The position numbers and the translations under genes are program-made. Shown here in pieces: positions 1 through 42,639 of a stretch of 42,639 bases of DNA. The stretch covers positions 1 through 42,639 of the forward strand of contig JAJYZB010000016.1 in NCBI GenBank assembly GCA_021800275.1. Direction: 5' to 3'. The stretch comes from a bacterium. Lineage in GTDB: Bacteria; Vulcanimicrobiota; JABDET01. The notes beneath the pieces were generated by a model. That model saw only the letters and a program-made list of their open reading frames with translations, ran no database searches and was not told the DNA's origin. How positions within the stretch are numbered: position 1 is the first letter of the stretch; each line of letters begins with the position of its first letter.

Positions 1-1443
1 AGAATAGGCAGGATAAGGCTTAATCTCATAAATCCCATACTCTTCAGGATGAACAAAATAAGGACTGTTCCTCTCAGCCCTGATTCTCCCCACTGCAATA
101 GGAGGAGGAAGATGGGTAATGAAAGGGATCAGCTTTTCCATTTCTTTATATTCCTGTGGGGACTCTCCAGGCATGCCAGTCAAAAAATTCCAGTTAACAA
201 GAATGCCATATTCTAAACACCACTTCAAAAACTGCAGGTTTTCAAGAACGGTTGTTCCCTTTCTCATTAACTTCAAATGGTTGTCATGCAGAGTTTCAAT
301 CCCAGGCTGCAGAGATCTCACACCCCCCTGCTTCAACTGAAAAATCTGATATTTTTTTAAATTTGTTTTAGTATAGACCCACAGGTTAAGATTCAAATCT
401 TTCAGGCGAGGAAAAAGTTCATTAAAATAAGAAGGAGGCAGAATAAAGTCTCTAAAAAAAAGATCTCTAACTCGATGCCGCTTCACCTGGGTTTCAATCT
501 CTAAAAAAGCTCTCTCAGGGGATTTAAAGCGAAATTGAATAAAACGATCATCTAACCCGCAGAATGTACAGTGCGATTTTTCCCCCCACCAGCACCCTCT
601 GGATCCAGCAAATATTAAACTTGGAAAAATCTGTGAGTGCATCTTATATTTCTCAAAGGCTGCGAAATAATCACTGTGATCAGGAAGAGGAGCTTTTGTT
701 ACATCATAGGGACTGTGAATTTCCGGATTGCTCACCACCTTCCCGTTAACGCGATAACAAATCCCTGGAAGTGCCAGATATTCAGATCCTCTGTTTAAAA
801 GAGAATGAATCAACTTGTAAAATACATTCTCCCCTTCTCCTCTGACCACAAAATCAACATACGGAAACTTTTTAATCAGAGTCTCTCCTACTGAACCGCT
901 GAAATTATATCCGTACAGGACAACAGTCTTGCCTCGGGTGTTCTCTTTGATCCATCGGGCAATCGCCAAACAGGGAAGATTCCGATCCGGAATATCGGTA
1001 AAAATAGAGACCATAGAATACTGATCCCATTGAATTTCTTTTAAAAAACCATGTAGAAAAGGAGGAATGAGAGAACGAATCAATTTCACTAAATGCAGGA
1101 ATGTTTCAGGGACGCCAGATTCTCGCAGAAAACCATAGTAGGATTCAGGTTTATATGGGGGACAATCCCAGGCTGCATCCGTAAAAAGCCACTCGTGAAG
1201 ATTCGTGATGTACCAGTTTGTCAGCACGAAACCATAGTCATGAGCGGTAAAAAGACGTTTTTGCCGCTTCTGAGCAGCAGCGATATAGTTAAAAAGGGGG
1301 AAATTCAGATATTCCACCGTGACTTTTATCCCCTTTCCCGTAAGAATTGCTTTTAAAAGACTGGCATCTTTTGATGGATAACTCAACTTATGGCCAGGGG
1401 GGACTAAGAAAAGTATTTTCTTCGCTTGGCGAGAATCTACCAT
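1..1443 (-). CDS. RiPP-maturation-type radical SAM protein (C-terminus cut by window edge)
   Basis: Open on the minus strand from ATG at 1443 to the window edge (481 codons seen), so the C-terminus is missing. An in-frame TAG lies directly upstream of the ATG, which fixes the start. The first ~200 residues resemble a B12-binding-like Rossmann region. At about residues 286-300 is the cluster motif GCWWGEKSHCTFCGLDD, a CX7CX2C spacing rather than the usual CX3CX2C. This spacing and the CWWG/CTFCGL signature are typical of the family named RiPP maturation radical SAM protein 1 (rSAM_ocin_1), which acts on ribosomal peptides. It is clearly paralogous to the full-length enzyme at 27944-29866 (shared FLKWC..YGI...WNFL.G.PGE and ITHLPPPI-type blocks). 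It lies 7 bases after a small precursor-like ORF, as expected for peptide and enzyme in one transcript. The family is well supported; the exact modification (methylation or other radical chemistry) cannot be read here. Confidence 0.88.
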   Translation of the reverse strand, partial: MVDSRQAKKILFLVPPGHKLSYPSKDASLLKAILTGKGIKVTVEYLNFPLFNYIAAAQKRQKRLFTAHDYGFVLTNWYITNLHEWLFTDAAWDCPPYKPESYYGFLRESGVPETFLHLVKLIRSLIPPFLHGFLKEIQWDQYSMVSIFTDIPDRNLPCLAIARWIKENTRGKTVVLYGYNFSGSVGETLIKKFPYVDFVVRGEGENVFYKLIHSLLNRGSEYLALPGICYRVNGKVVSNPEIHSPYDVTKAPLPDHSDYFAAFEKYKMHSQIFPSLIFAGSRGCWWGEKSHCTFCGLDDRFIQFRFKSPERAFLEIETQVKRHRVRDLFFRDFILPPSYFNELFPRLKDLNLNLWVYTKTNLKKYQIFQLKQGGVRSLQPGIETLHDNHLKLMRKGTTVLENLQFLKWCLEYGILVNWNFLTGMPGESPQEYKEMEKLIPFITHLPPPIAVGRIRAERNSPYFVHPEEYGIYEIKPYPAYS

Positions 1444-1450
1444 CTAGTAA

Positions 1451-1639
1451 TCAGCCAAGAGCTGTATAGAAACCGTAGGGATAAGCCAGAGCCAAATTTG
1501 TAAGAGCTTCTGACTGCATATGAGAAACGATCCCGGCGGACCCAACAATTTCAATAAGCTCAGGGTTTTCCCATTTTTTTTTCTGTTTCTTCCTTTTTGC
1601 TTTTGGAGGTTTTGGGTCCGATTTCTTTCTGGATTTCAT
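1451..1639 (-). CDS. Candidate RiPP precursor peptide (62 aa)
   Basis: Small ORF of 62 residues ending 7 bases before the radical SAM gene and starting 71 bases after the sulfatase-like gene, all on the minus strand. The first ~22 residues are very rich in Lys/Arg (MKSRKKSDPKPPKAKRKKQK). They are followed by KKKWENPELIEIVGSAG, which resembles the [Y/W]xxPxLxxxG leader motif that PqqD-like domains recognise in lasso-type and some other RiPP precursors. The last ~25 residues are neutral to hydrophobic with several aromatics (AYPYGFYTALG) and could be the core. There is no signal peptide. Only a weak purine-rich site (AAGAAG) precedes the ATG. The call rests on position and architecture, not on recognised homology; a non-functional ORF or a small basic protein is the alternative. 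Confidence 0.5.
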   Translation of the reverse strand: MKSRKKSDPKPPKAKRKKQKKKWENPELIEIVGSAGIVSHMQSEALTNLALAYPYGFYTALG

Positions 1640-1710
1640 ACCACTGGTTTCTTCTTGGAAATCAAATTTCCTTTAGAATTGCCCAGGAAAATGGGAAATA
1701 CATTGAGCTT

Positions 1711-3777
1711 TTATAAATATCCTAATGATTTAAGTTTTTCGGCTAATTCCAATTCTTCAATTTTAGAATAGGGAGCTGACTCTGCACAAGGAATTGGATC
1801 ATTAGAGCGAAAAATATTTAAAAAAAGTTTCCGACAGGCGCGTCTGTAATCTTCAGCTCCTCGAGAAAAAGATTCTGATAAATCGTATTTCTCAAAAATA
1901 TCGTCTTTCACAGAAAAAAATTCCTCCAAAAATGCAGAGGAATACCTCCGATCCAGTCCCTGTATATAGTGATAATGGCCATCCATAACTGATATGTCAT
2001 GGTATTGAGTAAATTTTGCGTATAAAGATCTGAGACACTCGCTGAAAATTTTTTCCCGATTTAAGGGCTTCTGCTCCTGAAGCAGATAGGATAGATCTAT
2101 TCCGTCAAACATAGATTTTTTAGCTAATTTCAAATCATGCACCTCTGCTAGAGTTGGATAAAGGTCTAAAAGAGAGACTAGATTTTCAATCACAGTTCCT
2201 CCCCTGGTTCCTAAAAAATTGTAGAAAATAAGTGGAACATGAAGCACTTCCTTATACATTTCTCCATGTCCAAACGTTTTATGATCCCATATATCTTCTC
2301 CATGGTCGCTCAAAATGATGATCAGAGTATTTGAAAGGAGTTTCATACGCTCTAATTTATCCATAAGTATCCCTAAATACTGATCCAGATGGAATAAACT
2401 GCTGTCATACAGATTAACGGCAAACTCTTTTTCTTCGGAGGTTGGGACAAAATCGAAGGGAAACCGGGTCATGTTTTTATGATTGGACAATCTTCCGCCC
2501 ATGAACTTGTCTTTGATAAAATAACGATGCAGATGGGGTTGATGAGCTTCATAAGTATGCAGAAATAAGAAAAAATTGGCTTTTCGTGAAACTTCTTGGA
2601 TCCAATCCAGTCCTTTCATAAAAATTCTATCTGTTTTATCCTCAAGATCTTCTTGTCCATCATCATTAACATACAAATCAAATCCATGTGAGAATCCCAA
2701 TATGCTGTTAACGTACCCGCTTCCCGTAAAAGCAGCGGTCAAATACCCTTTATGATGATACAACTTTGCCAGAGGTTCAGAATTTAAATATTTCTTTCTA
2801 TAAAGGTAAAGATTAAACTTTTCTTTATTTTTGGAATCACTGATGAACCGAGAAGAATATTGGCCAGTAAAAAGGCTGATATGGGCGGGCAGAGTCCAGG
2901 GCGCTGGTGAATAAGCTCTTTTGAATAAAACTCCACTTTGGGCAATATCTTTCAAACATGGAGACGTTTTTACACGATACCCATAAGCTGACAAATGATC
3001 AGCCCTCACAGTATCCAAACACACAAGAACAACATTCTGTCTTTTCTTTTTTGACATAAAAAAAGGTGAATCATATAAAAATAAAGGTTTTGAAATAAAA
3101 ACCGCAGCATTCCGAGAGGATTCTTTATCCAAACTTTTAAGAGAAAAATTAAATGTTGCTTTTTCGCTCAAACCTGCGAAAGGTAAAAGATCAATTTTGA
3201 CCTTATTCCACTTTCCCTGACACCGATCATTAAGTTTTATAGACTTAAAAAGAACCGTTTTCATTTCTCTGTCTGTAATAGAGAGATTAAGAGAGATTTC
3301 GTCATACTCACATAGGGAAAAAAGCAAATAATCAAAAAGAATTTCAGTGAAATGTTTGATTGAATATTCCATTTTGCAGGTTTCACCAATGGGAAGGAAA
3401 ATTGCCGTTTTTTCTTCTTCAACTCCTTTTTCACGTGCATCAAAAACTTTTAAACTCTGCCCGCTGTACAAAGGCTGCAGGGATAAATCCTTTAGGCTCC
3501 ATTTCTGTTCCGAACTTCCTGCAGCCTGTTCCAACGTCAGCTTATTTTGGCCTCGTATCATAAACTCGGGAGGAACAAAGCACTGTAAAGTGAAAAACCT
3601 GTCCTGCTGGGTTCCAATAGGAGAAAGTAAAAAACGATTTATTCGCAGTTTAAAAGCTGGCTGCTCAAAACTTAAGTTTGAATTAGCATCCTGCTCTAAT
3701 AGTATTTTAAGCTGCTGCCAGCTCTTTTCTTGAACCTTGAAGAAAAAATCAATTCTGTCCCTTTTCAAGGCGCTCAA
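1711..3777 (-). CDS. Sulfatase-like hydrolase/transferase with N-terminal beta-rich domain (copy 1)
   Basis: 688-residue protein of the alkaline phosphatase/sulfatase superfamily. Roughly residues 1-240 form a beta-rich, carbohydrate-binding-like region. The catalytic part starts near residue 248 with NVVLVCLDTVRADHLSAYGY, and a metal-binding LSDHGEDIWDH follows later. The C-terminus LAEKLKSLGYL is typical of the sulfatase family. At the position of the formylglycine motif C/S-x-P-x-R this protein has T-L-P-A-H (in PAPWTLPAHISLF), so the likely nucleophile is Thr, as in phospho-group transferases. A formylglycine sulfatase is therefore unlikely. There is no signal peptide or membrane segment, so it appears cytoplasmic. 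It starts with TTG inside the end of the TPR gene (29-base overlap); an alternative TTG lies at 3768. Its paralogue is at 8571-10712. The substrate is unknown; modifying a glycan or lipid-linked glycan is plausible. Confidence 0.85.
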   Translation of the reverse strand: MSALKRDRIDFFFKVQEKSWQQLKILLEQDANSNLSFEQPAFKLRINRFLLSPIGTQQDRFFTLQCFVPPEFMIRGQNKLTLEQAAGSSEQKWSLKDLSLQPLYSGQSLKVFDAREKGVEEEKTAIFLPIGETCKMEYSIKHFTEILFDYLLFSLCEYDEISLNLSITDREMKTVLFKSIKLNDRCQGKWNKVKIDLLPFAGLSEKATFNFSLKSLDKESSRNAAVFISKPLFLYDSPFFMSKKKRQNVVLVCLDTVRADHLSAYGYRVKTSPCLKDIAQSGVLFKRAYSPAPWTLPAHISLFTGQYSSRFISDSKNKEKFNLYLYRKKYLNSEPLAKLYHHKGYLTAAFTGSGYVNSILGFSHGFDLYVNDDGQEDLEDKTDRIFMKGLDWIQEVSRKANFFLFLHTYEAHQPHLHRYFIKDKFMGGRLSNHKNMTRFPFDFVPTSEEKEFAVNLYDSSLFHLDQYLGILMDKLERMKLLSNTLIIILSDHGEDIWDHKTFGHGEMYKEVLHVPLIFYNFLGTRGGTVIENLVSLLDLYPTLAEVHDLKLAKKSMFDGIDLSYLLQEQKPLNREKIFSECLRSLYAKFTQYHDISVMDGHYHYIQGLDRRYSSAFLEEFFSVKDDIFEKYDLSESFSRGAEDYRRACRKLFLNIFRSNDPIPCAESAPYSKIEELELAEKLKSLGYL

Positions 3778-4459
3778 TTTCTCGCTTCCACTGTTCTTCT
3801 CTCGAAATTTTAAATAAAACCTTGAAATGCTTTACCGCTTCCTCTCCTTTCCCCTGTTTTTCATAACAATCGGCAAGCTGACTCCTGGCATGAGGATTAA
3901 GGGGATTGTGTTTTAAGGCTGTTTTATACTCCCTTAAAGCATCCTCCAAAAGAGAGTGCTTTTTAAATAAATTACCGCGTTCAAGATAAATCCATTCCTT
4001 AAAAAAAGAAGAAGAATTATTAAGAGCCTTTTGATATTCCTGGAGGGCTTCCATAGGTTTCCCAAGATTGGACAAAACATTTGCCAGACAGTGATGAGCC
4101 GCAAAATTTTCATGGTTTCTGTTTAGAACGGCTTTCAACTCAGAAAAAGCTTCTTCATGTCTTTCTACCGCCAAATATAAGCGGCCTAAAAGAATCCCTA
4201 CTTCTTCACTGTCAGGATCCAGGTTTTTGGCTGTCAATAAATAATCAAGAGCTTGATCATATTTTTCCTGCTGCAGAAGCAGATTGCCGATCCGAACATG
4301 AACAGGAGCAAAATTAGGATCTAAATCTTCTGCGCGGGCATAAGTCTCTAACGCTTTCCCAACCTGACCTTCTTGTTCAAATTTCAATCCTTTTTCAAGG
4401 TATTCCCAAACCTGCTTCCGGACAGAATGACTCTCTTTTTGTTTAGCAGCTGTTTTCAT
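3749..4459 (-). CDS. TPR repeat protein (236 aa)
   Basis: Soluble protein made almost wholly of tetratricopeptide repeats. Five to six units are visible with the usual G/A/P pattern, for example GKALETYARAEDLDPNFAPV, YDQALDYLLTAKNLDPDSEE, MEALQEYQKALNNS and DALREYKTALKHNPLNPHA. No signal peptide or transmembrane segment is seen, so it should act in the cytoplasm as a protein-binding scaffold. It is the first gene of the minus-strand unit. The sulfatase-like gene begins inside its last codons, implying translational coupling. It is divergent from the deacetylase across a 104-base gap. The partner is unknown. Confidence 0.85.
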   Translation of the reverse strand: MKTAAKQKESHSVRKQVWEYLEKGLKFEQEGQVGKALETYARAEDLDPNFAPVHVRIGNLLLQQEKYDQALDYLLTAKNLDPDSEEVGILLGRLYLAVERHEEAFSELKAVLNRNHENFAAHHCLANVLSNLGKPMEALQEYQKALNNSSSFFKEWIYLERGNLFKKHSLLEDALREYKTALKHNPLNPHARSQLADCYEKQGKGEEAVKHFKVLFKISREEQWKREIERLEKGQN

Positions 4460-4563
4460 GGATGCATTACAAATTCAAAAAGAAAGTCTTTTTTCCCTGC
4501 AGTTAAAGGATTTAGGTTGGATTTTAAAGAAAAGCGACTTCATAAAATAGAATAAAATCTCCT

Positions 4564-5214
4564 ATGGATGCTGTATTTACACAAGGCTCTTCAATAATAC
4601 CCTGCGTATCTCTCACATTTGACGATGGACCCACTCAGAAAACAACAACGGAAATTTTAAAAGTCTTAAAAAAATTTAATATTCTAGCAACCTTTTTCGT
4701 GACTGGAGAAAATACTTTAAACTTCCCTACAATGGCAAAAAGAATCGCGAAAGAGGGACATGAACTTGGAAATCACAGCTTTGCTCACCCTCATTTTTCT
4801 TCTCTTTCCATGACAGACATTCTTCTAGAAATTGAAACCACGAATAAGATCCTGCTGAAGCTGACAAAACAAAAACCTCTTTTTTTTCGACCTCCTTATG
4901 GGGATTATACCGAGAACCATAGTCATCTGATAAAAAGGATTGGCATGATGACAGCCCTCTGGTCAAAAGGTGGTGGTGACTGGGAAAAAGGAGGCATGAA
5001 AAAAATAGTTTCACAAATAGAGACCGATCTGCAGCCTGGAGACATCATTCTTCTCCATGATCACGATAGCCAAGAACACCATGAGCAAATTTCTGATGCC
5101 CTAACCCGCATTATCAGAGCTTGCAGAAAAAAAAAGATCCAAATCGTCCCATTGAAATATTTATATGGATTGTCCAATATAGAAGGGAATCTAAAAACAG
5201 CCTCAAAAGTATAA
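4564..5214 (+). CDS. Polysaccharide deacetylase (NodB homology domain, CE4)
   Basis: 216 residues, essentially a single NodB domain. All five CE4 motifs are visible: TFDDGP (catalytic base and metal Asp), HSFAHPHF (metal-binding HxxxH), RPPYGDY, the DW motif in GGGDWEKGG, and LLHDHD. The expected reaction is metal-dependent N-deacetylation of an N-acetylhexosamine in a surface polysaccharide or peptidoglycan. No signal peptide is seen, so it may act on a cytoplasmic lipid-linked or nucleotide-linked intermediate. It is first in a plus-strand unit with two glycosyltransferases, supporting a role in glycan assembly. The Shine-Dalgarno site is weak. Its last ~34 bases recur as a relic before the second three-domain GT gene (11826-11858). 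Confidence 0.92.
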   Translation: MDAVFTQGSSIIPCVSLTFDDGPTQKTTTEILKVLKKFNILATFFVTGENTLNFPTMAKRIAKEGHELGNHSFAHPHFSSLSMTDILLEIETTNKILLKLTKQKPLFFRPPYGDYTENHSHLIKRIGMMTALWSKGGGDWEKGGMKKIVSQIETDLQPGDIILLHDHDSQEHHEQISDALTRIIRACRKKKIQIVPLKYLYGLSNIEGNLKTASKV

Positions 5215-5215
5215 A
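5201..5215 (+). repeat. 15-base sequence shared with 11844-11858
   Basis: CCTCAAAAGTATAAA occurs here across the deacetylase stop codon and, identically, at 11844-11858. In both places it is followed by a three-domain glycosyltransferase gene, 49 bases downstream here and 42 bases at the other site. The similarity extends left to GAAGGG (5182 and 11826). It may be the end of a duplicated deacetylase gene, a conserved TATAAA-type -10 element, or both. Confidence 0.7.
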
Positions 5216-5263
5216 TCTGCAGGAATAAAATCAATCAAACAAACATCAAGATAAATAAATTAA

Positions 5264-7564
5264 ATGCGAATTACGGCTTTTATGCACGCATACAACAAAG
5301 AGGATATTGTCTATTATTCTCTGAAGCACTTGATTGAAAACGGAATCGAGGTCTATTTCATCAACCATGGATCAACGGACAACACAGTAAAAGAAGTGTC
5401 AAAGTGGCTGCGAAAAGGAGTCATTCATATTGAAAATTTGCCTCAAGATGCAGGGTATCCTCAAATCAATCGCAGAAAATTCGTTTTGACCCCTCTTCTA
5501 CGGAGAATCGAAGTTCTGTCTGCGCGACTTGAATCTGACTGGTATTTACTCAATGATGCCGATGAATTTCGGGAATCTCCCTGGCCCTATTTAAACCTCC
5601 AGGAGGCATTTACTGTTGTGGACCAAATGGGATCTAATGCCGTCAATTTTGAAGTTTTTAATTTTCAGCCTGCCCATCATTCTTTTGCTCCAGGCTCTGA
5701 GGTGAGAGAAGACGCCTGGAAAAATCCGAAATGTCCTGTGGATCTCACATGCAGCAATGGACAAAACGTAATCTTCCCAGGAAAAAAAGTCTTCCCGATT
5801 AAATTCATTCTGCGTCACTATCCCTCTAAAACTCAATCTAGCGGGAAATCCTCCTCCTTTATCTTCTGGGATGACAAGCAAATTCGCCTAAAGCTTTTAA
5901 GTGAGGATGCTTACAACACGCTTCACAGTTTTAATAAAAAATTATCCCCTCCTTCTGTCAGCACTTTGGAAGCAGACAGAGACATTCAAATGCTTGCAAG
6001 TGAAATAAGAGCTGCTGTCGAAGCACGAAACAAAAAAAATATTCCTGCTCTTTCTGCCAGACCTGTGGATTATCCTAAAATAAGCATCATCATACCCGCC
6101 CATCATCAACTGCATCTGATTCATCGCACTTTAGTCTCTCTTTTCCTAAACTGTGATTACCCGGCTCTCGAAATTTTAATCGTCAACTGCAGCTCAGATG
6201 ATAGAATCAGAGCCTATTTAGAGCTGATAAAAGGGGCGCCAATTATTGGCTTATCAGAAAACTTTAACAATCAAATTGAGGGAATTAATCTGGCCGCAAA
6301 ATGCTCCAGCGGCGACTATCTGTTTCTCCTGCCTCCGAATCTTGAAATTACTCCTGATTTTTTTGATCCCATCTTAAAATTCCTTTCAGATTTTCCAAAT
6401 GCCAAAGCTATCTGCCCCAAAATCATCTCTCATACAGAGGAAATCATTGAAGCAGGTTTTTCTTATATCCACAAAGGGAAAAGAATAGGCTGGGGAGAGA
6501 GCTATTCTTCTGAAAATTCTGAATACAATGTTGTGAAGCAGCTCTCATCTGGATCCTCTTTCTGTGCCTTTGTAAAGAGAGAAGTGTGGAATAAAATGAA
6601 TGGACTGGACAAAAACTTCTCTGAACTTTTCCCCGCCCTTATGAACTTTCATGAGGCTCTGGCAGAAAAAAAAGAAAAAATCTATTATCTTCCTTTCAGC
6701 TCTTTAAAGCTGCAAAATCTGCCTGATTCCAAAGACAGAACATCACCCTCTCAGCCGGTTAAGCCTTTAATCGAAACTCCACTTAAAATAAAAAAAGAAA
6801 TTTCGAAGAAAAAAATTTTAATTCTTGGAGTCTGTCTGGCAGATCAAATAAACTATGCAAAAGAAATTGCAGCAGAAGTTTCTAAATCCAAAAATTTCAC
6901 TATTAACCAAAAATGGGCTGCTCTTGGAAAAAGATCCACTGTGGAAGCCAGAAGGCTGACTGGAATCATTAAAAAGTTCACCATAAACCCTATTCCTAAA
7001 ATCCTCCCAAAGTTTGAAATCATCAATGCTCTGCTGAAAGAAGAAGATTTATCCCAATATGAATATCTGCTTATTATGGATGATGACATTCTTCTTCCTG
7101 ACACGTTCATCGATCAATTTTTATTTCTTCAGTCTAAGCTGAATTTTGCTGTCGCCCAGCCCGCCAGAAGTTTAAATTCCAATGGATATCATACCATTAC
7201 CTTTCAGCAGAAAGGAGTCCTTGCCAGACAAACTCTTTTTGTGGAAATAGGACCCATGGCGAGTTTTCACAAATCTGTTTACAAATTTTTCCTCCCCTTT
7301 GATTTAACTTCACCAATGGGCTGGGGATATGAAAATATCTGGTCCTATATAGCAAAAAAACATAAGTTTAAAATAGGAATTATTGACAACACTCCTGTGG
7401 ATCACTCTCTGAGAGAAACCACAAAGTTTTATAACGGCAAAATCTGCAACATCCAGAAAAAAGACCTCCTTCAGAAAAAACCTTATCTTGATCTGAAAGA
7501 ATGTTATCAAGTATTAAGCAGCATCACTTTGCAGGAAATGGTAAAATGCCCCATCCTTCGATAA
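5264..7564 (+). CDS. Multidomain glycosyltransferase, three GT-A-like domains (copy 1)
   Basis: 766 residues in three parts. Residues ~1-190 match a Glyco_tranf_2_4-type domain: MRITAFMHAYN, NHGSTDNT, and WYLLNDADEF as the metal/nucleotide site. Residues ~269-470 form a GT2 fold (KISIIIPAHHQ) in which the usual Asp-rich sites are altered: VNCSSDD, and LLPPNLE where a D-containing motif is expected. Residues ~516-750 form a third domain beginning KKKILILGVCLADQ, with LIMDDDILLP as a likely DxD site. Compared with its paralogue at 11900-14509 it lacks ~17 residues after VRE and ~37 residues after ILRHYP in the first domain. It probably transfers sugars during surface glycan assembly on the cytoplasmic side. 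No clear Shine-Dalgarno site precedes the ATG. Donor and acceptor are unknown. Confidence 0.85.
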   Translation: MRITAFMHAYNKEDIVYYSLKHLIENGIEVYFINHGSTDNTVKEVSKWLRKGVIHIENLPQDAGYPQINRRKFVLTPLLRRIEVLSARLESDWYLLNDADEFRESPWPYLNLQEAFTVVDQMGSNAVNFEVFNFQPAHHSFAPGSEVREDAWKNPKCPVDLTCSNGQNVIFPGKKVFPIKFILRHYPSKTQSSGKSSSFIFWDDKQIRLKLLSEDAYNTLHSFNKKLSPPSVSTLEADRDIQMLASEIRAAVEARNKKNIPALSARPVDYPKISIIIPAHHQLHLIHRTLVSLFLNCDYPALEILIVNCSSDDRIRAYLELIKGAPIIGLSENFNNQIEGINLAAKCSSGDYLFLLPPNLEITPDFFDPILKFLSDFPNAKAICPKIISHTEEIIEAGFSYIHKGKRIGWGESYSSENSEYNVVKQLSSGSSFCAFVKREVWNKMNGLDKNFSELFPALMNFHEALAEKKEKIYYLPFSSLKLQNLPDSKDRTSPSQPVKPLIETPLKIKKEISKKKILILGVCLADQINYAKEIAAEVSKSKNFTINQKWAALGKRSTVEARRLTGIIKKFTINPIPKILPKFEIINALLKEEDLSQYEYLLIMDDDILLPDTFIDQFLFLQSKLNFAVAQPARSLNSNGYHTITFQQKGVLARQTLFVEIGPMASFHKSVYKFFLPFDLTSPMGWGYENIWSYIAKKHKFKIGIIDNTPVDHSLRETTKFYNGKICNIQKKDLLQKKPYLDLKECYQVLSSITLQEMVKCPILR

Positions 7565-8643
7565 GCGTCATTATTGCCACTTACAACAGAGCCGATCTTT
7601 TAAAAAAGTGCTTATCCAGTTTTCTAGATCAAACTCTTTCTACTGACCACTTTGAAATGATTCTGATTGATGATGGTTCAAATGACAAAACAAAGCAAAT
7701 CTTTAGACAGATGGCTTCCAATTTACCCCTGAAGTATTTTAAACAAAATCACACAGGATTATCTGCAGCGCGAAATCTTGGATTATTTGCAGCAGAGGGG
7801 GAAATCCTCTTGTTTTTCGATGATGATGATCTAGCCGATAAAAATCTTCTCGGCATCCATTTAAATCTCCACAGAAAATATCCAGATTTGAATACAGCAG
7901 TATTAGGTTATACAGACTGGCTTCCGACTCTGAGAATTACCCCCATAATGTATTACATTACACATATTGGGCAGCATCTATTCTCGTATCTTTCTCTGGA
8001 TAACGAAATGATCCTGGATTTTTCTTACTTTTGGGGAGGACGTTCTTCATGCAAAAAAGAGTTTCTGATAAAACATGAAATCTTTAATCCACTGACCACA
8101 TGGGATGATTTTGAACTTGGATACAGGCTTTCCAATCATGGATTAAAAGTCTTGTTTTGTCCTGGAGCAGTTAGTTATATGAATCGAGAAGTAACCTATC
8201 ATGAGTTTTGCAAACGCTGCCATAGAATTGGAAAAGAAAAATTCAGAGTCTCAAAAATGCACCCCAATTTGAAAATTCCTGGGTCATGGGGAATCCAGGA
8301 GGCAGCAAAAAAATGGGAAAATGCAAAAAGGATTTTAGAAGCCAGAACAAAACAAGTCACTCTCCTTGAAGAAGAATATAAAAATTCTCTTCCTAATGTC
8401 AGTGCTGCGATTGTTTTAAAATTATTCAACCTGTATGAATGGTCATTCCAGTCCTTTTATCTAAAGGGTTATATTGAAGAGATGAACCAGCAAAAGGGCA
8501 CAGCACACGCTGTCCCATACCGCAAAATACCGAAAAAAGATCTCGATTATATCTGGAGAAAAAAGAAATCTCATAAATATCCGAGAGCCTTAAGTCTCTC
8601 GACAAGCTCTAAAGTTTCAACAGGAGAATACTCCAGCTCTTGA
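7546..8643 (+). CDS. Family 2 glycosyltransferase, probably 3'-altered (copy 1)
   Basis: GT2 protein of 365 residues from ATG 7546 (MPHPSISVIIATYN). I prefer this to ATG 7501 because AGGAA lies 8 bases upstream and the paralogue at 14506 starts at the equivalent place. GT-A hallmarks are SVIIATYNRADLL, LIDDGSNDKT, SAARNLGL, and FFDDDDLADKN as the DxD site. It overlaps the end of the preceding GT by 19 bases. Its last ~24 residues (YPRALSLSTSSKVS...) are read from the antisense of the convergent sulfatase-like gene's end (overlap 8571-8643). They match nothing in the paralogue, which continues at this point into a GT4 domain. The natural C-terminus therefore appears to have been lost at a rearrangement. 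The catalytic domain looks intact. Confidence 0.87.
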   Translation: MPHPSISVIIATYNRADLLKKCLSSFLDQTLSTDHFEMILIDDGSNDKTKQIFRQMASNLPLKYFKQNHTGLSAARNLGLFAAEGEILLFFDDDDLADKNLLGIHLNLHRKYPDLNTAVLGYTDWLPTLRITPIMYYITHIGQHLFSYLSLDNEMILDFSYFWGGRSSCKKEFLIKHEIFNPLTTWDDFELGYRLSNHGLKVLFCPGAVSYMNREVTYHEFCKRCHRIGKEKFRVSKMHPNLKIPGSWGIQEAAKKWENAKRILEARTKQVTLLEEEYKNSLPNVSAAIVLKLFNLYEWSFQSFYLKGYIEEMNQQKGTAHAVPYRKIPKKDLDYIWRKKKSHKYPRALSLSTSSKVSTGEYSSS

Positions 8644-10712
8644 TCAGATAAAAAAGCTGCGTCATCTATAATTTTGTGAAACTGTTCTTCACAGGCATTT
8701 CTAAACTCTTCCACTTTTTGCGGCATTTGACCAGCCTGATTTTTTCTTTCAAAAGGATCCTTGTACAAATCGTAAAACTCCTCTTCTTGAATCTTTAAAC
8801 CATCATAACTTTTTCTTTGGAGGTATTTATAATGCTCATCTTTTAAACAGAGATAATACCAGGGATGATCATCAGACTCAGGAGAAATTAAACATTCACT
8901 GAAAATTTTTGTGCGATTTAAAGATTTTCCTTGAAACAAGGGGAACATGTCTTTCCCATCACTCAAAAAAAATAAATCAGGTTTTAATTTGTGAGCTGCA
9001 GCAAGAGTCGGATAAATATCCAGAAGTGAAACAAAAGACTGAACTCTGGTTCCTGGCTTAACTCCGCCAAAATTGTAGAAAATCAGTGGAACATGCAAAA
9101 CTTCATCATACATTCCACCATGTCCCCACCACTCATGATCCCATATATCTTCTCCATGATCACTGAGAATGATAATCAAAGTATTTGAAAGAAGTTTCAA
9201 TTTTTCCAATTTCTCTATAAGCAGACCTAAATATCGGTCTAAGTGCAGCAAACTGCTGTCATATAAATCAACAGCGAATTCTTTTTCTTCAAGAGTGGGA
9301 ACAAACTCATAAGGAACCTGTACAATTTTTTTGTGACCCCTAAGTCTTCCCATATTTAACGGTTTTCTTGCAAAATAACGGTGAAAATGAGGCTGGTGAG
9401 CTTCATAAGAATGAAGGAACAAAAAAAAATTAATTCTTCCCCCATTTTCTTTGATCCAATTGATTCCTTTTTTGAAAATTTTTTCACTTTTATCTTTTCG
9501 TTGTTCAATGTCAAGACAGTTAACATAAAAATGAAATCCATTAGAAAACCCCAGGGCACTGTCAACAGCACCATCCCCAGTAAAAGCCCCTGTAATATAC
9601 CCTTCTTTTTGATATAATTTTGCCAAAGTATCAAATTGAGAGAATCTATTTTTATAAAAAAAATTGACCGTTTGAGAGCGCACTTTTATTCTTGAGAGAA
9701 ACCTTGAAGAATACATTCCAGAAAACAAACTTAAATGCGCGGGAAGGGTCCAGGAAGCCGGAGAATAAGCATTCAAAAACAAGGTTCCCTGTTTAGAGAT
9801 ATCATCCAGACAGGGAGTGGTTCTCCTTTTATACCCATAGCAAGAAACGTGATCAGCTCTAACGGTGTCCATACTGATAATAATCACATTTTGTTTTTCC
9901 CTCAGCTCTTTTCGCCCGACTTTAGTGGATGAGGAGAATGGACTCAAGCAAATGGGCTGAGAAAGAAAAAGCCCAAAATATTTCAGCTTTTCTTGGTCCC
10001 CAAGAAGAAAAAAGTTAAGGGTCAGTTCCTGAGAATTCAAAAACAAGGAAGAAAAAGTGATCGAAAAATCATGCCATTTATTTCTTGAGTATTCATGCAG
10101 ATTGGAAGACCAAATTGAAACACTTTGACCTTCTTCTGAGGTTAATGAAAGGACCAATCTCTCATCACGAAAATCGAGATCACTTTTAAACATATAACCA
10201 AAAGATAAAACCTGAGAAGGGCTTAAAATGGAGCGAAATGAATATTTTCTATCATAAGACAGAAAATAAGCGGTCCTTTCCTCAGACAAAAAAGTTGAAG
10301 ACACAGCCGTTATTTTCTGCGATTTCTCCGCTGACAGAGGCTCTAAAAAAAATGAAAAAAGCTTCCAGTTGTTCTCTTTAGAAATCTCTCGATTAATCAG
10401 CTCAAACTTGTTTCTTTTTTCAGCAGCAAGATCATAAGGCAGATAAAAGCTGATACAGAGATATTTTTCGTGCCAAACAGAAAAGCTCCAGTTTACTAAA
10501 AGACCATTAATCCTGATCTCAAAAAGGGCGCACTGAAAATCATCTTCTCCTAAAACTTCACTTTCTAAAATTATATCTACCCAATGCCATTCCTTTTCTT
10601 GCAGCCAAAAGTATATTTCAGCTTTTTGCTCTCGCAAAAAAGCTGCTGAATCCATAACTCCAGTATCGTATTCCCATCCTTTTCCTAAACTGACATTTCT
10701 GCTTATCTTCAT
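8571..10712 (-). CDS. Sulfatase-like hydrolase/transferase (copy 2)
   Basis: 713-residue paralogue of the protein at 1711-3777, with the same layout: a beta-rich N-terminal region (shared LQEKEW and RINGLL-type blocks), then NVIIISMDTVRADHVSCYGY from about residue 277, LSDHGEDIWDHEWWGHG, and C-terminal VERLKALGYL. The nucleophile position is again Thr (PASWTLPAHLSLF), so formylglycine chemistry is not expected. It carries ~20 extra N-terminal residues relative to copy 1. No signal peptide is visible. It begins 6 bases after the stop of the radical SAM/SPASM gene, so the two are likely co-transcribed. Its 3' end overlaps the convergent GT2 gene. Glycan-directed phospho-transfer or hydrolysis is plausible; the substrate is unknown. 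Confidence 0.86.
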   Translation of the reverse strand: MKISRNVSLGKGWEYDTGVMDSAAFLREQKAEIYFWLQEKEWHWVDIILESEVLGEDDFQCALFEIRINGLLVNWSFSVWHEKYLCISFYLPYDLAAEKRNKFELINREISKENNWKLFSFFLEPLSAEKSQKITAVSSTFLSEERTAYFLSYDRKYSFRSILSPSQVLSFGYMFKSDLDFRDERLVLSLTSEEGQSVSIWSSNLHEYSRNKWHDFSITFSSLFLNSQELTLNFFLLGDQEKLKYFGLFLSQPICLSPFSSSTKVGRKELREKQNVIIISMDTVRADHVSCYGYKRRTTPCLDDISKQGTLFLNAYSPASWTLPAHLSLFSGMYSSRFLSRIKVRSQTVNFFYKNRFSQFDTLAKLYQKEGYITGAFTGDGAVDSALGFSNGFHFYVNCLDIEQRKDKSEKIFKKGINWIKENGGRINFFLFLHSYEAHQPHFHRYFARKPLNMGRLRGHKKIVQVPYEFVPTLEEKEFAVDLYDSSLLHLDRYLGLLIEKLEKLKLLSNTLIIILSDHGEDIWDHEWWGHGGMYDEVLHVPLIFYNFGGVKPGTRVQSFVSLLDIYPTLAAAHKLKPDLFFLSDGKDMFPLFQGKSLNRTKIFSECLISPESDDHPWYYLCLKDEHYKYLQRKSYDGLKIQEEEFYDLYKDPFERKNQAGQMPQKVEEFRNACEEQFHKIIDDAAFLSDQELEYSPVETLELVERLKALGYL

Positions 10713-10718
10713 AAAAAG

Positions 10719-11768
10719 TTATTCTCTCAGTTCGAGCAAACCAGCTAGTCTAGTCCTTGCCTTAAAAATGTGCAAAAGAGTGGAAAGAGTGTCTTTTGTC
10801 ACATCATAATAGCTTATTTCAATTCCTTTCTGAATGGCTTTCTCTATATCCTCATACAAAGAAGGAAATTGAAATGGATCCATCAGATGCTCATTTTTAA
10901 TGCCAACGCGATGAATCCAATGAAAAGCAACAGGCACTTCTAATTCATTGAAAAGGTTCACAGCATCAGGAATCTCATGAAAGTTCTGCTTCATCACTGT
11001 AAATTCTACTCTTAAATTAAATGGATCATCGCAGGTTTGATGATAATTCAATAATTTTGAAAGATTTTTCATCAAATTTTCCCATGATGCTCTTCTGCGA
11101 ATGATTTCATAAGTTGCTTTTGTGGCTCCATCAATAGAGACAATCATCCAGGCAATCTTTATTTTTTGAAGGAGCTGAAGAGGCAGATGACTCAAAGAAG
11201 TGATGAAAGCGAATTTATAATGAGTTGGATTTTGAGCAGCCTGCTTCATTAAATTAAGAACCTGTGTTGAAAAGAACGGCTCCCCTCCCTGCAGTGCTAA
11301 GGTTTCAAGTGTCGGAGCTGTTTTTTCAAAAATCCGATAAAAATTCGGATGAACAGAGTAAATGCCCGTGTTTCGCAGGCACATAATGCAGCGAAGAGCA
11401 CATTTGTCATCAATGACAACTCCGATATCTAAAGGGGGAACAGGGGCTAGATCCAGCTTGTTATCTAAAACAGATCGAATCTGATAGTGAGGATTTTTAG
11501 GATCATGGTCCGGTGCATAAAACTTGTCAGAACTGCGCGTCCCTTGAATCAGATGTGGGCACACAGGAGAACAAATTTCACTGAGATCCCCTTCAAGCAT
11601 TTTGCGCCGAAATTCACGGGCAGATTTTCCATTCCAGAGTTCATCAAGCGTGCTGCAATCAGAAAGATTTCCTATGGATTTCTGCGCCCAGCAGCAAACT
11701 TTCACTTCACCTTCTTCAGGAATGTAGAGATCGGTCCAAGGCATTGTGCATTGAATGACTTCTGCCAT
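10719..11768 (-). CDS. Radical SAM protein with N-terminal SPASM-like Cys cluster
   Basis: From ATG 11768 the protein has 349 residues; a TTG two codons upstream is possible, and neither has a clear Shine-Dalgarno site. The radical SAM cluster is at residues ~123-130 (CALRCIMC, CX3CX2C). It is followed by LALQGGEPFF (the GGE SAM-binding motif) and VSIDGATKATYEIIRRR, both typical of SPASM-type enzymes. Unusually, the SPASM-like Cys residues come first: C7, C25-C26, C38, C66 and C70, in the context CTMPW...VCCWA...LDELWNG...FRRKMLEG. Such enzymes modify peptides or carry out carbohydrate/cofactor chemistry and use auxiliary Fe-S clusters. The gene is directly upstream of sulfatase-like copy 2. 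It is probably not a sulfatase-maturating enzyme, because that neighbour lacks the Cys/Ser to be oxidised. The substrate is unknown. Confidence 0.85.
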   Translation of the reverse strand: MAEVIQCTMPWTDLYIPEEGEVKVCCWAQKSIGNLSDCSTLDELWNGKSAREFRRKMLEGDLSEICSPVCPHLIQGTRSSDKFYAPDHDPKNPHYQIRSVLDNKLDLAPVPPLDIGVVIDDKCALRCIMCLRNTGIYSVHPNFYRIFEKTAPTLETLALQGGEPFFSTQVLNLMKQAAQNPTHYKFAFITSLSHLPLQLLQKIKIAWMIVSIDGATKATYEIIRRRASWENLMKNLSKLLNYHQTCDDPFNLRVEFTVMKQNFHEIPDAVNLFNELEVPVAFHWIHRVGIKNEHLMDPFQFPSLYEDIEKAIQKGIEISYYDVTKDTLSTLLHIFKARTRLAGLLELRE

Positions 11769-11825
11769 GCTCAAGGATTACTAGGAGGATCTGAAGGAAT
11801 CCTTTGAAAAAAGCAAACTCAAATT

Positions 11826-11858
11826 GAAGGGATCTGAAAGAAACCTCAAAAGTATAAA
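11826..11858 (+). pseudogene. Probable 3' relic of a second deacetylase gene
   Basis: These 33 bases align with 5182-5215, the last codons of the deacetylase, with one single-base gap and about four mismatches. The final 15 bases are identical. The gap destroys the reading frame. The relic sits at the same relative place, just upstream of a three-domain GT, so the ancestral second module probably also carried a deacetylase that was later replaced by the radical SAM gene. The match is short; a conserved regulatory element is the alternative. Confidence 0.45.
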
Positions 11859-11899
11859 ATTCAGACAGATCGTCACAAAGGAGCAAATAAAATAAATTT

Positions 11900-14509
11900 A
11901 TGCGAATCACCGCTTTTATGCATGCCTACAATGAGGGGGATATTGTTTATCATTCTGTAAAACATTTGATTGAGAACGGAATAGAGGTTTATTTCATTAA
12001 TCATGGATCAACAGACAGCACAGTAAAAGAAGCCTCAAAATGGCTTGGAAAAGGGCTGATTCATATCGAGAATTTCCCTCAAGATGCAGGTTATCCTGAA
12101 ATCAATCGCAAAAAATTTGTTTTAACTCATCTTTTGCGAAGGATCCAAGTTTTATCCACTCGGCTGACTGCTGACTGGTATTTAATCAATGATGCCGATG
12201 AATTTCGGGAGTCTCCCTGGCCTGGATTAACTTTAAAAGAAGCTTTCCAAATTGTGGATCAAAAAGGATATAATGCTATTCATTTTCTGGTTTTTAACTT
12301 TCACCCTGTAGACAACTCATTTATCCCTGGATCTGATGTCAGGGAAACTTTGAAGTATTATGAGAAAGAGCTGAAAAAATTTAACTTCTTTCAGATAAAA
12401 GCTTGGAAAAATTTAGGAAAACCTGTTGATCTTGTCACCAGTGGAGGACATGATATTCAGTTTTCAGGCAGAAAAATTTTCCCCACCCGATTCATCCTCA
12501 GGCATTATCCCATTCGAAGCCAGGCACATGGATTGAAAAAAATCTTCACAGAACGAAAAAACCGCTTCACTCTGTATGAAAAAAAGAAAGGAATGCATGT
12601 TCAATACAATGAGATAAAAGATGTTAAAACCAATTTTTGGGGAGACCCCTCAAAACTTGTTGTATGGGATGAAGATGCAGTCCGACTGAATCTTTTAAGC
12701 CTGCAGGCTTTCCAAGCAGCCACACAAGTCTGCGGTGAAAACACAATCCAAAAATTGGAATCCCAAAATCTCCTTCCAAACTTCAGAAATTTCCTGCTGC
12801 GAGGAGAAATCCAACTCGAAAATCCAGGCTCTGAATCCCCTCTAATTGAAAAACTCTCAAATGAAATGCATGGATTAATTTTAAAATGGATTGATTCCTT
12901 TAATCCTCCAGCTAGAAAAGAGTCAATTGCTCTAGGAGATAAAGCGCTTGAAACAAGAGATTTTCATAAAGCCCTGACCGCTTATAAAAAGACTTTCGAG
13001 ATCTCAAACGCCGCTCCCACATTTAACAGCATAACCTCTGATCATCTCAAAGTCAGTGTGATTATACCAGCTTTTGGTGAGCTTCTCCCTCTTCACAACT
13101 GTTTAAAATCTATTTTTCAAAACACAATATTCCCCAATATCGAAGTCATTCTAATAAACTCCTCTTCATCTAAGCAGGTTCTTGAATATTTAAAGGAGAT
13201 TCAAGGAACTCCAATCATTTCTTTATTCCAGCCTGTCTGCCAAAATCCAGTTCAAAGCTGGAATGTGGGGAGCAGGGCTGCATCAGGAAATTACCTTTTT
13301 CTGCTTTGTCCTGACTTTGAAGTTAAAGAAGGCTGGCTGGATTTTTTTATTGAAATGGTTTCATCAAATTCAAATTTCAGCGCCCTGTTTCCAAAGGTCA
13401 TAAATTCAGATGGAATTCTGCTTGAAGCCGGCTTTTCATTTTTAAATGGAAACAAAATTCAAGGCTATGGAGAGGGTCATCCCTCTGATGCTCCAGAATA
13501 CAATCATCTCTGTTATATCCCTGGGGGATCCAGATTCTGTGCTTTTATAAAAAAAGAGGAGTGGAACAAAACAAAGGGATTGGACTTAAAATTCTCAGAT
13601 TCAGCTCTGGCTCTTCTGGATTTTCATCTTTCTCAAATTGAGGCAAATAATCCTCTCATCTACTGTCCATCCGCAGAAATCAAAGAGCAGAGATCAAACT
13701 CAACTTCATTCCATAAAAAAACATCAAATCCACTTCGAAAACCTGAAATTGTGAAGCTCTATCCATTTAAGAATGAATCCAGAAAGAAAGTTCTGGTTGT
13801 AGGGGTCTATTTGGCAGACCAACTTAATTATGTGGATAATATCATTGAAATCCTCCACCATACGCAGAACTGGAATCTATCCCAAAAATGGATTTGTTTA
13901 TGTGGAGAACCCCCTAACAGTAAAGTTGCTCAGGCAACTGTAAAAATACAGCCGGTTCAAATTCCTAAATTCACTTTAATCAATGACATTTTAAAAAACG
14001 AAGACCTGTCCCAATACGAATATTTTTTAATTATAGATGATGATATTCTTCTTCCTGAAAATTTTCTAGACCAATTTCTTTTTCTTCAGTCAAAACTGGA
14101 CTTTGCCGCAGCCCAGCCCGCCAGAACAGAAAACTCACATGGATTTTTTACGATTGTTTCCCAGCAGAAAGGAGTGCTGGCCAGACAAACCCTGATCATT
14201 GAATCAGGTCCTGTAGTGAGTTTTCATAAAAAGATTTATAATTTTATTTATCCCTTTGATTTAACCTCTCCAATGGGTTGGGGATATGAATACCTCTGGT
14301 CATATCAAGTTTATAAACAAGGAATGAAAATGGGGATCATTGACAATACCCCTGTAGATCACAGTATCCGTGAAGCAAACGAATATTATTCTGTTGAGAA
14401 AAGCCACAAACAGAGGTTCTCTCTATTAAAAAAACATCCCCATATTCCTTATGAAGAAAGCAGTAGAGTTCTCCAGGTTTTCCCTTTAAGCGAGGAAGTT
14501 TCTTCATGA
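11900..14509 (+). CDS. Multidomain glycosyltransferase, three GT-A-like domains (copy 2)
   Basis: 869-residue paralogue of 5264-7564 and the more complete of the two. Domain 1 (~1-250) is Glyco_tranf_2_4-like: MRITAFMHAYN, NHGSTDST, WYLINDADEF, FILRHYPIRSQAHG, and then a MHVQYN stretch absent from copy 1. A linker contains one TPR-like unit (DFHKALTAYKKTFEISNAAP). Domain 2 (~384-580) is GT2-like (VSVIIPAFGE; LLCPDFE keeps an Asp). Domain 3 (~630-860) has VLVVGVYLADQ and LIIDDDILLP. No membrane segments are seen, so a cytoplasmic enzyme of surface glycan synthesis is likely. AAAGGAG lies ~17 bases before the ATG, longer than optimal. It heads a four-gene chain in which each junction is an ATGA overlap. 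Confidence 0.87.
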   Translation: MRITAFMHAYNEGDIVYHSVKHLIENGIEVYFINHGSTDSTVKEASKWLGKGLIHIENFPQDAGYPEINRKKFVLTHLLRRIQVLSTRLTADWYLINDADEFRESPWPGLTLKEAFQIVDQKGYNAIHFLVFNFHPVDNSFIPGSDVRETLKYYEKELKKFNFFQIKAWKNLGKPVDLVTSGGHDIQFSGRKIFPTRFILRHYPIRSQAHGLKKIFTERKNRFTLYEKKKGMHVQYNEIKDVKTNFWGDPSKLVVWDEDAVRLNLLSLQAFQAATQVCGENTIQKLESQNLLPNFRNFLLRGEIQLENPGSESPLIEKLSNEMHGLILKWIDSFNPPARKESIALGDKALETRDFHKALTAYKKTFEISNAAPTFNSITSDHLKVSVIIPAFGELLPLHNCLKSIFQNTIFPNIEVILINSSSSKQVLEYLKEIQGTPIISLFQPVCQNPVQSWNVGSRAASGNYLFLLCPDFEVKEGWLDFFIEMVSSNSNFSALFPKVINSDGILLEAGFSFLNGNKIQGYGEGHPSDAPEYNHLCYIPGGSRFCAFIKKEEWNKTKGLDLKFSDSALALLDFHLSQIEANNPLIYCPSAEIKEQRSNSTSFHKKTSNPLRKPEIVKLYPFKNESRKKVLVVGVYLADQLNYVDNIIEILHHTQNWNLSQKWICLCGEPPNSKVAQATVKIQPVQIPKFTLINDILKNEDLSQYEYFLIIDDDILLPENFLDQFLFLQSKLDFAAAQPARTENSHGFFTIVSQQKGVLARQTLIIESGPVVSFHKKIYNFIYPFDLTSPMGWGYEYLWSYQVYKQGMKMGIIDNTPVDHSIREANEYYSVEKSHKQRFSLLKKHPHIPYEESSRVLQVFPLSEEVSS

Positions 14510-16716
14510 AGAAACTTTTTCTCAGTGTAGTTATCACCACCTATAATCGCGCAAACTTACTTAAATCCTGTTTGATCAGTTTTGCAACACAAACCCTTTC
14601 GAAAGATCTGTATGAAATTGTGGTTGTGGATGATGGTTCTTCTGATCACACAGAAAAAGTCTGCAGAGATCTTTCAAAAGCCCTTCCTTTGAACTATCTT
14701 AAACAAAAACATTCAGGAATCATGGCTGCCAAAAATTTAGGCATTCTCTCAGCACAGGGAAAAATTATCCTGCTCTTTGATGATGATGCTGTCGCAGAAA
14801 AAAATCTCCTTTTAGAACATCTTAATTTTCATCAAAAAAATCCAGAGGAAAATGCCGCTGCTTTAGGTTTTACAGACTGGTCTCCTCATCTTAAAATAAA
14901 TCCTTTGATGTATTTTATCACTCACCTGTTTCCACAGCTCCTTCTGCGAGAAGATTCTGGTCCAAGAGAATATTTAAATCATTTAGAGTTTTGGAACAGT
15001 AGCCTCTCTTACAAAAAACTGCTTCTGGTGATGAATGGAAGACTGAATCGAGAAATGTCAGAAGAAGATTTTATACTGGAAGATTTGAAACTCAACAGTA
15101 CACTTTTAGCTTATGGATTGAAGGTAACATTTTGCAAAAACATGATCCACTATATCAACAGACAAATCACTTATGATGATTTCTGTGAACGGTGCGAAAA
15201 AGCAGGATCAGCCTGGGCAAAACTCCTGAAACATCATTTCAGGGAACCATCCTTAGAGTCCATACAGATTCTTTCAGAAAAAGGAGGATTTAAGGAAATT
15301 AAGTCTTATCCTGAAATTAAGGCTCCCGGATACCTGGATATTCATTCAGCTGCTGAAAAATGGAAATACGTAAAACTCAAAGTGAAAGAAAAAGTAGATC
15401 AAGTCCATAATCTTGAAATCGATTCAGAAAATTTCAGCAGTCTGGAGAGCAGCCGGGTTTTAGAACTTTTCAAGCTCTATGAATGGTCTTTTAAGGCATT
15501 CCTGCTGAAAGGGTACGTGCAGGAATCAAAAAAACAAAATATGGAAAAAGGAGGCTCGCGGCAGGATAAAGTTTCAACGGAAGATTTAAATTATTTTACC
15601 CAAAAACATAAAACCATTTCTCCCATCGTCTGGAAAAGGGGAAATGTTTTAATGATTGCTCCCTATTTACCCAATCCCGGCCTTATCCCCGGCTCTTTAC
15701 GACTGCTCCACATCCTTTTAGGAATTTCTAGCTTAAATTATCACACTGCTTTTATTTCCCGAAGTCCTGCAGTTGCAAAAAATTATTTATCGTCTCTCCA
15801 AAACAAAGGGATTGAAACTTATGCAGGAGACCCTCTGGCTCTGGAAAATGCGAATATGCCTATAATTATAAAATATTTAAACCTTAAAAAAATTTTTTCA
15901 AGAAGAGTTTATGTGCTTGTTATTTTATCTTCTGAAGAGATCATAAACTACTATTATCCTCTGATCAAAAAGATCTCCCCCACTGCTAAAATCGTGATGG
16001 ATGTAAATGACTTTTCTTCTGAAATTCCTATTTTAAAAAAAGCAGATATGATCTGGACATCATCTTTGCAGACAAAACAGAACTTTCAAAACGAAATCCC
16101 TGAAATTCCTGCTGCAGTAATTCCGAATGTTCATGAAAAAATCACAATTCCCAGATTTTTCGAGCAAACCTCTGATCTGCTGTGCGCAGGAAACTTTTAT
16201 GATGAAACTCAGCTCAGAGATCTTCAATCTTTCTGCAGAGAAGTTTTTCCATTAATTTTAAATGTTCTCCCCAATATAAAGCTCCATATTCTTGGAAACT
16301 GCCAGCAGAATGGAATAAAAAGTAATTTTTCGGAAAAGATTCTTATTCATGATTATCCCGAAAACTGGTCCCCTCTTTTTTTAAACTCCAGAGTTTTTGT
16401 GAGTCCCAGCAGCCATTTCATGTCAAGAGAATGGATTGGAGAATCATTAGCCCATGGAACACCTGTTGTGACCCCTTTAATCCATGCTAATTCTCTTGGA
16501 CTGGTTCACGGCAGAGATCTCCTGGCAGCAGAAAATCCGCAGCAGTTCGCCTCAAACGTGATAAGAGTATATCAAGATCCAACATTATGGAAGTTCCTTT
16601 CTAAGAACGGAAAAATGAAAGCGGAAACAGAGTGGAGTCCTGAAGTTCTTGAGCATTCTCTTAAAGAAATTTTCGATTCAGCAGCTTATATCATTCGCTC
16701 CCAAGGCAGAGCATGA
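14506..16716 (+). CDS. GT2-GT4 fusion glycosyltransferase (copy 2)
   Basis: 736 residues. Residues ~1-330 are a GT2 domain close to the protein at 7546 (SVVITTYNRANLLKSCL, VVDDGSSDHTEKV, LLFDDDAVAEKN). From ~residue 380 a GT-B fold of the GT4 type begins (RGNVLMIAPYLPNPG). It includes IPNVHEKI, LHILGNCQQNG, a SPSSHFMSREWIGESLAHGTPVVTP region matching the GT4 nucleotide-sugar site, and a C-terminal helix. Two sequential sugar transfers by one polypeptide are plausible. Start and stop both lie in ATGA overlaps with the neighbours, so it should be translated with them. The paralogue lacks the GT4 half. Confidence 0.88.
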   Translation: MKKLFLSVVITTYNRANLLKSCLISFATQTLSKDLYEIVVVDDGSSDHTEKVCRDLSKALPLNYLKQKHSGIMAAKNLGILSAQGKIILLFDDDAVAEKNLLLEHLNFHQKNPEENAAALGFTDWSPHLKINPLMYFITHLFPQLLLREDSGPREYLNHLEFWNSSLSYKKLLLVMNGRLNREMSEEDFILEDLKLNSTLLAYGLKVTFCKNMIHYINRQITYDDFCERCEKAGSAWAKLLKHHFREPSLESIQILSEKGGFKEIKSYPEIKAPGYLDIHSAAEKWKYVKLKVKEKVDQVHNLEIDSENFSSLESSRVLELFKLYEWSFKAFLLKGYVQESKKQNMEKGGSRQDKVSTEDLNYFTQKHKTISPIVWKRGNVLMIAPYLPNPGLIPGSLRLLHILLGISSLNYHTAFISRSPAVAKNYLSSLQNKGIETYAGDPLALENANMPIIIKYLNLKKIFSRRVYVLVILSSEEIINYYYPLIKKISPTAKIVMDVNDFSSEIPILKKADMIWTSSLQTKQNFQNEIPEIPAAVIPNVHEKITIPRFFEQTSDLLCAGNFYDETQLRDLQSFCREVFPLILNVLPNIKLHILGNCQQNGIKSNFSEKILIHDYPENWSPLFLNSRVFVSPSSHFMSREWIGESLAHGTPVVTPLIHANSLGLVHGRDLLAAENPQQFASNVIRVYQDPTLWKFLSKNGKMKAETEWSPEVLEHSLKEIFDSAAYIIRSQGRA

Positions 16717-17747
16717 GAGCCGCTATTTTAAAATTCTGTCTTCCTGATTCTCCCGAGATTTCAGAAGAAGAGATTCGATTTTTTCAAGAGAGCGCTGCAG
16801 ATCTTCTGCCTTTTTTAAAAAAGCACCGACTTCAAGCCCTTTTTCGACAAAATCTCTTAAAATCAAAAAAAATGGTTTTTCCTGAAAAAATCGTCAGTGA
16901 ATTGGACGAACAGGTACAGTCAACTTTGAGGTTTAATACTGTTTATTTTGAAATCTTGTCTGAAATTAATGATAAACTATCTCCTAAAATCGAATTTTTT
17001 CTTTTAAAAGGAGGGGATTTAATTCTCAGACTTTATCAGAACAAAGGACTTCGCCCTCTGGACGATTTGGATTTTCTCATCCATCCCGAGAATTTAAAAG
17101 AAACCGAAGCCCTTCTTTTAGAATTAGGATTTTCTGAAACTGGGGATCCAGAGGAAAGAAGACATCATCGGATTTTAAGAAGAAGAGCCTATTCCCGATT
17201 TTACAAACCCTTAAACTCCCCTTTTTTCATTGAGATCCATTGGGATCTCAGATGGATGTTCTATCATTACAACACTCTTGATCTTTGGAAAAATTCTCAA
17301 GAAATCTTGTTTAATAAAAAACCTGTTAAAGTGTTTGAATACGAGGATCTATTTCTTTACCTGGGAGTCCACTGGATGAATCACTGGAGGGATAAAGACC
17401 GATTAATCTGGGCATGCGATCTGGCATGGCTGATCAATTTAGGACTTGTTCCCTGGGAAAAACTTTGGGGAAAAGCAGCCCGTCAAAATTTAGCCCCTAC
17501 ATTAGAAATAATCCTTTATAGGCTGTCTTTTTTATGGAATTTTCAGTTTTTGAAAATCCCAAAAGAGTTTATTCATGGAAATACAACACTTTTCCAGAGA
17601 GGTTTTCGAAAATTATTGACAAATTCTCCATGGATATCCAGTTTTCTATCATGGAATGCGTTTCCACCAGAATGGAAGGAACTTTTCAGAGGAGTGAAAA
17701 GAACGATGAAAAGAGGAGAGAGCATAAAAACGCCGTGGTGGACATGA
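16713..17747 (+). CDS. NTP_transf_5-type nucleotidyltransferase family protein
   Basis: 344 residues. The key block is FLLKGGDLILRLYQNKGLRP followed by LDDLDFLIHPENLKE (residues ~95-130). This is the LKG...R...DlDlLv pattern of the uncharacterised nucleotidyltransferase family NTP_transf_5, with the two Asp residues as likely metal ligands. The family recurs in RiPP clusters, including lasso peptide clusters, and in surface-polysaccharide loci, where it is proposed to transfer nucleotides or act in tailoring; its chemistry is mostly unproven. Here it sits between a GT and a PqqD-like gene, with ATGA overlaps on both sides, so joint function is likely. No signal peptide or membrane segment is seen. 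Confidence 0.82.
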   Translation: MRAAILKFCLPDSPEISEEEIRFFQESAADLLPFLKKHRLQALFRQNLLKSKKMVFPEKIVSELDEQVQSTLRFNTVYFEILSEINDKLSPKIEFFLLKGGDLILRLYQNKGLRPLDDLDFLIHPENLKETEALLLELGFSETGDPEERRHHRILRRRAYSRFYKPLNSPFFIEIHWDLRWMFYHYNTLDLWKNSQEILFNKKPVKVFEYEDLFLYLGVHWMNHWRDKDRLIWACDLAWLINLGLVPWEKLWGKAARQNLAPTLEIILYRLSFLWNFQFLKIPKEFIHGNTTLFQRGFRKLLTNSPWISSFLSWNAFPPEWKELFRGVKRTMKRGESIKTPWWT

Positions 17748-18088
17748 GAGATTTTTTTAAAAAATATAAAACCCTTACTCCTAAAATTGATCCAAAAACT
17801 GTTTTGATTAAAACAGAAGGGAAAAACATCCTGCTTCAGCTGGAAAACGGAAACACCATTGAATTGAATGAAACAGGATTGATAATCTGGAAAATGATCA
17901 ATGGCAAAAGAACGGTGGCGGAGATGCTGGGAGGTTTATTGGAAAAATTTGAAATAGAAGCAGCTGCAGCTCAAAAAGATCTCGGATCTTTTCTGCAGCA
18001 GCTGGAGATTAAGCATTTCATTCTGACCAGCCCACAAAACATGAAGAAACTCCACAAAGCCCGCAGAACACCTATAAAAGTCCGATGA
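17744..18088 (+). CDS. PqqD-family peptide-binding (RRE-like) protein
   Basis: 114 residues from ATG 17744, which overlaps the preceding stop as ATGA. The start could extend far upstream in the same frame, but that would run through the nucleotidyltransferase gene. The core NTIELNETGLIIWKMINGKR, then TVAEMLGGLLEKFEI and DLGSFLQQLEIKHFI, is the PqqD fold: beta strands, then a winged-helix triad with LNxTgxxIWxxxdGxrTv. PqqD domains bind leader peptides of ribosomal precursors and present them to radical SAM or other modifying enzymes. A ~20-residue basic tail (KKLHKARRTPIKVR) follows. No peptide ORF is seen immediately next to it; candidates are at 1451-1639 and 26321-26530. Confidence 0.88.
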   Translation: MRDFFKKYKTLTPKIDPKTVLIKTEGKNILLQLENGNTIELNETGLIIWKMINGKRTVAEMLGGLLEKFEIEAAAAQKDLGSFLQQLEIKHFILTSPQNMKKLHKARRTPIKVR

Positions 18089-18205
18089 ACCCCTCTGCGT
18101 TTAAATTTTGACCAAACTCAAGGAAACTTATAATGTATCAGCCAGCACCAGGAGGATTTAGAAAAATCTAATCTTAAACTGGAAAAACTGCGGCTGGTAA
18201 AAGAG

Positions 18206-18234
18206 ATGACAAAAATTTAAAAATATGCTATAAT
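18206..18234 (+). promoter_or_regulatory. Sigma70-type promoter for the pilin operon
   Basis: ATGACA (18206-18211), a 17-base spacer, and TATAAT (18229-18234) preceded by TGC, giving an extended -10. Transcription would start near 18241, just before the first prepilin gene. A weaker pair, TTGACC-N15-TATAAT, lies at 18108-18134. Confidence 0.6.
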
Positions 18235-18250
18235 AGCGACATTGAAGGGA

Positions 18251-18751
18251 ATGCAGAGACTAAAATTGAGAAAGAAAAAAATAAAAGGGTTTACCCTTTT
18301 AGAGTTGATGCTTGTTTTAATTATTACAGCCATAATGGCTGGTATAGGTTTTTATATTTACCAAAAAGATCAGGCTTTAAGCACGTGCCAAACCGATGCA
18401 GCAATCCTGGCGGTCAATTTAAAGTATATTCGGTCTCAAGCTATGACATACGAAACCAATACTGGTGTCAATGTTAATTCTAGCAGCTACACCCTGTGGA
18501 TTACTAAAAATGGAGGTCACAAACCCATTAACAAAATCAGCCTGAATGGATTTGTCCCTGTTTCCATTACTGCTGCACCCTGTGGAGTTCCTCCCTGCAC
18601 TTTTACATGGCTGCCTTATTCCACGAGTTTGTCCCCCTCTTATACCTGGGGGAATGGAATCCCCTCTTCTTCAGGAAGTTTTATCTTAAAAAGTGGACCT
18701 GTAGAGCAGACCGTTAAGGTGAATCCAAATGGACAAATCTCGTTACAGTAA
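18251..18751 (+). CDS. Type IV pilin-like / GspH-FimT family prepilin
   Basis: Prepilin with a short basic leader (RLKLRKKKIKG) cut before F, then FTLLELMLVLIITAIMAGIG, the class III signal with Glu+5. The C-terminal part is Ser/Gly/Pro-rich, with two Cys in APCGVPPCTF that could form a disulfide. It would be processed by a prepilin peptidase and join a pilus or pseudopilus as a minor subunit. The start is uncertain. I use ATG 18251; TTG 18242 is in frame but sits at the predicted transcription start, and TTG 18266 would give the most typical leader, with GAAGGGA 15 bases upstream. It is first of a five-gene operon. Confidence 0.85.
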   Translation: MQRLKLRKKKIKGFTLLELMLVLIITAIMAGIGFYIYQKDQALSTCQTDAAILAVNLKYIRSQAMTYETNTGVNVNSSSYTLWITKNGGHKPINKISLNGFVPVSITAAPCGVPPCTFTWLPYSTSLSPSYTWGNGIPSSSGSFILKSGPVEQTVKVNPNGQISLQ

Positions 18752-19571
18752 TCAATTAAAAAGCTCTTCTCAAAAGAGAGGAAGTTTACTGATTTTAGCT
18801 CTTCTCATCACAGTTATTCTGGTGATTGTAGGATATGCTCTCACCTCCACAATTGGAATTGAAGGTCAGCATGCTGCAATTGCTGAGTACTCCGCAGAAA
18901 GTTTGTATGCCGCTGATGCCGGCATCCAATTTACCATTGCTGAACTGATCCATGGTCAACCCATCACAATTTCCACAAGTCCATATCCAAAGACTGTGCA
19001 GTTTAGAATAATTGGAGTATGCTGGTCTGGTCCCTCAACACCAACCTGCTCTGCTAAAAACGTCTGCTGCCCTGGGGGTAGCTGCTGCTGGGGCAGTCCT
19101 CCTCAAACTCCTCCTACAAAGTGCCCCGGCGGTGCCAGCCCTCCGTGTCAATGCTCAACTTATCCACCGCCTTTTTCTAATCCTAATCCTTCCCAAAGTT
19201 CACCGATGTGCGGCTGTCCTGTAGGCGCTCCTTTCTGCACTTACTGGCCTAACTCACCGATTGCCAATTTAGCGGGATGCAACTATAATCTCAAATCTCC
19301 AGCAGAAATTGGAAGCATTTCTTGTACGGTTAATGATTCCGGGCACATTGATCAATATTTCGTAATTCATGTAAAAGGTTATCAAGGAGGTTTGGGAAGC
19401 TGCGCAAGTCATACTGCCAATACGTGGTGTTATCAGGTGCGTTCAACAGGCACAGTTGAAACAGATAATACAAGTTATATTTATTCACAAAGAGTCCTAA
19501 AAGCTTATTTATCTTTAAACTACAGTACTAACAAGGTTACCATTATCAATGAATATGAAGATTTTCGCTGA
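18729..19571 (+). CDS. PilX-like pilus assembly protein with Cys/Pro-rich insert
   Basis: 280 residues. An N-terminal membrane helix (GSLLILALLITVILVIVGYA) is followed by a segment with YSAESLYAADAGIQ, the PilX N-terminal pattern of minor pilus proteins. Residues ~97-199 contain 14 Cys among Pro, Gly and Ser (for example NVCCPGGSCCWG and SPMCGCPVGAPFC), and two more Cys follow. This is unusual for PilX and suggests a disulfide-stabilised surface loop. It overlaps the preceding prepilin gene by 23 bases and is followed closely by two more prepilin genes. Its function as a minor pilin is inferred from the N-terminus and the operon. Confidence 0.8.
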   Translation: MDKSRYSNQLKSSSQKRGSLLILALLITVILVIVGYALTSTIGIEGQHAAIAEYSAESLYAADAGIQFTIAELIHGQPITISTSPYPKTVQFRIIGVCWSGPSTPTCSAKNVCCPGGSCCWGSPPQTPPTKCPGGASPPCQCSTYPPPFSNPNPSQSSPMCGCPVGAPFCTYWPNSPIANLAGCNYNLKSPAEIGSISCTVNDSGHIDQYFVIHVKGYQGGLGSCASHTANTWCYQVRSTGTVETDNTSYIYSQRVLKAYLSLNYSTNKVTIINEYEDFR

Positions 19572-19583
19572 AAGGAGGATGCC

Positions 19584-20030
19584 ATGAAAAACCAGAAAGA
19601 AAAAGGGTTATCTTTAATTGAAGCAGTTGTGGCAATCCTTATTTTTTCTTTCATTATTTTGTTTGTTTTCCAGCTTTTTCTCTCCAGTTATCAAGGTTAT
19701 GAACAAACGCGGTCTGATACCGCTGTTGCGAATCTGGCGCAGCAGGAGATGGAATTAGCTCGAGAAGATGCTTTAAGTAATAACCCCACCCCACCCCCTC
19801 CAGGAACATTCCCTTCACCTTATTCTCACTATAACTACACAGTCTCCTACCAAAAACCTTATAGTGATCCCAATCTGGTGCGGATTAAAGTTACAGTTCA
19901 AGGACCTCTTTCCAAAAAAATGACTTTATACAGTATAGTGACTGCAGGATATTCAGCAGCTTCACTTAACCCTCCCCCAACTCCGGGCATAGTTGCTGCT
20001 CTCCCTCCACCCACTCCAGCAATCCCGTAA
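19584..20030 (+). CDS. PilV-like minor prepilin
   Basis: 148 residues. The prepilin signal is MKNQKEKG then LSLIEAVVAILIFSFIILFV, with Glu at +5 of the mature protein. A strong Shine-Dalgarno site (AAAGGAGG) lies just upstream. The globular part is short, and the C-terminus is Pro-rich (NPPPTPGIVAALPPPTPAIP), possibly a flexible tail. It is a minor type IV pilin or pseudopilin of the PilV/GspI kind, based on the signal and gene order. It is followed 2 bases later by the next prepilin. Confidence 0.82.
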   Translation: MKNQKEKGLSLIEAVVAILIFSFIILFVFQLFLSSYQGYEQTRSDTAVANLAQQEMELAREDALSNNPTPPPPGTFPSPYSHYNYTVSYQKPYSDPNLVRIKVTVQGPLSKKMTLYSIVTAGYSAASLNPPPTPGIVAALPPPTPAIP

Positions 20031-20032
20031 CT

Positions 20033-20599
20033 ATGAAAAACTCCTCAGGTTTTACTCTAATAGAAATGATGGTCACTTTATTTATTTTCGTCCTTGCACT
20101 GATCATGCTAACTTCTCTAATTGTAAAAGGAATGGACACTTACACTCAGGGTCAGACCCTCACCCAACTGCAGGATGAAACCAGAAAAGTGATGAATGAC
20201 ATCTCCTCTGAAATTCGGGAGGCAGACTCTATTACAACAGCAAGCGGGAGCACCCTGGAATTCACAAAATTAGATCCTTTCACTTACTGCAGTGGAACGT
20301 CTCTGCTGCAGCAGCCTTCCAATGGACCTGGAAATCTTGAAACAGTAAAATATACCCTTAATGGAGATCAAATTGTGCGCGAAATCTGCGGCAGCAGTGC
20401 TTATGACACTCGTATTTCCCCCTCTCAAATTAAAGTAAACTCTCTGCAGTTTTCCAGCAGCTCCCCTTTCCCCTCCCTCCCTCCCATCATCACAATCACC
20501 ATTGAAACAGAACAAAATGCTCAAGGGGAAAGAAGACCTAAAACATACACCTTAACCACAGAAGCAGCTCCTAGAGCTTCCAGCTTCCAGTACCAGTAA
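20033..20599 (+). CDS. PilW/GspJ-like minor prepilin
   Basis: 188 residues. The signal is MKNSSG then FTLIEMMVTLFIFVLALIML, with Glu+5. A region like QLQDETRKVMNDISSEIREA follows, which is typical of PilW/GspJ, where a long helix packs against the pilus core. Two Cys (YCSG, EICGSS) could pair. It begins 2 bases after the previous stop without its own strong Shine-Dalgarno site, so it is probably translationally coupled. A minor pilin role is inferred. Confidence 0.82.
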   Translation: MKNSSGFTLIEMMVTLFIFVLALIMLTSLIVKGMDTYTQGQTLTQLQDETRKVMNDISSEIREADSITTASGSTLEFTKLDPFTYCSGTSLLQQPSNGPGNLETVKYTLNGDQIVREICGSSAYDTRISPSQIKVNSLQFSSSSPFPSLPPIITITIETEQNAQGERRPKTYTLTTEAAPRASSFQYQ

Positions 20600-20606
20600 A
20601 AAAATC

Positions 20607-21965
20607 ATGGAAACTTCTTCAGTCAGGAGCAGTTCTCAGAAAAACCAAAATTTTCTCTCTCTTTTTCTTTATTACTGCAGCGCTTTTTTCCCACTCCTTA
20701 TCCTCATTTTACTCCCTTTTAACTGGTTCGCATACCCTTATTTTAACTATCCCTATAAACCTCTGCAGAGAATCCCTTTCAGCCCTCTGCTGGCGATCAT
20801 TGTAATCTGGTTTATGTTCTGGGGAATACAAAAATTCATCACCAGGGGATGGAAAGAAGCTGTCAATCCCCTCCAAACCCAAATTCTGCTGCTTTTTGCA
20901 GTCTTCATTTTATCAGCATTCTGGCAGCATGAACCTTTAAAAATGATCACTCCTCATATTCTGCCCTGGGCAGTTTATATTTTAATTTTTTTAATGATCA
21001 GTGAACAGGCAAAAAATAAAACCATGAGGAAACTCCTGACTGCAGTAATCCTTTTTTCGGGATTAATCGCTGCTTTTGGAGGAATACATGATTTCATCCA
21101 TTACTTAAGCCTGCACAAAGGCTGGTTTTACAGAGCCAGATACTCTTTTGAAAGTCCAAACTTACTGGCGGATTATCTTTTATTGATCCTGCCAATCCCC
21201 TGGCTCAATTTTATTTTTTTAAAAAAAACATGGGCAAAATGGCTCTGGTACATTCTTCTGATTCCATTCTTAACCACTTTTGTGATGACTCTTTCTCGAG
21301 GAGCCTGGATCGGTTTTTTTGCCGCTTTTATTTTTCTCGTGATTCAGATTAAAAAGGAGAAAAAACTTCTTTTTGCTCCCCTTCTCCCTTTTCTGGCTGC
21401 TGCTGTTGGGATTGTTTTGTTTCTACCAAAAGAAGCGCTGCACAGAGCCTTGATCCTCCCTTTTCATGAAGGATTTGATGCTAAACTTCATATTGCGGTT
21501 TGGGAAAGCGCTCTTAAAATGATATTCCATCATCCATTCCTGGGCATCGGATTTGGAAATTTTACCTCTATTTATCCTAAATACGCGGTTCAAGGGATTG
21601 GATTTCATTATTTATTCATGCCCAGCGCCAGCAATCTTTATCTGCAGATTGGATCAGAAAACGGGCTGATCGGATTGGGAATTTTTTTATGGCTGATCTG
21701 GAGCGCAGCAAAAATTTCGGCTCAAATCCTCAAAAACACTCCTTCTCCTGAAGAAAGAATTCTAGCTTTAGCCCTTCCAGCAGCTTTTATCGGATTTCTA
21801 GTCCACGGCTTTTTTGATTATACCTGGTGGTATTTAAAAGTAGGAATCCTCTCGTGGATTTTAGCTGGAATCAGCATAGGACTTTATGACCAAACAGGGA
21901 GAGAAATCATCACTTCAAATTCATTACAACCGAATAAATCGGAAGAAAAACCGCAATCAGAATAA
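20607..21965 (+). CDS. O-antigen ligase / Wzy-type polytopic membrane protein
   Basis: 452 residues with about ten hydrophobic segments. The Wzy_C-type region includes TLSRGAWIGFFAAFIF and later HHPFLGIGFGNF with a large periplasmic loop, the hallmark of WaaL, Wzy and PglL/PilO-type enzymes. It would transfer a lipid-linked glycan to lipid A, another glycan or protein. Its place as last gene of a minor-pilin operon, 7 bases after the PilW-like gene, favours a pilin or protein O-glycosylation ligase, but substrate class cannot be told from sequence. The 3' end overlaps the convergent GspF gene by 56 bases. Confidence 0.84.
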   Translation: METSSVRSSSQKNQNFLSLFLYYCSAFFPLLILILLPFNWFAYPYFNYPYKPLQRIPFSPLLAIIVIWFMFWGIQKFITRGWKEAVNPLQTQILLLFAVFILSAFWQHEPLKMITPHILPWAVYILIFLMISEQAKNKTMRKLLTAVILFSGLIAAFGGIHDFIHYLSLHKGWFYRARYSFESPNLLADYLLLILPIPWLNFIFLKKTWAKWLWYILLIPFLTTFVMTLSRGAWIGFFAAFIFLVIQIKKEKKLLFAPLLPFLAAAVGIVLFLPKEALHRALILPFHEGFDAKLHIAVWESALKMIFHHPFLGIGFGNFTSIYPKYAVQGIGFHYLFMPSASNLYLQIGSENGLIGLGIFLWLIWSAAKISAQILKNTPSPEERILALALPAAFIGFLVHGFFDYTWWYLKVGILSWILAGISIGLYDQTGREIITSNSLQPNKSEEKPQSE

Positions 21966-23916
21966 ACCCGACAACCCCCCCAAGAATAACTACTACAAGA
22001 GGTTCTAAAAGATCAAGTGTTCTCCCCATGACAAAATCCAAATCTTTTTCATAAAACCTTATCAAAGAAGAAGACATTTCCTGGATTGCCCCTGTTTCTT
22101 GAATCGTACTGAACAAATCAACAGCCATTTTTGGAAAAAAGCCATTGTGGTCTTCATTAGCGATAGAAAGAGCTTCTCGAATCGTCGCTCCTGTTGTCAA
22201 ATTCTTAGAAAAATCTTCGACAAATTCTCCCATCAGAGGACTGACTGCCATCTCACCATAAAATTTTAAAGCTTGTAACACAGGAACTCCGACATTGACA
22301 AGAATCAAAAACACGTTTAAGAAATGGATAATATTGACTGATCTCCAGCATCGGCTCACAACAGGGACAGTATATTTAAAATGGTCCCAATACAGCTTCC
22401 CAATAACAGTCTTTGTTTGTTGTTTCATGACAACGTACAAAACTACTGTCAATACCAGGATTGCCCCACAGAAAAGGGTAATTCGATGGGCAAAAAACAT
22501 CAATAACTGTGTTGGCAGAGGAAGGCTCACATGAAGACTGGCAAAAATGCTAGAAAATCTAGGAAGAACTAGATAGCACATTCCGATGACAGCAGCAAAG
22601 GCTCCAAACAGGACAAAAGCCGGATAGACCAGAGCAGATCTGAATTTTAACCAGTAATTTCGATTCTTTTCTTCGTATTCAGCAATTTGTCTGACAGTCA
22701 TGGCAAGCTGTCCACCCTCCTCACCAGCCATAACCATTCCAACATGCAACTTGTTGAACAGCTCCGGATGAAGCTCAAGAGATCTGGAAAAGGATTTCCC
22801 TGCTCCCAATTTTTTTCTCAGGTCCAAAATGATCCCTTTAAATCTAGAATTTTCTTCTTGATTTTGAAGAATTTCTAAAGCAGTTATCAGAGGCACCCCA
22901 GTTTCTAAAAGCGTAGCAAGACTTCTGAAGAATAACACCAGGCTGGCATTAGGGATAGTTTCAGTAGATTTCAAGTAAGCTGCAGTCTGGCGGGAGATTT
23001 TAGAAACTTTAGCAAAAATGGGATTGGTCTGGCTTGAACGAATTTTTGTTTTTGAAACTTCCCTCGGCTCATCGGGCCTCGTCTGCTCTCTTTGTTTTTC
23101 GTATTTAGGGGGAATAGAGGTGGGTTTAAGGGATTCAGAAGAAGCCTCAGTCTGCCTCTGAATCAATTCAATCTGATTTCCAAGCTGATTTTTCTCTAAA
23201 AGAGAAACACACTTGTCAAACAATTCAAAAGATTCAATACCACCTGAAACACAGTTTTTCAAAAACTCAAACGTTTCCGAGCTTAAAGTCTTTTTCAGGG
23301 ATACGGGAAGATTCCCATTTTCTGAAAAGGACTGGGTCAAAAAATAGCAAAGAATTTCACCCGCGGCTTTCACATAAGTTTTCTCAGGAATCTTTATGAC
23401 GCCTTTTTCAAGAAAATCCATGCGCATATTATTCTTTTTATACAAGACCGTGAGGAAAACCGGTGCCAGCAGCATCTCACCTTCAGGGAAATATAAAATA
23501 CGATAAGCCAGATCCTGAACCACTTTAAAATGCACATTTAAACTGTGCAAAGATTCAAATAATCTCAACAAAGCCGGAACATGATTAAGAGCCTCTTTTT
23601 CTTTAAAACTGGAAGATCCCATTTCAGAAAGACTGAAAAATGGAACCCCTGTCATCTCATTTAAGGCAAAATAAACTTTCCCGTCAATTTTCCATTGATC
23701 CAGTATAGGAGGAAAAATAGAGGACCAATCTGAGGACCATAATCCCACTTCTTTTCGAAATGATGAAGAAATTGAATTCGAATCATATTCAATAAGCAGA
23801 TATTTTTTTTTATAGGTTAAATCCAGAGTTTCATAAATAGCAAAAAATGGATAGCCTGCTTGCTGCCGAATAATTTTATATCGCTCCTGAAAAACCATAT
23901 TTTCAGTCAAAATCAT
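21910..23916 (-). CDS. GspF/PilC pilus assembly platform protein with N-terminal pseudokinase-like domain
   Basis: 668 residues from ATG 23916 (GGGAG 7 bases upstream; ATGs at 23946 and 23898 are alternatives). Residues ~315-668 are a full T2SSF protein: two repeats (FFRSLATLLETGVPLITALE and LNVFLILVNVGVPVLQALKF), three membrane segments, and the GEEGGQL and QETGAI motifs. It should be the inner-membrane platform for pilus assembly, working with the prepilins encoded on the other strand. Residues ~1-250 resemble a Ser/Thr kinase: FQERYKIIRQQAGYPFFAIY like the N-lobe, then a LHSLNVHF stretch at the HRD position. The VAIK Lys, the HRD Asp and the DFG motif are all missing, so it is probably a binding pseudokinase. 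A charged linker joins the halves. Confidence 0.85.
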   Translation of the reverse strand: MILTENMVFQERYKIIRQQAGYPFFAIYETLDLTYKKKYLLIEYDSNSISSSFRKEVGLWSSDWSSIFPPILDQWKIDGKVYFALNEMTGVPFFSLSEMGSSSFKEKEALNHVPALLRLFESLHSLNVHFKVVQDLAYRILYFPEGEMLLAPVFLTVLYKKNNMRMDFLEKGVIKIPEKTYVKAAGEILCYFLTQSFSENGNLPVSLKKTLSSETFEFLKNCVSGGIESFELFDKCVSLLEKNQLGNQIELIQRQTEASSESLKPTSIPPKYEKQREQTRPDEPREVSKTKIRSSQTNPIFAKVSKISRQTAAYLKSTETIPNASLVLFFRSLATLLETGVPLITALEILQNQEENSRFKGIILDLRKKLGAGKSFSRSLELHPELFNKLHVGMVMAGEEGGQLAMTVRQIAEYEEKNRNYWLKFRSALVYPAFVLFGAFAAVIGMCYLVLPRFSSIFASLHVSLPLPTQLLMFFAHRITLFCGAILVLTVVLYVVMKQQTKTVIGKLYWDHFKYTVPVVSRCWRSVNIIHFLNVFLILVNVGVPVLQALKFYGEMAVSPLMGEFVEDFSKNLTTGATIREALSIANEDHNGFFPKMAVDLFSTIQETGAIQEMSSSLIRFYEKDLDFVMGRTLDLLEPLVVVILGGVVGFILIAVFLPIYSVVMNLK

Positions 23917-23937
23917 GCGGAGACTCCCAAGAAAAAA

Positions 23938-25140
23938 ATGCCTCAAAACTGGAAAAAAATAATTTTACTCTTAATAACTGCTGCATCTCTTGCCTCAGTT
24001 CTACTAACATATCGGATGGGTCATCCTTCTAGACTTTATTTCGATGAAATTTACTATGTGCCTGCTGCCAGAGCTTTAGTCTCAGGAAACCCAGATCCAA
24101 ATTGGGTCGCCCCTCCTCTTGGGAAAGCTTTTATTGGAGAAGCCATTCGAATTTTCGGAAACACTTCTTTTGCCTGGAGACTGCCTTCTGTTCTGGCAGC
24201 TCTTTTGGGCCTCTGGTTCTTTTTTCTATTGACGATTAAAATCTTCTCCCAGGAGACTAAACCATCCTATCTTTTTCCCGAACTGACAGCTTTTCTGGCG
24301 TCTCTCTTCTTTCTTCTGGACGGCATAACTTATGTCCAGTCCAGAATTGACATGCTGGATATGATGATGACCTGCTTTCTAATAGGGGCTTTTTACTTTT
24401 TCCTCACAGAACGATATTTCATCTGCTCTCTGTTTTTAGGGCTTTCTTTTGCCTGCAAATGGACAGGGGCATTCAGCTTTCTTTTTTTCCTTCCCATGAT
24501 TCCCTGTGCAGAGGGAATAAAAAAATATCTTCGAATTGTTCTTGAAATTTATTTTCCCGCTGTCCTGTTGTATTCTCTGATTTTTATTTTTCTCGGATTT
24601 GGATACAAACTGTTTCTGTTTGGAGGAATGCTCTCTATTATCAAGCATTTTATCCTGTCACAAATAAAAATGGTAAATTTTTACTTAAAACCTCTTGGAT
24701 ATCAACCTTATGAAGCTTCCTGGTGGAAATGTCTGCTCCTTATTCGCCCTATCTGGTACTTCTATCAATTTCATTCAAACCAAATGAATGGAATCGTGAT
24801 GCTGCCTAACCCCTTTTTATGGTGGCCCTCTTTGTTATCAGCTCTATTTCTTTTTTTTAGATTTTCGGATAGAACCGCCCGGATCATTTTGTTTGGCATC
24901 CTCTGGCTCATCCTCCCTTGGGCTTTATCTTCCCGACAAGGATTTATGTATTATCTGCTGCCCATCTCTCCCTTTATGGTTTTAGCCCTGATTTACTGGA
25001 TAAGAGGCTCTAAAACAGCGGTCTGGGCTGCTCTTGCAGCCAGTTTGTTAGGTTTTTTTCTATATTTTCCCCTTTACTCAAACCTGCCCATTTCTTATCC
25101 TTACTTCTGGTCTTTAATCTGGCTGAAAACCTGGCTCTAA
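23938..25140 (+). CDS. PMT-type dolichyl/polyprenyl-phosphate mannosyltransferase (GT39-like)
   Basis: 400 residues from ATG 23938 (MPQNWKKIILLL); upstream codons overlap the divergent GspF gene and are unlikely to be used. About ten membrane segments are visible. The first loop carries YFDEIYYVPAARAL, matching the Asp-Glu catalytic loop of protein O-mannosyltransferases. Further PMT landmarks are SRIDMLDMMM and FACKWTGAF. It would use a polyprenyl-phosphate sugar to glycosylate exported proteins or a glycan. It is somewhat shorter than typical PMT enzymes. The GspF gene diverges 21 bases upstream, so the two promoters must overlap. Confidence 0.87.
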   Translation: MPQNWKKIILLLITAASLASVLLTYRMGHPSRLYFDEIYYVPAARALVSGNPDPNWVAPPLGKAFIGEAIRIFGNTSFAWRLPSVLAALLGLWFFFLLTIKIFSQETKPSYLFPELTAFLASLFFLLDGITYVQSRIDMLDMMMTCFLIGAFYFFLTERYFICSLFLGLSFACKWTGAFSFLFFLPMIPCAEGIKKYLRIVLEIYFPAVLLYSLIFIFLGFGYKLFLFGGMLSIIKHFILSQIKMVNFYLKPLGYQPYEASWWKCLLLIRPIWYFYQFHSNQMNGIVMLPNPFLWWPSLLSALFLFFRFSDRTARIILFGILWLILPWALSSRQGFMYYLLPISPFMVLALIYWIRGSKTAVWAALAASLLGFFLYFPLYSNLPISYPYFWSLIWLKTWL

Positions 25141-25183
25141 GACAGAATCCAAAGCAGGAACAAATCTCTGGCAGAACAAAATT

Positions 25184-26236
25184 TTGAGAGAAAAACAGGG
25201 ATCTGGAAATTTGAACATCTTACCTAAAAAAGGGCGAAGTCCTCTCATCAGCATCATCATTCCGACATGGAACTCATGGCACACTCTCAAGCATTGTTTA
25301 AACGCCATCCAAAATCAGGATTCTATAAATTTTCTTTATGAAGTCATTATCGTGGATGACGGAAGCTGTGATGGTACAGGGGAGAAAATCAAAGCAGCGT
25401 CTTATCCATTTCCTTTGTTCTACTTTTTTCAAAAGAATCAAGGTCCAGCAGCAGCCAGAAATCTTGGTATTCTGCGGGCGAAAGGAGAAATTGTGTTATT
25501 TCTGGATGCAGACATTATCCCTGCTGCTGGACTGATAAAAGAGCATCTGCTGCTGCATCTTGAAAATAGAAAAGTTTTTGTGACCGGGAGGGTGATCCCT
25601 CATTCCAAAGCCTCATTTTATGGAAGACTTTTAACAAACTGGCTGATTTCTCCCATCTCCAGACAGAAAATTAGAAAAAACTTCAGTTTTCCAGCCTGCA
25701 ATTTTTCAGTCAAAAAAAAACATTTAGAATCAGTCAGCGGTTTTAATGAACTTTTTTCTCCTTATGGATTTGAAGACACAGAGCTAGGATTCAGGCTCTG
25801 CGAAAAAGAAAAACTTCGCTTGATTTTCAGCGAAAAAGCGGCTGTTTATCACTTAAATAAAGACAATTTTCAGACCTGCATTCAAAAAGGTTGGCATCTT
25901 GGGAAAAATTTAATCCGCTTTATCAGACTGCATCCAGAAATTTTTTATGAACAAAAATGGTCGGGTTATAAAAAAATTTATGAGAGAAATCTGCTGGATA
26001 TTCTGCATTTTTCCCCGCTCTCAGATCAAGAAAAAAGACTATTCCTGGAAAAAATCAAGTCTCTAGAGGAAAAAATAAAAACAAGTGATATAAACGCTTC
26101 TAAAAAATTAAAACATCTTTTCCATCAAGGACTTGGGTACTCTGTTTTCGAAGGGGGACACACAGAACTCTTCAGACTAAAAAATCGAACTCCTCATCTG
26201 CTAACTGCGAAATCTATCCCCAAAAACTCTTTTTAA
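25184..26236 (+). CDS. Family 2 glycosyltransferase
   Basis: 350 residues, a single GT-A domain with ISIIIPTWNSWHTLKHCL, VIIVDDGSCDGTGEK, GPAAARNLGILRAKGE, FLDADI as the DxD site, and FEDTELGFRL as the ED catalytic-base region. The C-terminal ~100 residues are helical and basic. It starts at TTG 25184, with a second TTG at 25211; neither has a good Shine-Dalgarno site, so the first nine residues are uncertain. It follows the mannosyltransferase by 43 bases and is related in its last third to the GT2 enzymes at 7546 and 14506 (HRIGKEKFR/KGWHLGKNLIR-type blocks). Sugar and acceptor are unknown. Confidence 0.88.
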   Translation: MREKQGSGNLNILPKKGRSPLISIIIPTWNSWHTLKHCLNAIQNQDSINFLYEVIIVDDGSCDGTGEKIKAASYPFPLFYFFQKNQGPAAARNLGILRAKGEIVLFLDADIIPAAGLIKEHLLLHLENRKVFVTGRVIPHSKASFYGRLLTNWLISPISRQKIRKNFSFPACNFSVKKKHLESVSGFNELFSPYGFEDTELGFRLCEKEKLRLIFSEKAAVYHLNKDNFQTCIQKGWHLGKNLIRFIRLHPEIFYEQKWSGYKKIYERNLLDILHFSPLSDQEKRLFLEKIKSLEEKIKTSDINASKKLKHLFHQGLGYSVFEGGHTELFRLKNRTPHLLTAKSIPKNSF

Positions 26237-26320
26237 AGGATTGAGAGGGAGTCAATAGAATCGTAAAGAATCTTAATTAAGTAAAGAATGTTATGAATAG
26301 AAGAACTCTAGGAATTCAAA

Positions 26321-26530
26321 ATGAGCAGAAAATCTAAAAATATCAAAAAAACAGGTGGTAAAAAAGAGCGGCAGAAAAAATATGTGCCGCCTTTAATTCG
26401 GGAATACGACCTGCCGAAAAAATCAGGCGAATCTCGAAAGGATTCTTCTGCTTTTCAAATCCCTTTTCTGGCAGGAATATCGGAAATAGCGACTTTATCC
26501 CACGACATCGGATGGACTCTTCGCGCTTAA
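26321..26530 (+). CDS. Small Lys-rich peptide, second RiPP-precursor-like ORF (69 aa)
   Basis: 69 residues with a well-spaced AGGA 7 bases before the ATG. The N-terminus is strongly basic (MSRKSKNIKKTGGKKERQKK), then YVPPLIREYDLPKK, then a less charged C-terminal half (FQIPFLAGISEIATLSHDIG, ending WTLRA). The order basic segment, aromatic-Pro-Leu motif, neutral tail parallels the peptide at 1451-1639, though direct identity is low. It has no signal peptide and stands alone between a GT gene and a convergent TPR gene, 1.4 kb before the radical SAM enzyme at 27944. It is a possible precursor for that enzyme, or an unrelated small basic protein. Confidence 0.5.
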   Translation: MSRKSKNIKKTGGKKERQKKYVPPLIREYDLPKKSGESRKDSSAFQIPFLAGISEIATLSHDIGWTLRA

Positions 26531-26586
26531 AGAATTATTAAAGCCAAAAACTTTTATCAAAAAATTGTATTGCCACAGCGTATGGA

Positions 26587-27795
26587 TTATGAAATTTCTC
26601 GAACCAATTGTCTCATAATTCCAAGACCTTTATCGCTGGCTTTTATGGTTTTAGAGTAGAATATTTTTGCTTCTTTTTGATGACCTGATTCTTTTTCCAT
26701 CTCGAATATCCAAGCAAAAATTAAAGCTTTTAATTCCTCTGCTCTTCTGTGTTCATCTGAATACAAATAACGGGGGACAGGGTTAGAAGACAGATCATTA
26801 ATCTGTTTTTCGTCTTTGAGCAGCAGAGTTAAAGCTTTTCTAGTATGATCTCTTTCCCGCCAGTGGACTGCTTTTAAAACATCCATGTAAAGATTAAGGG
26901 TCATAATCACCTGATTAGGTCTTTCCCCCCATCCTTTTTTCAACGGCTTAAGGTGATTAGGAATAAAAGCTTTAGGGAAATATATTTCTTTGGAATGATG
27001 GGGGGAGGATCTCCATAAAATATCATACGTAATCCAATCAACAAGAGCAAACCTGCCGAAAAAAACCTGGGGCAGGGAATTTTCGGGTATAACGGTTTCT
27101 GGAATCCATACTTTTTTTAACCATTTCAACATTCCTTTAAAATTTTTATACGCTTTTTGAGGCTGCTTATTGACAATATGAATCATTCCAATGCTGTGCT
27201 GGCAAAACCCCCACAGATAGGGGAAGTTTTTTTGAGCTTTTTTGCACAAAGGCAGAGCTTTCAAGAAATCTTTTTTTTCAAAAATAAAAAGTTTTGCCTC
27301 CCAATATTCTGCATTCCCACAAATATGTTTGTATCTGGCGTCTTGATGGATGATCTGATTAAACAAAAAAATAGATCTAGCAACATCCTGCTTGTGCTGA
27401 GGATCAAAACGATGAGCTCCCAACATAAACAAAAGTTTTGCCAGTAGAAGAGTGGCATGAGCTTTTACTTTTTGAGGAACATCTGGAGATTTTCTGAGTC
27501 TTTCAAAAATTCGGGCAGATTTTAAAAGATTTTTCGAACCAGCAAATTTTCCGTTTTCTCCAAAAGCAATTCCATATTTTATCTGAATATGGGGATTATC
27601 TGGTTCTAAAATCTCCGCTTTTTTAAAATCCCTAATCGCTCTGCTGAAATGAAAATATTTTAAAGAAAGGCTGCCTCTTTTCATCTGCTTTTGAATCAGA
27701 AGAGATTGATGATATCGTACAAAAAAATAGACAGCTGCAGCGAAAACTATAAAAAGAAAAAAAAGAAAAAATCCTATTTTTTGTTTTTTTTTCAT
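26587..27795 (-). CDS. Membrane-anchored TPR-like protein
   Basis: 402 residues. MKKKQK is followed by a single strong membrane helix (IGFFLFFLFIVFAAAVYFFV), so the rest should lie in the periplasm. At least one clear TPR pair follows (FSRAIRDFKKAEILEPDNPH and IKYGIAFGENGKFAGSKNL), with further degenerate helical repeats to the end. I do not recognise a catalytic domain. It may be a scaffold for envelope or glycan machinery. It is convergent with the small ORF at 26321 and divergent from the radical SAM gene across a 148-base gap. Confidence 0.8.
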   Translation of the reverse strand: MKKKQKIGFFLFFLFIVFAAAVYFFVRYHQSLLIQKQMKRGSLSLKYFHFSRAIRDFKKAEILEPDNPHIQIKYGIAFGENGKFAGSKNLLKSARIFERLRKSPDVPQKVKAHATLLLAKLLFMLGAHRFDPQHKQDVARSIFLFNQIIHQDARYKHICGNAEYWEAKLFIFEKKDFLKALPLCKKAQKNFPYLWGFCQHSIGMIHIVNKQPQKAYKNFKGMLKWLKKVWIPETVIPENSLPQVFFGRFALVDWITYDILWRSSPHHSKEIYFPKAFIPNHLKPLKKGWGERPNQVIMTLNLYMDVLKAVHWRERDHTRKALTLLLKDEKQINDLSSNPVPRYLYSDEHRRAEELKALIFAWIFEMEKESGHQKEAKIFYSKTIKASDKGLGIMRQLVREIS

Positions 27796-27921
27796 CGGCT
27801 GCTCGATCCTTCGCTGATCTATCTCTCACAAGTTTATTCTTATCAGACTAACAACATTCCTCTAACTGGATGATCACCAGTCAAAGCGCACTAAGCCTTT
27901 TTTTATAAAAGGAATCTCCTG

Positions 27922-27951
27922 ATGACGCAAGAACCAATTCATCATGCCTGA
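27922..27951 (+). CDS. Nine-codon mini-ORF overlapping the radical SAM start
   Basis: ATG ACG ... TGA encodes MTQEPIHHA. AAGGA lies 8 bases before this ATG, an ideal spacing. The radical SAM ATG (27944) has no good site of its own and lies inside the mini-ORF, whose stop ends at 27951. This may be a translational-coupling leader. No in-frame upstream start exists for the radical SAM gene because TGA occurs at 27923. Confidence 0.3.
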   Translation: MTQEPIHHA

Positions 27952-29866
27952 AAAGCCTAAAATTCTTCTAATTACCATGCCATGGGGTTCTCTTTATTAC
28001 CCCTCTCTTCGCCTGGGGTTATTGAAATCGTCTCTTTCCCAGAACAGAATAGAGGCTGATGTTCAGTATTTAAATTTATTGTTTTTTAATTTTATCACCA
28101 GCCGCCAGAAAAACCTTGCAGAAGAATTACAGTTCACCCTGGATGATTATGAAAGAATCGGTCATGACCGATATGGCTATCAACTTGGGGAATGGCTTTT
28201 CACGCATGTTCTCTATGATCAACTTCCCGCTTCTGAAAATGTGTATTTTTCCTCCTTAAAGAAAATGAAAGCGCCTAAAATCCTCCTGAAAAAACTCTCC
28301 TGTCTGAAAGAGATAATCCCTGACTTTTTAAAGTGGTGCATAAAAACAATCCCCTTTAAACAATATTCCATTATTCTGTTCACCACCATGATGCTGCAGG
28401 ATCCAACCAATCAAAATATTTCATCCCTTGCCCTTTCAAAACGGATCAAACATTTTTCCCCTAAATCTTTTATCCTTTTTGAAGGAGCCCACTGCCAGGG
28501 AAGCATGGGATCTGCTCTTGGGAGAAACTTCCAGTGGCTTGATGCTGTCATCTGCGGGGAAGGTGAAACAGTCCTTCCAAAAATTGTTTCTGCTATTTTA
28601 AAAGGCAGACCTGTCCCTGAGCTGCCCAATGTTTGGACCCGCTCCAATCCCCACCAGTTTCATGAAAATGGAAAAATATGGAGTCACGCTGATCTCAACC
28701 AAATCCCTCTGCCTGACTACGATGATTATTTCTCTTCCCTGGAGAAAGCAATACTTTCTCGAAAAATTTCGCCCGCTCTGCTGGTTGAAACTTCGCGCGG
28801 GTGCTGGTGGGGGATGAAATCTCACTGCACTTTCTGCGGGCTGAATGGGCCTGACATGAAATTCAGAAGCAAAACACCTGAAAATTTCATGAACGAAATT
28901 CAGAAATTGACAAGCAGATACAAAATCCTGGAAATAAAAACAACAGACAACATGTTGGACATGGATTATTTTAATTGTTTTCTGGAAAATTTAAAAATCC
29001 ACGATTTAAGCCTTCAAACTTTTTTTGTGGTGAAACCCAATTTAAAAAAAGAACAGATTCGCGCCCTTAGAGAGGCCGGAACAAGATGGCTGTGCGGCGG
29101 AATTGAAAGTTTGAGCAGCAAACATCTGAGATTGATGAAAAAAGGATGCACAGCCATTCAAAATTTGCAATTTTTAAAGTGGTGCATGGAATACGGGATA
29201 ATTGTGCAGTGGAATTTTTTGTACGGAATTCCTGGTGAAGAACCAGAGGATTATGCAGCCATGGAAAAAATAATTCCGCTGCTGACACACCTGACCCCAC
29301 CCCTTTACATTATGCCCATTTCTTTAAACCGCTTCAGCCCTTATTTCAACAATCCTGAAGAATACAAAATTCAAGGCATACGGCCTAAAAAAATATATGA
29401 ATGGATTTATCCCCAGAGAGGGAAAGATCTTTTTGAACTAGCGTACTCTTTTGATTACAACTATGAGCCTAATCCAGAAACTTATACTGCCTCTTTAAGA
29501 CAAAAAGTTCTGCGCTGGCAAAATGAGACTGATGTCAATCTCCTGACCTATGTCAAAGGTCCTGATTTTATTAAAATTCAAGACAGGCGCCCTTGTTTCC
29601 CTTACAGAGACATCCTCTTAAATAAGGGACAAGCCCTCATTTACACTGCATGCGATCAGGCAAATTCTATTGACACTATTTCCACCTTAATCTCTGATAG
29701 AGAGGAAAATAGCAGCATGGGTCCAGACTCCATTTTAAGATTTTTAAAAGATATGACAAAAATAGGGGTTATGTTTGAAGAAAACGGGAAATACTTAAGT
29801 TTAGCGCTCCCTTATAACCCTGATTACTCACTCCATGAATTTGTTCGGGGAATCGGCGGATTTTAA
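27944..29866 (+). CDS. RiPP-maturation-type radical SAM protein (full length)
   Basis: 640 residues. The N-terminal ~250 residues are a B12-binding-like region (KILLITMPWGSLYYPSLRLG; later FEGAHCQGSMG and VICGEGETVLP). Near residue 285 is ETSRGCWWGMKSHCTFCGLN, CX7CX2C, with CGLNG, the signature of RiPP maturation radical SAM protein 1; members with a cobalamin domain are proposed peptide C-methyltransferases. IKTTDNMLDM, GIESLSSKHLRLMKKG and FLYGIPGE are further core blocks. The C-terminal ~130 residues contain a helical region (DSILRFLKDMTKIGVMFEEN) resembling a winged-helix end. It is a paralogue of the partial gene at 1-1443. Its stop overlaps the convergent wzt stop by 4 bases. The peptide substrate is unproven; 26321-26530 is the nearest candidate. 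Confidence 0.9.
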   Translation: MPEKPKILLITMPWGSLYYPSLRLGLLKSSLSQNRIEADVQYLNLLFFNFITSRQKNLAEELQFTLDDYERIGHDRYGYQLGEWLFTHVLYDQLPASENVYFSSLKKMKAPKILLKKLSCLKEIIPDFLKWCIKTIPFKQYSIILFTTMMLQDPTNQNISSLALSKRIKHFSPKSFILFEGAHCQGSMGSALGRNFQWLDAVICGEGETVLPKIVSAILKGRPVPELPNVWTRSNPHQFHENGKIWSHADLNQIPLPDYDDYFSSLEKAILSRKISPALLVETSRGCWWGMKSHCTFCGLNGPDMKFRSKTPENFMNEIQKLTSRYKILEIKTTDNMLDMDYFNCFLENLKIHDLSLQTFFVVKPNLKKEQIRALREAGTRWLCGGIESLSSKHLRLMKKGCTAIQNLQFLKWCMEYGIIVQWNFLYGIPGEEPEDYAAMEKIIPLLTHLTPPLYIMPISLNRFSPYFNNPEEYKIQGIRPKKIYEWIYPQRGKDLFELAYSFDYNYEPNPETYTASLRQKVLRWQNETDVNLLTYVKGPDFIKIQDRRPCFPYRDILLNKGQALIYTACDQANSIDTISTLISDREENSSMGPDSILRFLKDMTKIGVMFEENGKYLSLALPYNPDYSLHEFVRGIGGF

Positions 29867-30636
29867 GTTTCCTGTGGATCCATCATCTCGCCCATTTGCA
29901 AAGTTTTTTTATAAATCGAGATCACTTCAGAAGTTTTCCCCTGGGCAAAAAGAGCATGGTCATGAATCAATAATGACCTTTCGCAAAGAGTCAAAAGTTG
30001 ATCCGGCGCATGAGAAACCAGAATCAGTGTTTTCCCCTCCTTTTTAAGTTCAGCAAGTTTTTTCATGCACTGATCCTGGAAACCAATATCCCCAACAGAC
30101 AGGGCTTCATCAATTAAGAAAATGTCTGAGTCCACATGAACTGCTGCAGAAAAAGCGAGCCGAGCCAGCATTCCTGTAGAATAGTGTTTAACAGGAATAC
30201 GGATAAAATCTCCTACTCCTGAAAACTCAAGAATTTTATTGAAATTTTTTCTTATTTTCTCCATTTTCATTCCCAAAAGAGCTGCGGTTAAATACACATT
30301 TTCTTCTCCTGTGAACTCATTTTGAAATCCCGCCCCAAGACTCAACACGGGACAGATTTTCCCTTCCACTTTTACGGATCCCCTTGTTGGAGTCAGAATA
30401 GAAGCAATGATTCGGAGTAAAGTGCTTTTTCCCGCTCCGTTTTTTCCTAAAATTCCGACTCCTTCCCCTTTTTCTGCTGCAAATGAAATATCTTTCAACA
30501 CCCAAAAATCTTCAAGTATTTTACATTCAGTATCAAATTTTTTTGTTTTTCCAAGAATTGTTTCTTTTAAAGAGGGACGATGATTAAGAGCGCGATACTT
30601 TTTCCAGATTCTGTCACAGCAAATAAGCTCTCCCAT
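29863..30636 (-). CDS. wzt: Polysaccharide ABC exporter ATPase (Wzt-like)
   Basis: 257 residues, ABC ATPase of the polysaccharide/teichoic acid export type: Walker A GKNGAGKST, signature YSTGM, Walker B DIFLIDEALSVGD, H-loop LVSHA, and the typical start LICCDRIWKKYRALNHRPSLKE. It lacks the C-terminal carbohydrate-recognition domain of O8/O9-type Wzt proteins, so it should resemble exporters that do not read a terminal cap. It follows wzm by 5 bases in the same minus-strand operon and would power export of an undecaprenyl-linked glycan. Confidence 0.92.
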   Translation of the reverse strand: MGELICCDRIWKKYRALNHRPSLKETILGKTKKFDTECKILEDFWVLKDISFAAEKGEGVGILGKNGAGKSTLLRIIASILTPTRGSVKVEGKICPVLSLGAGFQNEFTGEENVYLTAALLGMKMEKIRKNFNKILEFSGVGDFIRIPVKHYSTGMLARLAFSAAVHVDSDIFLIDEALSVGDIGFQDQCMKKLAELKKEGKTLILVSHAPDQLLTLCERSLLIHDHALFAQGKTSEVISIYKKTLQMGEMMDPQET

Positions 30637-30641
30637 TGTGT

Positions 30642-31421
30642 TTAAACCTCTTCGGCGAGATAAGGCTCTTCTTTTTCAAAAAAAAACGCTGACACAAAAA
30701 AAACAATCAAAACAAAAGTTCCAACAATAAATAAAGATTTTGAATCAGGAAATTTTCCATCCATCACAATCAGCCTGAACCACCGAATAATCCATGCCAT
30801 TGGATTTAACGCAACGATCCATCTAAACCGAGATTCGAACATTCCTCTCTCATAAAAAACAGGGGTTAAAAAAAACCAGAAGAGCATGACATGGCTTAAA
30901 ATGACCTGGGCATCTCTAAATTTTACCTGAAGATAAGAAACCACGAGAGAAAGTCCTGACACAAACACCAGCTCAATTCCGGCAACCAGAGGAAGGGCTA
31001 AAAATGAAATATAAAATCCAGAATGATAGGTGATCATAAAAGGGATTAAGATAATTGCGCCAACTGCAAGAGAATTGACAAAATTAGAAACTACCTGTAT
31101 TAAAGGGATGATCTTCCTGGGAAAATGGGCATTTCGAATCAGAGAAGCAAAACCTGTTAAAGAAGAGCTGGAAGTTGAAAGGGTATTTGAAAAAAACTGC
31201 CAGGGAATCACACCTAGAGCTAGAAAAAAGAGATAATGTTGAATTCTCGCCTGAACAACCCCTATAAAAGCCAGTCTAAAAATCAGAATTGTAATGACAG
31301 GATTCAATAAAGACCAAAATAAACCAAGAGATGTCCCTTTATATCTGGATTTTATGTCCACATACACCAGATATAAAAAAAGTTCTCGATATTCAACCAG
31401 ATCCATCAGCCATTTGAACAT
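30642..31421 (-). CDS. wzm: Polysaccharide ABC exporter permease (Wzm-like)
   Basis: 259 residues with six predicted membrane helices and the ABC2 export permease pattern: YRELFLYLVYVDIKSRYKGT, then SLGLFWSLLNPVITILIFRL, PWQFFSNTLS, and FFLTPVFYERG near the end with LNPMAWIIRWFR. It forms the export channel with the ATPase encoded 5 bases downstream. It is divergent from the GT4 gene at 31481 with a 59-base gap. It is likely to export the glycan made by the GTs in this window. Confidence 0.92.
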   Translation of the reverse strand: MFKWLMDLVEYRELFLYLVYVDIKSRYKGTSLGLFWSLLNPVITILIFRLAFIGVVQARIQHYLFFLALGVIPWQFFSNTLSTSSSSLTGFASLIRNAHFPRKIIPLIQVVSNFVNSLAVGAIILIPFMITYHSGFYISFLALPLVAGIELVFVSGLSLVVSYLQVKFRDAQVILSHVMLFWFFLTPVFYERGMFESRFRWIVALNPMAWIIRWFRLIVMDGKFPDSKSLFIVGTFVLIVFFVSAFFFEKEEPYLAEEV

Positions 31422-31480
31422 GCCACCCTATATCTTAGAATCCTTTATTAAAATTCCCCCTGAATCTCAATACAAAAAAA

Positions 31481-32587
31481 ATGGAAGTTCTACACCTTTA
31501 CCGCTACTGTGAACAGGACTCTTATGGTGGAATTGAACGACACCTCAGCATCCTGTGCGAATGTCTGGCGCCTGAAGTCAGATCTGTTTTACTGGTGTCA
31601 TCAAAAGGCTTTTATCGAGAAGAAAAAGAAATGCCCTGGGGAAAAATCATAAAAACTCCAACCCTGGGAGAATGGAAATCTGCGGATTTTAATCCAACCC
31701 TTCCCTTTGAATTAAAAAAAAATAATAGTGATATTATCCATATCCATTTGCCATTTCCTGGAGCAGTTCTGGCTTATCTGTTAAGCAGGGAGAAGAGAAA
31801 AATGATTGTGAGCTTCCATATGGAGTCAGCAAAATACCTTTTTCTCCAGAAAATCTTCTCCCCTTTTGTCAGGAAAATTTTTGAAAAAGCGAATGCCATT
31901 CTGGTCAACTCTCCGCCTGTTTTGCAGCATGCAGCTGCACTTAAGCCCTTTCTTCAAAAGTGTCACGTCATCCCTTATGGAATTCATCTTGCAGATTTTG
32001 CAGCTGCTCCTGCTGTTCTTTCAGAATCAAACGCTGTCAAAGAAAAATACAAACAACCCTTAATCCTTTATGCCGGGCGACTTGTTTGGTATAAAGGAAT
32101 TGAATTTTTAATAAAAGCAATGAAAGGAATTGATGCGGTGCTTCTTATCGTAGGAGATGGTCCCCAGCGAAAAAATTTAAAAAAATTAGCTGCAGAAGAA
32201 AAAATAAAAGATAAAATAATCTTCATAGGAAAAGTACCATCCATGGCTCCATACCATTATGCCTCAGAATTTCTCGTTCTTCCTTCTATTTCCAGATCCG
32301 AAAGTTTTGGAATGGTGCAGCTGGAAGCCATGGCTTGCGGAAAACCTGTCATTTCTACAGAATTAGGAACAGGATCCAGTTGGGTGAATCGCGATGAAGT
32401 AACTGGTATTGTGGTAAAACCGCAAGATCTTACAGGATTACAGAATGCCATAAATCTTCTGCTTTCCAATCCTTCCCTCAGAAAGAGACTGGGAGAAAAT
32501 GGGAAAGCCATCATAGAAAAAAATTTCACAGATGAAAAAATGGCAGAAAAAATCCTGCAAATTTACAAGGATGCTGCAAAAATTTAA
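31481..32587 (+). CDS. Family 4 glycosyltransferase
   Basis: 368 residues, GT-B fold, GT4. Visible landmarks are the N-terminal VLHLYRYCEQDSYGGIERH (Gly-rich acceptor loop with GGIERH), IHIHLPFPGAVLAYLL, VIPYGIHLADF, ILYAGRLVWYKGIEFLIKAM (C-terminal domain entry), LLIVGDGPQRKNL, and ESFGMVQLEAMACGKPVIST, the ExxxxxxxE donor site. It probably adds a hexose to the lipid-linked glycan exported by the neighbouring Wzm/Wzt. It is convergent with the SDR gene, 8 bases apart. Confidence 0.93.
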   Translation: MEVLHLYRYCEQDSYGGIERHLSILCECLAPEVRSVLLVSSKGFYREEKEMPWGKIIKTPTLGEWKSADFNPTLPFELKKNNSDIIHIHLPFPGAVLAYLLSREKRKMIVSFHMESAKYLFLQKIFSPFVRKIFEKANAILVNSPPVLQHAAALKPFLQKCHVIPYGIHLADFAAAPAVLSESNAVKEKYKQPLILYAGRLVWYKGIEFLIKAMKGIDAVLLIVGDGPQRKNLKKLAAEEKIKDKIIFIGKVPSMAPYHYASEFLVLPSISRSESFGMVQLEAMACGKPVISTELGTGSSWVNRDEVTGIVVKPQDLTGLQNAINLLLSNPSLRKRLGENGKAIIEKNFTDEKMAEKILQIYKDAAKI

Positions 32588-32595
32588 ACTCTTAC

Positions 32596-33489
32596 CTAAC
32601 CCATTCCCAAATATGAACTCAACACCATTTTCAATTCAGCTGGTTCTAGCGAGAAATTCTTTTTCATGTCCGAATTGTCACCAATATTGTTTTCTTCCAT
32701 CATGATGACTTGATCCTGATTGATCAACTGCTCAGGTAATTTTTCCAGAACTCTCGCAGCCATTCTCATCAGACCTAATGGAAAATGGAGTTTTATCCTC
32801 TTTTTTTTCAGGATATCCATAATCACATCAAGAAGTTCATCATAAGTGTAAATCTCTGGCCCTGCTAATACATACTCTTTATTGATCATCCTACACTCAA
32901 GAGCCGCCTTAACAAAACACGCAGCCACATTCTCAACCCAGATCGGCTGAAACTTATTCTGACCTGAACCTATCACAGGTACAAACCCAATAATCCCAGG
33001 GAAAGAGCCAATCATTTTGGCAAACAAATTGATGAATTCATCCTCTTTCCCAAAAACAATCGAAGGCTTAAAAATCACAAACGGAATCCCTGAACTGCGA
33101 ACAAGCTCTTCTGCTTTCCATTTGGTTTTGTGATAGCGGCTTACGGCATCCGGCCTTGCCCCTAATGCGCTCATGTGAATAATTTTTCTTATTCCCGCTT
33201 CTTTTGCAGCTTGAATGACATTTTGGGTTCCCTGAACGTGAATCTTTTCAAACGTTTGACCTCTGGATTCTCGGATAATCCCGATTAAATGGATAATCGT
33301 ATCACATCCTTGAACCGCTTTTTTAACAGAATCAAAATCTAAAATACTGGCATTGACAGCCTCCAAATAGGCATTGACAGGCATATGTTCTGCGCTTCGG
33401 GAAAGAACACAAACCTGCTGGTTCTGCTCCAGCAACTTTTTCACAACTGCTTTTCCGACAAACCCAGTGCCGCCAGTTACAAGAATCAT
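32596..33489 (-). CDS. NAD(P)-binding atypical SDR, NDUFA9-like
   Basis: 297 residues. N-terminal VTGGTGFVGKAVVKKLLEQ is the Rossmann GGxGxxG loop. IIHLIGIIRES, HMSALGARPDAVSRYHKTKW (YxxxK) and KPSIVFGKEDEFINLF match the atypical SDR group that includes the complex I NDUFA9 subunit and related bacterial NAD-dependent epimerase/dehydratase-like proteins. No other complex I gene is nearby, so a role in quinone, lipid or sugar metabolism is open. It diverges from thrS across 112 bases. Confidence 0.85.
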   Translation of the reverse strand: MILVTGGTGFVGKAVVKKLLEQNQQVCVLSRSAEHMPVNAYLEAVNASILDFDSVKKAVQGCDTIIHLIGIIRESRGQTFEKIHVQGTQNVIQAAKEAGIRKIIHMSALGARPDAVSRYHKTKWKAEELVRSSGIPFVIFKPSIVFGKEDEFINLFAKMIGSFPGIIGFVPVIGSGQNKFQPIWVENVAACFVKAALECRMINKEYVLAGPEIYTYDELLDVIMDILKKKRIKLHFPLGLMRMAARVLEKLPEQLINQDQVIMMEENNIGDNSDMKKNFSLEPAELKMVLSSYLGMG

Positions 33490-33601
33490 GTTGGGTCAAC
33501 ACCACCTTCAGGTCAATGAAATTTTCTCTGGTGCTGCTCATTAATCCTAGTCTATCAGGATCATTACAGGAACAAAATAAATTCTGCATAATACTCATTT
33601 C

Positions 33602-35683
33602 ATGTCAAAAACCATAAAAATTACTTTAAAAAATGGAGATGTAATAGAAAAAGACGGACCAGTGAAATTGAGCCAACTCTGCCAGGAAATTGGGAAAAAA
33701 TTGTTTGAAGCCGCAGTTGCCGCAAAAATTAATGGGAAACTCATAGATTTAAGCTCAGTGCTTGAAGAAGACGCTACTGTTGAATTTATCACGTTTGATA
33801 AGCCAGAAGCCCTCCCAATTTTTCGCCATTCTGCAGCCCATATTATGGCACAGGCTGTGAAACGTCTTTTTCCCGGGACAAAATTGGGGATCGGACCAGC
33901 CATTGAAAATGGGTTTTACTACGATTTTGATACCCAGGGAAGACTGACCCAGGATCAGATTGAGAAAGTGGAAGCTGAAATGAAAAAAATCGTAGAAGCA
34001 GATTACCCATTCAGTTTTAAAAAAGAGCGAAAAGACTTAGCGATTAAACATTTTCAGGATCAAAATGAGCCTTTCAAAGAAGAGTTAATTCGAGAACTTC
34101 CTGAAGGCACAGCCAGAATTTACACTCAAGGGGAGTTTTCGGACTTATGCAGGGGACCTCATCTTCCTTCCACAGGAAAGTTAAAGGGAGTTAAACTGTT
34201 AAGTGTGGCAGGGGCGTACTGGAGAGGAAATGAGAAAAACCCCATGCTCCAGCGCGTTTATGGCACAGCTTTTCCCACAAAAAAAGAACTGGATGATTAT
34301 TTAAAAAAGCTGGAAGAAGCAGCCAAGCGAGATCACCGAAAACTTGGAAAAGAGTTAGACCTTTTCAGTATTCAGGACTTAACAGGACCAGGTCTAATTC
34401 TCTGGCATCCGAAAGGAGCCTTGATTAGAAAAATTGTGGAAGATTACTGGAGAGATGAACATTTAAAACGAGGGTATGACTTGGTTTACACCCCCCATAT
34501 TGCCCGGGTGGATTTATGGAAAACAAGCGGACACTGGGATTTTTACAAAGAGAATATGTACAGCCCGATTGAAGTGGAAGAACAAGAGTTTATGCTGAAA
34601 CCCATGAACTGTCCTTTCCATATTTTAATTTTTAAAACTAAAAGAAGATCTTACCGGGAACTTCCTATCCGATACGGGGAACTTGGGACAGTTTACCGGT
34701 ATGAGAGATCAGGGGTTCTGCACGGGCTGATGAGAGTCCGAGGTTTTACACAGGATGATGCCCACATTTTCTGTGCTCCTGAACAATTAGAACAGGAAAT
34801 GGAATCCTGTGTCAGATTTGCTCTGGATCTGCTCAAACGCTTCGAATTTCATGAATTTGTCATCACGCTTTCCACTGGTCCTCACCCCTCTAAAGCCTGG
34901 GAAATGGGCTTGAATCCAGAAGAACTCCACCAGAAATTAATTGGAGAAACAAGTGGCTCCGCGAGGAGGGAAGGAGCAGTCAGCCGAGTTATCACTTATC
35001 AGGATATTGTGGATCGTTTTTATCCCGAGAAAAAAAATGAGTTTGCTGGGGAGAAAGAAGAATGGGTCTATGCTGAAGAAGCAGTCGCCAGAGTTTTACA
35101 AAAAGTTGTTATTCCCATGGGAATTAACCCTGAAATTGATATTATTGGCGCTGCTTTTTACGGACCTAAAATTGACATCAAGGTGAAAGATGCTTTAGGG
35201 AGAGAATGGCAGTGCAGCACCATCCAATTTGATTTTAATCTTCCGCGAAGATTTGATTTGAACTACATTGGACCTGATGGGAAAGAACATAAATTGTACA
35301 TGGTTCACAGAGCCATGCTGGGGAGTTTTGAGCGATTCTTTGGCTGCTTAATCGAACATTACGCAGGGGATTTTCCTCTCTGGCTTGCTCCTGTTCAAGT
35401 AAAAATCATCCCGATTGCTGAACGACACCATGATTATGCTTATCAAATTGCAGAAGAACTAAAACGAAATCAAATCCGAACAGAAGTGGATGATCGCGGA
35501 GAAAAAATGCAGGCTAAAATACGAGATGCTGAACTGGAAAAAATTCCTTACATGGTCATTGTTGGGGATGAAGAAGAAAAGAACAAAACTGTCAATATAA
35601 GGAAAAGAAAAGCCCAAAGCGATTTAAGGCTCCTTCAAACAGCTCAATCAGTGCACGATTTTATAAAAACCTTCAAAACCTGA
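33602..35683 (+). CDS. thrS: Threonyl-tRNA synthetase
   Basis: 693 residues, full length. Order: TGS domain (1-65), N2 editing domain with HSAAHIMAQAVKRLFP and the later Cys in LCRGPHLPSTG, class II catalytic core with motif 2-like VYRYERSGVLHGLMRVRGF, zinc Cys in MLKPMNCPFH, HIFC, MVHRAMLGSFERFFG (motif 3), and an anticodon domain from about residue 595 (LAPVQVKIIPIAERH). It charges tRNA-Thr and hydrolyses Ser-tRNA-Thr. All key residues look present. No Shine-Dalgarno site is obvious, and infC, often downstream, is not here. Confidence 0.97.
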   Translation: MSKTIKITLKNGDVIEKDGPVKLSQLCQEIGKKLFEAAVAAKINGKLIDLSSVLEEDATVEFITFDKPEALPIFRHSAAHIMAQAVKRLFPGTKLGIGPAIENGFYYDFDTQGRLTQDQIEKVEAEMKKIVEADYPFSFKKERKDLAIKHFQDQNEPFKEELIRELPEGTARIYTQGEFSDLCRGPHLPSTGKLKGVKLLSVAGAYWRGNEKNPMLQRVYGTAFPTKKELDDYLKKLEEAAKRDHRKLGKELDLFSIQDLTGPGLILWHPKGALIRKIVEDYWRDEHLKRGYDLVYTPHIARVDLWKTSGHWDFYKENMYSPIEVEEQEFMLKPMNCPFHILIFKTKRRSYRELPIRYGELGTVYRYERSGVLHGLMRVRGFTQDDAHIFCAPEQLEQEMESCVRFALDLLKRFEFHEFVITLSTGPHPSKAWEMGLNPEELHQKLIGETSGSARREGAVSRVITYQDIVDRFYPEKKNEFAGEKEEWVYAEEAVARVLQKVVIPMGINPEIDIIGAAFYGPKIDIKVKDALGREWQCSTIQFDFNLPRRFDLNYIGPDGKEHKLYMVHRAMLGSFERFFGCLIEHYAGDFPLWLAPVQVKIIPIAERHHDYAYQIAEELKRNQIRTEVDDRGEKMQAKIRDAELEKIPYMVIVGDEEEKNKTVNIRKRKAQSDLRLLQTAQSVHDFIKTFKT

Positions 35684-35838
35684 TCGGACTAGTTTTTGTT
35701 TCGAGAGGTTTAACAGGGATTTTTAACTGCCAATTCGCTTCAGAAAAAGCCCACCTCCAGAGGTTAAACTGCGCTTGTGTTCACTATCTTTTAATAAAAT
35801 GATAACAGTTTGTCAACCACTTCTACTTAATCATGGTG

Positions 35839-35888
35839 TATAATCATAGTAAATAAATACAAAAAAAACAAAAGGAGATGAGGTAATC
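35839..35888 (+). promoter_or_regulatory. -10 element and strong ribosome binding site of the Gly-rich orphan gene
   Basis: TATAAT at 35839-35844 is followed by a ~44-base AT-rich leader with AAAGGAGATGAGG at 35871-35883 before ATG 35889. The best -35 candidate, TTGTCA (35810-35815), is 23 bases away, too far for a standard promoter, so the -35 is uncertain. The rest of 35684-35838 shows only a pair of imperfect direct repeats (AGAGGTTTAAC and AGAGGTTAAAC). Confidence 0.45.
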
Positions 35889-36365
35889 ATGAGTATTCTT
35901 GCGCCTGGCGCTACAATTAACGTGATTAATCCTGGATCAGGGAGTCCATTTGGACAAAATGGTCTTGGAGCGAACAGCCCATTTGGAGGCAGCAATCTCG
36001 GAGGCTTACAAGGTGGTGGCAAACAACAGGAAGTCGCTAGAATAGAAAAAAAGATAGCTCGACTACTGGAAAAATTAGCAGGACTTGAAGGTGGTGGTAA
36101 TAGTTCTGGTTCTCAAGGTTGTGGCTGCAGCGGCAGCGGAGATGGAGATGGAGATGGAGACGGCGGTGGAGGAATAAATCCACTGGGTTCTATCGGCAGT
36201 TCAGGTGGATATGGCGGCTTCGGTGGAGGATTTTCCCCATTGAGTTCACTAGGGGCCGGTTTACCTGGAGCAGGTAACGGTGGATCGGCTTTCAGTTTTG
36301 CGGATCAAGCTTTTTCAAGCCAACTATCCTTAGGATCATCAGGGACAAGCGGAATCTTCGGGTAA
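35889..36365 (+). CDS. Gly/Ser-rich orphan protein with central coiled coil (158 aa)
   Basis: I do not recognise a family. The protein is low in complexity: a Gly/Asn/Ser/Pro N-terminus with repeated NSPFGG- and GSPFG-type units, a short charged helix likely to form a coiled coil (VARIEKKIARLLEKLAGLEG, residues ~50-70), a CGC motif, a DG run (GDGDGDGDGG) that could bind calcium, and a Gly/Ser/Phe-rich C-terminus. No signal peptide or membrane helix is visible. It is a stand-alone gene with a TATAAT box, a strong ribosome binding site and a near-perfect terminator, which suggests high expression. A structural or phase-separating/surface protein is possible but unproven. Confidence 0.75.
   Translation: MSILAPGATINVINPGSGSPFGQNGLGANSPFGGSNLGGLQGGGKQQEVARIEKKIARLLEKLAGLEGGGNSSGSQGCGCSGSGDGDGDGDGGGGINPLGSIGSSGGYGGFGGGFSPLSSLGAGLPGAGNGGSAFSFADQAFSSQLSLGSSGTSGIFG
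36138..36161 (+). repeat. Hexanucleotide repeat coding GDGDGDGD
   Basis: Three copies of GGAGAT followed by GGAGAC, in frame inside the Gly-rich gene. Copy number could vary by slippage without breaking the frame. Confidence 0.85.
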
Positions 36366-36392
36366 CTTAACTTCTAAAAGCTAAAGCATTGT

Positions 36393-36430
36393 AAAGCGAT
36401 AAGATGCCAAAAACATCTTATCGCTTTTTT
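36393..36430 (+). terminator. Rho-independent terminator of the Gly-rich orphan gene
   Basis: Perfect 14-base stem: AAAGCGATAAGATG (36393-36406), 7-base loop, CATCTTATCGCTTT (36414-36427), followed by TTTAATTTT. It lies 28 bases after the stop. The stop codon of the convergent hydrolase gene (36418-36420) falls inside the 3' arm, so the hairpin serves as the boundary between the two genes. Confidence 0.88.
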
Positions 36431-37239
36431 AATTTTAAAGGAAGATGATTCTGAACTTTATAAAAATTCTCTCTACGGTCTAAAAACAGATCATTGTAAA
36501 AATTGATCTTTTTCTGATGGGCTTTTTTATAATCAATCGCAGCAACTGCAACTTTTTCTTCCCTGCCGCTGAGCCTAACTAAAATTTTACCATCCGGGTC
36601 AACAATCTGGCTCTGGCCGATATACGTCAATGATTTTCCTCCTCTTTTCTCTGTGCCAATTCTATTAGAAGTCGCGCAAAAAACTCTATTCTCCAAAGCG
36701 CGCGTGATCATGGCATCAGGGCAGTGAGGCAGCACCAAATTAGAGGGATGGAGAATCAAATCGGCTCCCATCAAGGCAAGGGTTCGCGCTGCTTCAGGAA
36801 ATCTCCAATCAAAACAGATCATCATCCCAACTCTGATCCCATTAATTTCAGTTACTGATAGAGGAAAATTGCCAGGGGTAAACCATTTTTTTTCTTCATA
36901 AAAAAGATGGAGTTTTCGATAGTGCCCCATAATTCCTTGAGGTCCAACTAAAAGAGAAGAATTGTAAAATCTATCTCCTTCTCTTTCAAGGATTCCAAAA
37001 CAGGCATAAACTTTTTTTCCTCTGCAGAAATTCGAAAACATTTGAACTGTAGGCCCTTCAAGAATTTCTTCGGAAAGTTTCTTCACCTCGTGTTTAGAGG
37101 TAAACAAATACCCTGTCGCAAAAAGTTCAGGGAGAACAACCAGATCAAATGCAGCTTTACTTAACATTTTCTCAACCTTAAGGAGATTTGCCTCTTTTTC
37201 CCCAAACTCAGGATAATACTGCAGAACAGCCAGATTCAT
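36418..37239 (-). CDS. Carbon-nitrogen hydrolase (nitrilase superfamily)
   Basis: 273 residues from ATG 37239 (MNLAVLQYYPEFGEKEANL), which is where nitrilase-fold proteins normally begin; the frame stays open to 37347 but the extra 36 residues look non-conserved. The Glu-Lys-Cys triad is visible in VVLPELFATGY (E), GHYRKLHLF (K) and GMMICFDWRFPEAARTLALM (C), followed by LILHPSNLVLP. It should hydrolyse an amide or carbamoyl bond. Its exact substrate is unclear. Because mtnA is 1.3 kb away, an omega-amidase role in methionine salvage is a possible but weak inference. It is divergent from rpsT. Confidence 0.9.
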   Translation of the reverse strand: MNLAVLQYYPEFGEKEANLLKVEKMLSKAAFDLVVLPELFATGYLFTSKHEVKKLSEEILEGPTVQMFSNFCRGKKVYACFGILEREGDRFYNSSLLVGPQGIMGHYRKLHLFYEEKKWFTPGNFPLSVTEINGIRVGMMICFDWRFPEAARTLALMGADLILHPSNLVLPHCPDAMITRALENRVFCATSNRIGTEKRGGKSLTYIGQSQIVDPDGKILVRLSGREEKVAVAAIDYKKAHQKKINFYNDLFLDRRENFYKVQNHLPLKLKKR

Positions 37240-37367
37240 AAAAAGAAAATTCTTGTTCTTTAACCTGCTTCCTTTTAACAAAATGCGATCCTGAAGGAAA
37301 CAGGCTGAAGGATTTTCCTGCGCCTGATTTGAATACTCTCCGAACATAGAGATATGAAGGAGGATTC

Positions 37368-37643
37368 ATGGCAAACACCAGTTCAGCGAAAAAAGCCATT
37401 CGAGTGCAGGAAAGGAAAAGAGCGCGAAACCAAAAAATCCGCAGCTTGATCAAAACCGTCCAAAAAGATGCCCTTGAAAAAATTAAAACCAGCTCTACTG
37501 ATGCTCACAAAGCTGTTATCAGAGCCATCAGTCAAATTGATAAAGCTTCAACCAAGGGAACCATCCACAAAAACAAAGCGGCAAGAAAAAAATCTCGATT
37601 GATGCGACAATTAAACACAGCGGCAAATCCAAAAACATCTTAA
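37368..37643 (+). CDS. rpsT: Small ribosomal subunit protein bS20
   Basis: 91 residues, Lys/Arg-rich and helical, beginning MANTSSAKKAIRVQERKRAR and containing IHKNKAARKKSRLMRQLN, the conserved bS20 C-terminal block. It binds 16S rRNA in the 30S body. A strong Shine-Dalgarno site (AAGGAGG) lies 5 bases before the ATG. It is convergent with holA, a pairing seen in many bacteria, and the two stop codons overlap by 4 bases. Confidence 0.96.
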   Translation: MANTSSAKKAIRVQERKRARNQKIRSLIKTVQKDALEKIKTSSTDAHKAVIRAISQIDKASTKGTIHKNKAARKKSRLMRQLNTAANPKTS

Positions 37644-38566
37644 CCCTGGCAAATTTTAGCCGTAACGATTTCTAGTAAATAGGAAGGCTCCTGCCTTCCT
37701 GTTTTCAAACTCCAATCTGCCTTAGCAAGCCAATCTGCCAAGCGTGGCAGTTCTGATCCTTTAAACTTTTTTAAGTGAGCTAATCCTTTTGTCACGCGAA
37801 AGGGATGAACACGTAAAATTTTAGAAATTTCAGCGCCGCTTTTTTTCTCATCAAACAAACATTTTATCTGCCACAAGAGTCGAATCTGGCTCACTAAAGC
37901 TCCTAAAATTCGAACAGGAGGATCCCCTTTTCCCAGAAGGTCTTTTAGAGCTTTTAAAGCTTTACCCGCTTTTCTCTCTCCTATCCCATCTAAAAAATCG
38001 AACAACGTTTTTTCAGATTCCAAATTCGGCTTCCCTGAGAACAAAGCCATTTTATCAAGTTCCATTTCCAGTCTGTTTAAGTCCGCTCCAGACTCCAGTA
38101 AAATACTTTCATCTTCCCTGGTCAGTTGAACTTCTTTTTCTTTAGCTTTGTCTCTAATCCAGAATAACTTTTCATCTTTTTTGAAATTAAACTTAAGGAT
38201 TTCTGCTGTTTTCAGAACCTCTTCCCATTCTTTTCCAAGAGATATCTTTTTTAAATCCGAAGGACCAGGAACAAAAGAGAAAATCAAAATTGTGGTTTCT
38301 GGGATCGTTTGAAAGACACCTGTAATTTTTTTTATCTTATTTTTCTCCAACTCATCGGATTGTTTAACAATAATAACTCTAAAATCAGAAGCCATGGGAA
38401 GAGACTGGATCAGACTCAAAAACTCTTCAAGAGGAATTTTTTTTCCTTCAAAAACATGATAATTGTACGGCAGCCACAGATCGGGGATGCAGGATTTCAA
38501 CTTTTTTTCCAGCCACGTTCTTGCCAGCTTTTCTTCTTCTCCAATCAGGATATAGATCTGTCCCAT
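37640..38566 (-). CDS. holA: DNA polymerase III delta subunit
   Basis: 308 residues. It starts MGQIYILIGEEEKLARTWLE, the delta-subunit N-terminus where a P-loop remnant opens the AAA+ fold. LPMASDFRVIIVKQSDEL, ESGADLNRLEMELDKMALF and KALKALKDLLGKGDPPVRIL, then GALVSQIRLLWQIKCL, are typical of HolA domains II and III. It opens the sliding clamp in the clamp loader. GGAG lies 6 bases before the ATG. It follows mtnA by 19 bases on the same strand and is probably co-transcribed with it. Confidence 0.93.
   Translation of the reverse strand: MGQIYILIGEEEKLARTWLEKKLKSCIPDLWLPYNYHVFEGKKIPLEEFLSLIQSLPMASDFRVIIVKQSDELEKNKIKKITGVFQTIPETTILIFSFVPGPSDLKKISLGKEWEEVLKTAEILKFNFKKDEKLFWIRDKAKEKEVQLTREDESILLESGADLNRLEMELDKMALFSGKPNLESEKTLFDFLDGIGERKAGKALKALKDLLGKGDPPVRILGALVSQIRLLWQIKCLFDEKKSGAEISKILRVHPFRVTKGLAHLKKFKGSELPRLADWLAKADWSLKTGRQEPSYLLEIVTAKICQG
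37681..37705 (+). terminator. Possible terminator of rpsT
   Basis: AGGAAGGC, loop TCCT, GCCTTCCT, then GTTTTC: an 8-base perfect GC-rich stem 37 bases after the rpsT stop, lying within the 3' coding end of holA. The T-run is short. Confidence 0.4.
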
Positions 38567-38585
38567 TTCATCTCCATGACTTGAA

Positions 38586-39638
38586 TCAAGGCTCGCAATT
38601 CAACAAGTTCAAGTTATTTTCCAGCAGAAGCCCAATGGATCTTTCGTATGGAAATTCTGCTACTCCTTTTTCTGTAATAATTCCCCTTATGAATCTCGCG
38701 GGTGTCACGTCAAAGGCAGGGTTAGCTACTTTAATTCCCTCTGGAGCAATCCGAATCCCGGCTATTTCCAATACTTCTAATGGATCTCTTTCTTCAATCG
38801 GGATATCAAAACCTGAACCAATCGTTCGATCAAAGGAAGAGGTTGGAGCAGCCACATAGAATGGAACTTTATTCTCATAAGCCAGAACAGCCAGAGAATA
38901 AGTTCCGATTTTATTGGCTGTATCTCCATTTGCAGCGATTCGATCCGCGCCAACCAGAACGGATTGAATCGCGCCGCGAGATAAAAAGTGGCCAGCCATG
39001 GAATCCGTGATTAAAGTGAAGGGAATATTGTCTTCCTTCAATTCAAAAGCAGTCAATCTGCTTCCCTGCAGAAAAGGTCTTGCTTCACAGGCAAAAACGT
39101 GCCTAACTTTTTTTTCCCTAAACCCTTCTTTTAAAACAGCATAAGCCGTCCCTTCACCTCCAGTCGCAAGGGAACCTGTGTTGCAGTGGGTTAGAACAAC
39201 GCCTTCAGGAAGAATAAAAGATCCATGCCGCGCAATTGTGGAACACATCACTCGATCCTCTTCATGAATCATTTGGGCTTCTATAACTACTTTTGTTTTA
39301 ATGTCTTCATTTTTTTGAAAAGCTTCAAGCGCCTTTTGTAAAATTCTATTGACTGCCCATTTCAAATTAACAGCAGTGGGTCTTGCTTTAATGAGAATGT
39401 CTCCCGCTGCTATCAAATGCTCCAACTCTTTTTCAGGGCTTGAAAATTCACGCCCTGATTCAAGCGCAAGAGCATAAGCGGCCGCTATTCCAATCAAGGG
39501 CGCGCCTCTTAAAACCATGTTTTTTATAGCTAAAGACATCTCATCTGCGCTCATTACAGTAACCCACTGAATTGCAAGTGGCAGTTTCCTTTGATCCAGA
39601 ATCAAAACTCGATCTTCTTTCCACTCAAGAGGAGTCAT
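38586..39638 (-). CDS. mtnA: S-methyl-5-thioribose-1-phosphate isomerase
   Basis: 350 residues from ATG 39638 (MTPLEWKEDRVLILDQ); AAGGAGC lies 8 bases upstream, so the longer frame to 39692 is not needed. The catalytic Cys is in LTHCNTGSLATGGEGTAYAV and the catalytic Asp in VGADRIAANGDTANKIGTYS. MVLRGAPLIGIAAAYALAL is another family block. It converts methylthioribose 1-phosphate to the ribulose form in methionine salvage. The eIF2B-alpha-like fold is complete. It lies upstream of holA in one minus-strand unit. No SAM riboswitch is obvious upstream. Confidence 0.95.
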   Translation of the reverse strand: MTPLEWKEDRVLILDQRKLPLAIQWVTVMSADEMSLAIKNMVLRGAPLIGIAAAYALALESGREFSSPEKELEHLIAAGDILIKARPTAVNLKWAVNRILQKALEAFQKNEDIKTKVVIEAQMIHEEDRVMCSTIARHGSFILPEGVVLTHCNTGSLATGGEGTAYAVLKEGFREKKVRHVFACEARPFLQGSRLTAFELKEDNIPFTLITDSMAGHFLSRGAIQSVLVGADRIAANGDTANKIGTYSLAVLAYENKVPFYVAAPTSSFDRTIGSGFDIPIEERDPLEVLEIAGIRIAPEGIKVANPAFDVTPARFIRGIITEKGVAEFPYERSIGLLLENNLNLLNCEP

Positions 39639-39865
39639 GAATATCAGCTCCTTCGTATAATAGCTCTGGCATCTGCCAGGATGAATGTTCAAAAACTCTC
39701 CCTTTTGATTTTGCTGCTTTTAAATTTTCCCCTCTGACACGAAAAACTTAAATCTTAAATTTTAGTGTAACAGCCAGCAGCTCAATCACGCTCCTTTGAC
39801 AAATTCACAGCATAAATCAAACCTTTAAAAGGGAATTACGAGAAAAATAAAGAAAAAAAGACTAA

Positions 39866-42639
39866 ATGGGGACCAAACTTTCCACAAGCTATCCTTTGCA
39901 AAAATATAAAGCCCTTGTTTCTCTCAATCCTGAGGACCCTGAATCCCATTTCGGGCTGGCGATGGCGCTAGCAGATGAAGATGAATTCGAACTCGCTTTC
40001 AAAGAATTCGAAAAAGCCGTTTCCTTAAACTCCTACCACGCGTCTTCTCACTTTAATCTAGGCTTTATTTATGCCAAGAATGAAGCGCTGGAAATGGGCT
40101 TGAAAGAATGGGAAAAAGCCTATGATATTGACCCTGACATCTCTTCACTCCTGTTTCATCCCGATCTGGCTCTGTTTTATAAAGCTCTTGTGGAAGAAGC
40201 GCTGCTGAAATTTGAAAGGCCAGTTGTTTTAAACCCGAATGACTCTTATGCACACTACAAGTTTGGACTTGCCTTTTTTTTTCTGGGAAAACTGGACTCC
40301 AGTCTGCAGCATCTTAAAAAAGCCACAGAATTAAAAAATGATTTTTGGGAAGCTTACTCAAGAGCCGCCTTGGTCTATCAAGCTCTTCATCAACCCGAGT
40401 TAGCTATCAGACATTTCCAGCAAGCTCTTGCCATCAATTCAAAGTTCCCCGAAGCATGGAATAATTTAGGAGAAACCTACCTGCAAACTGGCAAGATCGC
40501 TCTTGCCAGCCAAGCCGCTTCAAAAGCAGTGGAACTGGATAAAGACAATTCCAGATATCATCTGCTCCTCGGAAAAATTTATCAGAAACAAGGGAAACTT
40601 CAGTCAGCCATGAAGAGTTTCCAATCTTCCATTGATTTAAATCCAAAAAACAAAAAGGCCCATTTTCACCTGGCTCAAACTTGTGAAGCGCTTTTTAGGT
40701 ACGATCTGGCAGCCAACCAGTATAAAAAATGTATTCTTCTGGATTCAAGATTTGGGGAAGCGTTTTATCAATTAGGATTGATCGAACTTCGATTAGGACA
40801 ATATTTAGAAGCCATTGAAAACTTCCAAAAAGCTCTGGAACTTAACCCTCTAGATCCTTACATACACTATCATATAGCAGAAGCATACCTTCATCAAAAA
40901 AAATATGACGATGCCATAGACGCTTACAAAAAGGTGCTTTCACTAAATTCTCAAGATGGATTTGCTCACTACAATTTGGCGCTGGCTTATAAAGGAATCG
41001 GAAAAACTCAAGAAGCGATCTTGGAATTTCAAGAAGCTTTAAAGCTAAACCCAGAGGACCCAAGAAGCCACTATGAATTAGGGAAAATTCATTTATCTGA
41101 GAATAGGAAAGTTGAGGCGTTAAAAGAACTTGAAATCGTTAATCGCCTAAACCCGCACGATTCTGAAATACAGTTTCATTATGCTTCCCTTCTGCTTGAA
41201 TCAGGAGAAATTGCTGAAGCCATTAAAGAGCTTCAAAAACATTTAGACCGCAATCCAAATGATGCCAACGCTTATTGTTTACTTGGAAAAGCGTACAATG
41301 CAATTGATGAAACCCATCATTCCATTGAAGCTTATCAAAAATCTCTGGCAATTAACTCGGAACACCCTGAATCCCTTTACGGACTTGGAAACTATTACAT
41401 CAAAACCAAAGGTAAGCTCCAACAAGGAGTTGAGTTTTTAAAAAAAGCTGTGACTGTCAAACCCGGATGGGGAGAAGCTCTTCTAGCTCTAGGAACAGGC
41501 TGGATGCTTTCAGGAAATTTACTAGAAGCAGACTCCTGTTTTGGACAAGCTGAAACCGCGGGAGCCGGCAGTGGAGAACTATTGGCAAATATTGGAATCG
41601 CCTATTTCAAAATGAAGTATTTCCCAAAAGCAGAAGCGGTTTTAATAAAAACTCAAAAAATGCTACCCAACTCTTATAAAGTCAATTACTTTCTGGGTCA
41701 AACCTATGAATCTGAAGGAAAACTAGCAATGGCTCTTGATACTTATCAAGCAGCAAGCAAATCTGCGCCAGATGAAACTGAACTCCTCCTCAAAATGGCT
41801 AGGCTGAGCGAAAAGTTGGAAGATCTCGAAAAAACAGAAAAATTATATCAAGATGCCCTCTTGAAAAAACCACAGGATGTTCTTATCTTAGAGGAAGTCG
41901 GAAAATTTTATGAAAGGCTCAACAGAATAGAAGATGCTCTTGAAATCTTTTCCCTGGCTGTTCCTCTTGCAAAAGAAAAAAGCTCGGTTTATGTAAAAGC
42001 CGCTGAACTTTATAAAAAAGTAGGGAAAGTGGAAGAAACAGGAAATCTCGTTCAAAAAGCGATCAGAGAAGGAGAAAAAGATTGGGATACTCTGACTGCT
42101 CTTGGAAGCTGGTTCGAAAAGGAAAACAAATCCTCTGAAGCCATTTACTACTATAAAAAAGCGCTTGAATTAAAACCAAAATCCTACCTCGAAAATTTAA
42201 AAATCGCTCGACTTTTAGTGCTAAAAGGAGAACAAGGAAAAGCTGACTTTTTCTTCAAAAACGCCAAAGAACTTGCGGCTGAAAGTGGAGATCAAAAAAG
42301 CATTGAGCAGATTGTAACAGAAATGAAAAAAGCTGGCATCTATCCAGAAACGGCATCAATACCACAATTTGTGCCAGCTCCGCGAACTGAGCTCGAACCT
42401 CCTATTAAGGCCTCTGCGCCAATAGTAGAAGAAGTTCTTCCTCCTACCCCCTCACCCATCAGGGAAGAACAAGCTCCTCCTACCCCCTTACCCATCAGGG
42501 AAGAACAAGCTCCTCCTACCCCCTTACCCATCAGGGAAGAACAAGCTCCTCCTACCCCCTCACCCATCAGGGAAGAACAAGCTCCTCCTACCCCCTCACC
42601 CATCAGGGAAGAACAAGCTCCTCCTACCCCCTCACCCAT
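39866..42639 (+). CDS. Very long TPR repeat protein (C-terminus cut by window edge)
   Basis: Open from ATG 39866 (MGTKLSTSYPLQKYKALVSL) to the right edge, at least 924 codons. From residue ~15 to ~820 it is a continuous array of some two dozen TPR units, such as AIENFQKALELNPLDPYIHY, DAIDAYKKVLSLNSQDGFAH, AILEFQEALKLNPEDPRSHY and EAIYYYKKALELKPKSYLEN. No signal peptide is seen, so it is probably a cytoplasmic scaffold. After residue ~850 it turns into a Pro/Glu linker made of 12-residue repeats (APPTPSPIREEQ) still running at the edge, so another domain may follow. No good promoter was found upstream: TTGACA at 39796-39801 lacks a matching -10. Confidence 0.88.
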   Translation, partial: MGTKLSTSYPLQKYKALVSLNPEDPESHFGLAMALADEDEFELAFKEFEKAVSLNSYHASSHFNLGFIYAKNEALEMGLKEWEKAYDIDPDISSLLFHPDLALFYKALVEEALLKFERPVVLNPNDSYAHYKFGLAFFFLGKLDSSLQHLKKATELKNDFWEAYSRAALVYQALHQPELAIRHFQQALAINSKFPEAWNNLGETYLQTGKIALASQAASKAVELDKDNSRYHLLLGKIYQKQGKLQSAMKSFQSSIDLNPKNKKAHFHLAQTCEALFRYDLAANQYKKCILLDSRFGEAFYQLGLIELRLGQYLEAIENFQKALELNPLDPYIHYHIAEAYLHQKKYDDAIDAYKKVLSLNSQDGFAHYNLALAYKGIGKTQEAILEFQEALKLNPEDPRSHYELGKIHLSENRKVEALKELEIVNRLNPHDSEIQFHYASLLLESGEIAEAIKELQKHLDRNPNDANAYCLLGKAYNAIDETHHSIEAYQKSLAINSEHPESLYGLGNYYIKTKGKLQQGVEFLKKAVTVKPGWGEALLALGTGWMLSGNLLEADSCFGQAETAGAGSGELLANIGIAYFKMKYFPKAEAVLIKTQKMLPNSYKVNYFLGQTYESEGKLAMALDTYQAASKSAPDETELLLKMARLSEKLEDLEKTEKLYQDALLKKPQDVLILEEVGKFYERLNRIEDALEIFSLAVPLAKEKSSVYVKAAELYKKVGKVEETGNLVQKAIREGEKDWDTLTALGSWFEKENKSSEAIYYYKKALELKPKSYLENLKIARLLVLKGEQGKADFFFKNAKELAAESGDQKSIEQIVTEMKKAGIYPETASIPQFVPAPRTELEPPIKASAPIVEEVLPPTPSPIREEQAPPTPLPIREEQAPPTPLPIREEQAPPTPSPIREEQAPPTPSPIREEQAPPTPSP
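42437..42639 (+). repeat. 36-base in-frame tandem repeat, at least 5.6 copies
   Basis: Unit CTCCTCCTACCCCCT[C/T]ACCCATCAGGGAAGAACAAG-like, 36 bases, encoding APPTP[S/L]PIREEQ. Copies are nearly identical; the second and third have TTA (Leu) for TCA (Ser). The array is cut by the window end. The near-identity points to recent expansion. There are no spacers, so it is not a CRISPR. Confidence 0.95.

Follow-up and report, generated by a model that had tools for sequence, protein, structure and literature searches.

We lean towards the view that A1, a small basic peptide encoded directly ahead of the radical SAM gene rSAM1, represents a new, lineage-restricted type of precursor on which rSAM1 and/or its paralogue rSAM2 act within a glycan-biosynthesis island. 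The window analysed here is a whole contig (C31, 42,639 bp) of a genome of 2.46 Mb in 33 contigs. Four genes follow each other on its minus strand, namely a TPR gene, a sulfatase-superfamily gene, A1 and rSAM1, the last of which runs to the contig end (Table 1). The original prediction had placed sulfatase-like and TPR genes ahead of the peptide, and both are present on the same strand; the sulfatase-superfamily gene is probably in the same operon as A1 and rSAM1. It had also described a 62-residue ORF with a basic head 7 bases from a radical SAM gene, and the A1 stop codon is indeed separated by 7 bp from the start codon (ATG) of rSAM1. Since the two genes share a strand and this short gap, and no obvious Shine-Dalgarno sequence precedes rSAM1, their translation is likely to be coupled.

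Table 1. Positions of the genes, domains and motifs discussed in the text (window coordinates unless another contig is named)
Feature	Position	Strand	Remarks
TPR gene	3749..4459	(-)	heads minus-strand operon; overlaps sulfatase gene
Sulfatase-superfamily gene	1711..3777	(-)	Pfam Sulfatase E 2.5e-39; directly upstream of A1
A1	1451..1639	(-)	62-aa Lys/Arg-rich precursor-like ORF, 7 bp before rSAM1
Leader-like motif WENPELIEIVG in A1	1541..1573	(-)	W23-xx-P26-x-L28; sequence and genome-wide pattern scan
rSAM1	1..1443	(-)	PoyC-type B12 radical SAM enzyme (TIGR03975); C-terminus cut by contig end
CX7CX2C [4Fe-4S] cluster motif of rSAM1	559..594	(-)	C284, C292, C295
NTP_transf_5 nucleotidyltransferase	16713..17747	(+)	adjoins PqqD
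Stand-alone PqqD protein (possible RRE)	17744..18088	(+)	Pfam PqqD E 8.5e-16; overlaps nucleotidyltransferase gene
A2	26321..26530	(+)	precursor-like ORF of 69 aa with Lys-rich head, containing KKYVPPLIREYDL; coding score 11.5 bits
Leader-like motif YVPPLIREYDL in A2	26381..26413	(+)	sequence
rSAM3	27944..29866	(+)	full-length TIGR03975 enzyme, 640 aa; 41% identity
C-terminal PqqD/RRE-like winged-helix domain of rSAM3	29528..29863	(+)	hhalign, model fold
rSAM2	L034 16507-18426, contig C11	(-)	82% identical to rSAM1 over shared part

The translation of A1 is MKSRKKSDPKPPKAKRKKQKKKWENPELIEIVGSAGIVSHMQSEALTNLALAYPYGFYTALG, which matches nothing in NCBIfam or Pfam. At 18.9 bits, its coding score surpasses that of each of 83 spurious ORFs of comparable length (maximum 14.3) and falls within the spread of scores for 62-codon fragments of real genes (mean 12.7, sd 6.4); an ORF resembling ribosomal protein S20 (37368-37643), used as positive control, reached 14.7 bits. 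Among the small intergenic ORFs of <100 aa in the window, A1 has the highest total and per-residue coding scores, and its codon usage is typical of neighbouring genes. A spurious open frame from which no peptide is made could be suspected from the lack of a homologue in any set searched and from the adenine-rich Lys stretch, which can hold a frame open. However, none of the spurious ORFs tested reaches the coding score of A1, real genes do, and the same-strand position abutting rSAM1 fits a co-transcribed and co-translated gene, so that this explanation is highly improbable.

The leader element [YW]xxPxLxxxG that had been claimed for A1 is present in part. W-x-x-P-x-L follows the basic head (W23-E-N-P26, then L28), but the Gly (G33) lies one residue too far. 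The part that stands agrees with W/Y/LxxP, the broadly distributed recognition sequence of RREs of the PqqD, FusE, McjB and StsC types (PMC12710340). A1 resembles precursors of this group in being a small ORF beside a maturase, with the motif in its leader region and an RRE protein or domain in the locus. An assignment of A1 as a lasso precursor was rejected, because the Gly spacing of YxxPxLxxxG is violated and no lasso enzyme was seen.

In a genome-wide scan for KK[WY]xxPx[LI]-type codon patterns (AAR-AAR-[W/Y-like codon]-N6-CCN-N3-[L/I-like codon]), 33 matches were found compared with 22 for the reversed pattern as control, and hence the motif alone is not rare. Among the 33 matches, only A1 and a second ORF, A2, are free-standing intergenic Lys-rich ORFs, and both are located on this contig. 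A2 includes the sequence MSRKSKNIKKTGGKKERQKKYVPPLIREYDL..., with Y21-V-P-P24 in the leader region; the lasso-type YxxPxLxxxG is absent from A2 as well, Asp occupying the equivalent stretch. The coding score of A2 is moderate, and rSAM3 is located 1.4 kb downstream on the same strand with a TPR gene of the opposite strand in between. A2 is a possible second precursor upstream of rSAM3. Homology of A1 and A2 was rejected as an established relation, as shuffling gave p 0.03-0.06 and the similarity is unconvincing once the shared Lys-rich composition is controlled.

The assignment of the neighbouring enzyme to the rSAM_ocin_1 family was correct. rSAM1 scored 427 bits (E 8.6e-128) against TIGR03975, the model of RiPP maturation radical SAM C-methyltransferases with a curated cut-off of 282 bits, over profile positions 1-469 of 606 up to the contig truncation. 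Its cluster stretch is RGCWWGEKSHCTFCGL, in agreement with the cluster motif RGCWWGxxxHCTFCGL, and the same CX7CX2C spacing is common to the motif variants of 121 homologues. Three enzymes of this family are encoded in the genome, rSAM3 (592 bits) and rSAM2 (525 bits) being also above the cut-off. The full-length model of rSAM3 (mean pLDDT 88.8, pTM 0.89) has a predicted fold that comes closest to those of TsrM, TokK, OxsB, CysS and MgmA, which are cobalamin radical SAM enzymes. The three local enzymes group together in the family tree (99% SH-aLRT), their clade joining Nitrospirota members (85%) on long branches, and full-length enzymes outside this genome are at most about 38% identical (rSAM1 about 37% to family members).

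Contig C11, which carries rSAM2, terminates within a copy of the final 134 bp of this gene (98.5% identical), and C31 begins inside rSAM1. As both contig ends lie in rSAM copies, C11 and C31 are probably neighbours separated by an assembly break at the gene repeat, an adjacency read from the contig ends and not from reads. Between rSAM1 and rSAM2, synonymous divergence amounts to about 1.5 and 0.7 within the first 160 codons and drops to 0.04-0.07 in codons 160-320. The pair therefore looks like old paralogues with a mosaic history, in which the near-identical middle resembles gene conversion. In the diverged N-terminal part dN/dS is about 0.23-0.32, and hence both genes are under purifying selection.

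Among 50 family columns with conservation of at least 97%, there are 9 deviations in rSAM1, 7 in rSAM2 and 5 in rSAM3, compared with 0.3 on average in other members. The deviant residues of rSAM1 are H83, P152, R154, R170, Y177, A279, D298, F333 and Y357, including the substitutions Q154R, E279A and E357Y at near-invariant positions. Such deviations of the local enzymes may reflect a changed substrate, a changed reaction or lost activity. A1 might be a genuine precursor whose maturase is another enzyme of the island, with rSAM1 losing function. rSAM2 retains the family-invariant Q154, E279, N298 and E357 that are missing from rSAM1, and several other radical SAM genes are present, such as a KedN5-like B12 enzyme on C11 and a twitch-domain enzyme (10719-11774). 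However, two residues of the ETKxN stretch, K and N, have been lost from rSAM2, and rSAM3 deviates too, which means that divergence affects the local clade as a whole and is not a decay confined to rSAM1; selection on the N-terminal region of rSAM1 also persists. We therefore consider maturation by one of these other enzymes in place of rSAM1 improbable.

A leader-binding element may be built into the enzymes themselves. When the last ~110 residues of 42 diverse TIGR03975 members were aligned, profile comparison by hhalign related this C-terminal domain to the local PqqD proteins (P 8e-5, probability 61%); individually, 6 of the 42 domains match Pfam PqqD and 5 match DUF5825, mostly weakly. 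The model of the domain (pLDDT 90) shows three strands, three helices and a beta hairpin, and this bbb-aaa-bb order is the one that defines RREs (PMC12710340). Foldseek returned the lasso RRE TbiB1 with bound leader among its matches, together with many winged-helix proteins at E 0.02-0.1, from which RREs were not singled out. Taking the profile comparison, the strand and helix order and the TbiB1 match together, we read the C-terminal domain as a fused RRE-like domain, the alternative being a general winged helix. The stand-alone PqqD protein on which the original prediction relied for leader binding is real. Since the TIGR03975 enzymes carry an RRE-like domain of their own, this protein is not required, and the enzyme could read the leader without it. 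All three PqqD domains of the genome are encoded on C11 and C31, the same contigs as the three TIGR03975 enzymes.

Searches for relatives of the pair were negative. A1 had no homologue among 149 genomes from the phylum, another 21 genomes with the enzyme family, plasmids and viral contigs. Weak matches in two genomes (G003 and G162; E 0.01-0.04 over ~30 residues) were rejected as compositional, the Lys-rich head being matched inside long frames. No convincing W/YxxP small ORF was found beside any of 96 further TIGR03975 genes, and A1-like ORFs near 80 related loci and further enzyme genes of the phylum were only spurious, mostly high-GC frames. The next relatives of rSAM1, only about 37% identical, have no similar small ORF nearby, no precursor was found beside rSAM2, and in a genome of the same genus (G001) enzyme and island are absent, a lone sulfatase homologue being found at 37%. 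Because A1 has no homologue in these sets and the next, distant relatives of the enzyme have no similar small ORF, the pairing of A1 with rSAM1 is not confirmable by conservation. Thus, in the peptide-modifying pair proposed originally, the enzyme family and a leader-like motif are right, and the pair itself is plausible only, no relative having the same one.

The sister group in Nitrospirota gives a different picture of the family. At 18 of 29 loci (for example L075, L084 and L105) a conserved 116-aa PhhB-like gene is located about 41 bp ahead of the TIGR03975 gene, and no conserved precursor-like neighbour was found in this group. The substrate of these enzymes may be other than a peptide, and hence the family name alone is not proof of a peptide substrate. 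A1 might be a genuine small basic protein that shares the operon but has an unrelated function, such as a nucleic-acid-binding or assembly peptide, and rSAM1 might act on a lipid, a glycan or another protein. The sulfatase and TPR genes in the same operon, the glycosyltransferase-rich island and the shortness of the W-x-x-P match would agree with this. Three other observations speak rather for peptide recognition, namely the presence near rSAM3 of the Lys-rich A2, whose motif is placed as in A1, the clustering of all PqqD genes with the enzymes and the RRE-like C-terminal domain of the enzyme. On balance we regard an unrelated function of A1 as possible but rather unlikely.

NHLP and Nif11 leader peptides are the usual partners of TIGR03975 enzymes. 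In the whole genome, no match to the NHLP leader (TIGR03793) was found and nothing scored above the cut-off for the Nif11 leader (TIGR03798). Together with the second peptide and the RRE-like domain, this absence of other leader types somewhat strengthens the precursor reading of A1, which is plausible.

Comparison with known systems shows both similarities and differences. PoyB and PoyC of polytheonamide and AerC of aeronamide biosynthesis are class B radical SAM C-methyltransferases, and rSAM3 shares their cobalamin-type radical SAM fold. Their proteusin precursors have long nitrile-hydratase-like (NHLP) leaders, whereas A1 has a short Lys-rich head and W-x-x-P. PoyC, which has the same Cx7Cx2C motif, C-beta-methylates peptides in polytheonamide biosynthesis (PMC11285071). 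A pair of B12 radical SAM enzyme and DUF5825 protein has been reported for clavusporins (PMC12257519). The TIGR03975 enzyme annotated with a DUF5825 partner in Streptomyces clavuligerus belongs to the same family as rSAM1; there DUF5825 is a separate gene, whereas here an RRE-like domain is fused C-terminally and stand-alone PqqD genes exist in addition. Precursors of the lasso, PQQ and StsC types resemble A1 (W-x-x-P) and A2 (Y-x-x-P) in having the motif at a comparable place after a basic head, and PqqD genes are present here too. Unlike in those systems, no lasso peptidase or cyclase and no SPASM-type sactisynthase was found beside A1 or A2, A1 lacks the lasso-type Gly position, and the enzyme alongside belongs to the B12 type. 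The HprK-like gene adjoining a PqqD gene on C11 recalls, by weak matches, the SynChlorMet cassette with its HprK-like ScmC and PqqD-like ScmD; however, the C11 scores are far below the curated cut-offs, and no ScmE or ScmF was found at cut-off. The genes with weak ScmC/ScmD similarity are located at L034 3656-4968 (-), and a protein of 478 aa whose C-terminal domain is PqqD-like is encoded next to them at 4973-6409 (+).

According to our model, A1 would give rise to a ribosomally synthesised and post-translationally modified peptide, and the first ~33 residues of A1, the basic head followed by W-x-x-P-x-L, would serve as leader. An RRE-type winged helix, either the C-terminal domain of rSAM1 or rSAM2 or the stand-alone PqqD protein, would bind the motif, which would add a beta strand to it. 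With the help of SAM, the [4Fe-4S] cluster and cobalamin, the radical SAM domain would then most likely C-methylate unactivated carbons in the C-terminal half of A1 (IVGSAGIVSHMQSEALTNLALAYPYGFYTALG). A2 and rSAM3 would form a second, related pair, and the products would probably be exported or attached to a surface glycan by the surrounding island of glycosyltransferases and ABC transporter.

A more ambitious reading, which we regard as unlikely, is a lineage-restricted RiPP class in which PoyC-type enzymes with a fused RRE read short W/YxxP leaders and C-methylate a glycan-associated or co-exported peptide; in its wider form, a leader-reading domain would be intrinsic to the TIGR03975 family as a whole. 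If the precursor reading of A1 is true, the precursor types of PoyC-type C-methyltransferases would extend beyond NHLP and Nif11 leaders, an intrinsic leader-binding domain of the enzyme family would be indicated, and the short leaders (about 33 residues) would be easy for laboratory use. A1 would also be a concrete candidate substrate for an enzyme family in which many members have no evident one.

Glycosyltransferases are numerous in the surrounding island, which further encodes an M1 aminopeptidase, a polysaccharide deacetylase, a polysaccharide-type ABC transporter and an O-antigen-ligase-like protein. It also holds the KedN5-like and twitch-domain radical SAM genes, and PqqD genes are accompanied by an HprK-like kinase and by the NTP_transf_5 gene. 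That the peptide is linked to a surface glycan is a plausible conjecture. The sulfatase-superfamily protein of the A1 operon has TLPAH in place of CxPxR and is thus probably no formylglycine sulfatase. A second member of this superfamily (8571-10712, minus strand) likewise shows W-T-L-P-A-H where the CxPxR formylglycine motif is expected, and its gene comes 6 bp after the twitch-domain radical SAM gene. Within the window, no tRNA and no Rfam RNA, including riboswitches, was found, and promoter- and terminator-like scans scored no better than shuffles. At the other end of the contig (42439-42639), tandem 36-bp repeats inside a TPR protein encode PPTP(S/L)PIREEQA, and the contig probably breaks at these repeats.
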